From Paracyclopina nana (Eukaryota; Arthropoda; Copepoda; Cyclopoida; Cyclopettidae): 64,000 nucleotides of DNA. The DNA lies in NCBI GenBank assembly GCA_019096065.1, contig JAGUCH010000002.1:16504501-16568500 (forward strand). Reading direction: 5' to 3'. The notes under the pieces were generated by a model. That model did no database searches. It was not told the DNA's origin and worked only from the letters and a program-made list of their open reading frames with translations. Shown in pieces: positions 1 through 64,000 of this stretch (the first letter of the stretch is position 1; each line of letters opens with the position of its first letter). The position numbers and the translations under genes are program-made.

Positions 1-367
1 GGATTATGACTCGAAAAAGGGCGGTTGAAGGGCTTTCTGACATGGAGACAATCAAGTGCGAAGAAATCAGAAATAGGATAGAAAAAGAAAGAAAAAACAG
101 CAATTAACCTAATATGCCCATCAATGTGTACGATAACTAATAAAATGAGTTACATTCTCTTCAACACGCTCACGAACACAATTTATACATGTAAAGTGTT
201 AAATATTGAATGAGTGAGTGAGCAATGAGGGGACAAGCACGTGCATTTCTTAAAATCATTGATTTGACCTCAAAAGCAAAATAAGCAGAGAAGGAGAGTA
301 AAGCAGTGAAGTAGGGAAGTAGATTACTAACTGAGGGAAACTGAGAAGCGACGCGAGATTGCTTACA

Positions 368-753
368 GGACGATCCCATATCTGAATTTTTAGTCAAGTT
401 ACCTTGCTAAAACAGCAACCTTACTTGATCAGTTAAGTTCAGCTTGTTCTAGCCAAGTTCGGTTCGTTTTAGTCATGTTCAGTTGACCGCTGAGCTGACA
501 CGCCAACGCGTTGTACATCAGCAGCTGATGAGCAATGTTAGCTTTTCTCAATCAAGCAAGCTTCAGTTACTACGCATATGAGAACACTTTAAGTTCATTT
601 CGGCAACTGAACTTAGCTGGGCAAGCAAGCTAGTACTACATAAAATTAAGCTAAGTTAAGTTCTACATACATAAATATCTGGGTACGGAACTGAACTGAA
701 CTTGCCTTTTTACCTAGCTTAACTTGACTGACAGGTCAATATGAGAACGCCCT
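368..753 (-). mobile_element. MITE family A, copy 1
   Basis: A short inverted-repeat element of about 390 bp. One end reads GGACGATCCCATA and the other ATGAGAACGCCC, which are inverted versions of the family ends GGGCGTTCCCAT and ATGGGATCGCCC. The interior is rich in AAGTTAAG- and GTTCAG-like words and has no coding frame. The same sequence recurs at 53.66, 54.55, 55.74, 58.59, 59.01 and 60.22 kb. The rest of 1-1284 shows no gene I can support. Confidence 0.75.
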
Positions 754-1284
754 CACGCAAAATCATCCCTACAAAAGTAGTAAATCTTCTCTCCATTTGA
801 CCACATCTTATCAATTTAAATTTAGGCTACAATATTATGTGGTGAAATTTAGTCATTGATCCCAAATTTCAATTTGAGCCAAAATATCTAGAAATGCAAA
901 TTCAAGATCAAAAAAGCCAAGAAATGCTGCAGTTAATTACATTTATAAAATTGACTGATGTATGGTGCCGCGAAAAAAATAAGGCCCAACTTTAAAAAAA
1001 AATTCCCTCTAGAATTGGAGAGTGCACTCACATTCACAGTTTGTGAGCTACTTTACTACTACACTGCTTTAAGCGAGAGTAACGCAGATGCAGAGTTCAA
1101 CTGAATAATAATAAATAAAAAACTCAAACTGTGGAAATGGCAGACAAAACGAGCAAGGCATGCAGACCATGTCAGGGACAAAAAGGGGGCATATTATGAG
1201 AGTGTTCCGTCATCTTTTTTGTGCCAAATTGGACGCGGAAAAAAGCTGACGCAAAAAGAGTAGCATACTTTCAATGATAGGTAC

Positions 1285-4200
1285 CTTCTTCTCCAACATG
1301 ATCCATGCTCTGAGATCTGGACGGGTGCTGAGGATCCTCTGGAGATGACAAAGAAAGGGGGAAATAAAGATGAAAAGCCGACAAAAACATGATCACACCA
1401 GGCCAGGGGAAAAAAGTGATTTTAAAATCAGCTGTGCAAACACAATTACAATAATATCCCGTTATTTCTATTAAACAATATTTGGCCCATTTGATGAATT
1501 TTGGGCCAAGCCACAACGAGACTCTTCAATCAGGCTTAAATTCAAGCGGGCTTAATTTCAAATTTCAAGCAGGCTTAATTCAAGCGGGCTTAATTTCAAA
1601 TTTCAAGCAGGCTTAAATTCAAGCGGGCTTAATTTCAAATTTCAAGCAGGCTTAAATTCAAGCGGGCTTATTTTCACGTAGGCATAAAATAAAGCGGGCT
1701 TAATTTCAGGTAGGCTTAAAATCAAAATCGGGCTTAGTTTCAGGTAGGCTTAAATTCAAAATCGGGCTTAATTTCAGGTAGGCTTAAACTCAAGAAGGCT
1801 TGATTTCAAGCAGGCTTAAATTCAAGCGGGCTTAAATTCTAGTGGGCTTAATTTCAGGTAGGCATAAAATAAAGCGGGCTTAATTTCAGGTAAGCATAAA
1901 ATAAAGCGGGCTTAATTTCAGGTAGGCTTAAATTCAAAATCGGGCTTAATTTCAGGTAGGCTTAAACTCAAGAAGGCTTGATTTCAAGCAGGCTTACATT
2001 CAAGAAGGCTTAAAATCAAACGGGCTTAATTTCAAGCAGGCTTAAATTCAAGCGGGCTTAATTTCAGGTAGGCTCAAAATCAAGCAGGCTTAAATTCAGT
2101 TAGTATCGTTGAAGCTCAATTTCCGACAAAATTCAAGCCACTGTGGCTGCTTGGGTACGAAAAAGCAACGGCTATCAGAACAGCACAGAGGCAAACGGAA
2201 AATTCCGTGTGATGCTGCGCAATAAAGAAGCTCTATGGTCCAACTTTAGGAGCCTCGAAAGCAGGTTTGTTGTACTTTTACACAGTGGGCCTATTTTATC
2301 GGAAAACTGATGAAATGCCTAACAAGCATCAAATTGCCCATTCGCAAGTTAGAGGTAAGGCTTAATTTCAATAAATATAGATATAGTTTTCGCTAAGTTG
2401 GAGCAATTTAGAGTCAATTTGAATGTCGATATTTCAATCAGGCTTAATTTCATCTGAGCTTAATTTCAAGTGGGCTTAATGTCAAGCTGGCTAAATATTA
2501 AGCAGGCTTAATTTCAAATAGGCTTAATTTCAAGCAGGCTAAATATCAAGCTGGCTTAGTTTGAAAAAAGCTTAATTTCAAGCAGTCTCAATTTCAAGCT
2601 GGCTTACTTTGAATTAGGCTTAATTTGAAGTAGGCTTATATTCAATTAGTATCGTTGAAGCTTAATTTCCGGCAAAATTCAAGCCACTGTGGCTGCTTGG
2701 GTACGAAAATGCATCGGCTATCAGAACAAATCAGAGGCATGGCTAAAAGTCAGAGGTGAAACTGACATTTTGGGCATTTTTCGGCCAAAAGTGAAAATGC
2801 TCGCGGCCTCATTTTAAATCTACGTATTCAAATGACTTGTCTTTGCTTGATTACGAATCTAAGTGCTCGGTGACTTTGGACGCCTATTCTTAAAGTACGA
2901 TGTGTAGCTCTTCGAAGAATCGTTAGATAAGCTAAGGTCACTTATAAAAGCGGCCTTTTTTCGGTAGACGAATACGCCTCCAAACGCGTAGAAAGCTACA
3001 GTGGGCCTTTAAAAGTCGGAAATGTGCAATAAATTGATAAGTTCTCCCTGAATGACAACAAGAAACATTCGTTTCACAGGCAAAATCAAATGAAAGCTTC
3101 AAGTCAATTAAATTAGCATTTTGTCAGTTTCACTCTGAATAATTTCCGACACGATTGTGCCCACTGTGCCAACATGGGTACGAAATTGCAACAGCTCACA
3201 GAACAGAACAGAGCTCGCTTGGATTTTCCCCACTGGATTTTTTTGGCCCGAATTTGCCTTGATGAAATTACCCCTGATAAATTACAATTTCAGCCAGCCA
3301 AATTTAAGACTGGATGGTGTTAGTTTAATTATTATTAAATATTGATATTTTTGCTTGGTGGGGACGAAGAGGAGGCTTAAAAGAAAGTACACAAGGCTCG
3401 TTTGACGTCATGAAGTGTAGAGCAAGTTTTTTTTATGATTGTGCCAAGGTGGATAAAAGTGCGAAAAAGGGACTAAAATCACTTTTTTTTTGGTAGCAAC
3501 CAAAGAGAAAGATTTGATGGACAGAGAAGAGAATATGTGGGACAATATGGTTTACCTTGCTTGAAATCTGAGTACGAATCTTGAAAATACAAGAGAGAAA
3601 AAGATATGGTCCCCAGAACGAATGTGTAAAGTTTAAGTTTGGAGGAATTCGGATTGGGAGCAAAAAAAAGGAGCAAAAACGCGTTGGTGTTGTTACCTCT
3701 TTTGATTTTCAGCTTTGTTCCAGTGGCGTTGTCATCTTCTCCATTGGAGGATGACTCAGCATCCAATGATCTTGGACGAGACGTTTTTCTCTCTGCACTC
3801 TTGGACCTGCGACACTTGTAGGTGTGAGTGTGGCTTTGCTTGTAAGATCCGGGACACGATTCCGTCTACAACGAAAAATGGGGAAATAAAAAAAAACGAA
3901 AATGAAGTAAAGAGGAGGGGGAAAAATAAATCATGCAACGGTGGGGGAAAATAAATCAGAGCAAGGGATTTACATAGCATTTCGATCAATTTTGATCGAG
4001 GAGACTTTGAAACAAGACAAAGATGCAACACGTGTCGTTTGTATTTACTGCATATATACTGAATTGCTTAAAAATTACATAAATAATGATGATCAATCTG
4101 TGCACCTGAGACGAAGCTGCCTTGAAAGATTCAATATTTTTCTCATGTGAAATGGAAATCGCATTACTTTTTTCACTCGATCAAAATTGACTGATTGTAA

Positions 4201-7200
4201 CATTAGTTTACTTGGAATTGCTCTTCGCCATCAAGCTGATCTCGAATGACGGAGTTTTTTCTCGAGCTCTTGATTTCAATGGGCTCTGAAACGACAGGAG
4301 CTTCCACGGACTTTACATCGGTGGATGATGTACTTTGGAACTCCTCGTCCAGCTCCTCCAAATCTTCGAGAGTCGCTGGAGTGGCCGAATTGAGTTGATC
4401 TTCATCAAACGTCATGATGCTGTCAGAGTAACTTTGCTGCTTGCCAAACATTTTCCCCACAGTTTCGGCCGAGCACTTGACTGAGCACACCAAGTTGTCC
4501 TCCTTTTTGCAAGGGAGGAGGCTTCCTCCAGCATTGGAGTCGTCGTTGCTGCTCTTGCTGCAGTTCCCCTTGCTCCTGGAATGAGGGCGGAATCCGGGTC
4601 CTGGAATGACTTCTTTCTGCACGCAGCAATTGACTCCGGGCGAGAAATGGAGCTCGACGTGGAATCGTTCATCAGAAGAAACGTCCTTGGTGGGATCTTC
4701 GTACAGCATGATGACAACCTAGCAAACAATTAAGAAAAAATTGCAGCATAAATCGAGCTCAGGATCATGACTATGTACACCAACAAAGCTGTGCTAGAAA
4801 CTGTCAACACTCTCTTGCAGCATTTTTCTTTCTCGCTCGTTCATACCTTTCCAATGTCGATAGCCAAAGCCTTCAACTGGAGCGGAAAAAATCGAGGTGA
4901 TAACTTATTTTTATAGCGAGGTTGCGTGACGCTTTCGCGCAACATTTCAAATAAATCAGCTGATTTGTTTACATTTGAGAATGTTCCGCGAAATTGCAAC
5001 GTCGACCGCAAATCTAAACAAGTGAATGAAGTGATGTCGACTCAGGGAAGAGGAAATTACCAACGAAGTCGCGGAGTCCGTGGAGGCTACAACAGCCGAG
5101 GCCGAGCCCAATATCGAGGCCAACGCGAGCACCACCACGCTGGGGAACAGCCTCAGCAGAAGAAAAAAGTCACCGTGTTCATGCCACGTCCCACTAAACT
5201 TGATTGGACCCAAGTGGACCAAGGGAAAATCCTGATCATCAGCTTTGACATTGAGACCGCCTTTGGCAACGAGCTGAGCGAAATCTACCAAATTGGCGCT
5301 TTCGCCTCGGAGTCGGACAGAGTGTTGGTGAACATTTTGCCCGTTGGAAACATCCATTGGGGAGTGACTAAATTTGCTGGTACAAACGTCACAACTTGCC
5401 TCGACAGGCAAGGCCGGAAGATATTGTGGCACAACAAGGAGAAGCGAGAAATTGAGTCGGTGGATCCGTTTTCTGGATTCCAGACCTTCGTCACTTGGCT
5501 CGAGTTTCAAAAGGAGAAATGTCAAGCTGAAAAGCTGGTCTTGGTTGCTCATGGCAACTTGGACGCACCTTGCATGCTCAACAATCTGTCACACTATGGA
5601 CTGCTCGACCGATTTATGAAGATTGTCGACGCCTTTTCGGACTCGATGCCCATCTTGAACAACAAACTGGCCGCAGTGTTTGAGAGACTGTATCCCGGGC
5701 AAAGCTTTGATGCCCACAACGCTTTGGCTGACGCCGAAGCTCTGCACAAAATTCTGCTCAAAAAATGGCCCAGCAAAGACAGGTACTTTGCACTAATTTC
5801 CAGCTAGTTGATGCAGTAATTTTAATCTACATAGGGTCATGATGACGGAGGAAATACGGGAGAATTCCACCTCGATCACCGACAGCTTGGGCTTTGCTCA
5901 ATACAGAGTGTCCAAGCTAGCCCAAAATCTGAGCCCTGTTGAAGGGGTGGTACTGCACAAGTCCTTGGTGACTGTCAGCGATTTGGCTAATGTCCTATTC
6001 AAAAATTCACCCGATCCTGCCCATAATGAGGCAGCTCTACACGTCAACATTGGTGCATTAGCCACCTTTGTCGCATTTGACGTTCAATTCATGCACTCGC
6101 AAGGACTGAGGTCAGAAATTGTCGAGATTTCTGCCCATGTTGTAGGCTGTGATGCAACGTATCATGTGATATGCTACGGTCAAGACGAGCAACACCTGTC
6201 TTGTGACAAGGAGTTCAAGTCTGTGGAGAATGGGCTGATTGGTTTCATCGAGTATTTGGAGGCCAACGCTGGCCCGAAGGCCATACTAACAGCCTACAAC
6301 GTGTTCGCGAAAAAATGGCCAGGATTGGTCAACCATTGCTACTTTTACAATTTGATGCCAAGGCTGTTGTCAAGAGTCAGAGGAGTCTGTGATCTTAAAG
6401 CGGCACTCGGTGGAAATGCCCAAATCAAGCAACAGCTGGCCAAGTGCGACACGTTGGAGAAGGTGCACAAGCAGCTGTTCAACGAGTCCATCGAGGCCTA
6501 CAGGTCCAAAGAAGTGCTGGACTCAACTGTCAAGCTGATTGACCTACTATCATCGAGCAAAGGTGGAACGACGTGGGCGTACACTCATGCCTTGGACGCC
6601 GTCGCTGTGTTGCCAGAAACCAAGACGAAGCTGGACGCCTCACTCGGTGATGACATTGCCCAGGGTAGATATTACCCTGAGGGGCACATTTGCCAATTTC
6701 GACTCCCCAAGAACTATCTCGACTTACCTGAGTCATGTAATTGAGCTCGGACACCAGGGACACGTATTCCATGGCCCTTTGCCATTGTTCATCGTTGCTC
6801 TGAAATTGACATGATCCAATATAATCAAAGACCAAATTGGAAGCTAAAAAGTCTTACATCCACAAGGCCGCCTTCGCTGAGGATGGTCAGCAAGGAGTGA
6901 ATGTGGCTCTCGGATGTGAAGTAGAGCCTGGTGCGAACATGCCTGCCCGGTGACATGACTCCAGATGAGTACCTGGGGTCAAGCCGATTCACCAGCTGCT
7001 CCCCTTCGTCGTCCTCTTCTTCAATGTTGCTTTGGAGGTCAGCCCTGATTTTCCTGAGCAATGGGGCACAAATGCCTTGTGCAATTGTCAGCTTCTCCGC
7101 TCGGGTCATTCCATATTCCTTTTTTTATAGGAAAAATTACCAAGCTTATTCAGGGCAGAAAGTGTGCGAATTGTCACCTGTGGAATTACGACGTCTGCCA

Positions 7201-10200
7201 TGTTTTTGGCATAGGTGTAGAGCTCCTCAGCTTGGTCGCACTGCAAAATCTTCTTGTTGTGCTGCAAGTCGTACTTGATGCAGTCGTAGATATCGGGCAC
7301 TTTGGAGATGTCGAACAGTCCGGACTTGTTGAGGAAGTCCTTCTCCAACTTGTTCCACCTTCGCTCCATCAACTCCCACGTTTCTCCGTGGTACAAGTCA
7401 GAGTCTCCAAACTCCTTCCGTTTGCTCTCGATCATTTCTCTGAGGATGACAATCAAATCGTAAATGTGCTGGCAACACCTCACAGGATTCTTGATGAATT
7501 TGAGAGCGTTGCCGATGGAAATCTGGTGGCAAGGATTCAGCCTCTCCTCATCTTCCTGGGTGAAGTCCTTGTCGGATTGGAGCATCTCGTGCAACTTCAC
7601 CTTGACCCTACAAATTGACATTTTCAGTTGGTAAACATGTCGTCTTGAGAGTGGCCTTTAAAAATTACATATTCTGGTACTTGCTCGATCCTTCACACTC
7701 GTTGTCCAAGAGTCCGTTAGTGTTGGCCGATTTGACCATTTGCACCAGGATTGGCGTCAATTCGCCCTCAAGCGCCAGCAATCCTTTGGCAAAGGCTGCT
7801 GCAGTCATTTGGACTCTCCCTGCATTCGAAATAGCACAAGATGAGAACATTGTCATACACCAGAAAATTATCTATTAAAATTCACCTTCATCCGAGGCAT
7901 AGATCTTCAAATCATGCCTAAATGTAGAGTGAAGCCTGAGCAGCCCCAGCCCTTGCGTCCCAGCATATTCACCTGAAAAATTGCAAAGTCAATCCAATCA
8001 AACTGTTTAGTGCGAATGTTATAGAACAAGCGAGGCAGAATGTATAGAGTAGCAGGCATTTGTAATAACAAGAGTTTTAGCATGCAAGCAATTAATGAGG
8101 CAGAGAAATGGTATTGTTATCTTAGTAGCAGCAGCAACACACTTACCCTCGTTTTTGTTGCAGTTAGGACAGCATTTTCTTTCAGTGTCTGAGTTTCCAT
8201 CCTCCTTCTGATCAGCATTTGGAGGAGGCAAGCCCCCAAATAGCAGGTCTGCAAAATGGCCAAAAATCGAAACAGCAAAGCAAAACAGCAAAAACCAGGC
8301 AAGATTCATTCAAAGATGTATCAGCATATTTGGAGGTTGAAAAAGTCGAGATTTTCATCTTGTCTGGAGTGCAAAATTATCTAGCTGATAATCCAAGCAC
8401 TACACATCAAGAGAGTGAGTTATTGCATTTTTTATATCTCTGGAGCACTTTTTTCGTTTTAGTGGGCTTATTGAAAAAAACCAAGAAAACAAGCTCAAGC
8501 CTTGTTGTTACAAATGCCAGGTCAGCACAATCATTAATTGTAGTTATCTAGATGTAAAGGGGATGTGAATGGATTGAGTACCTTGCCCCCCTGGATACAT
8601 GCAGCGAAAGACCTTGCCCAGTTCTTCAGCCTGAGATCGACCAGATGGGGTCAGTTCACCTCCCCATTTGAGAATCAGCAGCAAGGAAGCCTCTTTTTGG
8701 GCCTCACCTGGAAAAAACATAAAATGTAACTCCGAAGCTGAACAAGGAAACCTCTTGGCTCTTTGTAGCTACACCCCAGAAAAATATACTACAACATAAA
8801 AGCACAAATTACATGGTTGAGCCTGTGAGGTCTGGGAAATGCACGAAGAACAGGAAAAGTTTTGAGGCATGTTGTTACCATCATCGGAGCTGGAATTTCT
8901 GGGCCTTCCCTTTGGCTGGTATTTCAGCTGGACTTTTCGGTTGATTCCGGAGAAATGGCCGTACCTAAAGCATCATATTGATTAAAGTGTTGTACGACAA
9001 AGCTCAAAAATGAGTAGTACATTTCCAGGACGTTCTTGATTTGCGTGAGCTTGGACTTTTTCTCCTCAATCATCTCAGACTCTAGGGAGCCACTGGAAAT
9101 TGTGTCCAGCAGATCCCTGGCAATGTCCAGGATCTCCTGGAGCTGCTGAGGCTTTTTGAGCTTCACATGGCCAATCTTGAAGCCATCGTACTTTTTGAAG
9201 ATGTCAAAGAACTTTTGATTCTTCACCTCCATCTTCATCTTTTGCTTCGGAGTCCTGTCTCCATGTCTGATGACAGCCACCACACACCTGAGCTCCATCA
9301 TCTTCCCCACGGTGGTTGGCACGATGGGGGGATCATCCAGCTGGAATGGCATATTCCAGGGGATTTGCAGCTGAGGACTCAGCTCCCTCAAGATCATGTT
9401 GCCCAAGATTTTGGCACTGTCATCGTAGTACTTGGAAGAATTCTTCACAAAGCTGAACCCGTTGACATCGCAGACGATGGACTTTCCGTTGGCTCTCAGC
9501 AAGTCAAATCCACAGACAGTCTGCTTGAAGGCCAAGCAAACTGTCCTCGCGATGAGCTTCTCCTTGTTGGTCAATATGACCGGATACCTCACCTCCTTCC
9601 CCTCAGAGTCCCTCTCCACTTTGCCGTCCAATGCTGGAGACTTTCGGGCTTCAGCATGAGCGTAGTCTGGCCCCACAGTGTAGACCTTTACAAAAAGGTG
9701 CATGAACTTAATTCGATCAAAATTAAGATTCGATTCTACCTTGACGTCCGTGCCATCGGTTGGCATAAAGTCCTCATAGATGTACGAGCCCGTTTTCCTC
9801 ACGCTGGCCTCGGAGGAGTAAAAGCTACTTTTGCTGCCAATCTTCCGGAACAGCCGCTGAGAGCCTCCGCCAGCTGAGGTTGGATAGTAGATGTAAATGT
9901 TGTGGTCCTCGGCTGAAATGGGCTTCTCCACGAAAGGCTTGTTGAAAGTGACTCCGTTGACCTCGACGTGGTCATCAAACTCCACGAGGTCATTCTCTGA
10001 AAAAAAAACGTGATTATTGCAACTCATCAATGCTGGGCATGTTGGCATACTTTCCGGATCGTCCCTGTCCAGGATGGCATATCTGGGGATCTCGATGCCA
10101 GCGTCCTCCAGGATCTTGTACACTTTCCTCCTGTCCTGGATGTCGAACTGAGCCTCCAGATTGTTGATGATGTACGGATGGTGAATGTTGGCGTACTCCA

Positions 10201-10501
10201 CGGTCTTCTCCAAGGGGAAGCCTTTGGAATGAAATGCAATCAAGCAGTCGCACTTGGGCCATTCTTCCACGGGAGCCTACAAAAGGAGATCGAGCGTCAT
10301 GCAATAATGCACCACGAATTGACATTGACTCACGTGCACGATGACGTGTTCGGGAAATATGATTGTTTCGATGTACTCGAACTCTTCGATTCTCGACAGG
10401 ATTTCTCGCATGGGCTTGGACAGGCTTTTCTTCTCCATGGCGCAAATGCCCACTTTGACCTTGATCTTGGGCTCATCCGGACCGAACTCATTGTTGAGGG
10501 A
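1285..10501 (-). CDS. PPIP5K: Inositol hexakisphosphate and diphosphoinositol-pentakisphosphate kinase (PPIP5K/VIP), multi-exon
   Basis: Bifunctional cytosolic enzyme of inositol pyrophosphate metabolism: an ATP-grasp kinase phosphorylates IP6/IP7, and a histidine-phosphatase-like domain follows it. Exons read on the minus strand with GT-AG borders and matching phases: 10501-10334, 10276-10051, 9996-9740, 9685-9021, 8964-8879, 8707-8582, 8248-8147, 7972-7886, 7819-7669 (or -7681), 7607-7178, 7118-6858, 6799-6728, 4718-4212, then probably 3814-3697 and 1338-1285. Together they encode about 1100 residues, close to the family length without the N-terminus. Visible hallmarks are [15 protein letters not shown] and [16 protein letters not shown] in the kinase, the phosphatase signature [31 protein letters not shown], and [10 protein letters not shown] near the end. 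The start codon lies upstream of 10501 and is not settled. The gene may continue left past 1285, since that exon ends at a GT donor in phase 1. Introns are mostly 50-60 bp, except those hosting the nested gene and the minisatellite. Confidence 0.95.
1535..2095. repeat. Degenerate minisatellite, GGCTTAA units
   Basis: Roughly 30 imperfect tandem units built on AAGC(A/G)GGCTTAA(A/T)TTC, with a basic period near 17-19 bp and higher-order doublets near 38 bp. It lies in the predicted 2.4-kb PPIP5K intron between the exons at 1338 and 3697. A second shorter block of the same unit is at 2436-2645. Confidence 0.85.
2096..2740. repeat. Duplicated 100-bp segment beside the minisatellites
   Basis: The segment beginning TTAGTATCGTTGAAGC and containing CACTGTGGCTGCTTGGGTAC occurs at about 2098-2195 and 2647-2740. 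A weaker third copy is near 3135-3215 (CCACTGTGCCAACATGGGTA). No open frame is conserved between copies. Apart from the predicted exon at 3697-3814, nothing coding is seen from 2740 to 4200. Confidence 0.6.
2436..2645. repeat. Second block of the GGCTTAA minisatellite
   Basis: Same core unit as 1535-2095 but more diverged, with GGCTTAATTTCAAG variants. Both blocks are followed on the right by the same sequence of about 100 bp, starting TTAGTATCGTTGAAGC, so block plus flank was probably duplicated as one piece. Confidence 0.75.
5034..6744 (+). CDS. Tandem DEDDh 3'-5' exonuclease-like protein nested in a PPIP5K intron
   Basis: Two exons, 5034-5782 and 5835-6744, separated by a 52-bp GT-AG intron, give 552 residues. 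ATG 5034 is the first in-frame ATG; the frame upstream of it has none. Residues 1-45 are RGG/RG-rich, as in RNA-binding tails. Domain 1 (about 65-245) has the full DEDDh set: D72 and E74 in FDIET, D177 in HGNLDAPC, and H228 with D233 in [10 protein letters not shown]. This predicts 3'-5' exonuclease activity on RNA or DNA. Domain 2 (about 320-480) repeats the fold signature FVAFDVQF with D332, but the Glu is Gln334 and no H-x4-D motif is visible, so it looks catalytically dead. The TGA at 6742-6744 lies inside the antisense PPIP5K exon 6728-6799. The exact subfamily is not recognised. Confidence 0.85.
8147..8248 (-). other. PPIP5K: Symmetric 34-residue exon of PPIP5K, candidate cassette
   Basis: This 102-nt stretch has a good acceptor (CATTTTGCAG) and donor (GTAAGTG), begins and ends in phase 1, and is open. 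The exons on both sides (8707-8582 and 7972-7886) also meet in phase 1, so it can be included or skipped without a frame change. It would insert an acidic, cysteine-containing loop ([12 protein letters not shown]) into the phosphatase domain. Its use in mRNA is inferred, not seen. Confidence 0.6.
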
Positions 10502-11003
10502 CTGCAAAGAAAAGAGCAGAAAATGGTGACAAAACGGTTTCGAAATGGGCACGTGCAGTACGCTATAAAAGGGCCACAGGGTGCGCAGGATCCAAATGTC
10601 GAGCAGCGTCATGGACTTTCTGTACAGTCGTCTTGAAGCTTCCATAGCTGCGTTGATCTGTACGCATGACGTATAACACCAAGTGTGCAACTGCTAGCTC
10701 GTCTACGTAGTAGAGTACAACAACTCGGCCTAGCTATATCAAACTTAAGCTACATTTTCCGCCAAGCCAATTGAGAGCTAGCTATGGAGTGAAGCGTGCC
10801 CTCAATTTTTTGTTACCCACCCAGATGGCATGAAATCGACGGTGGAAATGCCTCAAGTAGGGCTGCCTCATCACGACTGACGACGGCCACTTTCGCATCA
10901 TATGTAGTAGTAGTGGCAAGATATTTATCAGGTTAAACAATGCATCATCGCAATCTTGGCTGCATTGCATAAACACGTTTATATGGCGCTTTGTGCTACT
11001 TAC

Positions 11004-11087
11004 GGTGCACGGGTTGTCGTCCCTCGTGAAATCCTCGTAGAAGCTTTTCATGAAGGTCTTCATGGACCGCCACGAGTGGGAAAACAT
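11004..11087 (-). other. Candidate alternative first coding exon for PPIP5K
   Basis: ATG at 11087 opens 28 codons (starting MFSHSWRSMKTFMKSFYEDF) ending at a perfect GTAAGT donor in phase 0. This fits the phase-0 acceptor of the PPIP5K exon starting at 10501. There is no homology I can name for the peptide. It could also belong to an unrelated short transcript. Confidence 0.35.
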
Positions 11088-12235
11088 GATTTTTTCCAGC
11101 TTTTTTAGCTCGTTATTAGAGCGACTACTCTACTGGAGCAGCTTGAAAAAAGCTGGGCAAGCTTTGCTATACATTGTGTGTAGCATTGGACGAGCAAACA
11201 AATATGAACGTACGGCGGAGATAAGGTCAAAATGGGAGATGAAAAGTAGCTACCCAAAATACGATGCTCAAAACTAGTATTTCTGGTGAAACTATTTGGG
11301 TGACGCCGCCGCGTCGATCGCTGCAATAGTGCTCCGAATTCTGATAATAACATGATGCACTTTAGCGTGGAGTACATAACGTGTCAAGGACATAAAAAGA
11401 AAGACAGCCTCCGCAAAAAGTGGAATTGCTTTCTTATGAGTCCCTAGTGAGAGGTTGCACCTGAAAGCCATGGCCTATTTTTACCCATATAGTTGATATC
11501 ATAAAGGCTACGACGCAACAAGTCCGACTCTAATTTCTCATCCGCTAGATGGAGCAGCGATTTGCTTTGTCTGGACTTTGTTCAAGATCTGTCTATATTG
11601 TTCAGTCTGTCCGTTCAGTATTGGAAGGTGCGAATCTAAACGTTTTGATACACATTCGAGAAATACTAGACTTAATTCATATTGTTGGAAAGCTTGGGTC
11701 TTTTCCCATATCTCTTTTTTTGTTAGAATAGAAAAAATCAATTTAAACGAAAAATACTGATAGATCATTTCATGCTATCACGCGTAATTTTCATGATTAT
11801 TTTTCATTCCGTCAAAATACATAAAAAGATGTTCTAAGGTTCAAGCTTTCCAACGATACCCATTAAGCCTCGAAATTCATGAACTCATAACACAAACTCT
11901 AGATTCCCGCACCGTCCAATTTTGAACGGTCAGACTGTATATGACCGCCATTCACTCGTCAAAACCGCCACTAATGGCATTTTGCCAGCCTACTAATGTG
12001 GCGCCATCTAGGGACGCAGTAAAAAAACTGAACTAAATCAATTGGCGGGACATTTTGAACGCGTTGATGTCCATGAAATGAACATGCAAAACATTGCAAA
12101 GATCAGTTGGTGTAACTGTCAGTTCTTTGCTTGAAGGAATTAGCGCTCAGAATGCCTAAATGGAACACGATGTCAAGGCATTGTCCAGCTTGAGCAAACA
12201 GCAATGAAAAAAGGAACAATAGCTCTCTCACTCAC

Positions 12236-12343
12236 CTCATAATCTTCGAGGGAAAACTTGACTTGATGCTTCAGGTAATTAGCATAATTGGCCATATTAT
12301 CGGCCATGCTCCTCCAGTTTGACAGGTCACAGCCCCGAACGAA
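12236..12343 (-). other. Candidate internal coding exon of unknown gene or PPIP5K 5' end
   Basis: A 108-nt open block lies between the acceptor CTTTTTTTAG and the donor GTGAGT, phase 0 at both ends. It encodes 36 residues including MADNMANYANYLKHQVKF. The phase would also join the PPIP5K exon at 10501. It may be a distal 5' exon or part of a separate gene. No upstream partner exon was found. Confidence 0.35.
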
Positions 12344-12360
12344 CTAAAAAAAGTTGTTGT

Positions 12361-14579
12361 TCTTATCTTCCATATGGAAATTAGTGCATTGTTGACTCGC
12401 GCGTTTTTTCCACGGGTTCAAAAAGTCGCGACGAAAACAAAGGAGACGTTTTCCGTCAAATCGCTGACGTCCCCGTTGGCTTCAATGGAGAGTCAGCTGA
12501 TTTCACGAGTTTTTGCCTCCTCCCGGCTTTCTCAATAAATTCACCTTTGACGCTATGAAGAAGTGCGGCAAAATTATGTCTTCCCTCGAAAAACTTGTTT
12601 CGCCCACTGCGCACCGTCTTCGCCTCTGACACAGAAAGCTTCCCAATTAATTCAACTCAGCGTGCTCAACTCTCGCTCACGTGGCGGGAAATTCAAACAA
12701 CACGGAGCGCTGACAGCTTGACGAAAACAACGGAAAAAAACTCGTTTTTCGCTAATGTGTACACAAAAGGCGACATGAAGTTGACACGAGACAATCATGG
12801 AAATCGAGGAATGTTACGAAGAAGAAAATGTCATCGATGAGGTGTTTTTTCCCTCGTTGCATCGAAACTTGGACAAGGTCGTTTTCACGCAACCTTTCTT
12901 GCCCATTCCTCACTGATTTTCGTAATAGGAGAGGAGCGCTGCATTTATTTTCTGCCTAGCCTTGATTTGCTTAAAAAACTTGTAAATTTGTCACACCGTC
13001 ACGGATTTCATGTGAAATCACATCGGCATGTTTTAGTGCGTCACAATTATTATCAATGGAGGCACTGAAGCAATAATAATAACCTTAGCAATGTCATGGT
13101 GCCTAGAAATGGTTCAGCAATTATGATTAATCAAGAGGATATTGCGAAACATGTGCATACACAAAACAACCTATGCTAAATCACTAATTATCCCAAAACA
13201 AATCATGTCAGGACAATAAAGTCATGTCTAATTCTGAGAATAGTGGACACCTTAGAAGTCTTTAGAAGCAGCTCATATTGACTTGGCAAAGGACCTTCCC
13301 CAAACTATGCACAACACCCAATAATTATCTCAATTAATAATTAATTAATCTCAAAAAATAGTAAACTGTAGGTGCTAGACGTTTTTGAACATTTTATGTT
13401 ATGGGAAGCCATAGGCCAGGATTTTTAAATTACTACCAAATGAACCCTAAGAACATAAGCTTTCAGAAAATGGATATTTTTGGGTGTTGTAAAGAGTTTG
13501 GGTTAGGACCTTCTTCAAGTCCATGTGAGCTGAATAAGTCTTAAGTGCTTTGCTAATCACTACGCAAATTCAGTGGTCCTTTTTTCATTGTCATGGTTGA
13601 CATCTTCCTGGATAAAACATATGCAATGAGAAATCAACTCTTCCGCTGGTTGAGCTACGCATTGCAACACTTTTAAAACCTGATTCCTCGGATTTACTTT
13701 ATGCTGCTTGATTTTGGTTCCACTGCATGACCTCTTTGACCATCCCAATTAGTCTAGCTAGAGAAACTTCAGATTTGGCTGTTGCGTCACCTCGCCATAA
13801 TAGCATATATTTTCTAGATAAATCCGACTCAAAGAGTAGATCATTTTACTTTGTAAGCAAGGACCTTGGTGTTCATAGGTGTTCTGCGTATGTAATTGAT
13901 AAGCGTCGCATTCAACCCTTTTTTTGCCAACATTCTGCTCACGCCGAAATTGTCTCAGTCTCTTTTGCAAATACTTTGGTTATGCTATTGAAGAGTTTCG
14001 CTATCTCCAGATCCAATCTTCGCGGTTGGCCATTTCGGCTCAAAAAAAGCCGCCATCCAGCTATCATTATTACATTTTTGCAACTCCGCTAATGGCAGGC
14101 CTTCGTCGTCATCATCAGTAGAAATCCAGTGCATGACATAATGAAAGTTCAACGAATTTTTTATTATGTGAGCAGTGCAAAACTTTTCAGCTTTGAATCA
14201 TCGACTGCGCAATATTTGACAAAAAGCTGCTGTTTCATTTGAGTACGTGCGATTTCACATCAAATTGCAAGGTCAATTTTTCCAGATGACAATCCTTGCT
14301 TCGGACATGGAGGCTGGTCACACTTTGTGTCAAAGGTCACAACTATTTTCTCCAAGCTAAGAAAATCTGAGCTTTTTTCATGTAAATGCGAAAAATTGCT
14401 TTAAAACTCAACTTTATATGACCTGCTCATCTACTCTACTTTTTCGTAACTTTCTTGACTTACCCTACGAGAAATGTTGTCGTAGCTCCACAAATTTCTA
14501 TAAGATGTCGTAGTTTTTAAGAGCTGGTGTTATGTTATCGATGCCTCTAGGATTGACTAAACTAATGCAACTTTGGAAA
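12361..14579. other. Intergenic DNA left of the giant retroelement
   Basis: AT-rich sequence with no gene I can support. Short minus-strand open frames at 13,560-13,970 with a broken acidic stretch near 14,100 may be a decayed transposon or gene, but no motif identifies it. Confidence 0.5.
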
Positions 14580-15504
14580 TGGTGTGCGACGGTCACACCC
14601 TCTGAAGCCTAGGATGGTTAGCATCGGCTTCATGGTCGCGGTACCGTTCGCAGCCTCCGGGTGCTGGCCGGATGTCTACTCGCCTTGGGCCCAAAGCCGC
14701 AGCCTCAGTGCTCCAACTCTGGCGAGATACATCACATGGCAAGCTTCAGTGCTGTAGACCAGTGATTGGGCCTCCTACCCACGTCCTAAACGGCCTCAAC
14801 AGCCTCAGACTAGGGTGCATAACTGCCCAGGAAACCTCTATACAAGTTATGGTCGAACAAAGTCAAACAAGGTTGTCTTATTCACTCGGCTTTTAACACC
14901 ACACAAATTAATGGCAGCAAATACAAAGAAATAAGTACTGCAGTAAATATTCTTGTGGCCATCTTCTTCATGCCTCAGCACACTTTGGAGAACTTTGGTG
15001 GGACAATAGCAGGGCAGAGCTCACTCAATGGGCCATGTGCACTTGGTCCATGTCTTGTTTCTCTGAAGTCCCCCATCGAACTCCCCGAGTCTTCTCCTTC
15101 TTCTCCACTCGATGCATCGCAGCAAGTTCCATCAGCTTCCATCTGCTTCTCTCCGTTATCATGCAGCTGCAGGTCCTCTCTATGTAGCAGCTAGCAACTC
15201 CTCCACACAATGGCTAGCAACTTCTCCACTCAAGGTCAGGTGAATTGCCATAGGTAAGGCTCAACGCATAGGTAGTAGCAGCAGCAGCAGCAACAATCAG
15301 AGAGTTGGAGGAGATGAAAAGGTGTTTTTAAGAAAGGAGGTTTTGTGATTTTGAGGTGGTGATGTAGCGGTGAATGGGCAACCTTCCGGACTTCTGGCGG
15401 CTCCACGGGCTCCACGGTTTCCACAGGTTCCACTGGAGGGGTCCAATCAAGTCCTATTCTGGTCGTAACGTGCACCAGAGACATGATGTACTTATTGCCC
15501 ATCA
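14580..15504 (-). repeat. 3' LTR of the giant element
   Basis: 925 bp, starts TG and ends CA, apparently identical to 43,648-44,572. It contains a short GCA microsatellite near 15,267. On the minus strand it is preceded by the purine-rich GGGCCGGGGAA (15,505-15,515), a likely polypurine tract. Confidence 0.95.
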
Positions 15505-15515
15505 TTCCCCGGCCC
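15505..15515 (-). other. Putative polypurine tract of the giant element
   Basis: Minus-strand GGGCCGGGGAA directly abuts the 3' LTR, the expected position for the primer of plus-strand DNA synthesis. Two pyrimidines interrupt it. Confidence 0.45.
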
Positions 15516-15608
15516 TAACTTTTTCAGCTTTTGAAATAGTTTTTAAGCTCTAAAAATATAAAAAAGGTGTCATTGATCGCTTACATCACATTAAGGTTGA
15601 TACAGTTA

Positions 15609-17495
15609 TTATACTAACGTCGCGCCTCCCAGGCCACTCATTCGCACAGTAAGGCGCTGATTTTGGTCAGCATCTTTCTTGCGATCTCCTCTATTGTAGC
15701 GAGGCCGTGAGCGGGACGTATTAGGTCTCACATAGCCTCCATCATCATAACATCGGCTGCATACTCGCCGCCTTTTCCAAATCAATATGCCCATACACGT
15801 GAATCCCAGTGCTGCAGACAATAGGCTCACCGTCAGGATTATTTCCCAATTATTGAATAAACCTCCAAGTTCATCTTCAGGGAATTTTGTAAAGAACTTC
15901 ACCATATCACTTTCCCAAGGAGAGTCCTCGTATCCAGTACTTTGAGTTCCAAGGGAAACCTTACAATTGCTAAGGATCTGATAGGATCCTGGTTCCAATA
16001 CCATCGAGTTCTTGAAGTCATTTAAACAAGTCCTATTAATCATTGCACTTGAGACCAAATTTAAGAACCCTTTATAATTAGCACATCCCACATCAATGAG
16101 CGTGTTAGTTTTAAGTGGCTCTAATTCACAGGCGTCAAAAGGGTCACCCAGAGCTAGCCCTAAAAGTACTTTAGCACAGTGTTGGACTCCTTCTGTCAAG
16201 TCAAAGTCCTTGTTTTCACACACGGTTAAATTATGGTCATGAACGAAGCAATCACTATAGATGGGTATTTCCCGAGACACAAACACTAGATCATTTCGGC
16301 GGGTCAAATACCTATCATGCAGTAAGAACTCCGTTTTGCTTCGTGACACAATATGATATGTGACCTCAGTGGTAGGGTCCATTTCTTTATACCCAACTAT
16401 TCCCTGAGTGACAAAGTCTCCACTCTGCTCAGTGTTCGCCAAAGGTTCATAAACATTAGTAATGGTGGCCGCATTTCTGTCACTATTATGCGCCAGAGTT
16501 GGTATGCTGAACCGTGTGCCTGCCTGTCCAAAATTTCTGGCAAATTGCACAACTGTGTCAGCATATGACAATACTTGCTGCAGATCATTTGGTATTAATC
16601 CAGACTTCAAAAAGACCTTGCTAAAACCTTTCAGTAGTCGAAAGGCCAAAGAAACTTTCGGTGGTACTCTCAGTGGAGTGGTATTTGCTATCATGCCATC
16701 GGTGAATTTTGTCGATTTACCTGATTCTGCTAGGGCCATCACGGCGTTGTAGGCCTTTTCAAGGAAGCTTTTCCTCCCAGACAATTCAGATTTGACAAAG
16801 TCCTTATGGGTGATGACAAAGTCATTTTGGACACATATCGTTGCCTTCCCATCACTGTGTGGTGCATGGGCTTTAACTGACGTCATGGTCCTCGGCCCTT
16901 GTCCCACAGTGAAATACCCCGTGATACACGGGTAACCTGCAATTATCTCATCGTCCGGTTTTTTCTCATACCCCACTTGAGGGAACGTGGTTTTCCCATC
17001 CAAGGACATAGGTACCTCATTGACAATCCGAAACTTTACACATAAGGTTACCTTAGTGGCAAGAGGGCTTTCCTTTGCCGTATAACGTAATAGTTCTAGA
17101 AAAACGTCCATGTCTTCATAAGTTTTAGGGGCAAATGGTACAAACCCTTGACGTTTGGAACAAGCTTTGTCGATGGTGTTAGGGGTACTCTCTTCGCCAA
17201 CTGCCAACATATTCCCAATATGGACCAAGTCCTCCTTGTCCTTAACTTCTTTTACCACGGTGTCAATATTATTCAGGACGCCAATTGTTGATTGCAAAAG
17301 GCCACTGTAATCCTTCGTATCTAACACCATAGCCTTTTTCACCATTCTAGGATGATGGACCACTCTAACTGGAAATAGGGCATGTCCGGAATGGCAAAGT
17401 GCCTCATCCAGTACGAACTGAGTATTTGGGTAGTTGGACAGGCCCCAAGTGCCAGATCCCAAAAGGGTGAGTATGAAGGCCAATTCAAACGACAT
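15609..17495 (-). CDS. Envelope-like type I membrane glycoprotein of the giant element
   Basis: An intact 628-residue ORF in the usual env position just before the 3' LTR. It has an N-terminal signal peptide (about 1-19), a long cysteine-containing ectodomain with Asn-glycosylation sites (NTT, NLT, NRT), one transmembrane helix at about 551-573 (LTVSLLSAALGFTCMGILIW) and a 55-residue basic tail. This layout indicates a virion surface protein or fusogen, but I recognise no fusion peptide, furin site or named env family, so the function is inferred from topology and position. A TATA-like TTATAAGG lies about 58 bp upstream of the ATG on the minus strand, suggesting its own promoter. Unlike pol, it is uninterrupted. 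Confidence 0.65.
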   Translation of the reverse strand: MSFELAFILTLLGSGTWGLSNYPNTQFVLDEALCHSGHALFPVRVVHHPRMVKKAMVLDTKDYSGLLQSTIGVLNNIDTVVKEVKDKEDLVHIGNMLAVGEESTPNTIDKACSKRQGFVPFAPKTYEDMDVFLELLRYTAKESPLATKVTLCVKFRIVNEVPMSLDGKTTFPQVGYEKKPDDEIIAGYPCITGYFTVGQGPRTMTSVKAHAPHSDGKATICVQNDFVITHKDFVKSELSGRKSFLEKAYNAVMALAESGKSTKFTDGMIANTTPLRVPPKVSLAFRLLKGFSKVFLKSGLIPNDLQQVLSYADTVVQFARNFGQAGTRFSIPTLAHNSDRNAATITNVYEPLANTEQSGDFVTQGIVGYKEMDPTTEVTYHIVSRSKTEFLLHDRYLTRRNDLVFVSREIPIYSDCFVHDHNLTVCENKDFDLTEGVQHCAKVLLGLALGDPFDACELEPLKTNTLIDVGCANYKGFLNLVSSAMINRTCLNDFKNSMVLEPGSYQILSNCKVSLGTQSTGYEDSPWESDMVKFFTKFPEDELGGLFNNWEIILTVSLLSAALGFTCMGILIWKRRRVCSRCYDDGGYVRPNTSRSRPRYNRGDRKKDADQNQRLTVRMSGLGGATLV

Positions 17496-17548
17496 CTTAC
17501 CAGCACAAACTCTGATCAGAAACTATTTGGGCCCCAAGACCGCTAACT

Positions 17549-17558
17549 TTCCTTATAA
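17549..17558 (-). promoter_or_regulatory. TATA-like box upstream of the envelope-like gene
   Basis: Minus-strand TTATAAGGAA lies about 55-60 bp before the ATG at 17,495. The same ten bases occur, in the opposite sense, at 19,199-19,208 before the plus-strand accessory gene I. Confidence 0.4.
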
Positions 17559-17733
17559 ACCCAGACAAGTATGGGCACGCCACCTCACTATGTCTAGACA
17601 TTCTTTGCTTTTTTCCATTGGTTTTTTATTATCATAGCATGTCGACATGTATGGTAAAAAGTTAAGAGTATTGGCCCACAACCAAGTATTTTATCAATAT
17701 GTACAATTCGATTCTGAAGGGTAATTTCATTTT

Positions 17734-19110
17734 TTAGAACTGCCCGACAAATCCATTAATCGCCTCAGTGAATACCTTGATGTCGCTGGGGGTCATTTCC
17801 TCCATTTTAGCCTGGAGGAGATAGTTCACACGCTCCTTATTCTTATCGACTTTGGAGCGCTTAGCGTGCAAAATGTCTGGTCCATTCGTTCCTGCGCCAA
17901 AAGGGCGCCCGCGCGCTACATCGGCGTACAGTCTAGGTCCTCGCCTTGGTTTTTGTTGCCAAGACTTCTCCACAAACGCAGCTAGTTTTTGGGGCCTGGC
18001 CCCGGCTGTGTACCTCACGCATTGCGGATATGTCCCAATGGCTCGATCGACAAACTGGGCTACCATGGTAGGCAGGAGTGCGGTCATATCGATCTTCACG
18101 TCCAATTTTCGTGGTGCTTGAGCCACGCCATTGTTAAGGCAGGACGGCGGTCCCACATACAGTTGCAAGTAAGGCGACGTCAAATCATGGAACATCCGCG
18201 GATCCCAAAATGTTGAGTCCAATGTTGGCATGATCTGAATGCAGCCTCGCTTGGTATAATGTTTTGAGACTACCACAGGGAGTTGGGCTCCACCCTGTCC
18301 ACGGATTCCATGAACATAATACCCAACAGCTGTTGGGCTCTGGACGGCAGACCAACTCCTGACATTGGCCAACTTATGGACATTCTCGTCATATTCCATC
18401 TTGTCAGGCAAGTTGTAGACTGGTAGATTGTCTAGCATCGGAAATATAACAAGAAAATCGGGAATCTCCCCTCCTTTACTCACTGGCTCGATAATCAATT
18501 CAATGCAGTCAAAGTTTTTCACCTTCAATGGCCTACGAGGCTCGGTCCGTTCATAGGGTTCTCCATTTATCCTAATCGTTAGGTCAAAAGGCACCTCCTT
18601 TCCAACAGTCATGACCTCTTTCGTAGCTATCTTCAACAGGCTTGCATCATAGTGCTGCTGTATAGTAGCTCTGGTCCGGCTCGCCTCCCTCGCATAGGCC
18701 TGTAGACCCTCCATGTGGGGAGGCCTGATCAAATCCTCAAATGGCAATGGGTACCCCAAACTGGAGGATACCCTTTCCAATGGGACCTCGAGGGGTTCCT
18801 CTTGGTCCTGGTGCCTAGTCGTCTGATTCTGGGCTTGATTCTCAATATTGACAGCAGGCATGTTGCGATCCATAACTGGCTCATCATCCTTTAGGAGCTC
18901 ACTAACCTCATGCTCGTTGAACTCTCCAGTCTTATCAGTCTCCATCATGGAGACCAATGCAGATTCTCCTTCCATGGATTCGGTGATCAGAGACATCCTT
19001 AGGTTATCGAGGCTATTCAAGCTATCGCTCATTTCCAGACTGTTGCTGTAGGGCCGTAAACTGCCCTTTTTATACGCATCCTTACAGGTATGCCCCACAC
19101 TCTCGGGCAT
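17734..19110 (-). CDS. Unknown 458-aa protein of the giant element
   Basis: An intact ORF between the envelope-like gene and a divergent intergenic region. No signal peptide or membrane segment. Residues 1-110 are acidic and Ser/Glu-rich. About 150-360 looks globular with many aromatic and Cys residues. The C-terminal 100 residues are basic (KPRRGPRLYADVARGRPFG, then KRSKVDKNKERV). It has no motif I can assign. A matrix-like, nucleic-acid-binding or regulatory protein would fit the basic tail and env neighbourhood, but that is a guess. The start at 19,110 is the first ATG of the frame. Confidence 0.65.
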   Translation of the reverse strand: MPESVGHTCKDAYKKGSLRPYSNSLEMSDSLNSLDNLRMSLITESMEGESALVSMMETDKTGEFNEHEVSELLKDDEPVMDRNMPAVNIENQAQNQTTRHQDQEEPLEVPLERVSSSLGYPLPFEDLIRPPHMEGLQAYAREASRTRATIQQHYDASLLKIATKEVMTVGKEVPFDLTIRINGEPYERTEPRRPLKVKNFDCIELIIEPVSKGGEIPDFLVIFPMLDNLPVYNLPDKMEYDENVHKLANVRSWSAVQSPTAVGYYVHGIRGQGGAQLPVVVSKHYTKRGCIQIMPTLDSTFWDPRMFHDLTSPYLQLYVGPPSCLNNGVAQAPRKLDVKIDMTALLPTMVAQFVDRAIGTYPQCVRYTAGARPQKLAAFVEKSWQQKPRRGPRLYADVARGRPFGAGTNGPDILHAKRSKVDKNKERVNYLLQAKMEEMTPSDIKVFTEAINGFVGQF

Positions 19111-19398
19111 TTAAATGCGTGGGTTGTCCCTTTTTAAAAAAACCCAAGGTCATTTTTTGTCTAGGTAAAAAAGAACAAGGTAACAGGACTTATACCACTT
19201 CCTTATAAGATGGGCGCGTGCGCGCACGCTCATCGTTAAGTTGCACGGACATTTTTGACTTCCTAGATCGAGAAACGTAGCGAGGGTGCAGCAGGCAGTT
19301 GCAACTCTCAGCTTTCACTTAATGTTGATCATTCTCCCATCGGACTTCGTCCAAGCTGGTCACTTTTCTAGAGATATTCCAATCCCAATCAACTCGCG
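19111..19398. promoter_or_regulatory. Divergent intergenic promoter region
   Basis: 288 bp separate the minus-strand 458-aa gene from the plus-strand accessory gene I. The region contains TTCCTTATAAG (19,199-19,209, TATA-like for the plus gene), a GCGCGTGCGCGCACGC palindromic run after it, and TTTTTAAAAAAA (19,131-19,142), possibly serving the minus gene. Promoter activity is inferred. Confidence 0.4.
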
Positions 19399-20448
19399 AT
19401 GGTCATTTTAGCCTGGGTTTCTCTAACTCCAGAGGGCAGCTCTACAGAGGCTCCCACTGAGGTTCCAATCCAGCCATCAACGGTGGATCCTGCGCTAGTG
19501 GATTCTCAAACCACGGGCCCAGTAGGTCCTACTGTTGCTATTCCTGAGAGTGGCATTTCTGAAGCTGAGGGTGGACCTGGGTTTGACCCAGCTCCTGTTG
19601 ATCCCTTTGAGGTGGAGGTGTTTGACCCCCGAGATTTAATGCCAGCGGTACCAAATGGTTATCGTCCCGTTGCCCCTCAGAGGGGCTGGATCGATGAGGT
19701 TTTCAATTATCACCGATACGGTGTAATGGGGTGGATCGGTCTTGGAGCCTCCATTGGGATGGCTTTGGTAAGTTCAACTTTATGGCTAGTTTTGCAACTA
19801 TGGCCAAATTTTATTTACCACCTCTTCCTTACAGATTTTGCTTGGCATGTTGGTGTACTTCTGCGTGTGGACATCACGGTGGTGCCGTAGGTTCGTGGCC
19901 ACGTTTCGAGCTATTCGTACGGAGTCAGCGGCTGCCAGTGGAGCCATGCAAATGCTTCCAACAAAGGCCCCATCTGAGCATGCAGCGGTATTTCACTGCT
20001 GTACACCAGAGGTCCGAGCTTTGCCAACAGCCCCGATTATGCGTGACCCTGATGTCCATTCGCTCCAAATGGCAATGGCTGCCATGGACCCCTATGGAAC
20101 ACTACGCCGGAATCCCAGCATCATGTCCGGGCTGGCCCACATCTATGACGTCCCTAATCCCAAGGGCTGGGTAAGGACCTATCAATTTATGAACTGTAAA
20201 CAGGTTACTCATGTACTCTTTTTCGTGCACCGTTTCAGGTACCTGTTACTGAAGGGTGTGGACCGCGGACTTTGAAGAGACGATCTCGCCGGGCTCGAGC
20301 CCGAGATAACCGTCGCTTGGATTCGGCAGCGGAGTCCATTCCGGACAAGGACGAGATCACTGAGGCTGAACCTCTCTCAATCGCAGATGAGGACCAGGAT
20401 TCCGCCGAGTCAAAGGCTTCCCAGGACGTGAACAGCGATGCCAACTAA
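19399..20448 (+). CDS. Antisense accessory gene I: spliced single-pass membrane protein
   Basis: Three exons, 19,399-19,767, 19,835-20,170 and 20,239-20,448, with two short introns (67 and 68 bp), all phase 0 with GTAAG donors and pyrimidine-rich acceptors, give 304 residues. The N-terminal 105 residues are Pro/Glu/Thr-rich. A hydrophobic segment at about 112-134 (GASIGMALILLGMLVYFCVW) is built across the first splice junction and followed by a basic stretch (RWCRRFVATFRAIR). The tail ends in an Arg-rich cluster (KRRSRRARARDNRR) and an acidic Ser-rich end. It is transcribed opposite to gag-pol-env and followed by AATAAA at 20,776. No homologue recognised. A membrane-bound accessory protein is inferred. 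Confidence 0.65.
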
Positions 20449-20775
20449 GGATCGCCACAGACTTATTGCAAGACGAAGAACGCTTTCTTTTCGCACGTAT
20501 TTAAGCGCGTTTTCTGTAACTTTTCGCACTTTGTACTTTCATCGCGTTGCAACTTTCTCACTTTATAACTTGCACTTTTCCGCAGTCTTCGTAGACTTTT
20601 CCACTTTTTCAAGAACTAGCAGACTTTTCGAGGCCTCGTAGACTTTTCGAGGCCTTGAAGACTTTTTTAAAGCCGGCTTTTGCACTTGCACTCGTCTTGT
20701 TTTTATTTTGATCTGATCTCAAAGCTTCCAATATACTCGAGTATATACTATAGTACTTGTATTCTATATATATGT

Positions 20776-20781
20776 AATAAA
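20776..20781 (+). terminator. Poly(A) signal AATAAA after accessory gene I
   Basis: Canonical AATAAA about 330 bp past the stop of gene I and before gene II. It supports gene I as a separate plus-strand transcription unit. Confidence 0.5.
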
Positions 20782-20956
20782 GAATTCGAATTCAAGTGGA
20801 GTAGTAGGTATTAGCAAAGCCGTTACCTTCATCTGACAGCGCTCCCAGACTTTACGTAGATGCACGTAATAAAAAGAGGCTTTTTTACACGAAATTTGGC
20901 CGATTTCAGACCGGATTTTTCTGGTAGCGCGCCTTGTTTACTAAAAAGTCCAAAAC

Positions 20957-21495
20957 ATGGCGGGCTTCCTACACGGCTTGTTCGTAAGTTTTTATTTCGA
21001 TTAAAATCCGGTGAATCCTTTCGTTAAACTGTATCTTTTTCATTGGGAATGCAGAATCCTTCTACTACAACGGTGGCGCCAGCCACCGAGGCTCCCGTAG
21101 GGGCGCCCCCCGCGGCCGAGTCCGCGGCGGGGTGGCCCCAGCCACCTGCGGCCCCGCCCGCAGCCCCTTTGGGCCATCAGGAGGCGTGCCCTCCCTGCCC
21201 CGTTCAGGGCTTCGTAAGTGCATTATTCGTTATCTATTTGGTCAAAGCTCGACTTTTTCTCGTATTACAGGCCGAAGAGATCCTCTAGGGCGTGGCCCTG
21301 AACGTGGCAGGGGCAGCCACGTATTACGTGGTGGTGCTCCCCGCCCTCGTCTGGGTCCACCGGACGAAGCCGAGAGGCCTCTACCGGCTTGTCAGCCGCG
21401 TGTGGGCGGAGCCCGAGGACCTCCCCCGCATCAGTGCGTGGGTCCTCCGCCTTTTGGGCGTGGCGGAGGCGGACCCCCTCGAAGGAGTCGTCTAG
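20957..21495 (+). CDS. Antisense accessory gene II: GC-rich, spliced small membrane protein
   Basis: Exon 1 is 20,957-20,983 (9 codons, GTAAGT donor), exon 2 is 21,055-21,213, exon 3 starts at 21,271 or 21,289. With the first acceptor the frame stops at a TAG (21,286-21,288) after 66 residues. That TAG is itself the AG of a second acceptor (CCTCTAG), and its use removes the stop and gives 130 residues with a membrane segment (AGAATYYVVVLPALVWV) and a basic tail. Intron 2 is 57 bp, in frame and stop-free, so retention would add a hydrophobic stretch. A third intron (21,495-21,556) overlaps the final stop: unspliced gives TAG, spliced gives TAA. The layout of Pro/Ala-rich N-terminus, helix and basic tail resembles gene I. 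A second, Arg/Gly-rich frame is also open through exons 2-4. AATAAA is at 21,658. Confidence 0.55.
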
Positions 21496-21657
21496 TAAGT
21501 CTAACTTAATCACTTAAGCCATCACGGCTTCACTATATTCATCTTGTCTTTTGCAGAACTCGTCGTGTTCCCGGTAGGCCACCGCACCGGCCAGGGCTGG
21601 CCCCAACGTGGCCCAAGGCCAGCCCTCCCCCCTCGCCAGGAGGCCTCCCATTGGGAC

Positions 21658-21663
21658 AATAAA
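21658..21663 (+). terminator. Poly(A) signal AATAAA after accessory gene II
   Basis: AATAAA lies at the 3' edge of the GC-rich island, followed by TG/T-rich sequence as expected downstream of a cleavage site. Confidence 0.5.
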
Positions 21664-21944
21664 GTCCACGTTCATTGTACTTTTGTGTCTACTGTGTTTA
21701 CCGCAACTCATTTCGCGTTTACCTCAGCAGATAGCTCAGCCTTATGAAGCTCAGCACCTTTCTAGTCAAGTTCAGCAGTTCATTATCATAGCCAAGCACA
21801 TTTCGAGTCCAATTTTTTACATTTCATGGCCAAAAGGACCGTAGACCATATCTCAGGTGTCAAGAATTGCATTTTAATTGCATAATTAATCATTAGCGAA
21901 TCATTAGCGGCCCAAATCCACAGATTCGGGCCTGTAAATAAGCT

Positions 21945-23060
21945 AGCATTCCAGCTCGACCTTGACGGCCTTGACACTGCAAACGATGCTTCAATGTTCA
22001 AGAAAAGCGTTTACTATAGCCCTGCATTCCAGCTCGGGCTTGATGCAGCACCATATTTGAGTGTCTGCGATTACTACCGGCCAAGCGTTGGTGCTTATGG
22101 GCTACCAATGCCAATTTGGCATCCTTTTTTCCTTGGGCATTCCGCTCGGCCTTGAGTGCGGCGAAGGAAACGTAGTCCCTACAGGACTGGAAAACCGGCC
22201 GTATCTATGTCATTGCACATAGCAAAAGCAAGCTCAAGCACTACGCCATGGCCCCATAATCTTTTCCATATCAGGCTAGAAGACGTGGTATTTTTCATTT
22301 TCTCACATGTCAGTCTACAATGTGTGCTGACCTAGCTTGTTTTGCTAGTGCTGTGTTTAGCGTAAATTGAATTCTCCACCAAAAAGAGGGGATTCATGTG
22401 GCAACTGCAAGATAGCCACATTTCAGCACTTCTTTTATTTAACAATATGCCTAATCTTTGTGCACTTTGAACCTTTTCTTCTGTTAGTCCATCTGGCGAT
22501 CATTAGCGGTATCATTATAACATTAGTCATTTTCATTCTCTTGACTTTTATGCAACGTTTTATTTTATTCCTTGTACCCGCCTAATAAATCCCGGAATTT
22601 GGGTCACCACTCGAGTCAAGTATGGCCATTTTTGAGTTTAGATAAGTTCAAAAACCTTCCCAGGTGAATTGTAGGTGCACCGGCGGTTCCACTCTTCATT
22701 GTTTGTTTTAGCCTTGGGCAAAACGTTTTTAGTTCGTGGTTAGGCGCATGGTGGCGCCACCATTCTACATCTCCAAGCGAAGCCGCTCAAACTGGATTTT
22801 TCTAGTGTGGGAGCGTCTCTGGATTTTTGTTCCATAACAACTTTTTGCCCCCCTTGGAGTCGGGTATCTGTTCGACAAAAGCTGGCTCAGCGTCTTTGCG
22901 CAATGCAACTCACATTTCAGTCTATCTTGCTCAAATGTTTTTTGTCTAGCCATTTTGAACAGACTCATAGATTATGTTTTATCTGTTATCACTGACTTGC
23001 ATAGCTATTATAGCATTATAGCTCTGCATTCCAGCTCGGTCTTGATGCGTGCATCAAGTT
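21945..23060 (+). repeat. Dispersed 20-bp motif GCATTCCAGCTCGRYCTTGA
   Basis: Near-identical copies begin at about 21,948, 22,024 and 23,028, with a degenerate one near 22,138 (GCATTCCGCTCGGCCTTGAG). The stretch 21,760-23,320 otherwise has no gene I can support. The motif may be a binding site or a trace of local duplication. Confidence 0.55.
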
Positions 23061-23322
23061 CGGGTGCTCATAACCGAAATTAATTTAGAAGATTGAGGTT
23101 GTCAGCACCGATCTTTTCAGCTAATTTCGGTTAGCACTAATAATAATATATGAAGCAGATTTTGCGACATTTATGTGCTAGTGTTCAGGTTTATAGTTTT
23201 GTGTAGTCGTTTGCCATATCCAGTTTTTTCTAGAAATTTTGTTTACAATACTTTCTCAGAGCACGAGGGCGCTCAAATTTTGTGAAATTTTTGGGGCGCA
23301 GGCTGCATTTCCTGCGGCTACG

Positions 23323-23393
23323 TATATATACTCACCCCTCCACAATTTTCTGCATTTTGTGGGAACTGCAGTGAGCAGTCACACAAAATTCAG
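23323..23393 (+). promoter_or_regulatory. TATA box and short 5' exon, internal plus-strand promoter
   Basis: TATATATA at 23,323-23,330 is followed after about 60 bp by CAG/GTAAGTATG, a perfect splice donor at 23,393/23,394. This is the expected layout of a promoter with a short noncoding first exon. The downstream partner exon is not identified. A 173-codon plus-strand open frame at 24,475-24,996 is the nearest candidate but looks non-coding. Confidence 0.4.
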
Positions 23394-23504
23394 GTAAGTA
23401 TGTTTTCGAATCTTTTACTATAAAAGATCTTATCGGCTAGGCTAATTTTATTCAATGTTATTTAAACGATGGCGCCCGTGGGCACCATCCATGATATCAA
23501 TAAC

Positions 23505-25000
23505 CTAAATCGTGCCATAGTAAGAAGAGAAACGCGGCACATATTGAACTTTATTTTCATTTAGAATTACAATTTCGTTTGTCACACATAGACTGTTGGG
23601 CAAATGAAATGTAAAATGGTATTTTATGGGGAAACACTTGTTCACCTCCAAGATACCCCAGTTGTATCCAAAGCTGATGAGTTCACCAGCATATAGGTTT
23701 TTTGTTGTCTTTAGTAGCCACAAAGGAGCGGCCCATTCCAATAGAGAGTGGGTCCCTACATTTTGTTGAGGCATGAAGACCATAGTTTGGGCTGATTATT
23801 CGCCCAGGCACAAAGCTGTACTTAGTATTTCAAGATCCCTTCTTAGGGAGATGAATCCCATTTTTGTACAGATTTCCATGTTCCATCCTACTCAAAGTCC
23901 GGAGGCGTCACGCCTAGACCTGCGTTATGCAACCAGGTCATGGTCGAGACACTCTGATATTATAGGCACAGTAGTCGTTGCAACAGAGTTTTTGTTTTAT
24001 GGCATATACTACTGTGGTATCGTTTCCATGCCAGAACATGTGTGATTTATAATCGTCCTTTTTTATCGATGCCCAATCCTCATTTCAGAGGTTGTGCATT
24101 TTTTAATTTCTTCTGGAAGTTTTCAATATCGTTCCAAGATTTTATATAGTAATGCGGCCAACACAAGCCCTCATGCGTATTGTGAGGTTTATTGTGTCCC
24201 ACTTGCACAGTGCCTAGTGCCAACTTTTGCTGTACTAAGGTACGAATGTCCCAGTAGCTATCAACCCACGCGAGGCATGGAGTGGATAGCGGTTCCATTT
24301 GGACATAGCTCAGTGGAGCTTTAACCATAGTTTTCAACACATAACTATTCAGATGGGGCATTACGCCCATCTGCAACTTCCCTCTTGCATGGCGTGTTTA
24401 TAGTACTTTACTTTATATAACTTATATAATAGTTAACTTTATTCAGGCCAATCGGCCTATCGTCTATTGTAAGCTTGGCCTCCTACTATAGTAGTAAGGG
24501 GCAAGCACACGTAAGTACCGGTCAAATTTTGATTTGCATCGGTATTTATCAGGAAACAGGACAAAATTATTTGTCCCATCAATATTGTAAAAATAACCTA
24601 CGCAAACTTCATTTTTTTTGTCAAAGCAAGCGAGGTTTGGTTTGTTGTTGGATTGAACAATCCCTGGAGGAAGTCCAAATCCAGTGCCTTGTGGCTTCCA
24701 TCATTTTTATACATACTTCTAGAACCGCTAACGAACTGCAGAGAGTATGTTTCGTTAGTTGTTTTCTTGCTGTCAATGTACTGTTCAGCAACTTATCACC
24801 TTTATGCATATTGTACCTTACTGGCGGGCATGTGAAGAGACATTGCCCGTTCGTGTCCATTTCTATGATCTTTTTGGCAAGTGGCCAAATTCAGGTCCGC
24901 AATCGACATTTTGCATTAACTTACTTTTGGGTGCGCTTGATTGGTAAAACGGTGCGCCCATATTGGACTGACAAAGTAAAGGTAGTGACCCCATAAAATA
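23505..25000 (-). pseudogene. Possible decayed minus-strand gene of the giant element
   Basis: Three minus-strand open stretches (24,860-24,621, 24,376-24,080, 23,783-23,505) in different frames hold Cys- and Trp-containing peptides (for example GQCLFTCPPVRYNM) that look protein-like rather than random. They follow the 506-aa ORF in transcription order. They could be remains of an extra gene or spliced exons. Identity is unknown. Confidence 0.3.
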
Positions 25001-25043
25001 TGGGCACTAAGATTACCGTCATCACGTCCTTTCTTACGAATCT

Positions 25044-26564
25044 CTATTTAAACTTCTTAAAAGCTAGCTTGTATAGTTCATCATAGGTGAGACGCAGCCG
25101 CTTCATTTCATTTATGTTGCTATCATCTTGGTGATCCATGCCAGTCGCTTTAAGAAACTGAATATAATCAGGGACTGCAGCCATGTTTTTATTCAGTTTC
25201 CAATTAGGAATTACCTCTTCTAGTAACTCTCTCTCTTTTTGGTCAGGCCTTTCTTTCGTATTTGTAAACCTAACACGGGCGAATTCCTTGTCCTCCCGAT
25301 CTAAAGGAGCTATTCGTGGAATATTAGGAAAGTATTTTTGTTCTTTACCAGTTTTGCTTTTCTCTTTCTCATACTTTCTTATGCCCGCTAACTTCCTGTA
25401 ATCTACAGTTCCCTTTCTCTCCCGCAGTTGTCGTCTGGGAAGGATCCGTATTGGAGTGGGCTCACTAATCTCGGGTTCAACTGTTGGTTGGACAGCGGCC
25501 GAGGCTTCTGGTTCCTTTGGTTCGGCAAATGGTGTGGCTGCCGAGCTACTCGGCTGGTCAGAGGACACCAAAAGGTTCGTGTCAAGGAGCTGTTGAACAT
25601 TCTGTGAAGGACTTGTATCCTGTTCAGTTGTCAATGCTGCTTCGGAACGAGTCAATGCTTCAGTGGGATCAGGCTGAGCAATCGCAGGAAGACCCGCAGG
25701 TACGTTCTTTTTATTATACTTTTGAAACCCTGCCAGGGAGCGATAATTAACGTTTTTTCTTCTTCTTAGGTTATGAGGAAGAAAACTTAATGGAGACAAC
25801 TTTTCTGGTTCATACGGAGCCCGTACAACAGCCTCAGGTGGCTTCTGAGTACCCGGTTGTGGAACTACTGGGCCAGTTTGCCTGACAGTGGGGTGTGCAA
25901 CCCCAGGAGTAGCTTGGTGAGCAATGTGCTCCTTTTCAGTCATAGCCAGGTCACCCAAAGGTGTAACCTTTGCCGAAAAGTGCTCAAGTACGTTTGTGCT
26001 TGGCACAGTTTGTGGTACTCCCGCATTTGGTAACTCACTATTTCTTGGTTGCAAATCAGGTTTTCTGACCGGACTTTTCATTATAGTATACCGAACTTGA
26101 GGCTCCCCTCCTTCAGCTCCATAAATCTCCGGTTTCGGGGCACTGGGCCCTTCCATAGGATTATCGATTGGTGGAGAGGGAGGCCGTTTACGTGGTGAGA
26201 GTTCTAACTGGCGTCGTACAATATCGATTGCTTTTTGAACATTCTGTTTAATGCTTTTTGTCAGCGGTGTACGCCGCAGATTTTTACGAGCAGTATAATA
26301 AATTGTAGTTGTGTCATCACTATCACTACTTTCATGTTCATCGTCGTGTGTATTTCCGCCGAATGGATCAGTAGGCAGTGCTAATTGCATACTTTCCAGG
26401 CCAGCAGATAAAGATTCTAGGTCAGTGTCAAATTTGGAAGGTGCGATGAAAGATGCTGCTTTTTCAACAATCTCCTCTATATTATCATTGTCCTTATTAG
26501 GAGTTGCAGACATACTTTGGTCAGGAGTGTGATATTTCTCCGGACTTTCAGGTATATCTGGCAC
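25044..26564 (-). CDS. Basic, proline-rich protein downstream of integrase with duplicated motif
   Basis: 506-residue ORF. Residues 1-90 are acidic. About 100-270 is Pro-rich and low complexity (ELSPRKRPPSPPI near 121). A basic 21-23-residue motif occurs twice, at about 266-286 (LRRRKNVNYRSLAGFQKY) and 380-402 (LRERKGTVDYRKLAGIRKY). The C-terminus is charged and helical. The frame is open for some codons above the first ATG, and the 178-aa ORF just upstream ends in a different frame, so both may have been one product after integrase. No family recognised. A chromatin- or nucleic-acid-binding role is suggested by the basic repeats only. Confidence 0.55.
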   Translation of the reverse strand: MPDIPESPEKYHTPDQSMSATPNKDNDNIEEIVEKAASFIAPSKFDTDLESLSAGLESMQLALPTDPFGGNTHDDEHESSDSDDTTTIYYTARKNLRRTPLTKSIKQNVQKAIDIVRRQLELSPRKRPPSPPIDNPMEGPSAPKPEIYGAEGGEPQVRYTIMKSPVRKPDLQPRNSELPNAGVPQTVPSTNVLEHFSAKVTPLGDLAMTEKEHIAHQATPGVAHPTVRQTGPVVPQPGTQKPPEAVVRAPYEPEKLSPLSFLPHNLRRRKNVNYRSLAGFQKYNKKNVPAGLPAIAQPDPTEALTRSEAALTTEQDTSPSQNVQQLLDTNLLVSSDQPSSSAATPFAEPKEPEASAAVQPTVEPEISEPTPIRILPRRQLRERKGTVDYRKLAGIRKYEKEKSKTGKEQKYFPNIPRIAPLDREDKEFARVRFTNTKERPDQKERELLEEVIPNWKLNKNMAAVPDYIQFLKATGMDHQDDSNINEMKRLRLTYDELYKLAFKKFK

Positions 26565-26599
26565 ACGTTGATCACGGTATTGGCCACGAAAGGCCCACT

Positions 26600-27136
26600 T
26601 TACAGGGCTGACCCTGCAAGTGTCCCTTCACTGACGTTCGAGCGATCAGGAGTACTAATATGGTCAGGTTTGACACTTGCAAATTCGTATAATCTTTCTT
26701 GTTGGGCCATTTCAGCAAAAGTAGGAGGGCCACGTTGGCTCAAGGCCAGCATGTCCTCATAAAATGCTTCATTGGGCCCTGTATTTGCACTTAGTGCAAT
26801 TGCTTGTTCAATAAATTCATCAGTGCCAGTGTCAGACAAAGAATCACTTGCTTCTTTGTGGAGAATATTATTACCAGCATTGTCAGCTAGGTATTTTTCT
26901 TCTAACTTCTTACGGTCATATTGTTCCCACTGCTTTTGCACGAGTTGTTTATTTTCCTCCTGTATTCGCAAAATATCTGAGGGCTTAAACAAGCTCGCTG
27001 CCTTTTGCATGAGGATAGAACCAGAGCGCTTATAGGTTTGGTGAATCGCACTTGGCTCTGTGTCCATTGATGTGGACTGTGAAATCAATGAACTTTGCGA
27101 GGCCACTATACTAGAGGCCTTTGTATGACCCCGCAA
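26600..27136 (-). CDS. Hypothetical 178-aa ORF between integrase and the 506-aa ORF
   Basis: The ORF overlaps the end of the integrase C-terminal ORF (27,106-27,492) by 31 bp in another frame and ends just before the 506-aa ORF. It contains a helical, charged segment (RIQEENKQLVQKQWEQYDRK) and an acidic Ser/Thr-rich C-terminal half. No membrane segment or known motif. Probably the start of the post-integrase region, separated from its continuation by a frame change. Confidence 0.45.
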   Translation of the reverse strand: MRGHTKASSIVASQSSLISQSTSMDTEPSAIHQTYKRSGSILMQKAASLFKPSDILRIQEENKQLVQKQWEQYDRKKLEEKYLADNAGNNILHKEASDSLSDTGTDEFIEQAIALSANTGPNEAFYEDMLALSQRGPPTFAEMAQQERLYEFASVKPDHISTPDRSNVSEGTLAGSAL

Positions 27137-28883
27137 ACTATAATCATGACTTTCAGGGTTGCCCCTTCAAGAAATTCGATAACCTCATTCCTTGCTTGTT
27201 TACGTAGAATTTCTTCCGGAGTGTAAGGTCGCTTCAAGAGGTTGGACAACTTGTCCAGAAGAAATCTATATAGTTCATGGAATCGATATAACTTGACATG
27301 ATCTAAGCTTACTTCACGAGTAAGCCCATCATAAAGGTATGGCTTTACAGTCACAGTCGAATGCTGTCCAATGTCAATAACTTCAAACAAATCATCCATA
27401 AATTTATACCGTTGTTTATTTATGGGATGTTTTATAACTAACACTAATGATCCAATCTCTGGTTTAAAGGAAGGTCTTTCAGTAGCCTTCATTTTTCTAA
27501 GTGGAACTGTTCTTCTAGATCATATTCACGCATGCGTTGACGCCATTCGGCTTTATGAATTTTGTCCTCGCTTTCACTAAGTATTTCAAATACATCCCGT
27601 CCTAAATGATAGAACGGCATTTTATCGAAAAATAACGAAAAGGTGTGGGGGTGATCTTCACCCCTTTATCATCAGTATATGCCAAATAAGTAAGAGGGCG
27701 ATTATTTATTGCGTAAATAGAAGTCTTAAACACATCGCATAACCTCATATTGTATGAGTTAGAGTTTAGGACTAATGCACTCCTTATTATTCGTATAGCA
27801 TTTTCAGCGTAAGCGTTCAATGCTTGTATGGCGATAAAGTTCGGTAATGACATAACTCCTTAATTTTATAACGATCAACAAGGCGTTGGAGGGCCTTATT
27901 AGTCGTTAGCTGGGCACCATTATCTGCAAGTAATGTTTTTGGCACCCCAAACAAAGAAATTACTTCTTCCATAGCATTCGCTTACCTGCTTATATTTAGC
28001 ATCCAATAGTGGTTTAGCAATTATCATCTTAGAATAAACATCGACAAATACTAACAGGTCTTTTGCGGAAGACCCTTTGACTAAAGTGTCATCGAACTTG
28101 GCCAAATCAATCATTACCAATTCCCATGGCTGAGTCGGGATGCGGAAACGCCCTTCCCAACAAACCTAGTATTAGCTTGGCGGTATAAAGCACAATGCAT
28201 GCACGCACCAATAATAATACGACTGATTCTGGCTGAGTAAGTTGAATACATAGATTGGGTAAAAGAGTATTAGTCTTTTTACTTCCCAAATGGTTATGTA
28301 GCAAATGAATACATGCCATCAGGTACACACAGTTGGGCATACTCATATATACTTTCGTATTGGTCGCAACGCTAAAAGGTAACTTTACATTCTTGCGAAT
28401 GACCAACAGGGCACCGTCAAGGACACGATATTTTACCGCAACATCTAGTGGTACTTTCTCTGGAGGCGAAAGCATAATTAGATTTATTATCTTTTGTGTT
28501 TCTTCACAATTTTGTTGCAACTTAATGAGTAGGTTGCGTGTAATTCCTGGTAAATGTGGCGATATTCGCTTCCGCTTAACAGTGACTGTATCTACTCTTA
28601 AGTTATTTTCTATATGATTCACTGGCGAATCAAAAATCAGCTTCACCATGAAATGAATGGGATAATTTAGAAAGTATCTCGTCCTCAAGAATTTCATCAT
28701 CATCATGTTTTGCTTGAAGTAAGGTTGACGTGTCGTCGGCACAAATGGCGGCTTCGTGCCGATCATGTCAACCCATTTGTCATTTAGGCAATGCAACCTT
28801 TTCTGGAGTAGAGTCTTACTCATAGTTCCAGAATTCACAAGTGTATCATACACATGTGTAAGTAATTCCTGTGTCGTTAGCAC
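27106..28883 (-). pseudogene. pol: Integrase of the giant element, frame-broken
   Basis: The integrase reads in pieces on the minus strand: 28,883-28,107 (RNase H-integrase linker and the His pair of the zinc-binding domain in IHLLHNHLGSKKT), 28,120-27,920 (first catalytic Asp in MVMIDLAKF, then VFVDVYSKM), the second Asp in LADNGAQL near 27,925, 27,853-27,602 (catalytic Glu region NAYAENAIR) and 27,492-27,106 (C-terminal SH3-like part, EIGSLVLVIKHP). Adjacent pieces lie in different frames, so the copy cannot make integrase as sequenced. All three acidic residues are visible. Confidence 0.8.
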
Positions 28884-29090
28884 CTTATCTTTGATTGCAT
28901 CGGGCAGAGGGTATTTATTTGCATAAATATCCTTCGTAATCTGCCCCGCAATAGAGTAGGGCGCATAAAATACAGTTTCACCTTCTGGCGTTTGATGGTA
29001 CTTATTTAATAATACATCAACTACTTCTACCTTCTGTGCGAGGTACAGCTCTCAATTTCCATGCTACAGGCAGGGAATAAATACGAGCTG

Positions 29091-29660
29091 CTAGTCTATG
29101 AGTGAAAGCATCTTTACCAGTAACGAACTAGCCAGCACGCTGGCTATTGATAGACAATCCGTAACTATGACTAGTCGCTCATAGGCGAATAGTATGCTTT
29201 TAAAATGGTTTATCATTGTTAAAACTCCTAATGCTTCACGCTGAAACGAGTGGTACGAGAGGCAAACTGATAAAGGAAAGCGTGCGCTGTGTGCACCAAC
29301 ACACACAGCTTTACCATCCTCATTCACCTCCATTAATAAAGCTGAGGTGCTAATTACCCCAGAATCAACCACTAAATAACCTTCTTTAAAACGTGGCAAT
29401 GCCAGTGACATACCTGTTTTAATCTCGTCTATTACTTTATAGAAACATTTTTCTTGGAAAGCAGTGAAGGTGAACTTTCCTGTTTTCCCTTGTGCTGTTT
29501 GTAATACATCTAGCAGTGGAGCTGTGTATGTAGCCATATTAGGACAGTACTGGCTTAACCAGTTTGTCATTCCAATAAACTTTTGCAGCTGTTTCTTGGT
29601 TGTGGGAATAGGGAAATCATCAAATGCAGACCTGAATTTATCGGGCATTCGCATAGTCAT
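29091..29660 (-). pseudogene. pol: RT connection and RNase H of the giant element
   Basis: 189 codons in one frame. The first part matches the Ty3/gypsy RT-RNase H connection (TTKKQLQKFIGMTNWLSQYC), followed by RNase H features: LVVDSGV in place of the usual DAS start, HSFQREALGVLTMINHF with the conserved Glu, and VIVTDCLSIASVL with the third Asp. RNase H would remove the RNA strand during reverse transcription. Frame breaks separate it from the RT palm above and integrase below. Confidence 0.8.
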
Positions 29661-29716
29661 AATCCCATTTTCGTCAATAGATATTAGGTGCCCTAAGACT
29701 GTAGCTTCTTTAACAC

Positions 29717-30553
29717 CTAATTGTGTCTTTTAATTTGTAATAGGGCATTTAAGTCCTTGAGGCTTTGAAACAACTTCCTCAGATCACCTAAATGTCGTAT
29801 GTAATCATCCAATGTAGCAGGCCTAGGCTTGCCAGGGTTCTTACAGGCCACAACCAAATCGTCTACATATACACATGTAAAGGGCAATATCTCAGGGTTA
29901 AGGGCCTGTTGGAGGAGCTCTGCGAACATTCTCGGAGCAATGGCGATCCCTTGTAGGCATGACTTACTTTTCAGAAAGACTGATCTATATATACTGCGAG
30001 GGGACGTTACTGCAAAGCAGCACATATCAGCACTATCAGAGTCCACAGGTAAGTTATCGTATCCGGATGTTACATCGAAAGATGACATTAAACACGAATT
30101 AGATAACATCCCTAGCAAGGTAGGGATAGGTGGCACTATGTGCTCCGGTCAGTAAATATCAGATTTTTATTAAAAGATGTTAAGTCAACTAGTAGCCGAG
30201 GCTTGCGTTGCTTCATAGGCAGCTTTTCATCATTTGGCCTTGAAGTCAAGAAACAAGGGCAAGCCGAGTACCTATTAAGTGACTTATCCACAATTTCAAT
30301 TAATCCAGATGACAGCATTAATGCTATTTTACGGTCAACCTGCGTAGTTTCATACTCCGACATGTTAAATACTTTTGGCACTAATGGTTTATCATCCTTT
30401 AACTGGAACTTCATGGGTTCGACATTCCATAGCCTATATGATCTAGGGTCCTCCGAGAATATAGTCTTATATTCTATTAAGAGATCCCTAAATTCTTCTC
30501 TGACCTCATCCGGAATGTGTTCTAGATCCATGTTCAGGATCGTTTCTGGTTTC
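29717..30553 (-). pseudogene. pol: Reverse transcriptase of the giant element, frame-broken and cut by the nested insertion
   Basis: Two minus-strand ORFs. 30,553-30,136 covers RT fingers (KPRLLVDLTSFNKNL). 30,136-29,717 covers the palm, with SSFDVTSGYDNLPVD (first Asp), LQGIAIAPRMFAELLQQAL and the catalytic box CVYVDDLVVACKN. They meet in different frames near 30,140. The upstream coding sequence lies beyond the nested element, at 37,347-38,349. The spacing fits Ty3/gypsy or retroviral RT, with many substitutions at usually conserved sites. Confidence 0.85.
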
Positions 30554-30838
30554 TGTTGTATCACGTTGAAGCATACTTCCCTATATTGACTCTCACGTGT
30601 AACCTACATAGCTAGATACTCCCCTCTCGCGCGTGCATGCATTCATTCTTTCTGTCTCGCTTAAGCTTGCACTGAATTACACTCAGTACACATCTCGTAT
30701 CAAAGTGGATACGTTCGCCTCGATCTGGTAAATCTCGCGTAGTAGTGCTCACGGTTTCCTGGTACAAGACCAGGGATCCAACCGACGTAGCTCGAGTAGT
30801 AGTGCCTTAAGTGTCACCCACGAGGTCGGGACCAACCA
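30554..30838 (+). repeat. 5' LTR of the nested element
   Basis: 285 bp, TG...CA ends. Nearly identical to 37,061-37,346. Confidence 0.96.
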
Positions 30839-30855
30839 TGGCGTCAGTTCTCAGT
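30839..30855 (+). other. Primer binding site of the nested element
   Basis: TGGCGTCAGTTCTCAG starts at the first base after the LTR, as expected for pairing with a tRNA 3' end (TGG pairs with CCA). The tRNA was not identified. Confidence 0.7.
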
Positions 30856-30895
30856 CTCTTTGCATAAGAGGCCCTTTCCTAGAAGAGGGAAGGTT

Positions 30896-31041
30896 TGAGA
30901 AGCAGCCGAAGAAGGTTTGTGAGTGGAAAATTTCCGCCACCCTTGGCAGCATCACGACAACAAAGTGTGAGAGGCAGCCGGAGAAGGTTTCGTGAGTGGA
31001 ATTGTGAAAGTTCCGCCACCCTTGGCAGCATCACAACAAAA
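30896..31041 (+). repeat. Tandem 70-bp duplication in the gag leader
   Basis: Two copies of about 70 bp, each with GAAGGTTT(C)GTGAGTGGA and CCACCCTTGGCAGCATCAC, lie between PBS and gag. Each copy holds a GTGAGT that could act as a splice donor for the downstream accessory ORFs. Confidence 0.65.
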
Positions 31042-31060
31042 AGTGTCAACAAAAGTGTCC

Positions 31061-32587
31061 ATGAGCCAGGACTCAATTAAAAGTGCTGGCGAAGAAGAGT
31101 GGCATACTGCAGATCAGAACGTATTTGCAGCACTTCAAAGGCAAGTGAAAGCCTTAGAAGAAGCCAAAGAAGAAGCGGAGGGCCCCGAAGATACGCTTTT
31201 GGCAGCCACAAATAGTGACGAGGACACATTTGATACAAGTGTGGTCAGAGCAAATTTAGCGATGACCGAGAAGGAGAATCCAACTGACTTGCAATTGGCA
31301 ATCGGAAAGCTTTCCGAAGCCAGAGGTGCAAGAGCACTCGAGGACCTCACCAAACAAATACATAGTCTCAATGGACACAAGAGTTGGTTGTCCAGGCACA
31401 TGAATGCCGGAGAGAAGCTATGCGAGGCCCTGGAAAGGCAGAAGGATATTTCAGTTTCAGAAGCAAAAGAGCTCCAGAAGCTGAAACAAAAGTTGGTCGA
31501 CTCAGGAGAATAGCATCATGCAGATTCTAAATAACCTGCCGGACGAGACCCGAGTCACTCAAGCTGACAAGGTCAAGGAGATGTTCGAGAGAAAGGATGC
31601 CCTGGAATTGAAAGCACTGGCAATCACAGGCCGGTACGAAAAGGCCAACCCAAATGCCATATCGGCATCAAATGCACCGGCATCAGAGGACAGAAAAATT
31701 GTCAAGCCGGATGCAAATTTGAAGCCGAAAACGCTGAAGACTGGTGCTACAGCCATTGAGCTGCAGGTTTTTTTGAGGACTTGGAAGACCTACGTTCAAG
31801 AGTCGGAGATCCAGAAGAAGTCCATCGATGCCCAGCACACTTACAGTCTGGTATTATTTGATGCCAATCTATCAGCCAAGATTTCAGCAAAGTTGAGTGC
31901 GGAATCGCCCCTTTTCATACAAGATGAAAATGTGGGCACTCCTTGGATCCTTTCAATGGAGAGGATCGTAGTAAACGAGTTCCAGCTGGCGTTTCCATTG
32001 TCTAAGAGAAGACTGGAGTGCTTTCGTCACAAAAGTACAAACCCAAGCGAGCTGCATGGAACGAGTTGGGCTGCATTTGAGCTGAAATGCAAAGCAGCCG
32101 AGTTCGAGAGCATGGACATAGAGACGGTAATGAAGTACCTCTATATGAGCTCTCTAGCTAATAAAGCCTTACGGAAAGAGCTTATCAAGGCCGACAACTT
32201 AGCTGGCGGCAAAGCAACGATGGATGAGCTCAAATCGGCTGGCAATATGTATGATGTTAATACAGCCACCGAAGAGGGTTACGAGAACCCTACCGTGAAG
32301 AAGGCTGGGCCTACTGCTTACCGCAAGAAAAAGGCCATGGGCTCGAATGCTGGGGCTGAGGCCGCAGGTTCAAGCCAGAAGAAGAAGCATGGAGGTTGTT
32401 TTGAATGCGAAGTAAAGAGCACCTCCGACCAAATTGTCCGAAGGCACCAACCTGTCAATTTTGCAAGAAGAAGGGTCATGGGGCGGACAAGTGCTTCAAG
32501 AAGAAAGGCAAGGGCGAGGGTGGCGAGAAGAAGCCGAATGGGAACCCGAAGAAAGCCATTAAAAATTCACAGTTAAGTTGCCTTTGA
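31061..32587 (+). pseudogene. gag: Gag of the nested element, frame-broken
   Basis: Three plus-strand frames follow each other: 31,061-31,513 (starts MSQDSIKSAGEEEW, helical and charged), 31,518 to about 32,410 (capsid-like, rich in helices, for example IELQVFLRTWKTYV), and about 32,405-32,587, which carries zinc knuckles (first begins CFEC just before the break, second is CQFCKKKGHGADKC). The frame change falls inside the first knuckle. The first two frames could be normal overlapping units, but the break in the knuckle looks like a mutation or a sequencing indel. Confidence 0.75.
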
Positions 32588-32833
32588 GTTTTGATTTTTC
32601 TAGCACGTTGGAGTGTAAAACGCTATTGCTTGCAATGAGGCAATACGCATTATGAAAAATCAAAAGATAGATACTCTCCGCCGTTCATTTTTCAGAGTCG
32701 CATCAAGAGGATGGAGGAAGATGACGGAGGGGCAGGGGTTATCAAGATGGCGAAGACCAAGAGCAGAAAAAGAAGGAGATGCAGCAGAAGATCTCCAAGG
32801 CAGTGAGCGGGCTGCGGCCCTCATGCCTACCCA

Positions 32834-33037
32834 ATGCTACCAGGGTCACGTCATCAAGGCCAACTCCCAAGGCCAAGCTTATTATTTTGCCCTGAGATAG
32901 GGTCTGCTTTCTCTACGTATTGCCTGCCAGATACTGGAGCAACCATTACTGTGGTTGATGAGAAAGTTGCAGCGGAGATGGGGATGCCAATACATCCCAA
33001 TCCGGAGACCGTCAGGAGCGTTGATGGCACCAAGTGA
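32834..33037 (+). pseudogene. pro: Aspartic protease of the nested element
   Basis: The short frame contains the retropepsin active site in CLPDTGATITVVD, followed by a flap-side sequence (EKVAAEMGMP), then stops at 33,035. The C-terminal half of the domain continues in another frame at 33,034-33,402. It would cleave the Gag-Pol precursor if intact. Confidence 0.75.
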
Positions 33038-33295
33038 AGACGAGCAGAACATGTGAGATTGCAATATCACGTGGCATGAAAGTGGTTGTAGTAACCAATG
33101 CAGTGGTCGCTTCACTTGGTGACGATGAAGAGGTGATTGTCGACTGGCAGACACTGGAGATATTAGGCGTGGTTGGCCTAAACATTAACTCCACGGCAAT
33201 CGCAGCAACCACAATGGATATGACTCTGGAGAGCTTGAAGCTCAAATATACAGAGGTCTTTGCAGACAAGCTTGACAAAACCAGGTTTATGAAGG

Positions 33296-34147
33296 GTGAA
33301 CTCCATGAAGATCCACCTAGTGGATGGGGACATAAAACCTATGAGGATCTCTTCAACCAATGCCATACCGGTGCATCTCAAAGCAGCGGCGGCCAAGTGC
33401 ATTAAGGATTTGGGGGTTGCCGCCATTGTCAAGAAGCTGAAGCAAGGGGAGATGACAGATTGGCCTTTTGGAGGTTTCTTTTGTCATCAAGTCTGATGGG
33501 AAATCTGTCCGGTTGGTTACGGACTTTGTTCAGCTGAACAAGTACGTGAAGAGACCAACCCACCCCTTTACGTCTGCATTCCATTTGTTGAAGAGCATCC
33601 CTGCAAAGGCTCAGTGGTTTGTGGTCGGAGACTGTGCGCAGGGATACCACCAGATCAAGTTGGAAGAAAAGTCATCCTACTTGACTACATTTTTGCTACC
33701 ACAGGGAAGATTCCGTTATGTGAGAGCTCCCATGGGGCTCACATCTTCCAGTGATGAGTGGTGCTGCAGGAGCGACATGATCATGACTGCCCTGAACGGA
33801 AAGGGAGTCAAATTGGTCGATGATGTCCTCATCTGGGGAGAAACAGAGCAGGAAGCCCTGCACAATCTGGATGTCCTCCTCAGCAACTGCAAAACCTATG
33901 GTGTCAGCTTATCACCCAAAAGCTGCACATGGGTGAACGTGTCAAGTTTGCTGGATTCATGGTCAGCAAGAATGGTGTAGAACCACACGATGACAACTTG
34001 AAAGCAATCAGGAGTACCCAAGGCCAGCCAACCAGTCGGATGTGCGAAGCTTTTGGGATTGGCTCAAACTTTAGGAAGTTTCTTGCCTGATTTGGCCCAC
34101 ATGTCAGCTTCATTGAGGGAGCTAACCAAGGCCAAAGTTCAGTTTCA
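33296..34147 (+). pseudogene. pol: Reverse transcriptase of the nested element, frame-broken
   Basis: Fingers and palm are read in 33,296-33,496 and 33,468-33,980, with the thumb in pieces up to 34,147. Recognisable parts are VRLVTDFVQLNKYVKRPTHP, WFVVGDCAQGYHQIKLEE (first catalytic Asp), APMGLTSSSDEWC and the catalytic box KLVDDVLIWG. The box has Leu where most RTs have Tyr or Phe, as some invertebrate gypsy lineages do. At least three frame changes occur. Confidence 0.85.
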
Positions 34148-36541
34148 GTGGTTACCAAGACACGAAGAAGACTTCAACCAGCTGAAGAAGATCCTGACCG
34201 GACCTTTGTTGGTGAAGCATTGGATGTCAACAAGACCACAGTGTTGACAACGGATGCCAGCAGGTTATATGGCATCGGCTACATTCTAACTCAGTATGAC
34301 CCAAAAGACCCGGACAGGAGCTACCTGATTACCTGTGGGTCCAAGGTCAACTCCGCTGCTGAGAAGAATTATGCAACTATTGAGCTGGAGTTGCTGGGAA
34401 TAGTCTATGGATGTGAGAAGAGCTCGCATTTTCTGCATGGCTGCCCAAAATTTTTGGTGAAGACTGACCACAAGCCTTTACTTGGTATTATGAACAAGGA
34501 CATGGCAGAGATCACCAACTCCAGACTCTTGAGGCTTAGGGAGAGGCTACTACCGTTCAACTTCGATTTGGTCTACCTTGAGGGGAAGTTAAACTTCATT
34601 GCAGATGCCTTGTCAAGACATCCCATTAACTTCTCAGATGACCACCCAGACGCTGAAGAAACAGAAACTTTGAAGAACTCAAAGATCAGCGTAATCTCAG
34701 CCCTCTCTGTCTCAGCACAAGAAGATCCGGCATTCCAAGAAATCCATGATGCAGCAAGAGCTGACAAGGAGTATCAGGATCTAATTGAGGCCATCCAGGA
34801 AGACCTTCATCATCATAAGAAGAAGGGTGTGGCCATTCATGCATTAAAGCTGGTGCCCCAAAACCTTTGGGGGCAGCTTTCAGTCCAAGACGGAATGGTT
34901 GTTATTGATGGGAAACGTGTCTTCGTACCAAAGGAAGCACGTCCATTCATCTTGAGGACTCTTCATATTGCGCATCCTGGGCAAACGAAGAGCCTGGCTA
35001 CGGCCAGACAATTCTACTATTGGAGTGGTATGACCAAGGATATCAGACAATCAGTAGAAGAGTGCGAAATGTGCCAAAAGTACATGGCCTCTTTACCGCA
35101 TGATGAAGAAGGCGAGAACATGGTACCAACGGCCCCAATGCAGAGTATTGCAATGGATTTGGGCCATCATGAAGGGGCAGACTATTTAATAGTTGTGGAC
35201 ACCTTCAGTGGTTGGCCTTGGATTTTCAAGATGGTAAGATACACTAGTGAGGAAATCATCAAGAAGTTGACGATCATTTTTGCCACATTTGGGTACCCGA
35301 TCGTGATGAGATCCGACAACGCTGGATGCTTCATCTCTCATGAAATAATTGAGTTTTGTAAAGAGCATGGCATTATCGCCACCACCAGCAGCCCCTATCA
35401 CCACGAGTCCAATGGGACCGAGGAAGCTAGTGTGAAAAACATGCAAAGGCTGGTTATGAAAACCAAGACCCTAAGGGAGATGGATGTCGCTGTGCTGGAA
35501 TTTCGAAATCTGGCACGTGCTGACGCCAACTCCCCTGCGAAGATGTTTTTGGGCTGTCATTTGAGGACAAAATTACCAATCTTGTACGAGATGACAAAGC
35601 TCGAGATGCCAGAACCCAGAGCTGAAAAGAAGCAATTGCCTAAGGAGATCATTCCAGATTTCAAGGTGGGGGAAAAAGTGCGCATGCAAAATGCGGTCAC
35701 TAAGCTATGGGAGGATGTTGTAGTAATCCTCGAAGTTCGGCATTCCAGTAGAAGCTACGTCATCAAAAATGATGATGGCGTGATAATTGTGAGGAATAAG
35801 CGCTTCTTACGCAAGCATAATGCGCAGGTGGCTGACCTCGATGCAAATGCATCTTTATGGCTAGTAATTGAAGCACCTCACTCAACGCCCAGCATCGAAA
35901 AAAATTGTCCCCCTGTAAATTGCACCTGGTCGGAGGTTATAATGGGATCAGGTCAAAGTACAACCAACAGTGCCGACAAAGCGAAGACTCAGGTTGTTGA
36001 TGAGACCAGCCACACTGGTATTAGGCTAGCGGACATCGATATCATGGTTCCGCAAGGCTCCAGTGAGGAGGACAAGTCAGCTGCTGAGGCAACTGGCAGA
36101 GATGTCACGCATTGGATCTTCTATGGAGTGGCCTTTTGCGCTTTGATGGCTTTGCTATGGATTGGACTGCGGTTCAGGAAATGGCGGAAGAAGGCCAGCG
36201 CGAGGAAAAGGGCCAGAGACTCACTGTTGATCATGCACTCCCAAGCTGCAAATGTGCAGCCACCGGTCTACCCCCAACAAGCCCCTGCCCCATATGGCTG
36301 TCCAGGCTACGCGTCACCCTATGTCATGCCCTTCGCCTCGACAATGTCCATCGCCCCGACCCCTCATCCGATGGTTTATCAACCTTTCCCAGGAGTTGTA
36401 CAGAGCTTGCCAAACATGGCTTATGGAGCCTCCCCGCTGGGAAGTTCACCAACGGTTTCGCATCCTGACTCGCCCCCCTTGCAGGAGGAGGAGCAGAGAC
36501 GGCGAAATCGTCTCTTTGCCATCTCTTACAACAATATCTAA
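34148..36541 (+). CDS. pol: RNase H-integrase of the nested element, with fused C-terminal membrane region
   Basis: Longest open frame of the nested element, 797 codons; the first ATG is not a real start because the frame enters from RT. RNase H spans about 30-150 (TTDASRLYGIGYIL, ATIELELLGIVYGC, VKTDHKPL, NFIADALSRHP). The integrase zinc domain is near 275-320 (HIAHPGQTKS...CEMC). The catalytic core has AMDLG, MRSDNAG and NGTEEASVK (D, D, E). A GPY/SH3-like C-terminus lies at 505-555. After residue 598 the frame runs without a stop into a membrane protein segment, which probably is expressed from its own ATG at 35,942. Confidence 0.85.
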   Translation: MVTKTRRRLQPAEEDPDRTFVGEALDVNKTTVLTTDASRLYGIGYILTQYDPKDPDRSYLITCGSKVNSAAEKNYATIELELLGIVYGCEKSSHFLHGCPKFLVKTDHKPLLGIMNKDMAEITNSRLLRLRERLLPFNFDLVYLEGKLNFIADALSRHPINFSDDHPDAEETETLKNSKISVISALSVSAQEDPAFQEIHDAARADKEYQDLIEAIQEDLHHHKKKGVAIHALKLVPQNLWGQLSVQDGMVVIDGKRVFVPKEARPFILRTLHIAHPGQTKSLATARQFYYWSGMTKDIRQSVEECEMCQKYMASLPHDEEGENMVPTAPMQSIAMDLGHHEGADYLIVVDTFSGWPWIFKMVRYTSEEIIKKLTIIFATFGYPIVMRSDNAGCFISHEIIEFCKEHGIIATTSSPYHHESNGTEEASVKNMQRLVMKTKTLREMDVAVLEFRNLARADANSPAKMFLGCHLRTKLPILYEMTKLEMPEPRAEKKQLPKEIIPDFKVGEKVRMQNAVTKLWEDVVVILEVRHSSRSYVIKNDDGVIIVRNKRFLRKHNAQVADLDANASLWLVIEAPHSTPSIEKNCPPVNCTWSEVIMGSGQSTTNSADKAKTQVVDETSHTGIRLADIDIMVPQGSSEEDKSAAEATGRDVTHWIFYGVAFCALMALLWIGLRFRKWRKKASARKRARDSLLIMHSQAANVQPPVYPQQAPAPYGCPGYASPYVMPFASTMSIAPTPHPMVYQPFPGVVQSLPNMAYGASPLGSSPTVSHPDSPPLQEEEQRRRNRLFAISYNNI
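35942..36541 (+). CDS. Accessory membrane protein of the nested element with myristoylation and PPxY motifs
   Basis: In frame with the end of pol, ATG 35,942 opens 199 codons. The N-terminus MGSGQSTTNS fits an N-myristoylation signal (Gly2, Ser6). A membrane helix follows at about 57-77 (YGVAFCALMALLWIGLRF) and then a strongly basic stretch (RKWRKKASARKRAR). The Pro-rich tail carries QPPVYPQQ, a PPxY late-domain type motif that in retroviruses recruits NEDD4-family ligases. It sits where env normally lies but lacks an env-like ectodomain. An assembly or budding role is inferred. Confidence 0.5.
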   Translation: MGSGQSTTNSADKAKTQVVDETSHTGIRLADIDIMVPQGSSEEDKSAAEATGRDVTHWIFYGVAFCALMALLWIGLRFRKWRKKASARKRARDSLLIMHSQAANVQPPVYPQQAPAPYGCPGYASPYVMPFASTMSIAPTPHPMVYQPFPGVVQSLPNMAYGASPLGSSPTVSHPDSPPLQEEEQRRRNRLFAISYNNI

Positions 36542-36565
36542 AGTGTTTTTCTCTATGTTGCAGGC

Positions 36566-36781
36566 ATGTCAGAAGGCCAAGCTAACCGTCCCCCCGTAGA
36601 TTGGGATCATCCGGATTGGGACCCCAACGCACCTGTCACGAAGTCCGAGGTCGTCAAGATCATAGACTTGAAGCGTGACGAGTTGGCCAGAGTAGTCAAA
36701 GATGATCGCCAGAAGTACGGCATGTTGGTAGCTGCAATGGTAGCTATTGGTGTTGGAATGTTCATATGGTGCTCAAAATGA
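36566..36781 (+). CDS. Small tail-anchored membrane protein of the nested element
   Basis: 71 residues. The ATG follows a strong acceptor (TTTTTCTCTATGTTGCAG/GC) by two bases, suggesting expression from a spliced mRNA. Residues 1-50 are hydrophilic with a charged helical part (VVKIIDLKRDELARVVKDD). Residues 52-68 are hydrophobic (YGMLVAAMVAIGVGMFIW), followed by CSK, giving tail-anchored topology. No homologue recognised. Confidence 0.5.
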   Translation: MSEGQANRPPVDWDHPDWDPNAPVTKSEVVKIIDLKRDELARVVKDDRQKYGMLVAAMVAIGVGMFIWCSK

Positions 36782-37052
36782 TGACCAATGGAGGGGAGGT
36801 TGCTTTGACGACATCGCCTTGAAGAGCAACATAGAGAAATGAAGACACTGGATCGGATGATGGAACTGAATTTTGATACGCTATGCATTTTTCCTATTTT
36901 TCTATTTTCGTTAGGTTTTTTATGCTCTTATCGAAATTCTCGCTTGCTAGGTATATCATAAATCCTAGGCCCCAAAATTAGTGTAGTTCGAGGTCAATTG
37001 ATAGGCTAATATGTTAGTGATTACAGCTACCCAGGGGTATCCGTACCCACTT

Positions 37053-37060
37053 GGGGGAGG
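37053..37060 (+). other. Polypurine tract of the nested element
   Basis: GGGGGAGG directly before the right LTR, the normal primer site for plus-strand synthesis. Confidence 0.75.
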
Positions 37061-37346
37061 TGTTGTATCACGTTGAAGCATACTTCCCTATATTGACTCT
37101 CACGTGTAACCTACATAGCTAGATACTCCCCTCTCGCGCGTGCATGCATTCATTCTTTCTGTCTCGCTTAAGCTTGCACTGAATTACACTCAGTACACAT
37201 CTCGTATCAAAGTGGATACGTTCGCCTCGATCTGGTAAATCTCGGCGTAGTAGTGCTCACGGTTTCCTGGTACAAGACCAGGGATCCAACCGACGTAGCT
37301 CGAGTAGTAGTGCCTTAAGTGTCACCCACGAGGTCGGGACCAACCA
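37061..37346 (+). repeat. 3' LTR of the nested element
   Basis: 286 bp, same ends as the left LTR, with one extra G (CTCGGCGTAG against CTCGCGTAG on the left). Confidence 0.96.
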
Positions 37347-38349
37347 GTTTCAATGGAAATGTATAACCTGCTACTCCATTTAAAACACGGAGGGGGTCAA
37401 ATTCACTTGGAAATTTCAAAAGGAGATTATAAACCTCATCATATAGTTTTTGGTTATTTCTCTCATCTTTAGAAAGCTCCAGGCTAGCTGATACGAGGTC
37501 TAGTTCAGAAGGACTTTTTAGAACTGTTTGTCTGACACTGGTATCCACAATAGGACCTTCGTAAATAGTAGTGAAGCTCTTAAGTGGCACTTTGATGCCC
37601 ATGTTCTTTGCCAAGCAAGGCTTGCACGAGCAACCATGTGGTTCAAGTACAAATGGTATAAATTTACCAAATTTTGTCTTTATATCCTCTTTGGTAAGGT
37701 CATCAGGGTACATTTGTAACCCAGATAACACTAGCAATGCAGCGGTGGTTGCCATACAAAGTGGGTCACCTACATGCACATCGCCATCCATAAGTGTTCT
37801 GATCCACACGTCGTCGGCCACATTTTGGTACCGTAATTGACCAATTATTATGTACATAAGCGTGGTTAAGTAGCCAATATTCTCAGCATGTTCGCTTGGG
37901 ACATGGAATATTAACTCAACATTGTTGGACAACTTAAACATGATACCATGAGCTCCAAGAACATTTAGTTCAAAATACTTATCTAGTTCATTTCTTTGAT
38001 AAGCAAGGGGGTAATTCTCATACTCATGTATCATCATAGTTATTATGACCCTATCCATCCCATTGAGGTAGGATTCAATAGGACACAAGGCAATGGTCAT
38101 GCATGGTGGGCAAATATATTTATATTTTAGCCATACTACTTTAAGTTTATCCACCATCATATTCATCTTTATTACAATGCGCTTTTGTTCGCCAGACAAA
38201 AGTTTATGTCCTGGGACAATAACAGCCCACGGTAATTCATCCCATTTTTCTCGTTTCATAAATTTGCTAATTATCACATCAGTTATCTCTTCGTAACCAT
38301 CACTTTGGTTAGCTGAGATAAATACGTAATTTCCTTTTCTACTAATCAA
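37347..38349 (-). pseudogene. pol: N-terminal part of pol of the giant element, truncated by the nested insertion
   Basis: About 334 codons, ending where the nested element begins; the frame resumes as RT at 30,553. It has no motif I can name and lies between retropepsin and RT. It contains a Cys cluster, EPHGCSCKPCLAKN. The frame is -1 relative to the upstream protease ORF, with about 30 nt of overlap, so a -1 ribosomal frameshift is possible. No clear slippery heptamer is visible. Confidence 0.7.
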
Positions 38350-38366
38350 GGGCTTGTGGCTTCCCC

Positions 38367-39836
38367 TTAATGGCTCATAGGCATTGGAAAATGCATATCA
38401 GTAAAAGAAAGACCATTTATATCCGTAAACTGCACAATTACGTGCGAATCCAAATAATTGCAGTAACATGACTCCATTTCATGCTCCAGGGCCTTTAAAC
38501 TAATGTTAGCCACATGGGCTGCAACCGTACTCTTAAATTTCTGTTTCTTGACAATCCTGGCTCGCCCAATCACTGCATGTGCATTTAAGTAGATGGGATC
38601 CTCAGTATTATTCCCAATATTTACTGGGAAGGTACCTTTACGAGTGACAGCAGTAAGTGCCCCCTCAGAGGTCACTCCGCGGTACTCGTTACTAGGCATA
38701 AAGTTTAAGTACTTATCCACCAATCCGGAATAAACATTTTTCTGGTGATGGGTACGACCAAGGTCGTCATCTTCGTCAGAGTCAGAATCTATTTGAATGT
38801 CATTACTGATGACAGGTAAATCATGAGGTAAACTAGCCATGGTGGTCACTTCTTCTCCAGGGAGCAGAGTGATCCCTTCATTTATTGCCACTGGGTAGAA
38901 AGCCTCTTTTGATAGTAAGAGTGGAATTTTCTTATGTTTAGATTTTCCAGGGAAATCCATAAAGTGCTTTCCATCTTTACTAGTCATCCGGACATTGTTG
39001 TCCACTAATAACGAGTTTCCTATCATTAATAGTGTATCACAATCAGATACAAGGAAAACAGCCTGTCTGATTAAAACACGATTTCCAAATGCAACTTGAA
39101 TAGAGACAGCTTCATTCCCTGGGAATTCTTCTCCATTAAAGTTCTTAATTACATAATTAGTTTCAACTCGAGGTAGAGTGTAACCAATCTTGTCTTCGAT
39201 CAGTTTTACAAGGGTGCGTGATATTATCTGCACCATTGCTCCACTGTCAAATAAAGCATGCAAACGTATTTTTCCAGTTATCTCCACTGGTATAAAATAC
39301 CTTTCACAAACATTGTGTAGCTTTAATGAGTATATACTCAGCATGTCATCTTCAAGTTCCGGATTCGGTAAAGGTTCAAAATGTGTTACTGGCTCTGCTT
39401 CATTAGCATTTACCGAGGCCAGATGTGTAACGATACCATCATTACTACAAGTTTTTTGCTCATCACTCGTGCTACCTTTTACAAAGTAGTACCATAAAGC
39501 TATTATTGCTCCACTACAGATTACTGTAATTGGCCAATAATCCCAACCAAATAAGCAATATTGACATATTGTTATTGCAAACAGTATTATGCTAATCTCA
39601 ATTACAGTCATAGTATGCTGATGGACAAACCGACTTTTTCTACCCCTTATTGCAAGGACCAGAGCCTTTTTGTCCTCACTTCCACGAGTCATAATTTCGG
39701 CATTTTTCACAGATTGCTCCTTTAAATAATCAAAGTAAGCTCGTCCTACTTCTTTGTTACATTCTCCCCTCATAAATGAAGGCAAGATGTAACTATCTTT
39801 ATCATTCTTATTGGGAGTTTTTGTACTTGGTCCCAT
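38367..39836 (-). CDS. pro: Membrane-linked retropepsin ORF of the giant element
   Basis: 489 residues. Two adjacent hydrophobic segments at about 79-96 (EISIILFAITICQYCLFG) and 101-119 (WPITVICSGAIIALWYYFV) form a likely membrane hairpin. The aspartic protease active site LFDSGAMVQIIS is at 196-207, with flap and C-terminal parts after it. The start codon overlaps the gag stop as UAAUG. Retropepsins usually lack membrane helices, so this protease may act at membranes. The C-terminal 150 residues have no known motif. Confidence 0.75.
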   Translation of the reverse strand: MGPSTKTPNKNDKDSYILPSFMRGECNKEVGRAYFDYLKEQSVKNAEIMTRGSEDKKALVLAIRGRKSRFVHQHTMTVIEISIILFAITICQYCLFGWDYWPITVICSGAIIALWYYFVKGSTSDEQKTCSNDGIVTHLASVNANEAEPVTHFEPLPNPELEDDMLSIYSLKLHNVCERYFIPVEITGKIRLHALFDSGAMVQIISRTLVKLIEDKIGYTLPRVETNYVIKNFNGEEFPGNEAVSIQVAFGNRVLIRQAVFLVSDCDTLLMIGNSLLVDNNVRMTSKDGKHFMDFPGKSKHKKIPLLLSKEAFYPVAINEGITLLPGEEVTTMASLPHDLPVISNDIQIDSDSDEDDDLGRTHHQKNVYSGLVDKYLNFMPSNEYRGVTSEGALTAVTRKGTFPVNIGNNTEDPIYLNAHAVIGRARIVKKQKFKSTVAAHVANISLKALEHEMESCYCNYLDSHVIVQFTDINGLSFTDMHFPMPMSH

Positions 39837-42400
39837 TATTGTTTACGAGCAGGTCGTGTCTTCCAACACTGTTCTCCCCTAAACTCAAGGTGCAATCCTT
39901 TACACAACGGGCACAATGTGCCATCGTTTCTAATTGAGGTCAAATTCGTGTTTGGGTAATTCGTACACTGTGTAGCGTAATGCATTTGGTTGCAGAACAA
40001 GCACCCATTAGTCTGAAGAGGGTTTCCTTCAGGCAACTTAGATGTATCTATGTTAAAAGTTTTTCCCAGCCTATTTATTTTCTCGGATGGTGATTCAGCT
40101 TTCATCATAGCTACTTCAACAGCTTGCCTACTCAATTCAAAATTTGCTCGAGCCAACTCGCTTTGTAGCTCATTTATTATTTTAGCACTTCGTTGACTAC
40201 GGCCAGAGGCTGCCGACATAGTGCTAGCACTGTCTAACACCTCCTCTTCAGTAGCTTCAACCATAGCAATTCTAGGTTTGGCACGCATATTGGGTACCAT
40301 TGGCAGCCTCTCCTCTTTATGAGCCCTATCCGGGTCCCTTGGCACATAAGTACCTAGGTCACTACCAATTAGGTTCATCATGATATTGTAGGCGTGCAAA
40401 CTCCTAGCAGGTATATTCGCTCTCAGCAGATAGTCGTTGTATTTGTTTACTAATGACTGGTAATTCTGAGGCCAATGACGTCCTAGGAGTGCAAAACCAT
40501 CAGAGATGGCTTCAGAGACTGCATGAGCATCTCCGCCATTTCCAATGGTTGTGCTGTGTATCTTCATTCGCAGTCGAAGAATTGCCTTAAGTGTGGCAGT
40601 GAAGCACTCAGTAGGCTTCCGGATCATCTCCTGAATGAGGAAATATGGATCCTCTTTACGCACAAACTGCGTGTAGTTAAAGATATCTTGCCATAGCAAT
40701 TCCATACCATCTTTTCCTTCTCCAGCCATCCCCTTAAAATACTCACTAGTATTCTGGGATGAAGCCTCACACATAGCTGTTAACAAAGCTGCATGAGACC
40801 AATGCTGTCTGCCAGCCTCGTTCGCCATATAGTCCAGAAAATTTATTATATTCTCAGCAGTTAATGAGGAACTATGTAGGTCAAACTTTTTAGTATATTT
40901 GTGCCTAATCTCCTTCATTGACTGTGAGCTTGCATACTTAACATGGCCATTCGTAGGTGCAGCAATGTAACCTCTCATGGTGGTCGGATCATAAATGCTC
41001 CTAGAAGTGTCAGCTGATACTCCAGCGGCCACACTTATTTCAGGGGTCTTCAAGTAGCCTTCTGCCAATATCTGCTTTTGGAGAGAAGTAAACTCGTCCC
41101 TCGTGCTAAGTACACTAAAGAGCTTCTGCATCTCAATCAATTTCTTTCCTGAGGATAAGTTTGGGTCAACCATCTGAAGGATTACTCGTCTGGCTGATTC
41201 CACATCCTTAATCTCGTCGGTGTTAATTAACTTCAGCCTCTCTGAAATCGGAGCAGACTCATCGTAGATGACGTCAGTTTCCGGCACCATTCTTTCCTTC
41301 GTCGCAGCATCTACTATGCTTAAGGTTCTTTCTAAATTCTTACTGAAGATAGACTCTACTTTTGCCCCAACCATGTGCTTAGCTGTGATTTGTGCAGAGG
41401 CAATAATTTTATTTGCCGTGCTTGCATCATGCATTTTCGTGTAGTAAGCTTTTACCGTGTTTAATTCCTGAATATTCAAATGGCCTCCTGACAACATCTT
41501 TTGTACCATCCTATGTACAATTTCCATTGGAGGAAGCGTGACAGAATTAGTCAAGTTGTGCAAATCACGAGGGTTCATTTTAGTCGAGGTTAGGACTGAC
41601 TTATTATGGCCATTCAGGTCAGCTCCAGTAGTGAACTCGTGATGGTTAGTCCCAGGTGGACTTGCTATCGAAGACATATCTGGAACAGCATTACTCGTCT
41701 CATTGTTTGGAAAATGTACACTCTGGCCTGAAGTTTTCTGTGGCTTCAGGTTAAGCGGCTCATTTAGGAAATAATCGATTTGTAGGCCATAAAGCCTTGC
41801 TACAATAGAAAATCCATCTCCAAATGCCCGTATCTTTAGCCAATTCCTGGATATCAATGTCGCAACCATTTCATGCGTCCCTGACATTGCGTAGGTCATG
41901 GAGCTTCCATCAACTTCTTGGATACGCTGCAGATCTTTCTTTTCCTCAATACGAGTTAGGAACTCATCCAGACCAAAACAAATGCATAATAAAGCACATG
42001 TCGTGCTTGTCAATGAATTAGGGTCAAGTGCATCAATATATTTAACCACATTTACAACCTGGCCTACTGGATCTTTAAGAGGCATAGTACTAATGATTGC
42101 CGTAATATGATCATCCAACGGTCTAATTGGCTCCCTAGGAACAATTACTATTCGAGTCCTATCCCATACAGCTGCTATTTGTGTTGGGGTTACCGTAACA
42201 AACTCTAGTGCTTCAGGGTAAGCAACGTGTGGCAGAAATCTTTGCAAGACAGTCCTGCTGGTCCCATTTGGGTGGCATTGGGATAAGTACCCTTGAAAAG
42301 TGTCCTCACTAATCCCAAGATGGTGCAACAATCGCTCCTTGACTTTCGTAACTTCCTCAGCCAGAGTAGGTCCAGCGATCCTAGAATCCTGATTTGCCAT
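39836..42400 (-). CDS. gag: Gag of the giant element
   Basis: Intact, 854 residues, long for a Gag. The first ATG of the frame is used. The middle is largely helical and probably contains the capsid (for example around 560-740, ILRLRMKIHSTTIGNGGDAH). Near the C-terminus are two zinc knuckles with unusual spacing: CLFCNQMHYATQC at 800-812 (CX2CX3HX4C) and CPLCKGLHLEFRGEQC at 830-845 (CX2CX3HX7C). The CX2CX3HX4C form is known from BEL/Pao Gags, whereas the RT here is Ty3/gypsy-like. Gag forms the particle and binds genomic RNA. Confidence 0.8.
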   Translation of the reverse strand: MANQDSRIAGPTLAEEVTKVKERLLHHLGISEDTFQGYLSQCHPNGTSRTVLQRFLPHVAYPEALEFVTVTPTQIAAVWDRTRIVIVPREPIRPLDDHITAIISTMPLKDPVGQVVNVVKYIDALDPNSLTSTTCALLCICFGLDEFLTRIEEKKDLQRIQEVDGSSMTYAMSGTHEMVATLISRNWLKIRAFGDGFSIVARLYGLQIDYFLNEPLNLKPQKTSGQSVHFPNNETSNAVPDMSSIASPPGTNHHEFTTGADLNGHNKSVLTSTKMNPRDLHNLTNSVTLPPMEIVHRMVQKMLSGGHLNIQELNTVKAYYTKMHDASTANKIIASAQITAKHMVGAKVESIFSKNLERTLSIVDAATKERMVPETDVIYDESAPISERLKLINTDEIKDVESARRVILQMVDPNLSSGKKLIEMQKLFSVLSTRDEFTSLQKQILAEGYLKTPEISVAAGVSADTSRSIYDPTTMRGYIAAPTNGHVKYASSQSMKEIRHKYTKKFDLHSSSLTAENIINFLDYMANEAGRQHWSHAALLTAMCEASSQNTSEYFKGMAGEGKDGMELLWQDIFNYTQFVRKEDPYFLIQEMIRKPTECFTATLKAILRLRMKIHSTTIGNGGDAHAVSEAISDGFALLGRHWPQNYQSLVNKYNDYLLRANIPARSLHAYNIMMNLIGSDLGTYVPRDPDRAHKEERLPMVPNMRAKPRIAMVEATEEEVLDSASTMSAASGRSQRSAKIINELQSELARANFELSRQAVEVAMMKAESPSEKINRLGKTFNIDTSKLPEGNPLQTNGCLFCNQMHYATQCTNYPNTNLTSIRNDGTLCPLCKGLHLEFRGEQCWKTRPARKQ

Positions 42401-43647
42401 TCTTATCTTGTAAAAGGCGTGACGGAGTCACACTGAGTATTTCTTATCTCTTAGAGGTGCAACGGAGTCACACGCAATATTCTGGTCTTAGTACACTACT
42501 GTGTGTACTAAATTCAGCAATACCGAATTAAAAGCTATACGCTGTTCAAAGCACAGGGAAGCTTATCCTAGTTACTACGCCGCGTCAAGTGACACAGAGA
42601 AAAAGGTTGCAATTGCTAAGCTCGTTTATTTATTTTTTGTCAAGGCTATGAGCGGCCAAGACAAAACACACACACACACGCACGCACAAATATACTCACT
42701 TATTATATTATAAAGAAAGGTTTAAGGTTTAGCACTACTGGTGCTACAGGTGGTAGGGTTTTTCTTCTAAGTCTCTGAAACAAAGGTGCATCAACTTTTT
42801 ACGCAAAAAAGGTATGCCACTTCGCCAACCAGTGTCGACTCAGTGAATGAAGAATTTTTTAGGTTTGCCCACTCCTCCTCGAGTTGCGGGCCGGCCAACC
42901 TTCCCTGTGCCCTCGGCAACTTGTCCAAGGTTAGCCAGTTTTTTGGGCCCCAAACACGCATATTCCTTTGTGGCTCCCACGCTGGCTCCATGCGTGGCCT
43001 ATTTGGGGTTTGTTGACCCACAGCGGGGCCATGAATTACATCATCTTCTTCCATCTGTGTGGCCAAACCCACGGACGAGACCCACTAGTGTCGCAACACT
43101 CTTGCGCTCACTCGCCCCTTAATGGATAGGCAACAGAGGCTCAGGTCGCAACCTGCACCTTGGCTGGCTTTCCGGCTGCCATGGCACCCATACTCCAAGC
43201 TATGCCATGCGGAGCCTGCACGCATGCATTCACCTCCGGGAAAGACAGTGTCATTGTTACTTTGTGTAGGCCCATCATCATAACAATGGTCAATGGAAGA
43301 CATCATCAACGGGCTGGTGGTACGTCACGGCCTGTACCTTCTTGCACTCCCCGCGCGCCAGTTCCAACCCGCCAACGGCATCAATGCGCAATTTGGGTCT
43401 AAGGGAATCTAAAGCCTACGCACCACATAGGCCCAAATGCCATCGGAGTGACCCCCATCGGCTCGTCAGCCTTCGGGATTTTGTACTGTATTGAACACAC
43501 CCTGATCGCAATCAGCGTGCGGCCCAACCTGCGCCGCAGAGCAGGAATCCTGATCCACACCAAGACATTTTCCGGGACTTCATGGGCTTTTGGTCATCAA
43601 ACCTTTAGGAGAGAGAGTGGCCTTCAATCCCTCCGGGGCCTCCAAAA
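42401..43647 (-). other. 5' leader of the giant element
   Basis: 1.25 kb between 5' LTR and gag. It holds a CA-rich microsatellite (42,669-42,690) and a repeated ACGGAGTCACAC at about 42,423 and 42,463. It has no convincing ORF. A packaging signal and splice donor would be expected here but are not identified. Confidence 0.5.
43627..43644 (-). other. Putative primer binding site of the giant element
   Basis: On the minus strand, three bases after the LTR end, TGGAGGCCCCGGAGGGAT begins with the TGG needed to pair with a tRNA 3' CCA. The tRNA was not identified. Confidence 0.45.
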
Positions 43648-44572
43648 TGGTGTGCGACGGTCACACCCTCTGAAGCCTAGGATGGTTAGCATCGGCTTCA
43701 TGGTCGCGGTACCGTTCGCAGCCTCCGGGTGCTGGCCGGATGTCTACTCGCCTTGGGCCCAAAGCCGCAGCCTCAGTGCTCCAACTCTGGCGAGATACAT
43801 CACATGGCAAGCTTCAGTGCTGTAGACCAGTGATTGGGCCTCCTACCCACGTCCTAAACGGCCTCAACAGCCTCAGACTAGGGTGCATAACTGCCCAGGA
43901 AACCTCTATACAAGTTATGGTCGAACAAAGTCAAACAAGGTTGTCTTATTCACTCGGCTTTTAACACCACACAAATTAATGGCAGCAAATACAAAGAAAT
44001 AAGTACTGCAGTAAATATTCTTGTGGCCATCTTCTTCATGCCTCAGCACACTTTGGAGAACTTTGGTGGGACAATAGCAGGGCAGAGCTCACTCAATGGG
44101 CCATGTGCACTTGGTCCATGTCTTGTTTCTCTGAAGTCCCCCATCGAACTCCCCGAGTCTTCTCCTTCTTCTCCACTCGATGCATCGCAGCAAGTTCCAT
44201 CAGCTTCCATCTGCTTCTCTCCGTTATCATGCAGCTGCAGGTCCTCTCTATGTAGCAGCTAGCAACTCCTCCACACAATGGCTAGCAACTTCTCCACTCA
44301 AGGTCAGGTGAATTGCCATAGGTAAGGCTCAACGCATAGGTAGTAGCAGCAGCAGCAGCAACAATCAGAGAGTTGGAGGAGATGAAAAGGTGTTTTTAAG
44401 AAAGGAGGTTTTGTGATTTTGAGGTGGTGATGTAGCGGTGAATGGGCAACCTTCCGGACTTCTGGCGGCTCCACGGGCTCCACGGTTTCCACAGGTTCCA
44501 CTGGAGGGGTCCAATCAAGTCCTATTCTGGTCGTAACGTGCACCAGAGACATGATGTACTTATTGCCCATCA
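43648..44572 (-). repeat. 5' LTR of the giant element
   Basis: 925 bp, apparently identical to 14,580-15,504, followed on the right by the duplication GAAA. Confidence 0.95.
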
Positions 44573-45549
44573 GAAAGAATCCCCACTTATGATAGACCTA
44601 GCAGAATGTTTTAGTCGGCCCTAGCAGGCCGGCTTTACTAGCTGTAAGACTCATTCTTACCTTAGGACAGACTGAAACAAAGTTCGAAGTTCGAAGGTTA
44701 GCCCTTGAACAAAGGCAAAACAAAGTTAATTTAGTCAACCCTAGCTAGTAAGCGCTTAACTTGACCAATTCGGTTACCCGATTCGTTCGCTAACGACTGG
44801 TCTTACACTGACTTAAGGCAATTTTAGTCGTTATAGAATAACGACAAATTTTTGTAAGACTCCTGAAGTTACGACTGAAATAGTCGTTGTAGATGAACAG
44901 GGCATTAATGCTGCAATTTTCTTCTCCTCCTCCCACAAGTAGAACAAGCGTTTTTCCTATGCTATAGCTATAACGGGACGATGATGGTTTTCCTCTGATA
45001 CGCGACCAATTTATTGAAGCTGTACTTTAAAATGTAAAGATGAGCAATAAAATGTTCTTCTTCTTCTTCAACCATGATGTTGGCCCCCCTCTGTTACAAT
45101 GCAAATGTCGATGCCATCATACTCGCATCCCACATTTTCGAATTTTTCCAGAGCTCAGAAATCATGCTAATTAATGAATATAGTTCGCAGCTAGCGGCTG
45201 CTACTTATTCAGACATTGCCGTTAAAATGCAAATTTTTGCCTGAATCGAGTAAGGCTGGATAGCTGCTTTTTAAAGGCAGATGCTTGCTTGGATGTGTGC
45301 ACAAAGGTCGTAATTCATGCTCTCGTTTTGCTGGGATGAACAGCAAAAAGGATTTCCAAATCCTCCCTTGACATCTTTTATGCTTTGAGCACCAACGTTT
45401 TTGAGGCCCACACTTTCTTTATGTAGTAGAAGTAAAGCCTTTTAAACAGAAAGATATGCCTGTAAATTACCACGATATTTGCCGATTTCAGGTGGGGAGA
45501 GGCCAAAAGTTTTTGACATTTTTCCTTTGAAATTGTGCTTTGACAAATT
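44573..45549. other. Intergenic DNA right of the giant element
   Basis: No gene supported. A fragment GATGAACAGGGCATTAATGC at about 44,893 resembles the end of MITE family C. Confidence 0.45.
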
Positions 45550-46795
45550 CAGGGTGACCAGAAAATTTGAGCGGGTTGTAGCCAGATTTTTCCCAAAAAT
45601 AGCCACGTTTGGCTATCTCAGAAAAATAGCCATACATTGGTGAAAAATAGCCATAATTTTAGGAATTTTCACATCAACCAATACTTATTATGAAAAGATC
45701 CAATTTTTGGGATAGCTGTGATGAAAGTTAGGATTCAATAATAATTTTCTTGTTATTTTGGTAACAAAAGATTTTTTAAAAAGTCAGCCAATTTTGCAAA
45801 ATATATTTTTCCCCTTGTTTTTTTGATGATTTTCTGGGGAAACTTACTAATCGCTATTGTACTGACACACTAATCCCGAATTTTTATCACTACTGTACTG
45901 ACATACCAACAGCTACACTTTATGAACAGTCTTACTAAGAACTAATGAACTGACACACTTACCGCTACACTCTTTGAACAAGTAGCATTTTGACATACTC
46001 ACTAGCCACTACACTTTTTGAACATGTAGATTAGTAACTACTAGTCAGACACTAACATTGTACAATAAATCAAAAAGCAAAAGCAAAAAAAAAAAGATGC
46101 TCCCAATTCTTAAGTATTACCTGAAAAGCCTAACCTTTAAAGCCTTCCTTTATAAGCCTAACTTGCAAATCATAATTTCAAAAGCCAAACATTGAAAGCC
46201 TAGCCTGAATTACCTAACCTTAAATATGTCATACTTCAAAAGCTCTAGTGGAAAAGCCTAACTTTAAAAACATAAACTCACAAGCCAAACCTTAAATGCC
46301 TAACCTTAACTACCTAACCTTTAACATGTCTTACCTTAAAAGCGTTACTGTAAAAGCCAAACCTTGAAAGCCTGGCCTTAAAATAATATATACCAATAAT
46401 ATACCAATGTGTAATCTGAGTACTTCTAATGTGACAGGAGTAGTGACTAAAGTGTCAGTGGTATAGTGCAGTGCTTAGTATGTCAGTACAAAATGAGTAT
46501 ATTTAATTCTGTATTGGTTACTACATCAGTAGATGGACAGTAGTTCTTAGTGTGTCAGTAGTGTAGTGCTTATAATATATGTTCAAAAACAGTAGTGACT
46601 AATGCGTAGCGGTAAAAACAGTAGTGTTTAGTAATGGCACCCGATTTTCTAGCAGTTATTAAGCAAAAATATCAAATTTTTGGGCTTTTCAAAAATAGCC
46701 ACAAATGGCTATGGCTATTCGGCCTAAATTTCCGTAGCCACACAAGGGTAAAAAATAGCCACTTTGGCTATAAATAGCCACATCTGGTCACCCTG
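45550..46795. mobile_element. Non-autonomous inverted-repeat element D, AGCC-rich
   Basis: Starts CAGGGTGACCAGA and ends with the perfect inverse TCTGGTCACCCTG. Subterminal regions are rich in AAATAGCCA on one side and its variants on the other. The middle (46,110-46,385) is a degenerate array of AAAGCCTAACCTTAAA. It has no coding frame. The flanks GACAAATT and TAATTGAC do not give a clean target duplication, so the superfamily is open. Confidence 0.7.
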
Positions 46796-46879
46796 TAATT
46801 GACATTAAGGTTAATCCAAAATATAAGGCAAAAACCTGCAGTTTGGACGTAATTTGTAGGTGAACTGTGCCTTAATTTT

Positions 46880-47530
46880 CAAGTAATTTTGACGCGTTGA
46901 TATTTTGCCAAAAAGTTACTTACTTGATGTTGTCACAGCTTTGCTTGAAGGCTTTGAGGCTCTTGTTCAGCTGAAAATTATAGCAATATTTAGGAAAAAT
47001 ATTGATAGAAATAAAGTCGATGAGAATACGCTCAAATTGCTTGTAAGTTTAATGGTGAGACAAAACTGGCTAGAATTTGTCGTGTTTTTGACACCAGCTT
47101 GGGACCGAGCAAGTTTTTTATGGACATTTGTGGCCCGTTTGGTCACATCTCCATCACCATTTTTCCGAACCAAACTCAGCTTTCCTGACTGTTTTTGGCC
47201 AACAGATACAATCCAACTCTCAGTTCAGCTGAAAAAAATCCCAATTCAGTAAACAAACTGGCAAAAGTTGCTTTTGTTTACTTTCAAGGTGGCTAAAGTC
47301 GATCTGATTTTTTCTTGCGTCAGCTGACGTTCGTCTTGAAGAATTTCCGCGCTACTTTCTTTAGTTTCTTAGGGTGATTTTCCGTCATTTTCGTGCAAAT
47401 TCAACACGAAAACGGCATTAATGTTTTTCGTGGAGCATTGGCAAAATCTCTGCAGCAGCAGAGGAGGTTAACGGCTGACATGATGTCATGGAAGAGTAAA
47501 ACCTCACCAGGTGTAAACAACTTGCACCAG
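46880..47530 (+). repeat. Diverged relative of MITE family C
   Basis: Segments such as AGCTTGGGACCGAGCAAG and AAAGTCGATCTGATTTTT match parts of the family C copies at 50.1 and 51.2 kb. The open frame at 46,905-47,252 overlaps this repeat and is not taken as a gene. Confidence 0.5.
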
Positions 47531-47728
47531 GGGAAAATTCATCCATTATGATTTTCGTTTTTGGAGGGCACGAGGGTTACTGGGTGTGACATGTCCTAAT
47601 TGTCACACTGCTTTTGTCCTAGTCTACTTTGTGACCTCTTCTCAGCCAGACGCACACAAAACCTTAAAGGTAAACTATGTTGCCATTTCGGACTTTGGAT
47701 TTCAATTCACATATTTTCCTAATCGCAG

Positions 47729-50700
47729 ATGAGACTGAACACGTGCTTTTGCTTGGTTGTCACCCTCACCCTGATCTTGGAAGCGGAATCTCAGTATTTT
47801 CGGCGAAAAAAGAAGCTCGTCGTGGTGCCATCCTCTGCCAACGTTGACGAAGAATTGCCCCAAGAAAACAGAGGTATTTTTTGTCAATGCTTACTCTGGT
47901 TGAATTCCTTTTTCTTTATATTCCTAATTTCCTTCTTCAGCTGCTGTCGAGGATGAAACTGTGGATGACTTGAGGCAAGAGTTGACCAGGAAAGTGTTTC
48001 GGAAGAAGAAAGTCCTGCCCAAAATCACAAATACGCTTGAGGAGGCTCCAATTCCAATCAGAGCTTCCACTTCTTCCACTGCAAATCAAGGATACATCCG
48101 CAGGAAAATTGTCAAGCCTTTCATTCCTCAAGAATCGGTGACTCCTCAAACCACTGCCCAGCCAAATTACATCTCCACCGAAGCTCAAGCCTTGAACAGA
48201 ACCCAGGATGATCCAAGATGTGAGTCCAACATCAAAACGTTTCAAATATGAAAGTATAGGAGTCCAAGTCGGGAAGTTGTGATTCACCGACTCGGATGAT
48301 TTGAGCGGAGCTCATCGTTCTTAATTTGGTGAAATGCATTAGTTAAAAATGATTTAGAAATTCCATTGAAATCAAAAAATCAACCTAGATTCGAGCTCTC
48401 ACGTTTTTGCTGCTCACTTAGCTCAAAAATGATGGCATACTGCCCTTCTTCCTTTCTCTACCTAATTTAAATTAGCTGATCGTTCCTTTGTTTCAGTTTT
48501 GTCCCTGTTTACCATTGTGAGCTTCAAGAACGACGCCTGTGTGTCCGGAGCTGGCAATAATGGCACCTGCTACAGCTCCTCGGATTGTTCACGATTGGGA
48601 GGTCGGGCCTCCGGATCTTGCGCCTCGGGTTTCGGAGTCTGCTGCTTGTGTAAGTCGAAAAAATCAATCTCGTGGCTTTATTACAACTTGCTCGATCATG
48701 GAGAGATCAATTTCTAATCTCTTTTCAATCTGAAGTGTGCTCCATCAAATTCCGTGCGCGCGGGTGTAATTGTAAAATACTTTTTTTGAGCATCTTCATT
48801 TCTTTTTTCTTTCTTTTTGTTGGTCAAGATCAGAGCTTTTTTTTCCGGGTCAAATCAGCTGATTGTCCGGAGAAAAAGATATGCCATGTTTTCTCCTTTA
48901 TTTACTTACCCGATGAATGGAGCTTGTGCTCTATTCCTCTGATGCCGCCAGATTCCTCCTACCTTAAGTCGACCTGAAAAGGAACCAATCAAGAATCGTG
49001 CCCCGAGCTGATTTGATCAACAACTCCCATCGAAAATGTGAGAGTGCTTCGACTTGTCTTTATTTGAACGCTCCGTTGTGGCCAAAGCCTAGACCGAAAG
49101 ATCAGGCAGTTTTTCAGTTGCTTCCAATCCTTTAAAAATACCCCGCGATTTCCACCTCAAAAGAATGCAAGCATTTTTTATGTACGCCCCCTCGAAATTT
49201 AGACCGATTGAAAAGACAATGCCCGCTGATGCACATGATTATTTTTTTAAAATGAAACCTTTTTAGAAAACAAAACTTTAATCAATTTAGCAGGAAAAGA
49301 GACGTGAAAAATGCTCAGATATGCAAGGATTTTTTTTATGCCCACCCGAAATTAAGGCTGCGCTTGAATTTAAGGCCGGCCGGAACCTCCAAAATAATTT
49401 ATCTAATTTTTAGATAGTTTTTTAAAAAAGTTACTTTTTAAGCTGGCGGCTCTTTGGTGCAAGGAGTTAGCTTATTGAGTGAAGAGATCCGAAAAGAAGC
49501 CGTATGATTTTGCGGTTTGACCTCGAAGGGCTGCTGCTGCTGATGGCCTTTGATGGCATCAAATGTCACAGCCCTGACATCTGAATTCGCCTTTATCGCA
49601 TTGTTCTTCTCTTCTGGACGTTGCAATAATAGAAGACGAGGTCAAAAAATGACGCGACCTCTCCGAAGAAGCAAAATTGATGCATGCATCGCGTTGTTAG
49701 CCGAATTGACCACCCACCGTAATTCCAATCATTGATCATCCCGGCAGCAAAAAATGGGACCTCCACTGAATGGTTTTTCATTATGCGCCACATTTTTCCC
49801 ATGCTGGATGTTCCGCATGCGGAGGGAGCCGTAGTAGTTAAAAAGTTGCGGCCCATTTAATTTTTCTCGCGAAATGAAAGTGGCGCGGCGCGAGGTGGCC
49901 GGGGCCAAATGTCATTTGACGAGAAACGAGAATTATGGCCATCATTTGCGTCCGCAGTGAATGGAGCCGAGGAAAACGCGATCCGTTGCTGGTTTTTCCA
50001 TACATGGAGGCTTTTTGACAGCTCCACAAAATGGATGAGCTCGCGATGACCGGCTGACAACTGGAAACGCCGCGCGCCCATCAAAAATGTCTCACTTTCC
50101 TCAATGTTTCTCGTTTTATGTTAAAACGCGCAGTCAAGCTTCATGTCCTGTTCATGTACGCCCCAAACTCCTTACGAAAATGCACGAAAAACACCTCAAG
50201 GAAAGGAGAAAATTTGTCTTATGACAAGCGCCAGCTGATACTAAAAAAATTTAAAAAATCAGATCGACTTTAAGCCAACTTGAAAGTAAACAAACCTAAT
50301 TTTGGCTATTTTAAAAGCGCTCCACATTTTAGTTCTGTTGAACAAAATCAATAGTTAAATTTCATCTTTTATCAAAGAAACGTGATGACAGATAGTTGGT
50401 TTTGAAAGAAGCTGAAAACCATGAGACAAAATAGCAAAAATTGCCATTAAAACGCTGCTCTGACTCAAGCTGAACTCGTAGAGTGGTAGTCAGCAACGGA
50501 TTCACTTTTCCTTTTGACAATTTTTTCCATACCTTAAGGTATTCTTAATACATGAACAGTGCATTAGGGCGTTCTCATGTTCTCATGTTAACGTTAAGCT
50601 AAGCTGAAAATAGCTAAGCAACCGCTCACCATTTGAAGCAAAGCAGCTGCAACTTTTAAATGTTGAGCGAAATAACTGGTTTTCGTGGATTAATTTCGCT

Positions 50701-53700
50701 CAACATTAAAAAAAGTATCTGATTGGCTTCAAATGTTGAACGTTTGCTTAGCTATTTTTACCTTCCTTAGCTAAGCTTTTTCCGGGAATATGAGAGCGGC
50801 CTATAATCATTGAAGCCAATTATTTTGCCTTATCTATTTTGCGTTGTGGCTTCGTTGACTGTTTTCACTGTGGTGGCGAGCAACAAGTTCAGGTTTTTGT
50901 CTCGGGCACAACGAAGATAATTGCGATAACGTCACGGCAAAGTGGAAAAAGTCACCAGAAAATCCATTTTTCAACCTGACACCACACCAACTTTTACGGC
51001 CAGGAGTCTTTATTCATCTTTTCTTTCTTTTAAGCGATTGTATTAAGTTGATGATTTTCATCGCTAAAATGTATTTCGTTATCTGGTCACCGAGTAAAAT
51101 GCGGGTAGGGAACGAGCCGCTGTTGAGAAGTAATACTTTTTTCCGGAAAACGGCCTAAAAACCGTTAAAGCACTAAAGTCACTTATGCCCTGTTCATGTA
51201 TTAAGAATGCCTTAAGGTATGGAAAAAATTGTCATAAGGAATAGTGAATCTGTTGCTGACTGCCACTCTACGAGTTCAGCTTGGGGCCGAGCAGTGTTTT
51301 TAATGGCAATTTTTGCTATTTTGTCTCATGGCTGTCAGCATTTTTCATAACAAACTAGCTTTCTTAACGTTTCTTTGATAAGAGATGAAATGTAACTAGT
51401 GATTTTGCTCAAAATGGCTAAAGTGCGGAGTGCTTAGTTGCCCAAATTAGATTTGTTTACTTTCCAGTTGGCTTAAAGTCGATCCGATTTTTAAGTTTCA
51501 TGTGGCGCTTGTCATAAGACAATTTTTCTCATTTCCTTGAGGTGTTTTTCGTGCATTTTCATAAGGAGTCTGGGAGGTACATGAACAGGACATAAAGCCA
51601 TAAGCTTGTTCTCATAAACATTTCTATAAGGTAAGCAAGGCACTTTGCGCGCTTATATCTCAGCATCTACTCGTCCGATTGGAACCAAAATTGGAGGAAT
51701 TCATAAGGACATATTGAAGAATCTTCATGTCAACTTTCATCCGGATCGGAGGACGCTAAGGCCGCCTTACTGAAAGTGAGGCAAATCAGTTAAGCAAGGG
51801 AGAAAAATCAGCCACCCCCTTAGAGACCTCCGATCCGGATGAAAATTGGCATGCAGATTCTTCAATACGCTCTTATGAATCTCTCCAAATTTGGTTCCAA
51901 TCGGCTCAGTACTTACTGAGTAATGAGCTTCCAAAGTGCCTTGCTTTGCTTACTGCCTGCCTTACTGAGTTTTATGAGAACAAGCTATAAAGCGATATTC
52001 AAATCACGCAAATTTTCAAGCTTTGCATTGTTGAAACCAAATTTTTTTAGCCTGTCCCCTTAGATCAGCCAATCAAATTTCATATCGTAATCACGTGACA
52101 AGTTTCGCGTACGACAGTTTTTCCCAAAATACTTGCTCAAAAAGCGCCATCTAGCGAAAAAGTTTGTCCGTCCACTGCCTTACTAAAATCAGCGTGCAGA
52201 ACGCGCAGCTTGCAAAATCATTCAAATTGCACTAGAGTGAAACCAGCTGGCAATTTCGCAAAATCCACAAACTGCGCAGATTTCTCAACCATCCGTCATA
52301 ATTATGTTGATAAAAGCCGTATCGTGGTCGGGTTGACTGGTGACCGCAATCCTTTAATAAGGTCACGAACCGGGGCAACACCAAAATGGGCACGATTCGA
52401 GCCCGGGGCGAAAAAAAGGCCGAAAGTGGGTGATCACGTGCTACTTGAGCGTCACGCTTTGAAACGTGCGCACGATAATGACGCATTTGTTGCACTCTTA
52501 ATGATTTATTTTTTTCAGTTACCAAGACTTGCGGAGAAAGCACGAGCAACAATTGCACTTACTTCCAAAATTCGGGCTACCCATCCACATATGACTCCGT
52601 GGGCTCGTGCCAATTAACGGTCAACAAGTGCAACTCTAACGTCTGCCAATTAAGGTAATATTCATATTAGTATCATAACAATAACATTGATGTGGGGCGA
52701 TCCTAGCGGCCTTTATGGGCAACAGCTGGGATTTCCAGATGACACTACCAAAGAAAAAACTGAGTTACCCTGTTTTTTCAACTCGTGTAACGGTTCGAAA
52801 AAAAGACCCAAACAACTTTTTTTATATTAAACGCTTTGTAAAAAATAGAGTCATTTTAAGTCTATAATGTCCCTAATGTACTAATTATCAATATATCCTA
52901 GTCATGATGCTAAGCTTGAGTAAAATACAAGTAACCATAATTTATGGAAATTTATAAGTGGCTCGACTCGTCGAAACGGAACTTGATTTTGAGCTAAACT
53001 CCCAAGTGTTTATTCAAAAATGTCGGTAGATGGCATGTCTTTGCTATGATACTGTTGTCTATAATACACATTATAGTCAAAAAAGAAATAGCTAGAAATA
53101 AATGCAAGCCTTTCAAACCGGTTGAACGGTAGACCGAGTTGCGAATTTTAAGGCAAAAGTCTAACTTTCAATCTGTTAAGTTTGAGGCAGTAATTTCACT
53201 TTTAGGTTTTTCATACCAATTTTCGGCGTTTTACAATTAAGGATTCAAGATTAGCTGAATATGGCCTTGCTTTATCGCAATTTTTCTCCGTTCCTTTAAT
53301 TAATGATTTTTTTGGGGATACATAACGGGACGCTAGTTTTGTTGCCAAATTGTCACGCTAGAGCAACTTGCGCTTTCGCGGAAAAAATGTTCACTCTCTC
53401 GATGTTGCAATAATAGCATATTCCAAAAAATAAGTGCAGCTCGATTGCATCACGCGCAATTTGTCCAGAAAAAAGGCAGCTTTGTTGGCTGAAATGTCGC
53501 CACGCCCTTTGATTTCCCAATGAATTTTCAAGTTTCCTCTTGTCGTTGTTATATTAGTGGAAAATATGCAAATCCTCTCGATCCACTTCAAACGGGCAGC
53601 CCAACTTTTTCGGTTGAGAGTCAGCTGGCAAAAAATGTGATATTCGGCTTTGTAATTAGGGCGTTTCCATATTGAATGGTTAGTCAAGTAAAGTTAGGAA

Positions 53701-56700
53701 AAAAGTTAGGCTTAGTTCAGTTCCATTCTCAGATATTTATGTAGGTACATCCTAACATCGCTTAATTTTAAGTAGGACTCGCTTGCTTGCAAAATTAAGT
53801 TAAGTAGCCAATCTTTATCTTCGCTTCAAAAATGTTCGCAGTAGCCTAATTATTGAAGCTTGCTCGATTGAGAATAGCTAAGTTAGCTCATCAGCCGCTG
53901 ATATCAAATGTGTTGTTGCGTCAGCATAGCAGCTAGCTTAACTTTGCCAAAACCAACTGAACTCGGCTTGAAGAAGCTGAACGTTCCTAATCAAGTAAGG
54001 TTACTGTTTCTGCCAGGTGACTTGACTAAAAATTTGAATGTGCGATCGCCCTTAAAAAATTATTGACTGAGCGAAGCGACGCCTCCGGCTCAATTATTAT
54101 GCGGGCTACTGCAATTTTTTGCCAATTTTGCATGCGTTTTGCAAGTAGCATCAAAGCCACATTTTTGGGCTTGGGGTGACGTTGGGCTCGCGCTTAATTC
54201 GGAAATTGACAGAGCAAAAAGACGAACCCTTCAAAAAAGATCGGAACATCTGGCGTCGTCTGGAAGCCGAGTGGCAACAGCAGCAGCAGCAGCAAAAAAT
54301 AGGCCCAATTTGAGCCATGGAAAATGATGATGAGCCGCTGCTCTCTGGAATATTATGGCCTAAAGTGAGAATTTCTGTTGGGCTTGCTCCAAAAAGCTGG
54401 ATTGGAAAACTAATATTTTTTATGCTCAGTTTTCCTGGGAGTGAATTTACTGCCTCTTTCAGCTCAGAGTAGAATCTGATAGCCAGCATTGCCTTTGACT
54501 TCCTCAAAGTGAAAAAAAATCACCTTTATTCACATATGCTGAATTCCTAATAGGAGATCCCATATAATAATTTTTTGTCATGTTACATAGCAGAAACAGT
54601 AACCTTACTTGATTAGTTAAGTTCAGCTTGTTGGAGTTAAGTTGAGTTGGTTTTAGCAAAGTTAAGTTGGCTGTTTTGCTGACTCGTCAACACACTTGAA
54701 ATCAGCGGCTGATGAGCTAACTTAGCTATTCTTTAATCGAGCAAGCTGAAGCTGCTAATCTGAGAACGCTCATTTTGTGACTAAGCTCAGTTCGGCAATC
54801 TGACTTAACTTAGCAAGCAAGCGAGTGCTATATAAAATTAAGCAAAGTTAGGATGTATCTAGTTAAATATCTGAAAACGGAACTGAACCAAGCTTAACTT
54901 TTTCCTAAATTAACTTGTCTTACCAGTCAATATGGGAACATCCTTACTAATGCAAGGGACTGGAAAATGTTCAATATTTTTGAGTTCTTTGGTGGGATGG
55001 AGGAAGGCGAAGAGCATATTGTTGCAATGTATGATGGGCAATAGATGTGCAGAGTTCATCCCATCTCAAAGGGTTCACAGGTTACAACCAATTGGTTCTG
55101 TCTACATCATCATGGCTTTTCAGCTGACTATGTTGAAATCGCAGGAAAAAATTTCCATACAGCCATGTTTTTTAACCGAGCGGAGCGGTAAAACTTTTTC
55201 CACTGATGATTTCCAACTTTAAAAGATAGAAAACAAACATTCAAAGTTTGGTTTAAATAATCATTTCAGCTGCTTCTGTTGATGAGCATCAACAAGATCA
55301 GCTTTGGACTCGAGACACTTTTTTGGGGGCAGATATGGCCATTTATGCTTATCTTAACTCATACTTATTCTTGCCAAAAATACCATTTTTTTGTCAAAAG
55401 TTCTATTTTACAAATGTTCTGGCTGAAAAAATGCTGAATTGACTAAATTAAAAACAGAGACATGTTGACTTAAAATTGACTCAAAATATTGTTCAATCAT
55501 TTTTTTAAATAAGTTTTGGGCTCACTTAAACATGACGAAATGGATGCGTTTACAGGGATCATCGCTGTTTATATTGCCTTTGGACTTCTATTCAAAGGCC
55601 CTGTAAAACTGCAAATCATTTTTGGGCAGAAAAAGTGCAGACCAAGATCGGTATCAATATCTGACTTCTTTGTGTGGAAATAAGCAGTGCCTAGTATACT
55701 GTATATATTATTGTTGGGTTCAATAATTTTAGGGCCGTTTTAGGGTGTTCCCGTATTGACTGGTTAGTCAAGTGCAGTTAGCTCAGCTCTGTTCTCAGAT
55801 ATTAGCTTGTTCTCATAAACATTTCTATAAGGTAAGCAAGGCACTTTGCGTGCTTATATCTCAGCATCTACTCCTCCGATTGGAACCAAAATTGGAAGAA
55901 TTCATAAGGACATATTGAAGAATCTTCATGCCAATTTTCATCCGGATCGGAGGACGCTAAGGCCGCCTTACTGAAAGTGAGGCAAATCAGTTAAGCAAAG
56001 GAGAAAAATCAGCCACCTCCTTAGAGTTCTCCGATCCGGATGAAATTTTGCATGAACACTCTTCAATATGCTCTAATGAATACCTCCAAATTTGATTCCA
56101 ATCGGCTCAATACTTACTGAGCTACGAGCTTCCAAAGTGCCTTGCTTTGCTTACCGCCTGCCTTACTGAGTTTTATGAGAACAAGCTAATTATGCAGGTA
56201 CACCCTAACTTCGCTTAATTTTAAATTGCACTCGCTTTCTTGCTAAGTTAAGTTAGGTTGCCGAACTGAGCTTAGCTACAAAAGGACCTTTCTCAGATGC
56301 TTAGCAACTGAAGCTTGCTCGATTGAGAATAGCTAAGTTAGCTCATCGGCCGATGAAGTCAAATGTGTTGGCGAGTCAGCAAAGCAGCTGCCTTAACTTT
56401 GCTAAAACCAACTGAACTTGGCTCGAACAAGCTGAACTAAACTAATCAAGTAAGGTTACTGTTTTAGCAAGGTAACTTGACTAAAAATTTACTTATGGGA
56501 TCGCCCTTGTGGCAGCGTTAGCAAGTTAGCTCATTATCTTAGATATTTGGCCGCCTTTTAAAAGCATTGTTGATCCAGGCTGAACTTTTTATGGGTCAAA
56601 AAAGGAATGGCTTCCTCTTAATAAAATATCGTTGTTTCAGGCTGGATTTTGACAACTTTGTGATTGCTCAACCTGAAAGCACAGACAACCAATGCCAAGA

Positions 56701-59700
56701 TGACCAGCTCATCATTTCTGGAGGCTCACCAATTCCAGCCATTTGTGGCACCAATTCAGGCGTTCACAGTAATACCAATAATTTTTCCTTGCAGAACTGA
56801 TTATCTGATTTTTTTTGGTCCAATTGGCTTTTCAAGCAGGTTAAGCTTGGCTAATTTGAAATCACGATTTTTGTTGTTACAAATCATGCATAATGAGAAT
56901 TATCCTAATGCCCATAGGCCATCCTCAGTAGGTGGTCTCAAATGCAATTTTTATGGCTCATCATTTCACAAAGTGTGGTGCAAAAAATGCGAGATCCAGG
57001 CTTCATTTTTACACCACAGCATTTGGATGAAGACATTTGACAGCTGCAAAAAAGGACTCACGTTTCAACATTATTATGCATACGTTTTTGTGGCACATTC
57101 TGTTTATAGCCAAAGGCGTAAAGTTGCTAGATTTGCAGCGCCATCTAGCCCAACAACTTGATTAAATACATTTGAAATGGCTGCGCTACATCAATGATCA
57201 AAAATTGGCAATTGTTTGGCTTTCGGAGTACTTGTGTCGATACACTTTTTTGTTGCACTACAAGCCAACAGAGTAAAGTTGCTTGATTTGCAGCGCCATC
57301 TATCCCGACAACTTGATTAAATACATTTGAAATGGCTGCGCTACATCAATGATCCAAAATTGAAAATTGTTTGGCTTTTGGAGTGCTTGAGTCGAAAACT
57401 TTATAAATATGGCCTAATCTACTTACAAACTGGCACCCTTTCAAGCCATTAAACAATATGCGTCTCACACAAATTTTCAAGCTTTTCATCGTTGAAACCA
57501 AATTTTTATATCCTGTCCCCTCAGATCAGCCAATCAAATTTCATATCGTAATCACGTGACAAGTTTTGCGTGCGCCAATTTGTCCAAAAAAACTCGCTCA
57601 AAAAGCGCCATCTAGCGAAAAAGTTTGTCCTTCCACTAGCCTATAATAAAAAAAATTATTTTTCAGTGTATGTGGACATGGGCCTGTCTACCAACAACCC
57701 AATCACGTTGACTGTTGTCACATCAGGAATCTCATTTTCCAGAAGCTTCTCCATCAAAGTCACTCAAATCGAGTGTACTTCATTGGCCAAAGGTATACAT
57801 ACACTTTTGAATAATATGCAAATGCCATCAACATCGTTTCTGCAAACTTTCCCCCTTGCTTTGCTGACTTTTTTTGCCAATCTAGCAACAAATGTTGTTC
57901 AAAGGAAACTTTCCGGAATCATGCGAATTATGGCTGTTGCGCTGTTAGATTGCGTGAAACAAAGGTGTAAAAACATTGAAGTGGTAACCCAGCCCTTTCA
58001 CTCATAAAATAGAATATCATGCAACAAGGATAATAAGAAAGCACGCACTAAAGCTTGCCAAGAAAGAGCTGACAAACGAATTGCACTGAAAATTGGCCCA
58101 TGCCGACATTCACAAGATTGGCTTTTTTCAGCCGTATTTTTTGCACTTTGTGCTGAATTAGGCTTTTTGTCTCGTTTAGGCAATAAATCAAATCGACTTC
58201 ATAATAAGTCAACTTGACAGTAAACACTCTTTATTTCAGCAAATTAGTTGTTCTCATAAAGGACTTTTTTCACCTTGATTTTTAATGAAATCATACTTCT
58301 TCCAAACTATAGTAAAAAAAGTGTTGATTCTTTGGAGCGAAAATCATCGCCCATTTTGCCCTAGAAAACGCTGCTCGGTCCTAATTAAGCTGATCTTGCT
58401 GGTACACTCTTTCATTGAACAATTCATCAAGTACGGATGTATATGAAATCAAGAACTATTCGCTCAATTGAAAAGTTTGGGAAATGAACAATTTTCTATT
58501 GTCAGCTCTTTCTATGAAGGCTTTTGCATCAAAACAAAAAAAGGACTAACCGTTCCTAGCTTTTGACAGAGTGGACGTCTACACGTCTTTTATGGGTGAT
58601 CCCATATTATAATTTTCAGTCAAGTTACCTTGATGAATCAGTAACCTTACTTGATTAGTTACGTTCAGCTTCTTCTAGCCAAATTCAGTTGGTTTGAGCA
58701 AAGTTAAGCTAGCTGCTATGCTGACGCGCCAACACATTTGACATCAGCGGCTGATGAGCTAACTTAGCTAATCTCAATCGAGCTTCACTTTCTACGCATC
58801 TGCAAACACTTTTTTGTAAGCAAGTTAAGTTCGGCAACTTAACATAACTTGGCAAGGAAGCGAGCACAAATTAAAAATAAGCAAAGTTAGGATGTACCTA
58901 CATGAATAACTGAGAACGGAACTGAACTAAGCTTAACGTTTTCCTAAATTAACTTGACTAACCAGTCAATATGGGAACGCCCTAAAGCTGTTGTTCAGTG
59001 CAGCAACCTTACTTAAGCTAGCCCTACATGAAATAAAGCAAAGTTAGGATGTACCTACCTAAATATCTGGGAACGGAACTGAACCAAGCTTAACTTTTTT
59101 CCTAACTTAACTTGACTAACCATTCCCTATGGGAACGCCCTGTATATTTGTTTTTTCGTTGTAGCTTCTGATGGCTGCCTTCAATACCACACTGGAGTGG
59201 CTGGCGAAATTCACAGCTTCAACTACAATTCTGCGCAGGGTTTGATGCTTTCCAACACGGACTACTCGATTTGCGTGCGCATGGAGCGCAACTTTTGCGG
59301 AATTCAGTACACCGCGTGCATTGACACAAGTATTAAGACCATTGCCACCAACAATAATAATAACAACCAAGGTCTGATTCGTAACAACTCAAGGGTTTGC
59401 CATTCAATTACGACCAGTGGACCATCATAATGCGCAAACTTGACCTCCTTGTTATCAATCTTACCTTAAATAATTTTCTTTTATTTATGCTTTACTTCCT
59501 TACATATGAGACTTGCTTTCTTTTTGATGCTCTCCAAAGTTTTCCTCACTTTGAGAGCATTTTTTCACATGTCCTCTTGCTATGCTCTTAAAATCGCACC
59601 TAAATCTAAATTAACAGCAATTTATGCTTCTCTCAGCATAAATTTTGGTAATTTTTCAGTTTTCTGACAGTTTTGTTAATGCACATTGCATAGTAAAGAG

Positions 59701-62700
59701 GGCAGCTCTTTCTCTTCATAAAAGGTGATGCTTAAAAAAGAATAGAGGCTGATCCACAGAAAACGCAACTCTCCAATTCGGTTTTCTTTGGATCCACCTT
59801 CAAATCTTAGCTCCAAAATGAATTGAAATCAAATGTGGCCATTTTAACATCACCTATTGTGAACCGCTGCTTTCGCGGAATTGTGCTGACTTTGTTAATT
59901 GATTTCAGCCAACACCATCTCCATGTCATTCAGCATCACTGGAGGCTCTCCCACAATGGGCAGCGTGGTAGGCACAAATTGTGCCACAGATTGGATCAAC
60001 ATTCCATGTGCTACAAACAGTAATGACCCCACCACTCAGACTGGAACGCCATCTGTCTGCGTCGATCGAATTTGTGGAATGGTCTTTAACTCTGCCACAA
60101 CTCAGCAGGGATCAAAATCAGTGCCAGTCACAAGTAAGTTTGGTCATTTGTACAAAATGAGCCAAAGTCAAAGGGAAATGGAAAAAGACCATCAGCTACC
60201 AAACTATTTTTATTTGTTGCGATCCCATATTCGAACTTTTAGTCAAGTTACCTGGCTGAAGCAGTGACCTTACTTGATTAGTTACGTTCAGCTTGTTCGA
60301 GCCAAGTTCAGTTGGTTTTAGTGAAGTTAAGCTAGCTGCTATGCTGACGCGTCAACACATTTGATATCAGCAGTTGATGAGCTAACTTAGCTATTCTCGA
60401 TCGAGCAAGCTGAAGTTGCCACTCAGCTGCGAACGCGTTTTGTAGCCAAGTTCAGTTCCGCAACTTAACTTAACTTAGCAAGCAAGCGAGTGCAAATTAA
60501 AAATAAGCAAAGTTAGGATGTACCCACGTGAATAACTGAGAACGGAACTGAACTGAGCGTAACTTTTTTCCTAACTTAACTTGACTAACCAATCAAGATG
60601 GGAACGCCCCATGAAGTCAAAAAGTTTCGTTTTTTCTCAGCTAATTGTGCTCCACTCACAACAACCACGTGGTTCTTTCCTAAATTAACTTGACTTATCA
60701 GTCAATATGGGAGCGACTTAAAACTGTTGTTATTTTATGTTTGTTTACAATTGAAAGCTGGTGTTGTCTCATTTTTTGTTTTCCTCATGACTTTGGCTGG
60801 GAGGGAAATATTTTTGACTGCTGAGACCATAGAAAAGAATCAACAAATTGACTGACCTACTGAGCTCACCTACACGAGAAAATAAGGCATTTTTTGATGC
60901 AGTTAGGTTGAATTTATTGTCCCCCCCCCCAAAAAAAAAAATTTCCTCTTGGCCTCCAAATATTGTTGTTGTTGATTAATCTGACCACCAAAATAAGGAT
61001 GATTTGGGGGGAAATGGCAGATCAGCAAGATAATGAGATCTGAATGGCAACAAATGAGGTCCCTTTCTAATCATCAACCCAATCCCTTCATGATGCCAAG
61101 AAAGGGAAGAAAGAGAGGGGGACAAGGAATAACATCGACAGCCCTAATTAGACCTATTGACGCTCGACTTGATAACATTACCACTTGTGGCTGACTCAAT
61201 TGAATTAACGTGCTATTGGGTTCAGTTTGCTGTTGTGAAGCATCATATTTTCAAAGGCAAAAAGGGGCATGATTATTATCAAAAAATAATTTACAGATGC
61301 AAATTTTGTGTGGAATTTTTTTTGCTTTTTTTGTCAGGAAAATTAGATTTTTTTGGCCCGCTCCTTCTTTTGTTCTTAGAATCCCATTAGTGACTTCTTT
61401 CCTGAGGAGCTAAAGGGAGCTAGAACTTCATCTAAAGGAGCTTTCTTTTCTTTTTGTCTGTGTGTTGTGGCCAGAAATGGCCGAACTCCAACTTGATTTA
61501 TACTTACTCACGCAAATCCAAAGGCAAAAAGTAGCTGGTTAAAGTCACGTGCTTTTGTTTTGTTTTTTGTTATGATTTTTGTGTGTGTTTGTGGCGGCGG
61601 GAAATTCAAAGTGTGCAAAGGTTGGGCAGGTTGGAATCGAGCCTGTGTATCTCGTTATCTATTAGTATTTGGACATCATTTTGACCACCATCCAACCAGC
61701 CACAAATTGGGACGCCACCATCAATTACTGCTTTTGGGACACACATTTATTTTCTTTTTTCAGGCTGTTCTTTATCATAATTATCCCCAAGAAATGAAAT
61801 CATCTTCCAGATCTGGCTGTAATTAACCTGTTGTCTTCTTTTTCCATCTTTCATTTCAACTCATCATGATGGGTTGGGATCAATCAGCACGCAATCCAAA
61901 CCTGACAGACCCTCTGTGCGTTCATTTACTCCACCAATTATGTGTGTACACAAGCAACAATCTTCTTCACTTTTCCTTTTCTGCCAAAACACACACCACC
62001 ACTCAAACTGATCTGAGACTGGTTTCAATTACAATTGAGAGAGTCAATCAGGAATGTATGTTTTTCAAATTGCATTTTTAATTATGCCCAGTTCATGTGA
62101 CCCCTCAACTTTCAAGAGGGGAATCCACAAAAAATATTTTCTTCAGAAAAAGAGATAAAATCACAAAATGCTAATTAGCAGATCGATTTTGAAGTCCACT
62201 CAAGTAATGAAAATAACAATTTCATCATATTTAATTATTACATTTTTGGGCATTTTATAGTAAAAATCAATTTTTTAATATGCAGTAAAAATGTAAATAA
62301 AGCCAGGCTTGACATTTAAAAATGTTAATTTAGGTTATTAAAAAAAGGCAAACCTGCCCGAGAAAACGCTGCTCGGCCTCTAGCTCAACTCGTTTAGTGC
62401 TTTACACATAAACAGCAGATTACCACAAGACAATTATGGGTGAGCACAATAACGTCGAATTTAGAGTTGTTTTTACGTCGAATGAGTGAGTCGCATTAGC
62501 GTCGACATCGGGCATTCACTTAAGACGACACTTTTGTCATAGTTGTTTTAGGCCCTGATCATCTCGTAATTCAGCTTCAATTATGAGCGCCGTAACTTCG
62601 ATCGCAATAACAAGCATAACACGTGTCGCCTGGTAATTTTACTGCGCTTTTTGTTGGTTTAATATTTAGCTTTTTTGCTGAAATTCTATCTTGCAAATTA

Positions 62701-64000
62701 GGCAGCATTGTATGCGCAATTATAATTACGGAAAAAACCAACTTTTCCTTCTTTAAAAGTCATCAATATAGCTAAAATCAGTTTTAGAGGTTTGGTGAAT
62801 TGCAATTTAAAAGTTGCTATGCTGATAATCCACCTCGTATTATGGTCAGCAGATGATCAACTATAATTCACCCCATAATAACAAATTGAAGCTGATGTAA
62901 CGCTGGTAATATCGCCTGAATTACGGTCAGATGATCCATGCCTTAATCTCGACATCCGGGCATACAATAAAGTCGACAGGTTTGAACATGTTCTTTTAAT
63001 GTCGACACCGGACGCCTTAGCGTCGACAAAAGATATTTTTTTGTCAACACACATCAGCATTATAATAGGTTACTGCATATTTGACTGTTTTAGCATTTTT
63101 TTCATAGAGGAAGTAAAATCTTAGGCTAGGTTTACTTTTTTATTATAACTGATATTTTGGGAAAAAATATCTCAGAGAAATAATGAAAAAACAAGACTTT
63201 TTTAATGGAGCAGAATGGATTTTGTTACCAAAAGACTGAGTCCAAAGTCAGAATCTGAAAAATGATTTTACAATTTACCAAAATAGCTCCAAATTCTGTC
63301 TACGCTAAAGCATGGTTTGTCGACATAGAAGCATGAGGTGTCGACATTAATGCATGATGTGTCTATGCTAATATTACATTGGTATTTCGACACAAAAGCA
63401 ACTCTCACAAAAGTGTCGATGTAAAAACATCATGTAGTAAAAAAAATGTCGACATTAAAACATCTCTCGCAAAAGTGTCGACGCAAATGCAACTCTCGCA
63501 ATAGTGTCGTCGTTATTGATGGCGCCCACAATTATTGTTTAAGTACACATGAACAGGGCATTAGAGAAAGGTGAGAAAACGCACATTTTGCCTGGTTCTC
63601 GCCAATGAAATTAAGAGCACATTTTTGGTCACAGATCAAATGCTTGGCAAAGTTCATCTACAAAAAGAGCTACTTCAGTAGATGTCCCTTTCACTGTCCT
63701 TTCGGGGAAAAACGATCGTTGTTCAAAATCGTTCACCTACTACCATTGTTCACTTGTTTCTCCACAGGCTATGCCAAACCCTTTCTCATTCGGGTTCACA
63801 CAGATGATAAGGAAGGTAGATCTTCCCCAGCCGAGTCTTCTAATCGTGGCTTTTGCTTCAAATACGTGCAGCAACCCTGCAACTCAGCATTTGGAAAATG
63901 ATTTCATGGCTTGACCAGTTCACTCTGAAGCCATATTGTCTACTTTTTGCAATGCTTTTTTCAGGCTTCTCGAAACCTTTTAATGTCCGAGTACACACAA
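47729..64000 (+). CDS. Secreted arthropod CUB-type protein with clip-like Cys region, multi-exon, runs off the window
   Basis: Exons: 47,729-47,873, 47,941-48,219, 48,497-48,649, then 56,641-56,768, 57,667-57,792, 59,165-59,329, 59,909-60,133, and 63,768-63,901 or 63,965 onwards. All have GT-AG borders, and phases match except across 48.65-56.64 kb. ATG 47,729 follows an acceptor directly, so a noncoding exon precedes it, probably ending at 47,669. Residues 1-21 are a signal peptide, then a basic/Thr-rich region, then six cysteines in a C-C-C-C-CC pattern (GNNGTCYSSSDCSRLGG...GVCC). The CUB-like part includes LDFDNFVIAQP, ICGTNSGVHMYVDMG, FSIKVTQIEC, ASDGCLQYHTG and the second-domain endings. 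Many arthropod genomes carry such extracellular proteins of unknown function. An exon carrying the start of the first CUB domain is expected in the 8-kb intron but was not found. Confidence 0.8.
50143..50572 (-). mobile_element. MITE family C, copy 1
   Basis: Ends GTCCTGTTCATGTAC and TACATGAACAGTGCATTAG are inverted. The interior matches 51,187-51,590 in opposite orientation, including CTACGAGTTCAGCTTG on the reverse strand. No coding frame. Confidence 0.65.
51187..51590 (+). mobile_element. MITE family C, copy 2
   Basis: Starts GCCCTGTTCATGTATTAAG and ends GGTACATGAACAGGAC. It is the reverse of copy 1, about 600 bp away, so the two can pair as a large inverted repeat. Confidence 0.65.
51603..51986 (+). 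mobile_element. MITE family B (foldback), copy 1
   Basis: 384 bp, starts AGCTTGTTCTCATAAA and ends TTTATGAGAACAAGCT, a perfect 16-bp inverse. The two arms are complementary over most of their length (for example CATCCGGATCGGAGG against CCTCCGATCCGGATG), so the element folds into one long hairpin. Flanking ATA on both sides is a possible 3-bp duplication. Confidence 0.8.
52010..52180. repeat. Dispersed repeat E, copy 1
   Basis: About 160 bp starting near TTTTCAAGCTTTGCATTG and including CATATCGTAATCACGTGAC and AAAAAGCGCCATCTAGCGAA. Nearly the same sequence is at 57,474-57,633. Confidence 0.7.
53659..54051 (+). mobile_element. MITE family A, copy 2
   Basis: Full-length, starts GGGCGTTTCCATATTGA and ends GTGCGATCGCCC, flanked by TTA on both sides (53,656-53,658 and 54,052-54,054). 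A 3-bp TTA duplication is typical of PIF/Harbinger-related MITEs. Confidence 0.8.
54552..54943 (-). mobile_element. MITE family A, copy 3
   Basis: Reverse orientation, starts AGGAGATCCCATA and ends ATGGGAACATCC. Interior as in the other copies. Confidence 0.75.
55743..56506 (+). mobile_element. MITE family A, copy 4, split by a family B element
   Basis: Left part 55,743-55,803 (GGGTGTTCCCGTATTGACTG) and right part 56,188-56,506 (ending TATGGGATCGCCC) form one A element interrupted by the family B hairpin. Confidence 0.8.
55804..56187 (+). mobile_element. MITE family B (foldback), copy 2, nested in family A
   Basis: Very similar to 51,603-51,986 along its full 384 bp, with the same ends. It sits inside an A copy, so B moved after A was in place. 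Confidence 0.8.
57120..57390. repeat. Tandem duplication of about 145 bp
   Basis: The segment GCAGCGCCATCTAGCCCAAC through CATCAATGATCAAAAATTGG occurs at about 57,137-57,235 and again at 57,290-57,385 with few changes. Confidence 0.7.
57474..57633. repeat. Dispersed repeat E, copy 2
   Basis: Matches 52,010-52,180, including CATATCGTAATCACGTGAC and GCGCCATCTAGCGAAAAAG. It shares GCGCCATCTAG with the adjacent 145-bp tandem repeat. Confidence 0.7.
58594..58982 (-). mobile_element. MITE family A, copy 5
   Basis: Starts GGGTGATCCCATATTATAA and ends ATGGGAACGCCC. It lies in the CUB-gene intron between exons 57,792 and 59,165. Confidence 0.78.
59013..59140 (-). mobile_element. MITE family A, copy 6, truncated
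   Basis: Only the GGGAACGCCC-side third is present (from about TGAAATAAAGCAAAGTTAGG), directly upstream of the CUB exon at 59,165. Confidence 0.65.
60216..60609 (-). mobile_element. MITE family A, copy 7, with a further fragment at 60,672-60,717
   Basis: Starts near TTGCGATCCCATATTCG and ends AAGATGGGAACGCCCC. A 46-bp end fragment (CTAAATTAACTTGACTTATC) follows 60 bp later. Confidence 0.75.
60720..62437. other. CUB-gene intron sequence
   Basis: AT-rich, with a C9/A10 homopolymer junction near 60,921-60,941 and no exon or RNA gene I can support. Confidence 0.45.
62438..63527 (+). mobile_element. hAT-like non-autonomous element with internal GTCGAC array
   Basis: Flanked by a perfect 8-bp duplication ACAATTAT (62,430-62,437 and 63,528-63,535). 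Ends GGGTGAGCACAATAACGTCG and, inverted, GGGCGCCATCAATAACGACG form terminal inverted repeats. Both subterminal regions are packed with GTCGAC and CGTCGA words, typical of transposase-binding arrays. No transposase frame is present. The 8-bp duplication points to the hAT superfamily. Confidence 0.75.
63768..63901 (+). other. Last CUB exon, copy 1 with stop
   Basis: Acceptor TTTCTCCACAG, phase 1 start. Encodes SYAKPFLIRVHTDDKEG and GFCFKYVQQPC, ends NSAFGK and TGA at 63,899. It is a complete terminal exon matching the usual C-terminus of the family. A second, similar exon starts 64 bp later. Confidence 0.7.
63965..64000 (+). other. Last CUB exon, copy 2, cut by the window end
   Basis: Acceptor TTTTTTCAG, same phase as copy 1. 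Encodes SFSKPFNVRVHT, clearly related to SYAKPFLIRVHT of copy 1. It is an alternative 3' end or a partial exon duplication. Confidence 0.6.

Follow-up and report, generated by a model that had tools for sequence, protein, structure and literature searches.

Two tandem, intron-bearing antisense genes for predicted membrane proteins within a Ty3-like LTR element of the copepod Paracyclopina nana

Retroelements usually lose introns through splicing of their RNA and copying back. Among retroviral genes read from the opposite strand, ASP of HIV-1 reportedly overlaps env. Spliced antisense genes are described for HTLV-1 (HBZ) and for HTLV-2, HTLV-3 and HTLV-4 (APH); they lie antisense to gag-pol-env, have spliced forms and are made from the provirus, starting in the 3′ LTR, and HBZ is a nuclear bZIP protein (PMC10186651, available part). 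That part of the source presents ASP as a transmembrane protein from an antisense gene, having two transmembrane domains and both its termini on the inside; it describes no intron structure for ASP and, for the HTLV genes, no two multi-exon genes for membrane proteins that lie in tandem and have internal promoters. In plants, the LTR elements Retand, Grande and RIRE2 carry, in the interval from pol to the 3′ LTR, antisense ORFs that are conserved in most copies, and Grande gene 23 has its own promoter (PMC7264820, PMC11963269). Most Retand clusters, however, have a TRP28 domain that is probably DNA binding, GENE23 is nuclear, and the main texts of these two papers, as available, mention no introns and describe no antisense membrane proteins. 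Arthropod LTR elements of the MDG1 group encode small single-pass, N-out/C-in proteins with a juxtamembrane basic patch (sORF2, FAST-like), but in the accessible text all candidates are sense-oriented, are taken to use the main start site and measure 63-107 aa; because that screen translated consensus ORFs, it would probably miss spliced genes (PMC11952523). The Burro elements, giant Ty3-like LTR elements of planarians and thus of invertebrates, also have env homology, but their env is placed between gag and pol, in frame, and antisense genes go unmentioned in the text available (PMC6431247). Antisense spliced genes are likewise not described in the available parts of studies of ostracod, bdelloid and Drosophila ERVs (PMC7998251, PMC5408684, PMC12992720).

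Here, we describe two antisense genes of P. nana that resemble HBZ and APH in being read opposite to gag-pol-env, a likeness that in our case concerns the genes as read in the DNA, and that share with the plant ORFs their location between pol and the 3′ LTR. The initial annotation of this locus had proposed that spliced, tandem antisense genes for membrane proteins would be new. With HBZ and APH on record as spliced antisense genes and HIV-1 ASP as a transmembrane protein encoded in antisense (PMC10186651, available part), that proposal has to be narrowed: spliced and membrane-protein antisense genes are known separately, and what stands is the tandem, multi-exon, internal pair. None of the literature matches listed describes such a pair, although these cover few subscription papers and its absence from the literature is unproven.

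The stretch analyzed (the window) comprises 64,000 nucleotides of contig JAGUCH010000002.1 from the P. nana assembly GCA_019096065.1. TTAGG repeats, the telomere repeat of arthropods, were present at three of the nine contig ends read, suggesting an arthropod host, and the nematode repeat TTAGGC (four units) was absent. A single insertion, an env-bearing Ty3-like LTR element on the minus strand, occupies positions 14576-44576 of the window. Its two LTRs do not differ at any of 925 positions, and a 4-bp target-site duplication, GAAA, is found at either flank. A second LTR element of 6.8 kb is nested within it in the opposite orientation (LTRs 30554-30838 and 37061-37346; target-site duplication GTTTC), and subtracting this insertion leaves an element of ∼23 kb. 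Eleven other copies were probed for a 3′ LTR at the expected place; it was whole in eight, reduced to a 144-bp part in one (L059) and missing in two (L058 and L066). The pol region matched Pfam RVT_1 with an E value of 1e-10, RT_RNaseH just over its cut-off (2e-5) and RT_RNaseH_2 under its cut-off (7e-6), and gave weak sequence matches in the PDB to "Enzymatic polyprotein" (0.006), "Reverse transcriptase/ribonuclease H" (0.0075) and Ty3-G Gag-Pol (0.035). The element thus combines an LTR pair and a short target-site duplication with Ty3-type RT and RNase H, as is characteristic of Ty3/gypsy-like elements (Metaviridae).

The sense genes of the element are listed with the antisense genes in Table 1. 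The labels gag-like and env-like were assigned from position and sequence, without a family match. The env-like ORF was judged by eye to have an N-terminal, signal-like hydrophobic stretch and a C-terminal hydrophobic segment followed by basic residues; a search of the protein collection at E 0.001, in which the 8000 best candidates were scored, matched it to nothing, and its best PDB hit (E 1.9) was not meaningful. ORF458, which numbers 432 aa if counted from the ATG below its TATA-like box (17734-19032), matched nothing in the protein collection at E 0.001 and nothing in IMG/VR. Among 21 copies, broken ones included, pN/pS was 0.12 for ORF458 and 0.50 for the env-like ORF, with the frames open in 10/21 and 12/21, respectively. 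The gag-like, 489-aa, ORF458 and env-like frames are each one uninterrupted ORF and have no introns; pol is fragmented in the window copy.

Table 1. Positions in the window of the element's features, with the antisense genes on the plus strand
Feature	Position	Strand	Remarks
3′ LTR	14580-15504	-	925 bp; GAAA target-site duplication at 14576-14579
Env-like ORF, 628 aa	15609-17495	-	by-eye reading
ORF458	17734-19110	-	single exon; 458 aa from first ATG at 19110
TATA-like box upstream of ORF458	19067-19074	-	putative, by eye; 40/40 copies
TATA-like box upstream of gene I	19203-19209	+	putative, by eye; in the 39/40 copies listed
Gene I, whole	19399-20448	+	inside element, between pol and ORF458
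Gene I exon 1	19399-19767	+	123 codons; Pro/Thr/Ser/Glu-rich, then first half of transmembrane segment
Gene I intron 1	19768-19834	+	phase 0, within transmembrane segment
Gene I exon 2	19835-20170	+	112 codons; second half of transmembrane segment, basic patch; pN/pS 0.11
Gene I intron 2	20171-20238	+	phase 0
Gene I exon 3 and stop	20239-20448	+	tail basic, then acidic
Gene I AATAAA	20776-20781	+	39/40 copies
Gene II, whole	20957-21663	+	inside element, downstream of gene I
Gene II exon 1	20957-20983	+	9 codons
Gene II intron 1	20984-21054	+	
Gene II exon 2	21055-21213	+	53 codons, Pro/Ala/Thr-rich
Gene II intron 2, to proximal acceptor	21214-21270	+	
18 nt separating tandem acceptors	21271-21288	+	would encode AEEIL-stop; invariant, 40/40 copies
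Gene II exon 3	21289-21494	+	transmembrane segment, basic patch; pN/pS 0.26
Gene II intron 3	21495-21556	+	divides stop codon (TAG unspliced, TAA spliced)
Gene II last exon	from 21557	+	
Gene II AATAAA	21658-21663	+	
Further sense ORFs	25.0-27.5 kb	-	
Pol region (RT, RNase H)	29091-30603	-	several frames in window copy
489-aa ORF	38367-39836	-	weak aspartic protease match, under cut-offs
Gag-like ORF, 854 aa	39836-42400	-	CCHC-like C terminus by eye
5′ LTR	43648-44572	-	925 bp; GAAA target-site duplication at 44573-44576

All junctions proposed for the two genes (19767/19835, 20170/20239, 20983/21055 and 21213/21271 or 21289) are present in the sequence, and each gene has its own AATAAA signal, as had been claimed. 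A further intron that had not been listed, gene II intron 3, is added here; because it divides the stop codon, translation would end whether the transcript is spliced or unspliced. Between 19.2 and 21.7 kb, the hexamer GTAAGT occurs four times on the plus strand, in each case exactly at an exon end (19768, 20984, 21214 and 21495), and not at all on the minus strand. The two genes are alike in layout.

For comparison across the genome, the region of the two genes in the window was set beside its counterparts at all 39 other places listed by a search that scored 40 of 56 candidates, which makes the copy number a lower bound. GT/AG was kept in 40/40 copies at four introns, namely introns 1 and 2 of gene I and introns 1 and 2 (distal acceptor) of gene II. 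Coding conservation across copies, which the initial annotation had named as a check, was evident. Specifically, the frame was open in 35/40 copies for gene I and in 36/40 for gene II, and variable sites favored the third codon position in both (first/second/third position 32/40/86, p=1e-7, for gene I; 24/20/60, p=8e-7, for gene II). The pN/pS of the open copies was 0.193 for gene I (35 copies; 95% codon bootstrap 0.130-0.289) and 0.212 for gene II (36 copies; 0.132-0.320). Four of the five alternative frames gave values of 1.46-2.12; the exception was the reverse frame with coinciding wobble positions, with pN/pS of 0.25 (gene I) and 0.36 (gene II) and with 8 and 5 stops. In the neighboring 21.9-25 kb, 35 ORFs of ≥45 codons ranged in pN/pS from 0.24 to 1.48 across 11 copies, with one undefined, and three of these chance ORFs thus came as low as 0.24-0.33, with at most four synonymous differences per pair. 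Taken with the values for ORF458 and the env-like ORF, the comparison indicates that genes I and II are constrained like genuine genes of the element. A third antisense gene was sought in the same 21.9-25 kb in 10 copies plus the window, and no convincing frame was found.

Length changes followed the same division between exons and introns. When copies rather than independent events were counted over five introns, the last with its boundary one base off, the frame was kept in 35 of 43 exon cases, and none of 63 intron cases was a multiple of three. Counted by distinct class, 6 of 13 exon classes and 0 of 9 intron classes were in frame; those exon changes that many copies share (15 and 16) preserve the frame, and each out-of-frame exon class is confined to one or two copies. 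Intron divergence, at 3.2% and 3.7%, lay below synonymous divergence, at 8.9% and 18.8%, which is not expected of neutral introns. This discrepancy was clearest in gene II exon 3 (pS 0.25), and it suggests either that the introns are under additional constraint or that older exon alleles have been retained in a mosaic history.

Two in-frame acceptors, spaced by 18 nt, are present at gene II intron 2, and use of the nearer one would add AEEIL and a stop. None of the 18 positions between the acceptors varied among the 40 copies, as opposed to 10 of 57 in the rest of the intron; by simple arithmetic, the chance of no variable site at the intron rate is about 3%. The nearer acceptor was lost in one of the 40 copies. 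This invariance fits an alternative exon end that is in use, for which it is modest evidence, and the tandem acceptors could give rise to a membrane form of the gene II protein and a short form that lacks the transmembrane segment.

Searches of the genome recovered 57 loci with gene I exon 2 (one at E 0.048) and 79 with gene II exon 3, fragment rows omitted. At all 57 gene I loci, gene II lies 1135-1457 bp downstream of gene I on the same strand, and 22 gene II loci had no paired match to gene I exon 2. We inspected four more distant loci (L088, L089, L090 and L091), assigning splice sites by eye on the plan of the window. The ORF458 homolog was 46% identical in L088 and 24% in L089 (E 1.5e-11), and both genes are antisense to it in L088, L089 and L090; the stretch fetched for L091 contained no ORF458 match. 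Gene I intron 1 interrupts the transmembrane segment in phase 0 in the window, L088 and L089, so that the canonical, conserved introns claimed for these genes are borne out in divergent lineages. The gene II plan recurred in 5/5 sequences, counting that of the window. It opens with a tiny exon, continues with one rich in Pro, Ala and Thr, and then has tandem acceptors, the exon for the transmembrane segment and a donor that interrupts the stop codon. The acceptors are spaced by 18 nt except in L089 (12 nt), and the inter-acceptor sequence of L088 and L090 shows a single synonymous change. The second intron of gene I is absent from L089, recognizable sequence is limited to the 3′ part of exon 1 for gene I exon 1 of L088 and to the 3′ half of the gene for gene I of L091, and L090 is a decayed copy whose gene II exons are out of frame. 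Relatives outside this genome were not found in searches with ORF458, the env-like ORF and gene I exon 2, the last giving no hit in the protein collection at E 0.001. An SgrT match on the ORF at 19731-20174 fell under its cut-off and was taken as chance.

Hydropathy analysis predicts one transmembrane segment in the product of each gene, and L089 gene II may carry a second hydrophobic stretch. In 7/7 chosen sequences, a set that leaves out L090 and gene I of L091, net charge was −2 to 0 on the N side of the segment and +4 to +5 on the C side, a pattern that places the predicted N terminus outside. No signal peptide was evident in either product, and a Pfam scan of exons I.1, I.2 and II.3 gave no match, hence no bZIP and no TRP28 (PF04195) domain in these exons. 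Thus, both products look like single-pass, N-out/C-in membrane proteins with a juxtamembrane basic patch.

Genes I and II lie between the LTRs, experienced purifying selection during the spread of the element, and keep their introns among copies and in divergent lineages. That one LTR element contains two antisense, intron-bearing accessory genes, the central claim of the initial annotation, is therefore upheld by the copy comparison, the selection and the intron conservation. We consider it probable that they are genuine accessory genes of this large Ty3-like, env-bearing element, read opposite to the packaged RNA and encoding membrane proteins of accessory function whose expression would be confined to proviral DNA. 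Pol II would transcribe each gene from an integrated (or nuclear) DNA copy. The TATA-like boxes of gene I and ORF458 are possibly the two halves of a divergent promoter region, which gene I would share back to back with the sense gene, and such internal boxes suggest that antisense transcription may start elsewhere than in the 3′ LTR. The antisense transcripts would be spliced and then polyadenylated at their own AATAAA signals. In the packaged RNA, the introns would be present in reverse-complement form and so escape the spliceosome, which would explain why they persist; vectors with intron-bearing genes in antisense depend on the same principle. The contrast between single-ORF sense genes and intron-bearing antisense genes fits this explanation, which had also been put forward from the first reading, pol not being judgeable on this point. 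Once the element is integrated, the products would function within the producing cell, at the cell surface or on assembling particles.

Other origins for the two frames account poorly for these data. The nested element and the numerous chance ORFs of the window could raise the suspicion of overlapping elements or chance frames; this artefact is refuted by the copy comparison, by pN/pS and by the 57/57 pairing of the genes, and an arrangement repeated at 57 loci in several lineages, within a pair of LTRs and target-site duplications, leaves it practically no weight. It is highly improbable that the useful product is an antisense RNA, acting on the sense transcript by pairing or repression, and that the ORFs are incidental. 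Regulatory antisense transcripts are discussed for retroviruses and plant elements (available parts of PMC10186651 and PMC7264820), but the codon-position bias, the shared in-frame length changes and a pN/pS near 0.2 point to protein coding; such constraint refutes a pure RNA role and is compatible with a dual one. Read-through could also pick up intron-bearing host genes in antisense, to be carried along without use to the element. Capture of this kind appears very unlikely for a pair that is under purifying selection, co-occurs at 57/57 loci, persists in the lineage whose neighboring homolog is 24% identical and gave no Pfam match in exons I.1, I.2 and II.3, and the constraint on both genes argues against uselessness.

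For the accessory proteins that we prefer, we favor an action at the producing cell's membrane, and two candidate functions lead. A realistic, if minority, possibility is that they are Env partners or membrane components of the virion, comparable to HIV-1 ASP, that modulate the 628-aa env-like protein or host surface proteins in re-infection exclusion or release. The antisense genes lie near the env-like ORF and gene I was in no case seen without gene II (57/57), but the interaction is putative, and gene I exon 2 has no sequence relatives in the protein collection. Fairly unlikely, in our estimate, is that gene I, gene II or both encode FAST-like fusion proteins, comparable to the FAST proteins of reoviruses and the sORF2 protein of Drosophila MDG1-group elements, which would join neighboring cell membranes and let particles pass from producing cells to the germline. 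The transmembrane segment, N-out/C-in charge pattern and basic patch of the seven chosen sequences agree with this function, as do the five cysteines that follow this segment in L088 gene I and the report of proteins of such architecture, the sORF2/FAST-like proteins, in arthropod Metaviridae (PMC11952523, available part). However, the predicted ectodomains of about 60 (gene II) and 108 residues (gene I) exceed the roughly 30 of FAST proteins, the gene I product, at 304 aa, is beyond their 80-200 aa range, and the element already has an env-like ORF. Moreover, the two window proteins, which begin MVILAW and MAGFLH, lack the N-myristoylation motif MGxxxS/T, a motif that is not universal in the family, and the described sORF2-like genes are all sense-oriented (PMC11952523, available part). 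A more comprehensive scheme would make this an intron-keeping element, with a spliced two-gene antisense module expressed through the spliceosome from nuclear DNA copies only, a conserved tandem acceptor as the switch from a membrane form of the gene II protein to a short soluble one, and products serving at the proviral stage as FAST-like spreading or exclusion factors; taken as a whole, we regard it as doubtful.

In retroviruses, antisense genes are described singly (PMC10186651, available part), whereas the P. nana element has two in tandem. This implies that antisense genes, if spliced, can be overlooked when transposon consensus sequences are screened by their ORFs. The comparative evidence indicates that an animal element has kept spliced genes by placing them on the opposite strand, and it thereby offers a natural, testable case of expression confined to the DNA stage.

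The introns of the two antisense genes carried by the large Ty3-like element have diverged less than the synonymous sites of the exons that they separate. The 18 nt between the two in-frame acceptors of gene II, the downstream antisense gene, are invariant and are also present in the divergent relatives of the region found in the same genome. In the window and the relatives, this stretch would encode AEEIL or VKEIL followed by a stop; in the relative L089, it is 12 nt long and would encode GFD and a stop.

In the ∼3 kb between 21900 and 25000, no convincing gene was found on either strand, and the length of this interval varies among element copies. Across 10 copies plus the window, some minus-strand fragments at 24.1 to 24.9 kb gave pN/pS values near 0.5. 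The pol region of the window copy consists of many short overlapping frames despite the identical LTRs of the large element, a pattern that decay, indels introduced during assembly or spread in trans could account for. Pfam searches of the nested element returned reverse transcriptase (RT), RNase H and integrase matches. Its LTRs are 99.65% identical and its target-site duplication is GTTTC.

Features in and around the large element (window coordinates)
Feature	Position	Remark
Tandem satellite array	1525-2739	
Two adjacent ORFs	4926-6744	outside large element; first ORF, match to Exuperantia RNase H-like domain (Pfam, E 7e-11)
ORF458/env-like ORF spacer	17495-17733	
Antisense-gene introns	19768-21288	
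Gene II inter-acceptor stretch	21271-21288	
Pol region	25044-30603	
Nested Ty3-type LTR element	30554-37346	within large element, opposite orientation
Protease-like ORF	38367-39836	weak match
Direct and inverted repeat cluster	50138-60609	mostly 100-550 bp

Hydrophobic stretches, read by eye, precede the protease match, and the sequence suggests that this ORF is a candidate membrane-anchored protease. At three contig ends (L048, L051 and L054), GGCCT/CCAGG-type repeats stand in place of TTAGG.

Finally, because an AATAAA follows ORF458 and a TATA-like box, also identified by eye, lies ahead of the env-like ORF, these sense 3′ genes may be separate transcription units as well.
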